From contig VGJF01000005.1 of assembly GCA_016867585.1 (NCBI GenBank), positions 1-34,087 on the forward strand: a DNA stretch of 34,087 bases, read 5' to 3'. This document shows, piece by piece, positions 1 through 34,087 of the stretch (positions are counted from its first letter, which is position 1; every line of letters starts with the position of its first letter). The DNA is from Candidatus Aminicenantota bacterium (GTDB lineage: Bacteria; Acidobacteriota; Aminicenantia; Aminicenantales; UBA4085). The translations under genes and the position numbers were made by a program. The notes beneath the pieces were generated by a model. The model was given only the letters and a program-made list of their open reading frames with translations. It was not told where the DNA came from and did no database searches.

Positions 1-2
1 GC

Positions 3-440
3 GAATCGGAGACGAAGCTCCGCCGGACGATCGACCGGCTCGAGACCGTGCCCGAAAAGCTGCGGGGGATGTTCGACTCGCCCTTCTGGGACAGGGAGGC
101 CATGAGCTGCATCCGCTGCGGCATCTGCACCTATCTCTGCCCGACCTGCCATTGCTTCGACATGAACGACGAGGTCGAGTCGACGACCCCCCTCCTCGGG
201 AAACGCGTCCGGACCTGGGACACCTGCCAGTTCCCGGATTTCACGATGCACTCGTCGGGCCACAACCCGCGGCCCGAGAAATCGTCCCGCCTCCGGCAGC
301 GGATCAACCACAAGTTCCAGTACTTCGTCGAGGTTTGGAACCACTACCAATGCACCGGCTGCGGGAGATGCATCACCCTCTGCCCCGTGGGGATCGACTT
401 GGTCAAGGTCGTGGAAAAGGTGAGAGACCATGTCAGCTAA
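3..440 (+). CDS. 4Fe-4S dicluster protein, HdrC / hydrogenase-HydB / AsrA-like (5'-truncated by window edge)
   Basis: Frame stays open upstream of the listed start at 48 to the window edge (ESETKLRRTIDRLETVPEKL...). Two Cys clusters: CIRCGICTYLCP and CTGCGRCITLCP. Confidence 0.85.
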   Translation, partial: ESETKLRRTIDRLETVPEKLRGMFDSPFWDREAMSCIRCGICTYLCPTCHCFDMNDEVESTTPLLGKRVRTWDTCQFPDFTMHSSGHNPRPEKSSRLRQRINHKFQYFVEVWNHYQCTGCGRCITLCPVGIDLVKVVEKVRDHVS

Positions 441-1251
441 CGTCTATCTCCCGCACCTCGCCCGGGTCGTCTCGATCAAGGAGGAGGTCCCGGGCCTTCG
501 GTCGATCAAGACCTTTCGGACCCAATTCCTGGACGGCGGCTTCACCCATCTCTGCGGCCAGTGCGCCATGCTCTCGATCTTCGGCCGGGGCGAGTCGATG
601 ATTTCGATCTCGAGTTCCCCCCTCGTCCAGGACTATCTTCAGTTCAGCATCCTGAAGACGGGCCGGGTGACGACGGCTCTCCACGACCTCGAGGAGGGGA
701 GCCTCATCGGGGTCCGCGGCCCCTACGGCAACGCCTTCCCGGTGGACTCCTGGAAGGGGAGGAACCTCCTCTTTGTCGGCGGCGGCATCGGCCTGGCCCC
801 GATCTGGTCCGTTCTCCAGACGGCCCTCCTCCGGAAGGGCGAGTTCGGCGACCTGAGCCTCGTCTACGGCGCCCGGACCTCGGCCGACATCGTCTACAAG
901 GACGAGCTCGCCGACCTCAAGACGAAGATGCCGGTCCACGTGTCGATCGACGTCGCCGAGCCCGGGTGGAAGGAATTCGTCGGCTTCGTCGCCCAGAACA
1001 TCCTGGACAAGAAGCCTTCCCCCGACCGGACGACCGCCCTCGTCTGCGGGCCGCCAATCATGATCAAGACCTCGATCAAGTCCCTCAAGGACCTCGGCTT
1101 CGGGGACGACCAGATCTATACGACGGTCGAGAACAAGATGAAGTGCGGGATCGGCAAGTGCGGGCGGTGCAACATCGGCCGGCACTATGTCTGCAAGGAC
1201 GGGCCGGTCTATTCCTGGGCCGAGCTGCAGAAGCTTCCGCAGGAGTACTGA
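430..1251 (+). CDS. FAD/NAD(P)-binding oxidoreductase, sulfhydrogenase gamma (HydG) / anaerobic sulfite reductase B-like
   Basis: NAD-binding motif LLFVGGGIGLAPIWSVL, CGPPIMIK, and C-terminal 2Fe-2S Cys motif CGIGKCGRCNIG...C. Start overlaps the upstream gene by 11 nt. Confidence 0.88.
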   Translation: MSANVYLPHLARVVSIKEEVPGLRSIKTFRTQFLDGGFTHLCGQCAMLSIFGRGESMISISSSPLVQDYLQFSILKTGRVTTALHDLEEGSLIGVRGPYGNAFPVDSWKGRNLLFVGGGIGLAPIWSVLQTALLRKGEFGDLSLVYGARTSADIVYKDELADLKTKMPVHVSIDVAEPGWKEFVGFVAQNILDKKPSPDRTTALVCGPPIMIKTSIKSLKDLGFGDDQIYTTVENKMKCGIGKCGRCNIGRHYVCKDGPVYSWAELQKLPQEY

Positions 1252-1285
1252 GGACCCGACCGCGGGACAAGGAAGGAGAGCCAAG

Positions 1286-2020
1286 ATGAGCGCGACGAAA
1301 GCCAACGTCAAGAAGGACGCCAAGGCCAAGCCGGCGAAGAAGGAGCCGGACAAGGCCATGGCCACGGTCTATATCATGGGCAAGGCCTACCGCGTCCCGG
1401 CCGACGCGACGATCATGGGGGCCATCGAGTACGCCGGCTACCAGATCAAGCGCGGGGCGGGCTGCCGGGAGGGATTCTGCGGGGCCTGCGCGACCGTCTA
1501 CCGCCTCCCCGGCGACTACAAGATCTACACCGGCATGGCCTGCATGACCCTCGTCCAGGACGGGATGTACCTCTCCCAGATCCCGGCCATCCCCGCCCAG
1601 CGGCCGGTCTACGACCTCAGCGAGCTCAAGGCTAACGTCCAGACCTTCCAGAAGCTCTATCCCGAGATCTTCCGCTGCGTGGCCTGCAACACCTGCACCA
1701 AGGCCTGCCCCCAGGAGCTCGAAGTCATGGACTACATCCAGGCCGCCAAGCGGGGCGACGTCGAGAAGGTCATGGACCTGTCCTTCGACTGCCTGAGCTG
1801 CGGGCTGTGCGCCATCCGCTGCCCGGCCGAGATCGTCCACTACAACGTCGGCATCCTCGGCCGCCGGCTCTTCGGGAGGTACCTCCGGAAGAACAGCGAC
1901 CATCTCGACAAACGGATCGCCGAGGTCAAGGACAAGAAGTTCGACCGGGAATACAAGGAGATGATGAAGATGTCCAAGGACGAGCTCAAGAAGAAATATT
2001 ACGCCCGGGACAACGAGTAA
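1286..2020 (+). CDS. 2Fe-2S / 4Fe-4S iron-sulfur protein, SdhB/FrdB/TfrB-like
   Basis: CREGFCGAC (C-x4-C-x2-C) plus distal Cys, then CVACNTCTKACP and CLSCGLCAIRCP. ATG at 1286 preceded by ggaaggagag. Confidence 0.87.
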   Translation: MSATKANVKKDAKAKPAKKEPDKAMATVYIMGKAYRVPADATIMGAIEYAGYQIKRGAGCREGFCGACATVYRLPGDYKIYTGMACMTLVQDGMYLSQIPAIPAQRPVYDLSELKANVQTFQKLYPEIFRCVACNTCTKACPQELEVMDYIQAAKRGDVEKVMDLSFDCLSCGLCAIRCPAEIVHYNVGILGRRLFGRYLRKNSDHLDKRIAEVKDKKFDREYKEMMKMSKDELKKKYYARDNE

Positions 2021-2031
2021 AGGAGCGCCCG

Positions 2032-3699
2032 ATGTACCCCGAGTTTATGCACGACTCCCTGAAAAAGGTCGAGGCCACCCGCGCCCGCCGGATCGAGCTC
2101 GAGCGGTCGGGGAAGAACGTCTTCCCGCCCATGTCGGCCGAGGAGAGGGAGGACGTCCTCAAAAAATTCCATCCGGACTACAAGGCCGATTCCCGGCGGA
2201 CGATCAGGGTGGGGCCGAACAAGGGGGAGGTCCTGACGACCGAGGTCGCGGACATGCTCGAGTCCCACACCCGGATCGGCGCGGCTATGTTCGACCTGTC
2301 GTCCCCGGATTATGAGACCGACCTTCTCATCGTCGGCGGCGGGGGGGCGGGCTGCGCGGCGGCCATCGTCGGACGGGAGCATGGGACGAAGTCGATCATC
2401 TCGACCAAGCTCCGGCTCGGGGACGCCAATTCGATGATGTCCCAGGGAGGGATGCAGGCCGCGGTCACGGCCAAGGACTCCCCGACGATCCACTACCTGG
2501 ACGCCCTGGGCGGCGGCCATTTCGACAACAAGGCGGACCTTGTCAGAGCCCTGACCGAGGACGGACCCGAGGTCGTCAAGTGGCTGGAGGATTTGGGGGT
2601 CGTCTGGGACAAGAATCCCGACGGATCGATGTACGTCCTCCACGGCGGCGGGACGTCGCGGAAGCGGATGCACTCCTGCCGGGACTACACGGGGGCGATC
2701 ATCATGCGGACGCTCATGGACGAGGTCCGCAACCATCCCGACGACATCCAAATCCTGGAGTTCATGCCCACGATCGAGCTCTTCCTCGACGAAAAGGGCC
2801 GGTGCGCCGGCGGCGTCCTCTATAACCTGGAGACCGAGGAGTACTTCACGGTCAAGGCCAAGGCCGTCATCATCGCCACGGGCGGCTACGGCCGGCTCCA
2901 TATCCGGGGCTTCGACACGACGAACCATTACGGGGCGACCGGGGACGGACTGGTCATGGCCTACCGGGCCGGGGCCAATCTCCTGTACATGGATTCGGTC
3001 CAGTACCATCCGACAGGGGCCTCGTTCCCGGAGCAGATCGCCGGATTCCTGATCACCGAGAAGATCCGGGGGGCGGGCGGACAGCCGCTGAACAAGTCCG
3101 GGGAGCTGTTTGTCTGGCCCCGGGAGCCGCGGGACGTCGAGAGCGCGGCCTTCATCCGCGAATGCCTGGAGCGGCAGAACGGCATCCAAACGCCGAGCGG
3201 CCGCTGGGGCGTCTGGCTCGATTCCCCGGTCATCGAGGTCATCCAGGGGGCGGGCTACATCAACAAGAACTTCCCGGCCATGTACCGGCAGTTCATCCGC
3301 TACAACATCGACATCACCAAGGAGCCGATGCTCGTCTACCCCTCGCTCCATTACCAGAACGGCGGGGTCGAGATCAACGACCGCTGCGAGACGAACGTCA
3401 AGGGCCTCTACGTCGCCGGCGAGGCGTCCGGGGGCGTCCATGGCCGGAACAGGCTCATGGGGAATTCCGTCCTCGACTACAACGTCTTCGGCCGGCGGGC
3501 CGGCCGCTATGCGGCCGAATATGCCCGGACGGCGGTCCTGGGGAAGCTTTCCCTGGACCATCTTACGGCCTACGAGGAGGAGCTCCAAAAGGCCGGGATC
3601 GTCACCGACCGGATCGCGCCCGTCCTCCTGCCGTCGTATACGCCCGAGGAGGTCAAGAAGCGCCAGTTCACGGCCCACTACGAGGGGACGCTCCGATGA
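2032..3699 (+). CDS. FAD-binding fumarate reductase/succinate dehydrogenase flavoprotein-like subunit
   Basis: Rossmann GGGGAGCAAAI, QYHPTGASFPEQ, TEKIRGAGGQPLN, HYQNGGVEIN, GEASGGVHGRNRLMGNSVLDYNVFGRRAG. ATG at 2032; the longer ORF start (1807) overlaps the upstream gene. Confidence 0.9.
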   Translation: MYPEFMHDSLKKVEATRARRIELERSGKNVFPPMSAEEREDVLKKFHPDYKADSRRTIRVGPNKGEVLTTEVADMLESHTRIGAAMFDLSSPDYETDLLIVGGGGAGCAAAIVGREHGTKSIISTKLRLGDANSMMSQGGMQAAVTAKDSPTIHYLDALGGGHFDNKADLVRALTEDGPEVVKWLEDLGVVWDKNPDGSMYVLHGGGTSRKRMHSCRDYTGAIIMRTLMDEVRNHPDDIQILEFMPTIELFLDEKGRCAGGVLYNLETEEYFTVKAKAVIIATGGYGRLHIRGFDTTNHYGATGDGLVMAYRAGANLLYMDSVQYHPTGASFPEQIAGFLITEKIRGAGGQPLNKSGELFVWPREPRDVESAAFIRECLERQNGIQTPSGRWGVWLDSPVIEVIQGAGYINKNFPAMYRQFIRYNIDITKEPMLVYPSLHYQNGGVEINDRCETNVKGLYVAGEASGGVHGRNRLMGNSVLDYNVFGRRAGRYAAEYARTAVLGKLSLDHLTAYEEELQKAGIVTDRIAPVLLPSYTPEEVKKRQFTAHYEGTLR

Positions 3700-4220
3700 C
3701 CGCCCGGACGAGCGCCCAGCTTCGGGATTTCGCCCGGGAAGCCGTCCGGCTCGAGATCCGGGGCTTCGAATTCTTCAACCAGGCCGCGGCGATCACCCAC
3801 AACAGCCTCGGCCAGAAGATGTTCCGCCACCTGGCCCAGCAGGAGATCCATCATCTCGAGGCCTTCCGCAAGCTCTTCCAGGAGGTCGTTTCCGCCGAGG
3901 AGTGGAAGAAGTCGGTCCGCGAGGAGGAGGCGTCGGGGCGTTCGGCGGTCATCGAGGACCTCGTCGCCCGGATGAAAAAAGCCGAAAGCCAGGGGGAAAT
4001 CGAGGCCATCCGGATCGGGATGGAACTCGAGCTCAAGGCGATCGATTTCTTCAAAAGGTGCGCCGAGAGCGGGGACGACCCGGCGGCCAAGGACATCTTC
4101 CTCAAGATCGCCGACGAGGAGAGGTTCCACTACGACCTTCTCCAGGCCCAGTACGACTCCGTGACCGGCTCGGGATACTGGCTGGACAGCGCCGAATTCC
4201 AGATGGACGGGAAATACTGA
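3696..4220 (+). CDS. ferritin-like/rubrerythrin-family diiron protein
   Basis: ATGA overlap with upstream stop. Four-helix E..EIHHLEAF and DEERFHYDLL motifs; no rubredoxin Cys domain. Confidence 0.78.
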   Translation: MTARTSAQLRDFAREAVRLEIRGFEFFNQAAAITHNSLGQKMFRHLAQQEIHHLEAFRKLFQEVVSAEEWKKSVREEEASGRSAVIEDLVARMKKAESQGEIEAIRIGMELELKAIDFFKRCAESGDDPAAKDIFLKIADEERFHYDLLQAQYDSVTGSGYWLDSAEFQMDGKY

Positions 4221-4274
4221 ATCCCCCAGCCTGATCGGGAGATGGAACGTCCTGGCTCTCGGCCGGGGCGGAGG

Positions 4275-4556
4275 TCAGCCCTCGCTGCAGGATTCGCACG
4301 ACCCCCAATAGAGGGGAAAATCCTCGAAAGCGCCGTCTTCGTTCTTGTAGACGAATTTCACGCCCTCGGACGTTCCGTCCGGCCTGTGTTCGTAGATGAC
4401 CGCCAGGCCCAGATCTTTATCGCCTTCGATGATTTCCTTGGCCCGGGCCGTCGCCTCCTCGAGTGTCGGAAACCCTTCCCGCTGCAGGGCCAGCGTTTCC
4501 TCGTCCCCGAGTCCCGACTTGGGGCGATGTCCGGCGATGGTGTAGATCGTGTTCAT
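4275..4556 (-). CDS. small conserved-looking hypothetical protein, C-terminal CESCSEG
   Basis: Only plausible minus-strand gene. MNTIYTIAGHRPKSGLGDEETL... start at CAT 4554-4556, divergent from ackA, no competing + strand gene. Confidence 0.6.
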   Translation of the reverse strand: MNTIYTIAGHRPKSGLGDEETLALQREGFPTLEEATARAKEIIEGDKDLGLAVIYEHRPDGTSEGVKFVYKNEDGAFEDFPLYWGSCESCSEG

Positions 4557-4610
4557 TCTGAGCTTTCTTTCCGGTGAATCCTCGGCCGTATTTTCGGGCG
4601 AAACGCCCCT

Positions 4611-4659
4611 CCCTGTCAACCCGTCTTTCCTTGACAGGGTCGGCCAATGAAATTATAGT
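4611..4659. promoter_or_regulatory. divergent promoter region: + strand TTGACA(4631)-N17-TATAGT(4654); inverted repeat CCCTGTCAA/TTGACAGGG
   Basis: Consensus -35/-10 with 17-nt spacing upstream of acetate kinase; a perfect 9-bp inverted repeat puts a second TTGACA on the minus strand. Confidence 0.65.
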
Positions 4660-4675
4660 ATTTCGTCAACCACCC

Positions 4676-6109
4676 ATGAATATCCTCGTTTTAAACAGCG
4701 GCAGTTCCTCCGTCAAGTACCAGTTCATTTCCATGGCCGGCGAGCGCGTCCTGGCCAAGGGGATCGTCGAGAAGATCGGCTCGAGCGACGCGATCATCTC
4801 GTACCAGCCCGAGGACAAGAACAAGATCCGCGAGATCCGGGAAGTCCTCAACCACACCACGGCCATCGAGATGGTCCTCCAGCTTCTCCTCCATCCCCAG
4901 CACGGCGTCATCCGCGACAAGGCCGAGATCGCCGGGATCGGCCACCGGGTCGTCCACGGGGGGGAGGATTTTTCCGGCTCGGTCCTGGTCACCGAAAAGA
5001 TCCGGGCGACGATCCGGAAGTGCATCCAGTTCGCTTCACTCCACAACCCCGCCAACCTCAAGGGGATCGAGGCCTGCGACGTCCATCTGCCAGGCATTCC
5101 CCAGGTCGGGGTCTTCGACACGGCCTTCCACCAGACGATCCCCCCCAAGGCCTACATTTACGGCCTGCCCTACGCCCTCTACAAGAAATTGAGCATCCGC
5201 CGCTACGGATTCCACGGGACGTCCCACGGCTTCGTGGCCCGCCGGGCGGCGGAATTCCTCGGCCGTCCATTCGCCGACCTCAAGCTCGTCACCTGCCATC
5301 TCGGGAACGGGGCGAGCCTCGCCGCCGTCGCCGGCGGCAGGTCCGTCGATACGACGATGGGCTTCACCCCCCTCGAGGGTTTGGTCATGGGGACGCGCTG
5401 CGGGAGCATCGACCCGGCTCTTGTCCCCTACATCATGGAGCGGGAGAAGCTCTCGGCCAAGGAAATCGACTCGATCATGAACAAGAACTCGGGGATGCTC
5501 GGCTTGACCGAGACCTCGAACGACATGCGGGAGATCGAGCAGGAGGCCGCCCGCGGCAGCGAGCGGCACAAGCTGGCCATTGACATCTATGCCTATCACG
5601 TCAAGAAATATGTCGGGGCCTACATCGCCGCCCTCGGCGGACTCGACGCCCTGGTCTTCACGGGAGGGATCGGGGAGAACTCCCGGCTCGTCCGGAGGCT
5701 CGTCTGCGAGGGGCTGGAGACGTTCGGCCTCGTCCTCGACCCGGCCCGCAACGAGAAAAACGAGCGCGACATCAGCCGGGGCAAGGCCAAGATCCTCGTC
5801 ATCCCGACCAACGAGGAGCTGGCCATCGCCCGGGACACCAAGGTTATCCTCGAGGCCCGGCCCAAGGGAGAAGTCGCCGTCGCTCCGGCCGTTCCGAAGC
5901 CCCCGGCGCCTGCGGCCTTCAAGCCCGAGGAGACGGCCAAGCTCGTCCTCCTCTGGGCCCGGAATCCCAAGGCCGACCCCGCCGTCCTGGCCGGCAAGCT
6001 CGCCTCGGCCCTCGGCCGGGCGGTCGAGGCCGAGGCCGTCCGGGCGGAGCTCGTCCGGTTGAGCCTATCGTCCCCGGTCCCGGCGCCGAGACCGGCCAGG
6101 TCTCCTTAA
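4676..6109 (+). CDS. ackA: acetate kinase with C-terminal extension
   Basis: MNILVLNSGSSSVKYQF, GHRVVHGGE, YGFHGTSH, CHLGNGASLAAV, GFTPLEGLVMGTRCGSIDP, FTGGIGENS; extra ~80 residues after the normal C-terminus. Confidence 0.93.
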   Translation: MNILVLNSGSSSVKYQFISMAGERVLAKGIVEKIGSSDAIISYQPEDKNKIREIREVLNHTTAIEMVLQLLLHPQHGVIRDKAEIAGIGHRVVHGGEDFSGSVLVTEKIRATIRKCIQFASLHNPANLKGIEACDVHLPGIPQVGVFDTAFHQTIPPKAYIYGLPYALYKKLSIRRYGFHGTSHGFVARRAAEFLGRPFADLKLVTCHLGNGASLAAVAGGRSVDTTMGFTPLEGLVMGTRCGSIDPALVPYIMEREKLSAKEIDSIMNKNSGMLGLTETSNDMREIEQEAARGSERHKLAIDIYAYHVKKYVGAYIAALGGLDALVFTGGIGENSRLVRRLVCEGLETFGLVLDPARNEKNERDISRGKAKILVIPTNEELAIARDTKVILEARPKGEVAVAPAVPKPPAPAAFKPEETAKLVLLWARNPKADPAVLAGKLASALGRAVEAEAVRAELVRLSLSSPVPAPRPARSP

Positions 6110-6121
6110 AGGAGGGACGTC

Positions 6122-6619
6122 ATGGAAAAAATCGATCGGGAAGAAGCGGGCTGGCTGGTCGCTCTGTCCTGGTTGAGCGCTCTCGAGGAGACGGCCCGGG
6201 ATTTCCACGGCACCCGGCCGCGGGTTTTCAGCGAACGCGCCTACGAGCATTCCGTTCAGTACTATCTTCACCTCCTGGGGGATGAATACGGCCTCCACAT
6301 CCCCAAGTCGGACACGATCCGGGCGGCCGTCGAAAGCTACATCAAGATCGGCATCACCGGGGGGCTGTTCCGCGACGCGAGCAACTTCGAGCTCGTCGAC
6401 ATCAATCCCTTCCACCTGGCCATCACCGTCCACGAATGCGTCTACCTTAAGAGCTGTCAGGCCCTCATCGAGGAGGGATTTTCCGTCCGCGACCTGACCT
6501 GCGCCCGGATCGGCTGTTTCCGGGCGGCGGTCAAGGCCCTGGCCAATCTCGACTGCGACTACCAGGTCACCTCGTTCAACATCGAGGGCGACTGCAAAGG
6601 CTACATCGAGAGGGTTTGA
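6122..6619 (+). CDS. hypothetical protein, Cys-containing (possible V4R-like C-terminus, unverified)
   Basis: Good RBS (aaaggagggacgtc ATG), tight spacing between neighbours; C-terminal ...CARIGCFRAAVKAL...CDYQV...GDC. Confidence 0.7.
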   Translation: MEKIDREEAGWLVALSWLSALEETARDFHGTRPRVFSERAYEHSVQYYLHLLGDEYGLHIPKSDTIRAAVESYIKIGITGGLFRDASNFELVDINPFHLAITVHECVYLKSCQALIEEGFSVRDLTCARIGCFRAAVKALANLDCDYQVTSFNIEGDCKGYIERV

Positions 6620-6620
6620 G

Positions 6621-8447
6621 TTGACGACCGCCGCCCTGGAGAACCTCTTCCGGACCGTCCGGGAGGGGGAGGACGCCTCGACCGTCCGGGCGGCGATCAT
6701 GGACCTCGGCTACCTCCGGAATCCGAAGGTTTATCCCGTCCTCCTGGCCGCCCTCGACGACCCCAATCCGGCCGTCCAGCACGCGGCCGTCGTTTCCTTG
6801 GGCCGCTACGGGAAGCCCGAGGCCATCGAGGAGCTCGTCAAGCCCAAGATTTTCCGCTCGGTCCACGTCAACATCCGCTGGGCGGCCGTCGCCGCGGTCG
6901 GACAGCTCGGCGATTACCGGGTCATCGACGACTTGATGAAGGCCGTCGAGGATCCGGAATGGATCGTCCGGACCCAGGCCGTGGCCGAGCTCATGGCCAA
7001 GGTCCGGGACATCATCGCCCGCCGCGACGTCCGGCTCGCCCGGGTCCTCATCCACATGCTCTCCCTGGACAACGAGGAGATCGTCCCTTTGGCCATCGAG
7101 GGGCTTCAGGAAATGGGGGCGGAAACGCTTCCCTCTCTCCACGAGGCCCTCCACAACACCTCGGCCACGATCCGGGCCAACGCCGCCCGGGCCCTGGGGC
7201 GGATGAGGGCGGCGAGCTCGGCGCCCTACCTCATCGACCTCCTCCACGACGACGAAATCTCCGTTCGCTGCCGGGCGGCCGAGGCCCTGGGGCTCATCGG
7301 GAATAAGATCGCCATCGAGCCCCTCGTCCTGGCGATCCAGGACAACGTCGAAAAAGTCCGGGAACGAGCCGTCGTCGCCCTCGTCCATTTCGGAAAACAG
7401 GCGACGATCCCCCTCCTCAACGCTCTCGGCCGGGAGCGGGATAAATTCGTCCAGAAGGCCTTCCTCAAATGCCTCGGCCTCGTCGGCGATCCCAAGGCGG
7501 CCCCGGCTCTCATCGGCTATCTCCGGAGCTCCTACTTCGTCGTCCGGCAGGCCGCCGTCCGGGCCTTGGGGAGGTTCGGTCCGATGGTCGGCCGCCTTCT
7601 TCTCCCCGGCCTATCCTACAACCGGAGCGCCATCGACCATTTCAAGAGGGACGCCTGCGATAAGATGCACCCCGAGCTCCAGATCCGGGCCATCAAGGCC
7701 CTGGGCGGTCTCGAGGATCATCGGGCGGTCCTCCTCCTCAAGGAGATCGTCGAGACGGGCCTCCCCGACGTCCAGGAAGCGGCCACGGCGGCCCTGGCCC
7801 AGATCGGCTGCGCGGCCTGGGGCCGGTGCTGCGCCCTCAAGGTTTTAGAGGAAATCGGGGAGCCGGACCTCGTTCCCCTGATCGTCCCGTCGCTCCAGGA
7901 CAACTCGGCCAACGCCCGATTCGAGGCCGTCCGGGCCATCGCCAGGATGGGCGGCGAAATCGCCCTGAAGCATCTCGTCCGGATCGCTCGCAAGGACTGC
8001 CGGCCCTTCATCAGGGGGGAGGCCATGCGGGCCCTGCGGACGATGGTCAAAGGCCAGCCCGAGATCCTGAAGGCCGCCCTTCACGGGCTCAAGGACTCGT
8101 CCGTGGAAGTCCGGGCCCGCTCCGCCCGCCTCCTGGGAAACTACCAGGATCCCCGGTCCATCGTACCGCTCCTTCGGGCCATGGCCGATTCCCACTGGAG
8201 CGTCCGCGAGAACGCCGAGAACGCTCTTCTGAATTTCGGCCGGGATGCCGTCCCCCCTCTCGTCGACGCCCTCCGAAGCCGGTCCTGGACGATGCGGTTC
8301 CGGGCGGCCAGGCTTCTGGGCGAAATCGGCGACAAACGGGGTAGCGGCCCCCTCCGGCAGGCCCTGGATCGTCCGCGAGAACGGCGGAAGGTGAAGGATG
8401 TCGCTGCCGCCTCGCTCCGCCGGCTCGGGGAGGCCAAGTCATCTTAA
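6621..8447 (+). CDS. HEAT-repeat (PBS-lyase HEAT-like) protein
   Basis: Serial ~30-aa repeats such as [79 protein letters not shown] start directly after the upstream stop. Confidence 0.88.
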
Positions 8448-8493
8448 GGCATCAAGCCTGAAAAAAGATTTTTCGGAAGGAGGCTTAAGGACC

Positions 8494-10104
8494 ATGGTGG
8501 AATTCCTGTACGGGCCAATGTTTCCCCTGGGACCGGACACGACGGAGTACTATTCCCTGGGCAAGGAACACGTTTCGGTCGGTTTGTGCGAAGGGAGAGA
8601 GATCCTCAAGGTCGCTCCCGAGGGCTTGACGCTGCTGGCCGAGCGGGCCTTCACCGACGTCGCCTTCCTCCTGCGGGCTTCCCACTTGCAGCAGCTCCGA
8701 GAGATCCTTGACGACCCGGAGAGCTCGGCCAACGACCGGGCCGTCGCCCTGGAGCTCATCAAGAACGCCGTCATCTCCGCCGACCGGATCTTCCCGATGT
8801 GCCAGGACACGGGCACGGCGATCGTCAGCGCCAAGAAGGGCCAGGATGTCTGGACGGGCGGCGGCGACGAGGAGGCGATCTCCCGCGGGGTTTTCAACGC
8901 CTACGCCAAGAATTATTTCCGCTATTCCCAGAACGCCGCCCTGACGATGTACGACGAAAAGAACACGGGTTCGAACCTGCCGGCTCAGGTCGACATCTCC
9001 GCCGAGGCGGGGGACGCCTACAAGTTCCTGTTTATCGCCAAGGGCGGCGGCTCGTCGAACAAGACCTATCTTTTCCAGGAGAGCAAGGCCGTCCTCAATC
9101 CCGTCTCCTTGCCGAAATACCTCATCGGGAAGATGAAGGCCATCGGGACCGCGGCCTGCCCCCCTTACCACATCGCCGTCGTCGTCGGCGGGACCTCGGC
9201 CGAGCTCGTCCTCAAGACCGTCAAGCTCGCCTCGGCCCGCTACCTCGACGCCCTCCCGACGACCGGCGGGCCCGACGCCCGCGCCTTCCGGGATCTCGAG
9301 CTCGAAGCCCAGCTTCTCGAAGCGACGCGCAAACTCGGCCTGGGGGCGCAATTCGGCGGCAAGCATTTCGCCCTCGACATCCGGGTCATCCGCCTCCCGC
9401 GCCACGGCGCCTCCTGCCCGATCGGCCTCGGCGTGAGCTGCAACGCCGACCGGAACATCAAGGCCAAGATCACCCGGGACGGCATTTTCCTCGAAAAGCT
9501 CGAGACCGACCCGGCGAAATATCTCCCCGTCCCCTCGGGGGAGGGGATCCCGGCCGTCGAGATCGACCTCAACCGGCCGATGAAGGACATCCTCGCCACC
9601 CTGACGAAGCATCCCGTGGCCGCCTTTCTCATGCTCAACGGGCCGATCATCGTGGCCCGCGATATCGCCCACGCCAGGCTCAAGGAGAAGGTCGACAAGG
9701 GCGAGGACCTGCCGGCCTACTTCAAGGACCACGTCATTTACTACGCCGGCCCGGCCAAGACGCCGCCGGGTTACGCCTCGGGCTCGCTCGGCCCGACGAC
9801 GGCCGGCCGGATGGACGACTATGTCCCCGTCTTCCAGAAGCTCGGCGGGTCGATGGTCATGCTGGCCAAGGGGAACCGGTCGAAGGTCGTGACCGAATCG
9901 TGCCAGACCCACGGCGGATTCTATCTCGGCTCGATCGGAGGCCCGGCGGCTCGTCTGGCCAAGGACTGCATCACCAGCCAGGAGGTCGTCGCCTATCCCG
10001 AGCTGGGGATGGAGGCCGTCTACAAGATCACGGTCAAGGACTTCCCGGCCTTCATCCTCGTCGACGACAAGGGGAACGACTTCTACGCCCCGCTGATGGC
10101 CTGA
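8494..10104 (+). CDS. class I (iron-sulfur) fumarate hydratase
   Basis: [77 protein letters not shown] at 8494 with aaggaggc SD. Confidence 0.93.
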
Positions 10105-10128
10105 GTCCGACCGGGCCGAGGCGCGTTC

Positions 10129-10158
10129 TTGACACACATCGGCGGCGGGGAATATCCT
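10129..10158 (+). promoter_or_regulatory. sigma70-like promoter TTGACA-N18-TATCCT upstream of wzz-like gene
   Basis: Hexamers at 10129-10134 and 10153-10158 in the intergenic gap at the start of the polysaccharide locus. Confidence 0.6.
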
Positions 10159-10210
10159 TATCGCCTCCCGAACAAGGGTGAAGTACATCTCGCGCGAGAA
10201 CGAGGAAACC

Positions 10211-11560
10211 ATGAACCGGACGGAGCGGCAGGAGATTTTCTTGACGGACTTTTTCGACGTTCTCTGGCGGCGGAAGTGGGGGATCATCGCTCCGACCTTG
10301 GCCGTGGCCGTCATCGCCGGCGTCGTGAGCTTCCTTTTCCCCCGGATCTGGGAGGTCGACGCCGTCTTCCTGCCCAGCAAGTTCCTCCTCCAAACCGAGC
10401 AGGGCCAGCTCATCGAGGTCCTTGTCGTCGATCCCAAGCAGGTCGCCAGCCAGATCAACCAGGCTTCCTACAATGCCTCCATCGCCAAGGAGATGGATCT
10501 TGACCTCCGAGACTTTCCCCGGCTCCGGGCCGAGCACCTAACCGACACTCATCTTGTCCGGATGTCCGTCCGTGACGAGGACGTGGAGCGGGGGAGCAGA
10601 ATTCTGGATTCCCTTTTCCTCATGCTGAAGACCGAGTTCGACCGGAAAATCGAGGTCGAGGTCAAGGGTATCGACGGGCAGATCTCCAAGAAGCAGAACG
10701 AGATCAAGGAAAACGAGATCGAAATCCGCGACAAGAAGAACGAGATCGACTTCAAGCGTCTCGAGATCGAAGACAAGAAGAACGAGATCAAGGTCAAGGA
10801 AAACGACGTCCTGAGGAAAGACGCCGACATCCGCCAGAGGATCCTCGACGTCCAGAGCCGGGAGATCGAGAAGGAGCGCAACCGGAAAAGCATCGAGTTC
10901 GAGCGGAACAAGATCAAGATCTCCGAGGAGCGGATGGCGAGCATCCTCGAGGAGATGAAGTCCGTCAAGGGCCGGATCGACGACCTCGAAAAACAGGTTC
11001 AGAAGGTCCTCGAAGAGCGAAAGGCGGGGGGAGACGCCATCAGCCTCCTCCTCTATTCCAACGAGGTCCAGCAGAACCTGCGGTACTACAACACCCTCGA
11101 CGAGAAGCTCAGCCTGGAGCGGATCGCCCGGGAGAGCGCCGAGATGAACATCCGCAACCACGAGCAGAATATCCGGCAGCTGGAAACCCAGGCCTCCCAG
11201 TTCGAGGCCCAGAAGGACGCCCTGCGGGCCGAGCTCGAAACGATCAGGAATGAAATCGCCATCAAGAGGACGGAGATCGGGAAGGTCGGGACGGAGATCG
11301 TGGCCATCAACAACGAGATCGAAAAGACGACGAACAAGATCGAATCCCTGAATAAGGAGATCGAGTTCCTGAACGACAAAAAGGCCCGGATCGACCACGC
11401 CCGCCTTGTCAAGGAGCCGACCTCGTCGCTCAATCCCGTTTCGCCCAAGAAGAAGGCGAACATCCTGGCCGCCCTCTTCATCAGCCTCGTCGTCTTCACG
11501 ACCTTGGCCTTCTTCCTTGAATACCTCGACAAGGTCAAGGCCGTCCGCCGGGCGGATTGA
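10211..11560 (+). CDS. Wzz/chain-length-determinant-like polysaccharide co-polymerase with long coiled coil
   Basis: N-terminal EIFLTDFFDVLWRRKWGIIAPTLAVAVIAGVVSFLFP TM, long heptad coiled coil, C-terminal NPVSPKKKANILAALFISLVVFTTLAFFLEYLDKVK. ATG 10211 (after gaggaaacc) preferred over GTG 10178. Confidence 0.87.
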   Translation: MNRTERQEIFLTDFFDVLWRRKWGIIAPTLAVAVIAGVVSFLFPRIWEVDAVFLPSKFLLQTEQGQLIEVLVVDPKQVASQINQASYNASIAKEMDLDLRDFPRLRAEHLTDTHLVRMSVRDEDVERGSRILDSLFLMLKTEFDRKIEVEVKGIDGQISKKQNEIKENEIEIRDKKNEIDFKRLEIEDKKNEIKVKENDVLRKDADIRQRILDVQSREIEKERNRKSIEFERNKIKISEERMASILEEMKSVKGRIDDLEKQVQKVLEERKAGGDAISLLLYSNEVQQNLRYYNTLDEKLSLERIARESAEMNIRNHEQNIRQLETQASQFEAQKDALRAELETIRNEIAIKRTEIGKVGTEIVAINNEIEKTTNKIESLNKEIEFLNDKKARIDHARLVKEPTSSLNPVSPKKKANILAALFISLVVFTTLAFFLEYLDKVKAVRRAD

Positions 11561-11608
11561 CAAAAAGCATTCGTCCAAATACCATTCCCCCGTCGAAGCG
11601 GAGGTCCA

Positions 11609-13792
11609 ATGAAGTTCCCGAACTCCCGGTCCGGTCGGATCGTGGTCCTGGCCTCCCTTGCCGCGCTGGCGGGAGCGGCGACGCCGGTGCCGACCGCGGA
11701 TCATCGGGGGGCCCTCCCCGCCGCCGGGCAAACAGCCGACAGGCCGATCACGGCTCCCATCAATCCCGACCATATCAGCCCGCCGACGGACCGGTTCGGC
11801 TACAAGCCCCATCCCGTCGACTTGAGCCACATCGGATCCCCGGCGGCGATCTTGAGGGCGTTCGCTCTGCCCGCGAAGTTCGACTGGCGTGCCCTGGGCG
11901 GCGTGACCCCGGTCAAAAACCAGGGCGGCTGCGGCTCCTGCTGGGCGTTCGCCGCCCTCGGCGGCTTCGAGTCGCTCGTCCTTATCCGGAACGGACGGAT
12001 GGACGACTTTTCCGAGGAAAGCATCAAGGAGTGCAACTATTGGGCCCGGGGCTGCGGCGGGGGGAACGCTTTCGTTGCGGCCAATCATCTGACGACCTTC
12101 GGGACGGTCGACGAGATCTGCGATCCGTACCACGACCGAGACACCGGGATCTGCCGGAGCGCCTGTCCCCGCCTCAAGCAGGCCACGGGCTGGAAGCTCC
12201 TTTCCAAGGACACGACGGCGATCAAGACCGCTGTCTCCAACACCGGGCCCGTCTACACGACCCTCAACGCCTCGTTCCCGGGATTCTCGGCTTACGACGG
12301 GACGACCGTCCTCCACCATGCCGGCCTCGAGCCTCCGAATCATGCCGTCGTCATCGTCGGCTGGGACGACACCCTTGTCCATGCCGGCGGGCAAGGGGCC
12401 TGGATCTGCAAGAACAGCTGGGGGACGAACTGGGGCGCCCAGGGCTACTTCGCCATCGCCTACGGCTCCGCCCGAGTCGGCGAGAACTCCTCCTACTTCG
12501 ACGATTTTAAGGCTTACGATTACCGCGAGATGGCCGGCACACTCTATCATTACGACGAGGCCGGCTGGCATTTCTCGATGGGCTTCTACGGCTCTGAGAC
12601 GGCCTACGGCCTGGTCAAGTTCACGGCCGGCCACGACGACCTCCTCACGGCCGTCGATTTCTGGGCGACCGACGACGCGAGCACCTACACGGTCGAAATC
12701 TACGACGATTTCGACGGCGTCACGCCCTCGAACCGGCTCTTCGGCCCCAAGGATACGGCCTGCGCTTTGGCCGGGTATTACTCCGTTCCCCTCGATACCC
12801 CGGTTTGGCTGGCCAAGGGCAACGATTTCTATGTCGTCGTCAAGGGCCGATGCTCCGGCTATACCTATCCCATGGCCGTCGACGGCTTCGCGCCCACGGA
12901 ATCGAACAAGACCTACCTGAGCCGGAACCTATCGGGGCCCTGGTACGAGATGGGAAGCTACGGCTATGACGTCTCGATCCGGGCCCGGACGCGCTATCAT
13001 CAGCCCGTCTTCGCCGGCCGCGACTTCTCCGGCGACGGCTTGGCCGACATCGCCGTCTGGCGGCCGTCGGACGGCAACTGGTTCGTCCGGGGAGGGACGG
13101 TCCAGAATTGGGGGATCGACGGCGATATCCCGACGAACGGCGACTACGACGGGGACGGCAAGGCGGATCTGGCCGTCTGGCGGGCATCCGTCGGCTATTG
13201 GTTCATCCGGAAGTCGGGGGGGGCGACGGATCTCATCCCGTGGGGGACGGGAGGCGACATTCCCGTGCCGGGCGATTACGACGGGGACGGCAAGGCGGAT
13301 GCCGCCGTCTGGAGGCCCTCCTCGGGCCATTGGTTCCTCCGCCTCTCGGGGGGCGGCCTGCCGGTCATCTTCTGGGGCCAAAACGGGGACATCCCCCTTC
13401 CGGGCGACTACGACGGGGACGGCCGGGCCGACCCCGCGGTCTGGCGCCCCGCAGCCGGCACCTGGTTCATCAACTATTCGAACGGGGGCCATGGGGTCTT
13501 TCAGTGGGGGAAGATCGGCGATTTCCCGGCGCCGGCCGATTTCGACGGCGACGGGAAGTGCAATCTGGCCGTCTGGCGGTCGTCGGACGGCTCTTGGCAC
13601 ATCAAGTACGCCAAGGGGGGAACAGCCGCCATTTTTTGGGGAACAGCGGGCGACATCCCCGTCCCGGCCCGCTACTATGGATTCGAGGGAGCAAACATCG
13701 CCGTCTGGCGGCCGTCCGACGGAAACTGGTATGTCCAGGGGCAGGGGAACACGCCCTGGGGGATGAGGGGGGACATTCCGCTCGTCCGCTGA
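11609..13792 (+). CDS. secreted papain-family (C1A) cysteine protease with lectin-like middle region and C-terminal DxDGDGxAD repeats
   Basis: Signal peptide; PVKNQGGCGSCWAFAALGGFES, NHAVVIVGWDD, CKNSWGTNWGAQGYF; six C-terminal repeats of the GDYDGDGKADLAVWRP type. Confidence 0.9.
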   Translation: MKFPNSRSGRIVVLASLAALAGAATPVPTADHRGALPAAGQTADRPITAPINPDHISPPTDRFGYKPHPVDLSHIGSPAAILRAFALPAKFDWRALGGVTPVKNQGGCGSCWAFAALGGFESLVLIRNGRMDDFSEESIKECNYWARGCGGGNAFVAANHLTTFGTVDEICDPYHDRDTGICRSACPRLKQATGWKLLSKDTTAIKTAVSNTGPVYTTLNASFPGFSAYDGTTVLHHAGLEPPNHAVVIVGWDDTLVHAGGQGAWICKNSWGTNWGAQGYFAIAYGSARVGENSSYFDDFKAYDYREMAGTLYHYDEAGWHFSMGFYGSETAYGLVKFTAGHDDLLTAVDFWATDDASTYTVEIYDDFDGVTPSNRLFGPKDTACALAGYYSVPLDTPVWLAKGNDFYVVVKGRCSGYTYPMAVDGFAPTESNKTYLSRNLSGPWYEMGSYGYDVSIRARTRYHQPVFAGRDFSGDGLADIAVWRPSDGNWFVRGGTVQNWGIDGDIPTNGDYDGDGKADLAVWRASVGYWFIRKSGGATDLIPWGTGGDIPVPGDYDGDGKADAAVWRPSSGHWFLRLSGGGLPVIFWGQNGDIPLPGDYDGDGRADPAVWRPAAGTWFINYSNGGHGVFQWGKIGDFPAPADFDGDGKCNLAVWRSSDGSWHIKYAKGGTAAIFWGTAGDIPVPARYYGFEGANIAVWRPSDGNWYVQGQGNTPWGMRGDIPLVR
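13021..13789 (+). repeat. in-frame 132-nt (44-aa) tandem repeats within protease gene
   Basis: Equivalent repeat positions at 13141, 13273, 13405, 13537 and 13669 are exactly 132 nt apart; the first unit (13021) is 120 nt. Confidence 0.9.
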
Positions 13793-13859
13793 TGGAGGAT
13801 TTTCGGTCACGTCTAAGGCCGGGCCGCTGAGCTCAAGATTCGCGAATAGTCTTATAGGC

Positions 13860-13885
13860 GGGAGGCCGGGCTCATCCGGCCTCTC
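13860..13885 (+). terminator. hairpin after protease gene (weak T tract)
   Basis: GAGGCCGG-GCTCAT-CCGGCCTC stem-loop followed by gttgtat. Confidence 0.6.
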
Positions 13886-14030
13886 GTTGTATCGCCCCTG
13901 AGATAGGCGATTCACCTTAGGTCAAGCGAGAAAGCTCTTCCGAATATCGCCGCTTCCGAGGGAAGATTTCATCCTACACTTTAAGAGCAAAATGGGGTCA
14001 TGGATCGGCAATTTTGGCGACCGAAAAAAC

Positions 14031-14059
14031 TTGACATATTCTGTGAAATGGTGAATTAT
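14031..14059 (+). promoter_or_regulatory. promoter TTGACA-N17-AATTAT
   Basis: Hexamers at 14031-14036 and 14054-14059, then aaggaggag RBS before ATG 14084. Confidence 0.65.
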
Positions 14060-14083
14060 TTCCCGTGAAAAGGAGGAGACAAC

Positions 14084-15654
14084 ATGAAGATCATCAAATC
14101 TCTGTCCGTCGCCTTTGTCCTGTTCGTCGTATTCTCGATTTCAGCTTACGCCTACGACTACCTGATGGCCGACAGGTTGGCGGGCGGGACTCAGTCTTAT
14201 ATCGCGGCGACAACCCAAATCACGACCCTGACGGCGGGGGACTGGGATGAGGGCTATTACGACATGGCTCTCGGGGCGAATTACCAGTTCTATTTCTACG
14301 GGAAGAAGGTCACCCATCTCCGGATCTGGACCAACGGCTATGTGACCTTCGGATTCGGGAGCGCTCCTTCGGACTCAACCACTGATTGGACCAACGATCC
14401 GATGCCCGACACGTCAGCCCCACATGGATTTGCGGCGCCGTGGTGGGATGATTGGGATCTAAGTCTCGGAGGCGGGATTTATTACACATCATTCAACGTT
14501 GCGGGCTATTACTATACATTGATCGAATGGCGAGGAGTTCCTCATATCGCGGGGGGGGGGCCGTTTCCTTCGAAGTTTTCTTTTGCTCGCATACCCACAC
14601 CAATATCCCGGACTGGATCATGTTCTTATATAATGATGTCGTCGTCGGGAGCGCGATCTACGATTACGGCGCCAGCGGAACGGTGGGGGTTGAGCATCCG
14701 GCCGGGACGCAGTCGCGAAAGTATTCTTACAACGAGGCCTATCTGTCGACGTCCGATATTATCTATTTCGTCCCCTTCGTTCCCATCTACGGCGGAACGC
14801 AGCAGCTGTGGGGCCAGGCCAATTTTCCGTGCATCACCCTCTGGCGTCCGGACGGCGGAAACTGGTTCTATCGTGAACAAAACGGTTCGACGCATGGGCC
14901 GTGGCAATGGGGAACGAGAGGCGACGTCCCTCTGCCGGGCGACTATGACGGTGACGGCGACGCCGACGAGTGCGTTCTGAGGCCGACGACCTATCATTGG
15001 TTCTGTTTCGCTCCCGCCTTCACGATCCAGTTCGGGAAAATGGGCGACATCCCCGTCCCGGCCGATTTCGACGGCAACGGGACGATTGACCTGGCGGTCT
15101 TCCGTCCGAATCCGGGAACCTGGTTCGTCTACCATCGCGACACGGGAGTGTCGGAGGTCATCAACTGGGGGACGCAGGGCGACATCCCGCTGCCGGCCGA
15201 CTACGACAACGACGGCAAGGCGGACTGCGCGGTCTTCCGTCCGTCGACGAACACGTGGTTCATCCGGAAATCCTCGAACACGGCGCAGGCCTGGATCATG
15301 ACCTTCGGCACGGACGGGGACATCCCGATGCCGACCAATATCCAGACTACGGCCTACGCCACGCTGAGCGTCTTCCGTCCCTCGGACGGAAACTGGTACA
15401 CTTACAATCAGAGCACCGCGGCGTGGGGAGTTCCGTTCAATTGGGGCCAGAACGGGGACGTGGCCGCGCCGGGCGACGAGAACGGGGGAGGGATGACGGA
15501 CGCGGCCGTCTTCCGTCCCCAGGAAGGCCGCTGGTTCATCCGAAGTGCGATATCCTTCCCGGTGGTGGTGAACTATGGAACGATAGGCGACATCCCGATG
15601 TTCCGGAGGAATTTTCTGAACTGGACGCCGCCGAGCGGCCATCCGGACCATTGA
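14084..15654 (+). CDS. secreted repeat protein, nidogen-like N-terminal region plus DxDGDGxxD repeats; reading frame broken at a 10-G tract
   Basis: Frame 1 MKIIKSLSVAFVLFVVFSISAYAYDY...IEWRGVPHIAGGG (ORF 14084-14980) joins frame 2 AVSFEVFFCSHTHTNIPDWIMFLYNDVVVGS... (ORF 14452-15654) at G10, 14551-14560. Confidence 0.8.
14551..14560 (+). repeat. poly-G homopolymer (10 G)
   Basis: atcgcGGGGGGGGGGccg; longest G tract I noticed in the window. Confidence 0.95.
14815..15621 (+). repeat. in-frame ~41-45-aa repeats, same family as in 13021-13789
   Basis: GDYDGDGDADECVLRP, ADFDGNGTIDLAVFRP, ADYDNDGKADCAVFRP, followed by degenerate units; spacing about 123-135 nt. Confidence 0.85.
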
Positions 15655-15694
15655 TTCCGGATCGCTGATTCGAGAATTACGGATAGCCCTTCAG

Positions 15695-15732
15695 GCGGGA
15701 GGCCGGGTTCGCCCGGCCTCCCGCTTTTTTTT
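15695..15732 (+). terminator. strong intrinsic terminator
   Basis: 13-bp perfect stem GCGGGAGGCCGGG-TTCG-CCCGGCCTCCCGC followed by 8 T. Confidence 0.95.
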
Positions 15733-15771
15733 AAAAACGCCAAGAACGTCCATCCGAAACGAAATTTTCGA

Positions 15772-15800
15772 TTGACGTTCAGCGCCGGATAGCCTAATAT
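15772..15800 (+). promoter_or_regulatory. promoter TTGACG-N17-TAATAT
   Basis: Hexamers at 15772-15777 and 15795-15800; ATG only 9 nt after the -10. Confidence 0.75.
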
Positions 15801-15809
15801 TTTTTTATT

Positions 15810-17921
15810 ATGAACAAGTTAGCGATAAGCCGAGCCCCCCTCGCTTTTTTCCTAGGGCTGGCTCTCGCCGCCTGGAGCTGTCAAAGTTTAAGTCCGAATT
15901 ATCGTCGAGGCGCGGAGGCGGAACTCAACAAGTTGTGGGAGGAAGCCGTCAAGTTTTATGAAGGGGCGTATCTCGATTCTCCCCGAAATCCCCTCTACCG
16001 GGCCGCCCTCCAGCGGGCGAAGGTCGGCGCCGGCTTTTTCTACCTCCAAGAAGCCCGGAAGCTCCTCAGCCTCGATAAGATGGAGGAAGCCGAGTCCGCC
16101 TACGCCAAAGCCCTGCGATATCATCCCTGGGATGCCGCGATTCCCGCCGCAGCCCGGAAATCGCTTTCCGAGAAGCCCGAGGAGCGTCCCCGAAGGGAGA
16201 CGATCGAGTTTCCGATCAAGCTCAAGGCCAAGGACGAATCCCTCGAGTTGAATTTTCCCGTTGAAACGAGCCTGAGGTCGATTTTTTTCGCCGTAGGGAG
16301 GGCTTTGGGCATCAACATACTTTTCGACGAGGATTACCATGACGTTCCCGTCGCCATCGACCTCAGCGGCATGTCCGCCGAAGAGGCCTTGCGGACGCTC
16401 TGCCGGGCCGGCCGAAATTTTCATCGCCTTGTGGACGAGCGGACGGTCATCGTCGTGCCCGACCAGCCGCTCAAGAGGACCCTTTACGAGGTCAATGCCG
16501 TCAAGACCTTCTATCTGTCCAACATCAGCGCTCCGGAGGTCATGGCTTCGCTGTCCCAGCTGCTGCGCACTCCGACCAAGGCGCCGTCGATCAGCGCCGA
16601 CCAGGCGCTCAATTCCTTGACGGTCCGCGACACTGCCGCGGTGATCGACCTCGCCGGACGGCTGCTCCGGGCCTGGGACAAGCCGAAGGGCGAGGTCATC
16701 GTCATGGTCGAGATCATGGAAGTCTCCCGGACCCGGCTCCGCGAGCTCGGCCTTGCCTTCGACTCGGCCGTCGTCGGCCTCGAGTCCAAGCCCGCGGCTT
16801 CGGGCGGGGCGACGGGCGTGGGATGGTTCCCGCTCCAAAGCCTCGGCCTTGGCCGGGCCGAAAATTACGCCGTCAGCCTGCCTGTCGGCTATCTCCATCT
16901 CCTCGAGACCGACATCGATACGAAATTGATCGCCAAGCCCTGGCTGCGCGTGGCCGGGGACGAGGAGATCCGCGAGTTCGTCGGCCAGAAGGTTCCCGTC
17001 CCGAAGACGACGTATCAGCCCTTCGGCGCCGGCGACGTCTCCGGGTCGTCGATGGTGAGCTACGACTATCAGGACGTCGGCCTCGACATCAAGATCACCC
17101 CGAAGGTTCATTTCGAGAACGAGATCGAGCTTTCGGCGGAGATCAAGGTCGCGGCCTTGGGCGGCCCGGGCATCGCCGGCATCCCGATCATCCTTAACCG
17201 GGAGGTCAAAGGGGTCATGCGGCTCCGCGGGGGAGAAACCCAGATCATCTCCGGCCTCTTCCGCGATGAGGAGCGGAGGGCGGCCAGGGGCATTCCCGTC
17301 CTCAAGGATTTTCCGGGCATCGGCCGGCTCTTCGGGGCCGAGGAGGCGGCGATCGAGCAGACCGACGTCCTCATCGCCCTGACGCCGTTCATCCTCCGGT
17401 CCATCCCCCTCGGGGCGGAGGACGAAGAACCGCTCTGGATCGAGGCCGCGCCGCTGACGCCCGGCCTTGGGGGAGAAGAAGCCGCTCCGACGGCCGAAGG
17501 CGAAGGCCGGAGCGCCGTCATCCTCTCGCCGTCGCGGATCGAGGTCCGTCCGGGAGGCGAATTCCAAGTGAGCGTCGATGTCCGGCCGTCGGGAGACGTG
17601 GGCACCATGTCGTTGACCCTTCGTTTCCATCCCAAGATCTTGTCCCTCAAGGACGTCGCGGAAGGGGCCGTGTTGAAGGAGGTGGGGGACAACGTTCCTT
17701 TATCGAAGAACATCGATAACGAAGCCGGCTCGTGTACCGTGGGCTTCACGAGCCCCTATCTCCACAAGGGCCTCAATGAACCGGGGACGCTGGCCGTCCT
17801 GAGGTTCGAATCCAAGGCCGCCGGGGAAAGCGCGATCTCAATCGAGAGCATCAGCCTGATCAGCCCTTCCGGAACCCCCTGGCCCGTCCAGGCGACGCCG
17901 GCGAGAGTCGTCGTCCGTTGA
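15810..17921 (+). CDS. secretin-family (GspD/PilQ-like) outer-membrane protein with N-terminal TPR-like region and C-terminal cohesin-like domain
   Basis: Signal peptide; TPR-like EAESAYAKALRYHP; STN/N-domain-like LRSIFFAVGRALGINILFDED; secretin core VGLDIKITPKVHFENEIELSAEIKVAAL...GGETQIISGLFRDEERRAARGIPVLKDFPGIGRLFG...TDVLIALTPFILR; C-terminal SPSRIEVRPGGEFQVSVDVRPSGDVGTMSLTLRFHPKILSLKDV...GTLAVLRFESKAAG. Confidence 0.88.
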   Translation: MNKLAISRAPLAFFLGLALAAWSCQSLSPNYRRGAEAELNKLWEEAVKFYEGAYLDSPRNPLYRAALQRAKVGAGFFYLQEARKLLSLDKMEEAESAYAKALRYHPWDAAIPAAARKSLSEKPEERPRRETIEFPIKLKAKDESLELNFPVETSLRSIFFAVGRALGINILFDEDYHDVPVAIDLSGMSAEEALRTLCRAGRNFHRLVDERTVIVVPDQPLKRTLYEVNAVKTFYLSNISAPEVMASLSQLLRTPTKAPSISADQALNSLTVRDTAAVIDLAGRLLRAWDKPKGEVIVMVEIMEVSRTRLRELGLAFDSAVVGLESKPAASGGATGVGWFPLQSLGLGRAENYAVSLPVGYLHLLETDIDTKLIAKPWLRVAGDEEIREFVGQKVPVPKTTYQPFGAGDVSGSSMVSYDYQDVGLDIKITPKVHFENEIELSAEIKVAALGGPGIAGIPIILNREVKGVMRLRGGETQIISGLFRDEERRAARGIPVLKDFPGIGRLFGAEEAAIEQTDVLIALTPFILRSIPLGAEDEEPLWIEAAPLTPGLGGEEAAPTAEGEGRSAVILSPSRIEVRPGGEFQVSVDVRPSGDVGTMSLTLRFHPKILSLKDVAEGAVLKEVGDNVPLSKNIDNEAGSCTVGFTSPYLHKGLNEPGTLAVLRFESKAAGESAISIESISLISPSGTPWPVQATPARVVVR

Positions 17922-17958
17922 GCGTGAGTGAGGGAAAGGAAGGGAGGCCTTGCCGACC

Positions 17959-19377
17959 ATGAGCGAGATCCCCGCCCTGGAAGTCTCCCTCCTGGCCGTC
18001 GCCGGGGGGATTTTCGCCTACGTCTTTTTCGTGAAAAAGCCGGAGTGGGGACTCGTCGTCCTGTTTCTCGAGGCCATCGTGGGGGGGAACGGCCGCTGGC
18101 TGGAGCTCCTCGGCGGAACCGTCACGCCGCGCTACATCCTGATCGTCTCCGTGGCGGCCGGCTTCCTGGTCCGCCATCTCGTCCTCAGGCAGTCCCTCGC
18201 GGGGTCGTATCTCTTTCTCCGGCCACTCGTCGTTTTCGGCTTGGTCCTCGCCGTCGGCGTCGTCCTCGCCCTTCGACGGGGGAATCCCGACCCGGTCAGC
18301 GAGCCCCAGGTCTGGCTTTACCTTCTGACGTATTTCCTGATCGTCGATGTCTATAAGGACAAGGGATTTCCCTTCTGCCTCTTGAAAGTCGTCTTCGTCA
18401 GCGTGGCCGTCATGGCCGCGATCACCCTGGGGATGATGGCCGCGGCGAACCTCAATCCGGGCCGCTTTTTTGCCGTCTACCTGAAAACACCCTTGGAGGC
18501 GATGCGGATCACCGTCCCTTGGCTTCAGGGGACGCATCTCTACTACGTCTTCTGGGGGAATTCGTCGCTGGCCGGGCTGACGCTCTGCGTCACCGTCTTC
18601 TGGATCTCAGCCTTGAAGCGCGGCGCCGAGCCGGTCCTGTCCCGGCGAGGCCTCAAGCTCGTCGGCCTTCTTTCGGTCCTGACGATGGTTTTCAGCATGA
18701 CCCGGGGCACCTGGGGGCAGCTCGTCCTCATGGCCGGATTGCTGGCCGGGAGCTACGTCCTAAGGCGCCGCGTGCCGCTTAAATCCGTCCTGGCGGCGGT
18801 CCTCCTTTTTGCCCTCGGCCTGGCGGCGGTCGCCTCGGTGGAGCCGCTCCGCCGAGGCATCGTCGTCCGGGCTTCGACCCTCCTGGCCGGAGAGTCGGGG
18901 AAGCTCGACCGGTCGGATTCGATCGTCCTCAAGTCCATGGAAACGAGGCACCTCGTCCGGGCGATCGGCGCCCGTCCCGTCCTCGGCTACGGCTTCGGGA
19001 TCGGCGATTACGGCGAATTCGGGGAGGATCTCAAGGGCCACAGCCGGTTCCACAATTTCTTCCTTTATTTTGCCCTGAAGACCGGCTTCGTCGGCCTCCT
19101 CGGCCTGCTCGTCCTGCTCGGGTCGTTCGTCTACGCCGCGGCGACGGCCCATCTGAAGCTCCGGGATGCGTGGCCGCTTTCCCGAGCCCTGTTCATCGGG
19201 TGGATCTTCGGCCTGGCGGGGATCGCCTTCGCCAGCCTGTCCAATCCCCACATGGGAACGCCCGCGTTCATCGCCGCTTTCGCCCTGGGTATGGCTTTCG
19301 TCGACCTCGCCGTCCGTCGGCCCGAACTCGCCTCGGGAGGCGGCGCGTCTCCTTCCGCCGAAACATCATGCGATTGA
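17959..19377 (+). CDS. O-antigen ligase/polymerase (Wzy-like) multi-TM protein
   Basis: Many hydrophobic segments; ARPVLGYGFGIGDYGEFGEDLKGHSRFHNFFLYFALKTGFVGLLGLL typical of the WaaL/Wzy periplasmic region. Confidence 0.78.
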   Translation: MSEIPALEVSLLAVAGGIFAYVFFVKKPEWGLVVLFLEAIVGGNGRWLELLGGTVTPRYILIVSVAAGFLVRHLVLRQSLAGSYLFLRPLVVFGLVLAVGVVLALRRGNPDPVSEPQVWLYLLTYFLIVDVYKDKGFPFCLLKVVFVSVAVMAAITLGMMAAANLNPGRFFAVYLKTPLEAMRITVPWLQGTHLYYVFWGNSSLAGLTLCVTVFWISALKRGAEPVLSRRGLKLVGLLSVLTMVFSMTRGTWGQLVLMAGLLAGSYVLRRRVPLKSVLAAVLLFALGLAAVASVEPLRRGIVVRASTLLAGESGKLDRSDSIVLKSMETRHLVRAIGARPVLGYGFGIGDYGEFGEDLKGHSRFHNFFLYFALKTGFVGLLGLLVLLGSFVYAAATAHLKLRDAWPLSRALFIGWIFGLAGIAFASLSNPHMGTPAFIAAFALGMAFVDLAVRRPELASGGGASPSAETSCD

Positions 19378-20375
19378 CCGTTTGCCTCGTCAATTTCAAC
19401 TCCGGGCCTCTCCTGGCCAGATGCCTCGATAGCCTGGAACCGGCTTCCTCCGGCCTCGAATACGAGGTCCTCGTGGTCGACAACGGCTCCCGCGACGGCA
19501 GCGCCGCCGCCGCCGAGGGCCGGGCCCGGACGCGGCTCCTTCGGAACGGATTCAACGCCGGCTTCGCGGCCGCCAACAACCTTGCCTTCCGCGAGGCCCG
19601 GGGCCGCGACTTCATGCTGCTCAACGCCGACACGGAAGTCCTCCCCGGAGCCCTGGAGGCCCTTGTCCGGTTCGCCGAGGCGCATCCGCGGGCCGGCCTG
19701 ATCGCCGCCCGGCTCTTGAATTTCGACGGCACGCCCCAAAAGGGCTTCAACGTCCGGCGTTTTCCGACGTTCTCGGCCCTGACGTCCCAAGTCCTCCTTC
19801 TCGACGAGATCTGGCCGGGAAATCCCTGGACGCGGGCGGCCGGGGCCTTGGACATGGATGACGAGCGGCCGCAGCGGGTCGAGCAGCCTGCGGCCTCGGC
19901 CCTCTTCTTCAGGCGCGAGACCTGGAGCGAAGTCGGGGGGTTCGATCCGGATTTCGCCAACTGGTTCAACGACGTCGACCTTTGCCGCCGGATCGCGGCC
20001 GCCGGCTGGGAGATTTGGTATTGCCCGGAGGCCAGAGTCCTTCACCACGGCGGGAAGGGAGCCGTCTCCCGGACTCACGCGGACGTCATGAAGGAATATT
20101 ACCGGAGCGAGAGGGCGTATATCCTGAAACATCATGGCCTCTGGGCCTATCTCGCGGTGAGCCTCGCCGTGACCGGCGGCATGGCCCTCCGGCTGGCCGC
20201 CTCGGCGGGCCGGCGTCGCGTCCTCGGCTCGACCTACCGGCTGAACGACCGGACCGAGGTGAGCGGCTACCGGGCCGCCGTCCGGGCCGTCATCGCCGAC
20301 ACGGCCACCGGGTTGATCGTCGGAGCGGCCCGGCGGAATAGCCTTGCGGCGGGGATTCCCGGGGTGAAAAGGTAG
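19368..20375 (+). CDS. glycosyltransferase family 2 (rhamnosyltransferase-like)
   Basis: LTVCLVNFNSGPLLARCLDSL, EVLVVDNGSRDGS, NAGFAAANN, LLNADTEV, WFNDVDLCRRI. Confidence 0.88.
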   Translation: MRLTVCLVNFNSGPLLARCLDSLEPASSGLEYEVLVVDNGSRDGSAAAAEGRARTRLLRNGFNAGFAAANNLAFREARGRDFMLLNADTEVLPGALEALVRFAEAHPRAGLIAARLLNFDGTPQKGFNVRRFPTFSALTSQVLLLDEIWPGNPWTRAAGALDMDDERPQRVEQPAASALFFRRETWSEVGGFDPDFANWFNDVDLCRRIAAAGWEIWYCPEARVLHHGGKGAVSRTHADVMKEYYRSERAYILKHHGLWAYLAVSLAVTGGMALRLAASAGRRRVLGSTYRLNDRTEVSGYRAAVRAVIADTATGLIVGAARRNSLAAGIPGVKR

Positions 20376-20381
20376 GCGGCC

Positions 20382-21404
20382 GTGGACCTGAGCATCGTTA
20401 TCGTCTCCTTCAACACGCGTGAAACGACGCAGCGCTGCCTGGAGACGATTTTCCGGGCGACGCGCGACGTCGACTTCGAGGTCATCGTCGTGGACAACGA
20501 CTCCCGCGACGGGAGCGCCGCGATGATCGCCGGCGCGTTCCCGGCCGTCCGCCTCATCCGAAACGACCGAAACGCCGGATTCGGGGCGGCGCAGAACATC
20601 GGGCTGGGGGCGGCGCGCGGCGAGTTCCTCCTGGTGATGAACTCGGACGTCTTTTTCGTCGGGAACGCCGCCCGCCGGATGGTCGACATCCTGAGACAGG
20701 GGCCGGCCGACGTCGGCGCGGTCGGGCCCGAAATCCTCAATCCCGACGGGACCTGGGCCCCCTCCGCCCGGCGGGCCGTCCAGCCGGGGCCCGTCCTCGT
20801 CCTCAAGGGGATCAACCGGCATTTCCCTTTCCGGGCCTCGCTACCCGAGGACCTCATGCGCCGCCGGGCCGGCTTCCTCCTTTTTCGATGGCACGACAAC
20901 TACCAGCCGCAGGAGACAAGCCGGGAGGCCGATTGGGTGGACGGGATGTGCGTCCTCTTCCGCCGGGCCGCCTTGGAAGAATCGGGCCTCTTCGATGAGC
21001 GGTATTTTTTCGATTACGAGATCGTCGACCTCTCCATGCGCCTCCGCCGTCGGGGCTGGCGGATCGTCTTCGACCGCCGGGCCAGCGTCGTCCACGAGGT
21101 CCATTCGAGCCGTTCCCTGAATCCCCGGATTCTCGTCGAGACCCACCGCAGCGAATTGCTCTTCTACGCCGATTACGCCCCGCAAAACTATCGGCTTCTC
21201 ATTGGGACCTTCCGGCTTCTTGTCGGAATCAGAAAAGTCCTCCTGAATCTGGGACGAAGGGGCGTGAAGGGGAGCCGGCAGGCGTCCGAAAGGAGGATGA
21301 TTTACGACCGCATCCTCGCTTTGAGCCGGGAGATGAGCTCGCCGGCCGCGCTTCCCAAGCCGAAGATCCCCTCTCTTACCCCGCTCCCCAAGGAAACAGC
21401 ATGA
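20382..21404 (+). CDS. glycosyltransferase family 2
   Basis: LSIVIVSFNTRETTQRCLET, EVIVVDNDSRDGS, NAGFGAAQN, VMNSDVFF, DYEIVDLSMRL; GTG start. Confidence 0.88.
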   Translation: MDLSIVIVSFNTRETTQRCLETIFRATRDVDFEVIVVDNDSRDGSAAMIAGAFPAVRLIRNDRNAGFGAAQNIGLGAARGEFLLVMNSDVFFVGNAARRMVDILRQGPADVGAVGPEILNPDGTWAPSARRAVQPGPVLVLKGINRHFPFRASLPEDLMRRRAGFLLFRWHDNYQPQETSREADWVDGMCVLFRRAALEESGLFDERYFFDYEIVDLSMRLRRRGWRIVFDRRASVVHEVHSSRSLNPRILVETHRSELLFYADYAPQNYRLLIGTFRLLVGIRKVLLNLGRRGVKGSRQASERRMIYDRILALSREMSSPAALPKPKIPSLTPLPKETA

Positions 21405-22531
21405 CACCCGTGAACAAAGTCCTCGTCATCCTCGGAACGCGCCCGGAGGCGGTCAAGCTGGCCCCCGTCGTCCACGAGCTCAGGCGTCGTCCCGGGAGAT
21501 TCCGGACGGTCGTTTGCGCCACGGCCCAGCACCGCCGGATGCTGGACGAATTCCTGGACCTCTTCGATATCTCCCCCGACCACGACCTCGACATCATGAA
21601 GCCCGGCCAGAGCCTGGCCGAGGTCACGACGAGGGCCCTGGCGGGTCTCGACCGCGTCGTCCGGGAAGAGCGGCCGGACGACCTCCTCGTCCAGGGAGAC
21701 ACGACCACGGCCTTCTGCGGGGCCCTGGCCGGATTCTACCACAAGGTCCGGGTAGGCCACGTCGAGGCCGGCCTGCGGACCGCGGACAAGTCCGCTCCCT
21801 ACCCGGAAGAGATCAACCGCCGCCTCATCACTCCGTTGGCCGACCTCCATTTCGCCCCGACCGAAACGGCCAGGAAGGCTCTCCTGGCGGAGGGGGTTCC
21901 CGCCGATTCCATCCATGTCACCGGGAACACGGTCATCGATGCCCTCCACTGGATGCGCCGTAAGCTCAGGACCCATCCGCCCCGGCTTCCCGCCGGCTTG
22001 GCCGAGGCCATGCGCCGAAAGAGGGTCGTTCTGGTCACCGGACACCGGAGGGAGAGTTTCGGGGAGGGATTCCGGAACATCTGCGAGGCCATCCTCGAGA
22101 CGGCGGAGGCCTTTGCCGATGTCCTTTTTGTCTACCCCGTCCATTTAAATCCTAATGTCCGGGGCCCGGTCTACGCCCTCCTCGGACGGCATCCGCGGGT
22201 CAAGCTCATCGAGCCGTTGCCCTACGCCCCGTTCATCTCGCTGATGAGCCGGGCGACCCTCCTTTTAACCGACTCCGGCGGGGTGCAGGAAGAGGGGCCG
22301 TCGCTCGGAAAGCCGGTCCTGGTGATGAGGGAGACGACCGAGAGGCCGGAGGGCGTCGCCGCGGGGAACGCCCGGCTCGTCGGGACGACGCGGCAGAAAA
22401 TCATTGAAAATTTGGCCGATTTGCTCCAAAATTCTTCCCGGCTCGAGGCCATGGCCTCGGCCCGCAATCCCTATGGGGACGGGCGGGCAGCCAAGAGGAT
22501 CGTCGAGATCCTCGGTCGGGAAGCCTCGTAA
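21401..22531 (+). CDS. wecB: UDP-N-acetylglucosamine 2-epimerase (non-hydrolysing)
   Basis: VLVILGTRPEAVKLAPVV, VQGDTTTAFCGALAGFY, VGHVEAGLRT, PYPEEINRRL, TGHRRESFGEGF, LLTDSGGVQEEGPSLGKPVLVMRETTERPE; ATGA overlap with upstream stop. Confidence 0.95.
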   Translation: MTPVNKVLVILGTRPEAVKLAPVVHELRRRPGRFRTVVCATAQHRRMLDEFLDLFDISPDHDLDIMKPGQSLAEVTTRALAGLDRVVREERPDDLLVQGDTTTAFCGALAGFYHKVRVGHVEAGLRTADKSAPYPEEINRRLITPLADLHFAPTETARKALLAEGVPADSIHVTGNTVIDALHWMRRKLRTHPPRLPAGLAEAMRRKRVVLVTGHRRESFGEGFRNICEAILETAEAFADVLFVYPVHLNPNVRGPVYALLGRHPRVKLIEPLPYAPFISLMSRATLLLTDSGGVQEEGPSLGKPVLVMRETTERPEGVAAGNARLVGTTRQKIIENLADLLQNSSRLEAMASARNPYGDGRAAKRIVEILGREAS

Positions 22532-22553
22532 ATCACCGGGAAAGGCGGCGATC

Positions 22554-23474
22554 ATGGCGACAATATTGGTCACGGGAGGGCGCGGATTCATCGGGACGAA
22601 CCTGACGGCCGAGCTCCGGTCCCGGGGACACGACGTCTGGACCTCGGACATCCTCCAGGGGGAGGACCCCCTCCATCTCAAGGCCGACACCGGCGTCTAC
22701 CAGCAGATGGACGCGGTCTTCCGGAAGCGGAGGTTCGATTTCGTCTTCCACCTGGCGGCCGAATACGGCCGCTGGAACGGCGAGGACCACTACGAGAACC
22801 TTTGGCGGACGAACGTCACCGGAACGAAAAATGTCCTCCGCCTCCAGGAGCAGCACCGCTTCAAGATGATCTTCTTCTCGAGCGCCGAGGTCTACGGCGA
22901 CTACGACGGGCTGATGAGCGAGGACGTCATGGAGCGGATCCCCATCAAGCAGATGAACGACTACGCCATCTCGAAATGGGCCGGAGAGCTCCAGTGCCTG
23001 AACCACGCGGCGATGTTCGGGACGGAGACCGTCCGAGTCCGGCCGGTCGGCTGCTACGGGCCGCACGAGTACTACAGCCCCTACCGGGGCGTCATCCCGA
23101 TCATGGTCTACCACAGCCTCATGGGCCGGCCGTTCCCCGTCTACCGGGGCCACAAGAGGATCTTCGATTACGTCGAGGACACCTGCCGGACCTTTGCCAA
23201 CATCGTCGAGAACTTCATCCCGGGGGAGGTCTACAACGTCGGCGGGCGGGAAGACTGGGTGACGAGCATCGAGGACCTGGCGGCCCTCGTCCTCGAGACG
23301 ACCGGGGCCCCGGCCCGCCTGGCGGAATACAAGGGCGAGGAAAAGTTCACGACCCGGGTCAAGGTCGTCGATTTTTCGAAAGCCCGCCGGGACCTCCGCC
23401 ACGGCCCCAAGGTCGATATCCGCGAGGGGATCCGCCGCTATACGGCCTGGGCCCGCAAGGTCTACGGGGCCTGA
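22554..23474 (+). CDS. NAD-dependent epimerase/dehydratase (SDR)
   Basis: ILVTGGRGFIGTNLTAEL, FHLAAEYGRWN, SSAEVYGDYD, YAISKWAGE. Confidence 0.88.
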   Translation: MATILVTGGRGFIGTNLTAELRSRGHDVWTSDILQGEDPLHLKADTGVYQQMDAVFRKRRFDFVFHLAAEYGRWNGEDHYENLWRTNVTGTKNVLRLQEQHRFKMIFFSSAEVYGDYDGLMSEDVMERIPIKQMNDYAISKWAGELQCLNHAAMFGTETVRVRPVGCYGPHEYYSPYRGVIPIMVYHSLMGRPFPVYRGHKRIFDYVEDTCRTFANIVENFIPGEVYNVGGREDWVTSIEDLAALVLETTGAPARLAEYKGEEKFTTRVKVVDFSKARRDLRHGPKVDIREGIRRYTAWARKVYGA

Positions 23475-23493
23475 GAGGGAAAGGGAGGATCCA

Positions 23494-24534
23494 TTGGACG
23501 CCTATAAAGCCACCTGCGAGGGGAAGACGATTCTCGTCACCGGCGGGGCCGGGGCGATCGGCTCGAATCTCGTCCGCGAATTGGCCGGACTCAAAGCCAG
23601 GACGGTCATCGTCCTGGACGACCTGTCGGCCGGCTCGGAGTGGAACGTCCCCTCGCTGCCGAACGTCCTTTTCGTCAAGGGATCGGTCACGGACGAGGCC
23701 GCCCTCAAGAGGATCTTCGCCCTGAGGCCTTCGGTCGTCTTCCACCTGGCCGCCTTCTTCGCCAACCAGAACTCCGTCGATTATCCCCAGCACGACCTGA
23801 TGGTCAACGGGCTGGGGACGCTGCTCGTGCTCCAATACGCCCAGCTCTCGGGGTCGCCGCGGGTCGTCTACGCCTCGTCGGGCTGCTCGATCTACGGCTC
23901 GGCGGCGCCGCTTCCGCTCAAGGAAGACTTCATGTCGATGCACCTCACGACGCCCTACCAGATCACGAAGATGCTGGGCGAGCTCTACGGGAATTTCTTC
24001 CATCATCACTACGGCCTGCCGGTGGTCAAGACGCGGTTTTTCAATTCCTACGGGCCGGGGGAGGTCCCGGGACAGTACCGGAACGTCATCCCGAATTTCA
24101 TCTTTCGGGCCCTTCTCGGCCTTCCCCTGCCGTTCACCGGGGAGGGGACGGAGACGCGCGACTTCACCTACGTCGTGGACATCGTCGACGCCCTCCTGCG
24201 GGCGGGCCATTTCGAGGAGGCCGTCGGGCGGGAGATGAACATCGCCTCGGGCCAGGAGATCCCGATCCTGGCCATGGCCGAGCGGGTCAACGAGCTCACG
24301 GGGAACAAGGCCGGGATCGTCCGGGCCGAGCGGCGCGTTTGGGACACGAAGAAGCGCCTCCTGGCCTCGATCGACCTGGCCCGGGAAATCCTCGGCTACG
24401 AGCCGAAGACGGACTTCGACGAGGGGCTGAAGGCGACGATCCGGTGGTTCAGGGACAACTGGGAGAACATCCGGAAGGAAGCGAAGTTCCCTCCCGGGAT
24501 GTCGGCCGCCGCCCATGGGATCACGGTCAAATAA
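23494..24534 (+). CDS. NAD-dependent epimerase/dehydratase (SDR), UDP-/GDP-sugar epimerase-like
   Basis: ILVTGGAGAIGSNLVREL, FHLAAFFANQNS, SSGCSIYGSA, YQITKMLGE, RDFTYVVDIVDALL; TTG start. Confidence 0.88.
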   Translation: MDAYKATCEGKTILVTGGAGAIGSNLVRELAGLKARTVIVLDDLSAGSEWNVPSLPNVLFVKGSVTDEAALKRIFALRPSVVFHLAAFFANQNSVDYPQHDLMVNGLGTLLVLQYAQLSGSPRVVYASSGCSIYGSAAPLPLKEDFMSMHLTTPYQITKMLGELYGNFFHHHYGLPVVKTRFFNSYGPGEVPGQYRNVIPNFIFRALLGLPLPFTGEGTETRDFTYVVDIVDALLRAGHFEEAVGREMNIASGQEIPILAMAERVNELTGNKAGIVRAERRVWDTKKRLLASIDLAREILGYEPKTDFDEGLKATIRWFRDNWENIRKEAKFPPGMSAAAHGITVK

Positions 24535-24552
24535 GCCGTCGGTCCTGCGACC

Positions 24553-25770
24553 GTGAAAACGCCATCGACTCTATGGTTCGTATCGGAAGTCTTCCATCCC
24601 GACGAAATTGGAACGGCTTTTTATATGACCGAACTGGCCGTCCATTTCGCCCGTTCCCGCCGCGTTGCCGTTCTCTGCGGGCTTCCGAAGTACAACGCCC
24701 GCGGCCGGGCCGTCCCTCGACTTGAGATCTGGAGAGGCGTCCGGGTTGAGCGCTGCCGGGATTCGACGCTCGACAAGAACCGCATGTCCCAGAGAATCCT
24801 GATGGTCTTCGTCTCGAGCATCTCGATTTTCGGCCGAGCCCTGCGCCGGTTTCGCCGGGGGGACAAAGTCCTCGTCGTCACCAGCCCGCCCCTCCTGCCG
24901 TTCCTCGTCCGCATCGCCTGCGCGGTCCGGGGAGCGCGCTGTCTTCTCCGCGTGGACGACGTCTACCCGGAGGTCTTTGTCGCCGCGGGAAACATGGCTC
25001 CCCGGAGCCTGGCGGTCAAGGTCCTCATCGGCCTCAATAAAGGGCTCTACCGGAGCATGGAGCGGATCGTCGTCCTGGGGCGGGACATGCAGGCCCTGGC
25101 CAGGGCGAAGGCCGGGCCCCGGTTTTCCAGGAAAATCATCGTCATCCCCAATTATGCCGACTTGGACCTCGTCCGCCCGGAGCCGAAAGCCTCGAATCCA
25201 CTTTTAAAGGCGCTCGGCCTCACCGGAAAGTTCGTCGTCCAGAACGCCGGCAACATGGGCCGGGCCCAGGCGATCGAAACGATGATCGGAGCCGCCGAGC
25301 GGCTCCGGGACCGCGCCGACATCCATTTCCTGTTCATCGGGGCCGGGGCGAAACGCCGCTGGATGGAGGACGAAGTCCGGGCGAAAGCCCTGACGAACGT
25401 CACCCTCCTCGGGGAGCGCCCCCGAACCGAGCAGAACGTTTTCCTCAACGCCTGCGACATCACGATAGTCTCCCTGCGGGCCGGGATGGCCGGGGCGGGG
25501 GTTCCCAGCCGGATGTACAATGTCATGGCCGCCGGCAAGCCGATCCTGGCCGTCGTCGAGGACCACTCCGAGCTCGCCCGGGTCGTCCGCGAAGAGGACA
25601 TCGGCTGGGTCGTACCGTCCGACGACCCGGGGCGGGCCGCCGAAGCCGTCGTCCGGGCGGCGCATGATCCTCAAACCGTCGCGGCCATGGGCTTCCGGGC
25701 GCGGAAGGCCGTCGAGGCTAAATACCATCCGGGCCGCTCCCTGGCCGAATACGAGCGCTTGTTCCGCTGA
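24553..25770 (+). CDS. glycosyltransferase family 4 (WbuB-like)
   Basis: LWFVSEVFHPDEIGTAFYMTELAVHFARS; FVVQNAGNMGRAQAIETMIGAAERL; GVPSRMYNVMAAGKPILAVVED; GTG start. Confidence 0.86.
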   Translation: MKTPSTLWFVSEVFHPDEIGTAFYMTELAVHFARSRRVAVLCGLPKYNARGRAVPRLEIWRGVRVERCRDSTLDKNRMSQRILMVFVSSISIFGRALRRFRRGDKVLVVTSPPLLPFLVRIACAVRGARCLLRVDDVYPEVFVAAGNMAPRSLAVKVLIGLNKGLYRSMERIVVLGRDMQALARAKAGPRFSRKIIVIPNYADLDLVRPEPKASNPLLKALGLTGKFVVQNAGNMGRAQAIETMIGAAERLRDRADIHFLFIGAGAKRRWMEDEVRAKALTNVTLLGERPRTEQNVFLNACDITIVSLRAGMAGAGVPSRMYNVMAAGKPILAVVEDHSELARVVREEDIGWVVPSDDPGRAAEAVVRAAHDPQTVAAMGFRARKAVEAKYHPGRSLAEYERLFR

Positions 25771-25863
25771 CGCCCGCGGTCACCCTGGCCTCCTTCCTCC
25801 GCAATGGCCGAGAAAATGCATTTTTGATAGAATGGGAGAGATTCAAGAAAGGCCGAGAGTTCC

Positions 25864-27771
25864 ATGCTCCAGTTCGCCGCGCTTTTCATCACCGCGCTGG
25901 CCATCTCCTTGCTGTCCACGCCGCTCGTCCGCAAGCTGGCCATACGGTGGGACGTCGTGGACCGCCCTTCCGACAGGAAAATCCACAAGACGCCCACTCC
26001 TCTCCTCGGCGGGATTCCCATCTTCCTGGGCTTCAACGTGGCCCTCGTTGCCGGCCTCATCCTCGACCCGACGGCCCTTCGCCAGGCGTATTCGGCCCAA
26101 TGGGCGATGTTTCTTCTCGCCCAGGTTCTCGTCCTGGGGATCGGAATCTACGACGACAAGCTCGGGGCCTCTCCCGGCGTGAAATTCCTCTTCCAGGTGG
26201 CGGCGGGGGCGAGCCTTCTTCTCGGCGGCTTCGGCATCCGGCTGTTCACTAATCCCTTCTCCGGAACGACGATTTCTCTCGGCGGCTGGTGGATTCCGGT
26301 CACTCTCCTTTGGTTCGTGGGCATCTCGAACGCCATCAACCTCATCGACGGCCTGGACGGCCTGGCGGCGGGAGTGGCGTTCCTGGCGAGCCTGACGATC
26401 TTCGCCATTTCCCTGTTCTACCAGAAAAGCGGCGTCTCGATCCTGGCCCTCATGCTCGTCGGGAGCGTCCTCGGCTTTCTCCGCTACAACTATCCTCCCG
26501 CCCGGATTTTCCTCGGGGACTCGGGGAGTCTCCTCCTCGGCCTTCTCCTGGCGGTCCTGTCCCTCGAGGGAACGCATAAAGGGGCGGTCGTGGTGACGGT
26601 CTTGGCGCCGATTCTCATCCTCGGGCTTCCGATCCTGGACACGGTCCTGGCGATGCTCCGGAGGCTGGCCAGGGCGTTCTCCCGCGCTCCCCGGACGGGC
26701 GGGAAGACGGCGCTCCGGGGGGCCGTCAGCCGCAGCTTTTCGATGTTTGAGGCCGACCGGGATCACATCCATCACCGCATCTTGAAGATCGGCTTCTCCC
26801 ACAAGCGGACGCTCTTCGTCCTCTACGGCGTTTGCGTCGCCTTGTGCATCCTCTCCTTCGTCGTCGTCTCGTGGAAAAACCTCAACATGGCCCTCTTCGT
26901 CGGGGCCGTCGTCGTGGCGATCTACATCGGGATCCGGAGGCTGCAGTACAAAGAGTTGAGATTCCTGCGGAACGGCATGTTCCTGAACATCCTCAACTTC
27001 CCGATTTTCAACAAGAAGATCTTCCAGGCCTTCGTCGACCTGATCTTCGTCGGGGGGGCCTTCTATCTGTCCAACCGGCTGACGTTCGGGCCGGCGGCCG
27101 CGGCCCCGGATTCGCTTTTTTTCCGGGCCTTCCCGGCCGTCCTCCTGATTAAAATCGTCGTCTTTTCCCTGGCCAAGCTCTACCGGGGGATGTGGAGGTA
27201 TTCCCGGGCTGAAGACCTGATCCGGATTGTCAAAGCCGTGTTCCTCTCCTCGGCGGCCTCCGTTCTTCTCCTCCGGTTCGTCTATCAAGCCGGCTTCGGC
27301 GACCATGTGATCCTCCACATCCTCGATTTCTATTTCGTCCTGACGCTCGTCAGCGGGGCGAGGGTTTCGTACAAGCTGTTTTTTCACTACTATCACCTCG
27401 AGGAATACAAAAAAAAGATCCTCATCTATGGAGCTGGGGCGAAGGGCGCCTCGCTGTTGGCTGAGACGGTTTCCCAGAACGGGGCCATGGGGCGGGTCCT
27501 TGGATTCCTGGACGACGACGCGAACAGGCACGGGACCGATCACATGGATCATCCGATTTTGGGCGGGCTGGACGGCCTGGAGAGCATCTTGGAGGCGACG
27601 CCGGTCGACGAGATCCAAATCGCGACGGGACCGCTCCCGGACGAAAAGCTCAAGCGCCTCAAGGCGATTTGCGCGGCGACCCGGACCGACCTGCGGGAGT
27701 TCGTTCCCCGTTCCCCGAGGCGAGGCGACCTGGCCGACGCCCCCTCCTCCAACCGGAGCGAATCCACGTAG
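25864..27771 (+). CDS. fusion: WecA/TagO-type polyprenyl-phosphate GlcNAc-1-P transferase + CapD/PglF-like N-terminal TM and nucleotide-binding region
   Basis: WecA motifs RKIHKTPTPLLGG, GIYDDKLGA, NAINLIDGLDGLAAG, RIFLGDSGSLLLG, DRDHIHHRIL; then LYRGMWRYSRAEDLIRIVKA and ILIYGAGAKGASLLAETV...VLGFLDDDANRHG. Confidence 0.88.
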   Translation: MLQFAALFITALAISLLSTPLVRKLAIRWDVVDRPSDRKIHKTPTPLLGGIPIFLGFNVALVAGLILDPTALRQAYSAQWAMFLLAQVLVLGIGIYDDKLGASPGVKFLFQVAAGASLLLGGFGIRLFTNPFSGTTISLGGWWIPVTLLWFVGISNAINLIDGLDGLAAGVAFLASLTIFAISLFYQKSGVSILALMLVGSVLGFLRYNYPPARIFLGDSGSLLLGLLLAVLSLEGTHKGAVVVTVLAPILILGLPILDTVLAMLRRLARAFSRAPRTGGKTALRGAVSRSFSMFEADRDHIHHRILKIGFSHKRTLFVLYGVCVALCILSFVVVSWKNLNMALFVGAVVVAIYIGIRRLQYKELRFLRNGMFLNILNFPIFNKKIFQAFVDLIFVGGAFYLSNRLTFGPAAAAPDSLFFRAFPAVLLIKIVVFSLAKLYRGMWRYSRAEDLIRIVKAVFLSSAASVLLLRFVYQAGFGDHVILHILDFYFVLTLVSGARVSYKLFFHYYHLEEYKKKILIYGAGAKGASLLAETVSQNGAMGRVLGFLDDDANRHGTDHMDHPILGGLDGLESILEATPVDEIQIATGPLPDEKLKRLKAICAATRTDLREFVPRSPRRGDLADAPSSNRSEST

Positions 27772-27777
27772 GCTGAG

Positions 27778-29826
27778 ATGGGCTGGGGGAAAAAGGCCCG
27801 CGGCGCGCTGCTCGGGGCGGCTTATCTCGCCGCCCTGGCTTTCTTCTATGTCAAGTACGTCCCCCTCATCCCGGCGTTTCAAGCTTGTCTCGTTCCGGCC
27901 CTGGCGGCGGTCTTCTTTTTGACTCTCCTCCGGCCGCCTTGGGGACTGGCGTTGTTCGTCGGGATCGTCCCCCTGATCAACAACCTGCCCTACTTCTTCG
28001 GGATCACCGAGGACGTGCCCCACGCGCCGACGGCCCTTGTCCTTTTCCTCTTCTTTTTCGGCGGCTGGCTCATCCGGGACCGCCTGATCGCTCCGGTGCC
28101 GCGCGCCCGGGCGGCGATCCTCCGGCCGCTGGCCGGCTTCGCCCTGATCGTCGCCCTCTCGGCGGTCATCACCGCCCTCCGCTATCTCCATTTCCCCCCC
28201 TTGGGAAGCGATGGCGTTTATGAGCTGGTGACCAACGTCAACGGGGTGACGTCGGGGGGGGCGGTCATGAGCGTCCTCTTCCACGCTCTCAATTATCTCA
28301 GCGGGATCGCGTTTTTTTGGATCTGGCTTCGGACCGTACGAGATTTTTCCGGGGCGGTGCGGATCCTCAATGTCTTCCTCTTGTCGACGCTCGTCTCCAT
28401 CGGATTCGGCCTTTTTCAAGTCATGTCCGACCGCACGCTGGGGAACAATCCCTACAGCATCCAGCAGTCGCTGGTCAACGCGACCCTCAAGGACGCCATG
28501 TCCTTGGCGGCGTTCCTGGCGATGGCGGCCCCGCTGTTTTTATGCTATGCCCTTGCCGCCCGAAAGGCCGTCCCGGCCGCGGGCGCGGCCTTGGCCGTCC
28601 TGGGGTGCGGATTGATCGTTGAAACCGGCTCGAGAAGCGGCCTGCTGGCGATCGCCGCGGCCATGCTGTTCGCCGCGGCCGGAGGCGCCGGGCTCTTCTG
28701 GAAACGGGCGCGGTCTTGGCCCCCCGGAAAAAGGCGGACGGTCTTCTCCGCCGCCGGGCTAGGTCTGGCCGTCTTTCTGGCCGCCGGGATTCTGGGGAAG
28801 GGCCGGCTCGTCCGTTGGGCGGGACGGTCGCCGACGGCCGTCCGCTTCGGCCAGATCGAAACGAACATCGTCCAATTTCGCCTGTCTTCGCTGTGGAAAA
28901 TGGCGGTGGAAATGGCCCGAGACTTTCCGGTCACGGGGGTCGGGGTGGGCAGCTTCATCATCGAAGTCCCCAACTACTACCAAGCCCACAAGATGGTCTT
29001 TCCGACCGACACCGCCGAAAACATCGTCCTCCAGGTCGGTTCGGAGATGGGCGTCATCGGCCTGGGTTTTCTCCTTTGGATCGCGGCCTCGATCGTCCTC
29101 GAGATGGGTCGCGGGTGGAAAAGGACTCGAGGCGATCCGCCGAGGAGGTTCATTTATCTGGGATGCCTTTCGGCCCTCCTGGCCTACGGCATCATCGCCC
29201 AATCCCATACGTATATGGGGAGCTTCGAGGTCAAATACGTGGCCTGGCTGATGGTCGGCCTGATCTTCACTCTCGGGGGCCCGTCCCGGGAGCCGTCCGC
29301 GGAAACCGTCATATCCATCTTGCGGCCCTCAATCCTGATCGTCGCCGCGGCGGCCGTTTTCGCGGTCGTCCATCTGTGGAATTCCACCCACGGGCTTTCG
29401 TTGAGCCGCCTGAGCGGCGAATTCGGCGTCAAGCCGGATTTCGGATTCTTTCAGGCCGAAAAGACGGCGGACGGGCGGGATTTCCGCTGGGCGCGCGAGA
29501 CGGCGGGTCTCGAATTGACGGAAACGAAGGGCGTCGTCCGAATTCCCGTCCACGCCTCCCATCCCGATATCCAGGAAAATCCGGTCCGGCTGCGCATTTA
29601 CCTTTTCCAGGGATACTTCAAGAAGACATTTCTCCTGGGAGACGTTCTCCTCGACGACCGAGGCTGGAAAACATTGGAATACGCCCTGCCGCCGTCCGTG
29701 GCCGGGGACGGCCGGGCTTTACTCGTTTTCAAGGTTTCCCGGACGTGGGTCCCATTGAAAGCCTCGGCGACCCCCGACCCGCGCCGTCTCGGCGTCGCCG
29801 TCGGGACGATTGGATTTAGCCGCTGA
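27778..29826 (+). CDS. O-antigen ligase/polymerase (Wzy-like) protein with ~145-aa C-terminal non-TM domain
   Basis: Multi-TM; PVTGVGVGSFIIEVPNYYQAHKMVFPTDTAENIVLQVGSEMGVIGLGFLLW; long soluble C-terminus after the last TM. Confidence 0.82.
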   Translation: MGWGKKARGALLGAAYLAALAFFYVKYVPLIPAFQACLVPALAAVFFLTLLRPPWGLALFVGIVPLINNLPYFFGITEDVPHAPTALVLFLFFFGGWLIRDRLIAPVPRARAAILRPLAGFALIVALSAVITALRYLHFPPLGSDGVYELVTNVNGVTSGGAVMSVLFHALNYLSGIAFFWIWLRTVRDFSGAVRILNVFLLSTLVSIGFGLFQVMSDRTLGNNPYSIQQSLVNATLKDAMSLAAFLAMAAPLFLCYALAARKAVPAAGAALAVLGCGLIVETGSRSGLLAIAAAMLFAAAGGAGLFWKRARSWPPGKRRTVFSAAGLGLAVFLAAGILGKGRLVRWAGRSPTAVRFGQIETNIVQFRLSSLWKMAVEMARDFPVTGVGVGSFIIEVPNYYQAHKMVFPTDTAENIVLQVGSEMGVIGLGFLLWIAASIVLEMGRGWKRTRGDPPRRFIYLGCLSALLAYGIIAQSHTYMGSFEVKYVAWLMVGLIFTLGGPSREPSAETVISILRPSILIVAAAAVFAVVHLWNSTHGLSLSRLSGEFGVKPDFGFFQAEKTADGRDFRWARETAGLELTETKGVVRIPVHASHPDIQENPVRLRIYLFQGYFKKTFLLGDVLLDDRGWKTLEYALPPSVAGDGRALLVFKVSRTWVPLKASATPDPRRLGVAVGTIGFSR

Positions 29827-29838
29827 TTCGGCTAAAAT
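29815..29838 (+). promoter_or_regulatory. hairpin TTTAGCCG-CTGATT-CGGCTAAA overlapping possible -10 TAAAAT
   Basis: 8-bp perfect inverted repeat; TTGGAT-N17-TAAAAT. Confidence 0.4.
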
Positions 29839-29873
29839 AGCGTCTTCTCATCCCGAAAACGGACAAATCCGAG

Positions 29874-30725
29874 ATGCCTCCGGGAACCTCGATGCCGCGG
29901 CTTGGCGGGCTTGTCGACGCCATCCTCCGCCGGATTCTGAATCTTTTGAGGGCCCGGTTCTATACTTGGCGGGGGCCCGCCTACGGTCTCCGCGAGGCCG
30001 TCTTTTGGCCGAAATTGATCGATTACTGGATCCGGAACGCCGAAGCCTTGGCTTTCATCCTCCGGGAAGCGCCGGAGGGAGAGGTCGTCATCCTGGACAT
30101 CGGCTCCGGAGGGGGAGGACTCGGGGAGCTCGTCGGGCGGGCCGAGGACAGGCACCGGCTCCGGCTCATCGTCGCCGACTACGACAAGGCGAAGGTCGCC
30201 GCGGTAGCCCCGAGGCCTTTCATCGCCGGAAGGTTCGTCGCGGACGCGGCGCATCTGCCCCTCCGGACCGGGGCGGTCGATTTTGTCTCGTCGATCGACC
30301 TTCTCGAGCATCTCTCCCCCGACCGCCGAAGCGAGTTTCTTCGAGAGGCCCGGCGCGTCGCCCGGAGAGCCTCCATCCATCATTGCCCGATGGAAGGCGG
30401 GGAGGGGATGTTCCGGGCGGAAGAAGGAGACAAGCGGTTCCAGGACGCCCACCTCCGCCGGTTCAAGAGGCGGGAGGCGTTCACGGACGAGCATCTGGGC
30501 TGCCTGTATCCCGCTCCCGAGGAAGTCCGGAAAACATTGCCGGAGGCGACGATCCGCGGCGACCAGAATGCGGGAGTTTGGCTGAAATACATGATGTTCT
30601 ATCGTCGGCCCGTGGCGGGATATCTCGCCGGATTCGCCTACCTCATGCGCTGGAGGCGCAGGAACGGGAGGCCGCCGTTCTACAGCGCCTTCATCACCGC
30701 AGCCGGAGAGGGGAAGCCGCGGTGA
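29874..30725 (+). CDS. class I SAM-dependent methyltransferase
   Basis: VVILDIGSGGGGLGELVGRA, LRLIVADYDKAKV, VADAAHLPLRTGAVDFVSSIDLLEHLSPDRRSEFLREARRV. Confidence 0.85.
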   Translation: MPPGTSMPRLGGLVDAILRRILNLLRARFYTWRGPAYGLREAVFWPKLIDYWIRNAEALAFILREAPEGEVVILDIGSGGGGLGELVGRAEDRHRLRLIVADYDKAKVAAVAPRPFIAGRFVADAAHLPLRTGAVDFVSSIDLLEHLSPDRRSEFLREARRVARRASIHHCPMEGGEGMFRAEEGDKRFQDAHLRRFKRREAFTDEHLGCLYPAPEEVRKTLPEATIRGDQNAGVWLKYMMFYRRPVAGYLAGFAYLMRWRRRNGRPPFYSAFITAAGEGKPR

Positions 30726-32260
30726 CTTCCCTCCCTGCATCCGAACCCGAAGGCGACGAGGGCCTCCTCCTTAAGCATTTTTCCAAGAGGCTTGGCAAGG
30801 ACATGCTCCATTATGCCCCGGCCCTCTTCATCCCCGCCTTTCTCAATTTGGTCGGGATCTTTATCTTCACCCGGGTGTTCTCGACCGCCGCCTACGGCCG
30901 CTACGTCCTCGTTTTCGCCACGGCCACGGTCCTGAGCATCCTCCTCGCCGAATGGCTTGTTCATTCCGGCCTCCGTTTCATCCCCAAGTTCGAGTCGTCG
31001 GAAGACCGGGGGCGGATCTTCAAGAATCTCGTCAGCCTCCTGGCGGTCGAGATCGGCGTCCTGGCGGCCTTATCCGTCCTGGCCTTTGCCTTCGGACGCC
31101 GGCTTCTCGGTTCGGCCCGGGGCCTTGTCCTCCTCGGGGCGTGGATCCTGGCCGCCATGATGGCCTTCAAGCTGGGAGTTTCGATGTTCCAGGCCCGGCT
31201 CCAGGCCGCTCCCTACGCCCGATACCAGATCCTGTTCGGCGTCGGACGGCTGGGTTTGTCCCTGGTCTTGATCATCCTCGTCTCCCGCCGCATCGAGTGG
31301 CTTCTCGTGGGGATCGCGGCGAGTTACACTCTCCTCCTAGCCCCGATGGCCGCAGAGTTGAGGCTCGGGCGGTTCTGGCGGGATTCGTCCCTCGCGGATT
31401 TCTCGATGACGAAGCGCCTGACGGCCTACGGCCTCCCGGTCGTCGCTTGGGCCTTGGGGACGGAAATCCTGATGGTCATGGACAAGTACCTCATCGCCCT
31501 CATCCGGGACGCCGATGAAGTCGGAATCTATGGGGCCAATTATGGCCTGGCCTTCTCCGGCATCGGAATGATCGCCATCCCGGTCATCATGGCCGCCCAT
31601 CCGCTTCTGATCACGGCCTGGGAGCGGCACGACAACGTTCGGATCCGGGAGCTCATCTCGGACTTCTCGCGCTACTATCTCGCCCTCGTCCTGCCGCTCT
31701 TCGCCTTCGTCGTCCTGTTCCGGCGGGAGGTCGCGGCCATCATGCTCGGGCCCTCGTTTAGGGAAGGCAGCGTGGTCATCCCGGTCGTTTTCGCCGGCTA
31801 TCTCGCCTGGAATTTCGGGATGTACGGCCACAAGGGCCTCGAGCTCCTGGAACGGACGGGGCTGATGTTCGCCCTTGTCGCGGCCTGCGCCGGACTTAAC
31901 GTCGTCTTGAACCTCGTTCTCGTGCCGGTGTACGGGTACAAGGGATCGGCGGTAGCCTCATCGGTCAGCCTTTCATTCTACCCCCTCCTCGTCTTCCTTG
32001 TTTCGAAGCGCCGCCTGAATTTCCCCTGGCAGATCCCCTGGCGGTCCCTTTTCCGGCTCGCGGGAAGCGCGGGGCTGATGTTCCTTGGCATGAGCGGCCT
32101 CAAGAGAAGGCTCGGGGAAATGAACGTTTTTTTCCAGATGGCTGTCGTGGGCGCGGCGGGGCTCCTCCTCTATGGCCTGCTGGCCCTGGCGAGCCGGGAA
32201 ATCCGGGAGGAGGAGAAGCAACTCGTCCGGCGTCTCCTCCGAAAGCGGCGGGTCCCATGA
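30722..32260 (+). CDS. polysaccharide flippase (Wzx/MATE-like)
   Basis: Multi-TM; FSKRLGKDMLHYAPALFIPAFLNLVGIFIFTRVFSTAAYGRYVLVFA; GTG at 30722 overlaps methyltransferase stop; VYGYKGSAVASSVSLSFYPLLVFLVSKR. Confidence 0.87.
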   Translation: MTSLPASEPEGDEGLLLKHFSKRLGKDMLHYAPALFIPAFLNLVGIFIFTRVFSTAAYGRYVLVFATATVLSILLAEWLVHSGLRFIPKFESSEDRGRIFKNLVSLLAVEIGVLAALSVLAFAFGRRLLGSARGLVLLGAWILAAMMAFKLGVSMFQARLQAAPYARYQILFGVGRLGLSLVLIILVSRRIEWLLVGIAASYTLLLAPMAAELRLGRFWRDSSLADFSMTKRLTAYGLPVVAWALGTEILMVMDKYLIALIRDADEVGIYGANYGLAFSGIGMIAIPVIMAAHPLLITAWERHDNVRIRELISDFSRYYLALVLPLFAFVVLFRREVAAIMLGPSFREGSVVIPVVFAGYLAWNFGMYGHKGLELLERTGLMFALVAACAGLNVVLNLVLVPVYGYKGSAVASSVSLSFYPLLVFLVSKRRLNFPWQIPWRSLFRLAGSAGLMFLGMSGLKRRLGEMNVFFQMAVVGAAGLLLYGLLALASREIREEEKQLVRRLLRKRRVP

Positions 32261-33123
32261 CGGCCCGCGTCGCGATCGTCATCCTGCATTGGAACAACTA
32301 TCCCGATACGGCCGCGTGCCTTGGGTCGCTGGCCGCCGTCGCCGCCCCGCCTTTCGCCATGATCGTCGTGGACAACGGATCGGAGGCCGCAATCGTCCGG
32401 CGCCTCCGGGATGATTACCCGGGCAACGAATTCTTGTTGATGCCGAGAAACGAGGGCTTCGCCCGGGCGATGAACGCCGGATTCCGTCGGGCCATTGAGC
32501 TAGGTTTTCCCTTGATCCTGTCCTTAAACAACGATACCGTGGTCACGCCTGGTTTTCTGGCCGAGCTCGTCAAAACGGCCGACGAGCATCCCGAGGCGGG
32601 GATTTTCGCCCCGAAACTCCTGAACTTTCGCGACCGGTCCCGTATCGATTCCGCCGGCCACGTGTTCCGCTGGGGGACCATCATCGACCGGGGTCATGGC
32701 CGAGTCGACCGCGGCCAGTTCGACCGCAAGACCGATGTCGTCGGCGGGTGCGCGGCGGGAGTCCTTTACCGGAGCGAGATGCTCCGCCAGGTCGGCCTGT
32801 TTGAAGAGAGCCTCGGGACTCAGTACGAGGACGCGGAGCTTTCCTGGCGGGCGATGAAGGCGGGTTGGAAGGCCGTTTTCGTCCCGGACTCGGTCGTCTA
32901 TCACAAGCGGGGAGGGACGAAGAACAGGGATCAGGGCCTTCGATTCGAGCTCGAGGTCCTGGCCAACGTGCGCAATGTCGCCCGGACGGTCCGTCGGTAC
33001 GGCCGGCCCGTAGATAAGGTCCTGTACAAGGCCGGCTTAGCCAAACAATCCTTGGCCTATTTCTTGAAGGGACAGCCGCGCGTCGCCGGGGCATATTTCC
33101 GCGCCCTTGCGGGACGCGATTGA
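32257..33123 (+). CDS. glycosyltransferase family 2
   Basis: VAIVILHWNNYPDTAACLGSL, MIVVDNGSE, NEGFARAMNAGF, LSLNNDTVV, GGCAAGVLYRSEMLRQVGLFEE; ATGA overlap. Confidence 0.9.
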   Translation: MTARVAIVILHWNNYPDTAACLGSLAAVAAPPFAMIVVDNGSEAAIVRRLRDDYPGNEFLLMPRNEGFARAMNAGFRRAIELGFPLILSLNNDTVVTPGFLAELVKTADEHPEAGIFAPKLLNFRDRSRIDSAGHVFRWGTIIDRGHGRVDRGQFDRKTDVVGGCAAGVLYRSEMLRQVGLFEESLGTQYEDAELSWRAMKAGWKAVFVPDSVVYHKRGGTKNRDQGLRFELEVLANVRNVARTVRRYGRPVDKVLYKAGLAKQSLAYFLKGQPRVAGAYFRALAGRD

Positions 33124-33134
33124 TTTCTGGGTTC

Positions 33135-33164
33135 TTGACATCGGTCCGCGGGCGAGGCTAGACT
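33135..33164 (+). promoter_or_regulatory. promoter TTGACA-N18-TAGACT
   Basis: Hexamers at 33135-33140 and 33159-33164; ATG at 33174. Confidence 0.6.
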
Positions 33165-33173
33165 CGCCTCGTC

Positions 33174-34087
33174 ATGGAGACCGCGCCCGAGCTGGTCGTC
33201 GAATCGAGCGCCCTTCACCCGCCCCTGAGCGGCGTGGGCCTATACACCCGCGAGCTTCTCAAGGCCTATGCGGCCCTCCCAGGCCATTTTCCCGTCAAAA
33301 TCCTGGCCTATCGCTTCTTCCCGAGGCGGCGGCCGGGTCCTCAAGAGGCGTATCTCGCCGGACTGGCCGGGGAGCTCGGCGGCTCGGTGGAAGTCCGGCG
33401 CCGACCCCTTCCGAGCGCGGTCTACGCGACGCTCAGGCGCCGGGCCCTCCGGGTGCCTTTTCCCCTGGACCTATTCCCGTCGCGGCGGCCGAGGCTCCAT
33501 TTCTTTCCGAATTTCGTCGGCGAACCGCTCGTCCGCTCCTTCTGCATCCCCGTCGTCTACGACTTCGGCTTCCTCCATTTTCTCGGGAAGCTGCAGAACC
33601 GGGACCATCTTTTCCTGAAGCGATACCTGCCGCGGACGCTCCGGCGGGCAACCCGCGTCGTCGTGATCTCGAAGTCCGTCGGGGCGGAGCTCGAGGCGAG
33701 GTACGGCGTCCCGCCCGAAAAAATCGCCGTCGTCCACCCCGCCGTCGATCCTGACGTCTTCCGTCCGGACATTCCCTCCGGCCGGAGGGAAGCCGTCCGG
33801 AAAGTCCATGGTCTCGATTCCCCCTACATATTTTCCCTCAGCACGCTCGAGCCGCGCAAAAATTTCGCTGGCCTTGTCGAAGCATACGCCCTCCTTCCGG
33901 AGGACATCCGGAAACGTTGCCCGCTCGTCATCGCCGGCGGCCGGGGATGGAAGAACGAGGACATCTTCGCGGCTTTGCGGCGCCTGAGCCTGGAAAATCG
34001 AGTCAAGTTCCTGGGCTATATCCCCGAGGAGGATAGGGCTCCTCTGATGCGGGAGGCGGAGCTTTTCGTCCTCCCCTCGCTCTACGA
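33174..34087 (+). CDS. glycosyltransferase family 4 (3'-truncated by window edge)
   Basis: METAPELVVESSALHPPLSGVGLYTRELLKAYAALPG...VVVISKSVGAELEARYGVPPEKIAVVHPAVDPDVFRPD...YIFSLSTLEPRKNFAGLVEAYALL...VIAGGRGWKNEDIF...AELFVLPSLY. Absent from the ORF track because no stop lies in the window. Confidence 0.9.
   Translation, partial: METAPELVVESSALHPPLSGVGLYTRELLKAYAALPGHFPVKILAYRFFPRRRPGPQEAYLAGLAGELGGSVEVRRRPLPSAVYATLRRRALRVPFPLDLFPSRRPRLHFFPNFVGEPLVRSFCIPVVYDFGFLHFLGKLQNRDHLFLKRYLPRTLRRATRVVVISKSVGAELEARYGVPPEKIAVVHPAVDPDVFRPDIPSGRREAVRKVHGLDSPYIFSLSTLEPRKNFAGLVEAYALLPEDIRKRCPLVIAGGRGWKNEDIFAALRRLSLENRVKFLGYIPEEDRAPLMREAELFVLPSLY

Follow-up and report, generated by a model that had tools for sequence, protein, structure and literature searches.

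A putative secreted-protein gene split at a ten-G run in a Candidatus Aminicenantota draft genome: probably an ordinary change of homopolymer length

Positions 14084 to 15654 of the 34,087-nucleotide stretch of Candidatus Aminicenantota DNA analysed here (the window) present two overlapping open reading frames that resemble halves of one protein and meet, out of register, at a run of ten G residues. The question is whether this run is a switch that turns a surface protein on and off, a site of recoding, or a homopolymer whose length has changed in the cell or in the assembly. The window lies on contig 5 of a 3.45-Mb draft genome in 434 contigs, which is about 87% complete and is the one assembly of the species that was found.

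The analysis of reading frames located the first frame, from ATG 14084, in frame 2 (mod 3) and the second, 14452-15654, in frame 1, an offset of -1. The upstream frame remains open, out of register, to 14980; both frames are thus open across the overlap and stop codons alone cannot place the frame change. Homology places it within about 12 bases, since the upstream frame matches relatives as far as ...WRGVPHI and the downstream frame matches them from AVSFEV.... Codon preference moves from the upstream to the downstream frame at the same tract, G10 at 14551-14560 of the forward strand, the window's longest homopolymer. Homology and codon preference agree with the first-pass annotation, made from the letters of the window, which had put the run at the exact point of a -1 frame change. 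A tract of this kind is not unusual as such (about 10 G/C runs of at least 10 are present across the genome); its coincidence with the frame change is beyond chance, since by our own estimate a position picked at random in a gene of 1.57 kb would coincide in roughly 1-2% of cases.

On sequence grounds 14084-15654 is one gene, whose two frames would encode the halves of a single secreted protein with a signal peptide, a nidogen-like (NIDO) domain and FG-GAP-type repeats; the product is probably a cell-surface or matrix protein. All its features lie on the forward strand. A good AGGAGG-type ribosome-binding site (14073-14083, aaaaggaggagacaacATG) precedes ATG 14084 and is followed by a putative signal peptide (14084-14152, MKIIKSLSVAFVLFVVFSISAYA), assigned from hydrophobicity and the A-Y-A end rather than by a predictor; the leader of an ortholog described below is similar. 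Alignment to relatives assigns 14153-14550, in the frame of 14084, to the upstream part of the NIDO domain, and 14560-14805, in the other frame, to the downstream part of the same domain. The FG-GAP-like repeat array and the stop codon occupy 14806-15654, as indicated by a profile match to PF13517 (FG-GAP_3, 4.2e-10) and by end-to-end alignment with the ortholog. The array is paralogous to the tail of the protease encoded immediately upstream (11609-13792), a papain-family protein with a lectin-like domain and FG-GAP repeats. The out-of-register continuation of the upstream frame, 14561-14980, comprises about 140 codons in which no homology was found. A terminator-like hairpin followed by T8, read by eye, lies at 15690-15735 (ggcgggaggccgggttcgcccggcctcccgcttttttt).

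The two frames were joined, for searching only, and the first 241 residues were used as the query. Of the 396 genomes of the phylum, 53 gave matches, the source genome among them, and many of these nidogen-like relatives continue across the junction in one open frame. The resulting alignment (A1) is continuous, with a motif, W-x-x-V-P-H-y-x-x-x-G-x-x-T-F-E/Q, at the position of the G run. The NIDO loop at this position is equally long in 21 of 22 relatives, and the codons or residues that relatives carry there are varied. Pfam NIDO (PF06119) was matched by 20 of the 23 aligned family members at E values up to 0.1; the window protein itself scored below the threshold, yet aligned throughout with the family. 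These results uphold two earlier proposals, namely that the two frames belong to one split secreted repeat protein and that its N-terminal region is nidogen-like.

A1 was used to search the class, and the complete gene was identified in one genome of the same order, Candidatus Aminicenantes MAG bin34 (CP070750.1). This ortholog is in a single frame and aligns over its full length (residues 2-508, 507 residues; 37.8% identity, E 1.5e-115). It shares with the split gene its domains and its neighbour, being located directly behind the same kind of papain-lectin-FG-GAP protease gene in the same two-gene order (L142/L149/L150); it differs in having one continuous frame, no G run and A+T-richer DNA. 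At the position of the run it reads CCG CAC GCC GGT AGC GTT CTT CCG GAT GCG, which contains no homopolymer. The comparison of the tract in related genomes that the first-pass annotation had recommended thus gives ordinary in-frame codons, both in this run-free ortholog and in the nidogen-like relatives.

The two-gene unit, protease followed by NIDO-FG-GAP secreted protein (11609-15654 in the window; L149 4888-8531), is common to distant Aminicenantes. The NIDO-FG-GAP gene was absent from all 11 of the closest family genomes searched, and the G+C content of the N-terminal half of the split gene is 0.54 vs a window average of 0.64. Both observations fit an accessory gene pair, which may possibly have been acquired. 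Downstream of the pair, 15810-17921 encodes a secretin-domain protein with a C-terminal cohesin domain, which heads a polysaccharide biosynthesis cluster (17950-33123) with two O-antigen-ligase/polymerase-like genes, a flippase-like gene, glycosyltransferases, a UDP-GlcNAc 2-epimerase and NAD-dependent epimerases.

Several accounts of the locus could be set aside. Two separate genes are ruled out by A1, in which the split falls inside one domain, and a chimeric contig joined at the run by the ortholog, which is homologous through both sides in order. An independent start for the downstream half lacks a convincing ribosome-binding site, judged by eye, before an in-frame start near the junction. 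An old pseudogene is ruled out by the downstream part, which contains no further stops or frameshifts.

Other G runs of the same genome were then considered. About 44 distinct runs of at least 9 G are present and 42 were examined, those on contigs C333 and C334 being left out. They were classified by inspection and by a simple score of codon preference for which the window served as training set, so that an individual run at a gene edge may be misclassified. By this classification 31 runs are in frame inside genes, 8 are intergenic or at the edge of a contig or gene, and 3 are at a frame break. In-frame runs of 10 G occur in the genes for DnaB, an HTH/M78 regulator, a glycosyltransferase and an FGE-sulfatase protein, and in-frame runs of 9 G in those for ribosomal protein L2, a class II aminoacyl-tRNA synthetase (aspartyl type), a penicillin-binding protein and HypD. 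Regulation by G runs on a genome-wide scale is ruled out, as most runs are in frame and the genes belong to every class.

All three frame-breaking runs are in accessory genes. Besides the split NIDO gene, these are the gene for an outer-membrane-like exported protein (MNKRLLGILSI...; L061 1772-2637, contig C331 about 2271-3136), split at a 10-G run with an offset of -1, and that for an IS21-type transposase (IstA-like; L020, contig C10 28244-28806), split at a 9-G run. Two family orthologs of the outer-membrane-like protein (G002, G011) are continuous and have no run; the sampled relatives of the transposase likewise read through, without the run. Frames are broken at 2 of 8 coding runs of 10 G and at 1 of about 26 coding runs of 9 G. 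The offset is -1 in all three genes, an agreement that may be accidental (1 in 4) or may reflect a shared cause such as undercounting.

Two further runs were observed. In a congener, a 17-base C run on contig C16 (L096 1501-1517) is located near what seems to be the 3' end of a peptidase-like gene (M20-type by eye) and is followed by an early stop, which makes it another candidate run-length lesion. On contig C237 of genome G001, an 11-base C/G run (L127 662-672) lies between antisense TPR-like sequence and a membrane protein; the two sides do not resemble parts of a single gene, and the join is a possible misassembly at poly-G.

Overall, the data are best explained by a lineage-specific homopolymer whose length has changed in an ordinary way, through a real slippage indel or a miscount, a reading to which we give a probability of about 0.78. 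Runs in frame in core genes, together with an ortholog that has no run, point to homopolymer indels or miscounts of the ordinary kind. The higher frequency of breaks at longer runs, and their restriction to dispensable genes, is what neutral slippage or occasional miscounting would give. No second lesion, stop or frameshift, was found in the 365 codons downstream of G10, which suggests that the break is recent, reversible or present only on paper. The codon series of a glycine-rich loop would have become a pure G run in the Aminicenantes source lineage, and the run at its assembled length would set the two halves out of register. Where the change is real, we infer slippage of the G10 run: a replication-slippage indel in a dispensable gene would have become fixed or would be segregating in the population. 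Alternatively, the run would have been miscounted in a draft metagenome assembly. Selection would remove real breaks from core genes, and the longest runs would be counted worst. As assembled, the gene would yield a product with a signal peptide, most of the NIDO domain and an unrelated tail of 140 residues, without the repeat array.

The second of these two routes could account for the split by itself, the gene being intact in the cell and only the assembled or sequenced run being wrong. Illumina data can show spurious indels in homopolymers (PMC8808543), and the assembly is an 87% complete draft in 434 contigs. The constant loop length of the relatives fits an in-register reading of the split gene, the gene has no other lesion, and all three broken runs share the direction of the offset. 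Against this, the assembly counts about 31 further runs of 9-10 G in frame, several of them in essential genes. We regard a miscount alone as a serious possibility that falls somewhat short of even odds.

The first-pass annotation had also proposed a phase-variable switch, in which slippage of the G run would toggle a full-length surface protein at high frequency and selection would keep the run. Such a reading of the split gene is weakly supported by a pure run of 10 in the gene for an exported protein, at the very frame change, where a change by one unit would shift the frame. Two points in its favour count against an ordinary length change: the products of two of the three broken genes, the second being on C331, are exported, as is expected of phase-variable proteins, and the downstream half is so well preserved that an expressed state seems likely at least sometimes. 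The run itself is not conserved, being absent from the ortholog and from the relatives of the two other broken genes, and the family is varied in codons or residues at its position. Nor are such runs concentrated in contingency genes: runs of 10 G are in frame in the genes for DnaB, the regulator and the glycosyltransferase, those of 9 G in the genes for L2 and the tRNA synthetase, and a transposase gene shows the same kind of break as the genes for exported proteins. Within the window, enrichment was looked for in G8 words and none was found, the 5 observed being fewer than the 11.1 expected from dinucleotide shuffles. The absence of the gene from eleven family genomes also counts against a switch. 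The run-free ortholog, the in-frame runs of core genes and the broken transposase do not bear out a dedicated switch, which we consider unlikely. The wider proposal, that the products of the split gene and of the outer-membrane-like gene of C331 belong to a limited group of exported proteins that undergo phase variation in an uncultured, free-living lineage, is likewise unlikely. A literature search on phase variation and Acidobacteria found no direct report. If the switch were real, homopolymer phase variation would extend to the exported proteins of a candidate phylum that is not known to have been studied for it. More generally, a seeming contingency locus from a metagenome bin can be tested in two ways, by inspecting runs of equal length in the core genes of the bin and by asking whether orthologs carry the run.

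Programmed recoding, by -1 ribosomal frameshifting or by slippage of RNA polymerase at the run to give short and full-length products, is highly improbable: the offset is -1, a G-GGG-GGG slip site is available in any phase of a 10-G run and the resulting protein would match the family in the length of its loop, but downstream RNA structure is absent (z +0.8 to +1.3), the frame change is not conserved in the continuous ortholog, the same run in dnaB would slip too, and known bacterial cases are mostly at A/T runs (PMC3711429).

Comparison with known systems places the protein and the lesion separately. For the protein, the A1 family profile matched, in the PDB, the N-terminal region of RemA (8gl6_D, E 1.4e-21), the gliding adhesin of Flavobacterium. 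The likeness to RemA and to the Pfam NIDO proteins is that of the aligned family; the sequence of the split gene itself is below the NIDO threshold, and its C-terminal repeats are FG-GAP-like. For the lesion, the G/C-run contingency genes of Campylobacter and Neisseria, which vary by slipped-strand mispairing, are similar: there, too, a pure G run lies within the coding sequence for an exported protein, and the frame shifts when its length changes. In contrast, the Aminicenantes run is unconserved, belongs to a class of runs that is not enriched in the window and occurs in core genes as well, and is located in the middle of a single accessory gene. A closer likeness is to the singleton frameshifted genes of the GeneTack type, with an isolated frame transition at a homopolymer and unbroken orthologs, from which no distinguishing feature was found (PMC3711429). 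In that work such singletons are considered likely indel mutations or sequencing errors, and phase variation is kept for clusters with characteristic repeats.
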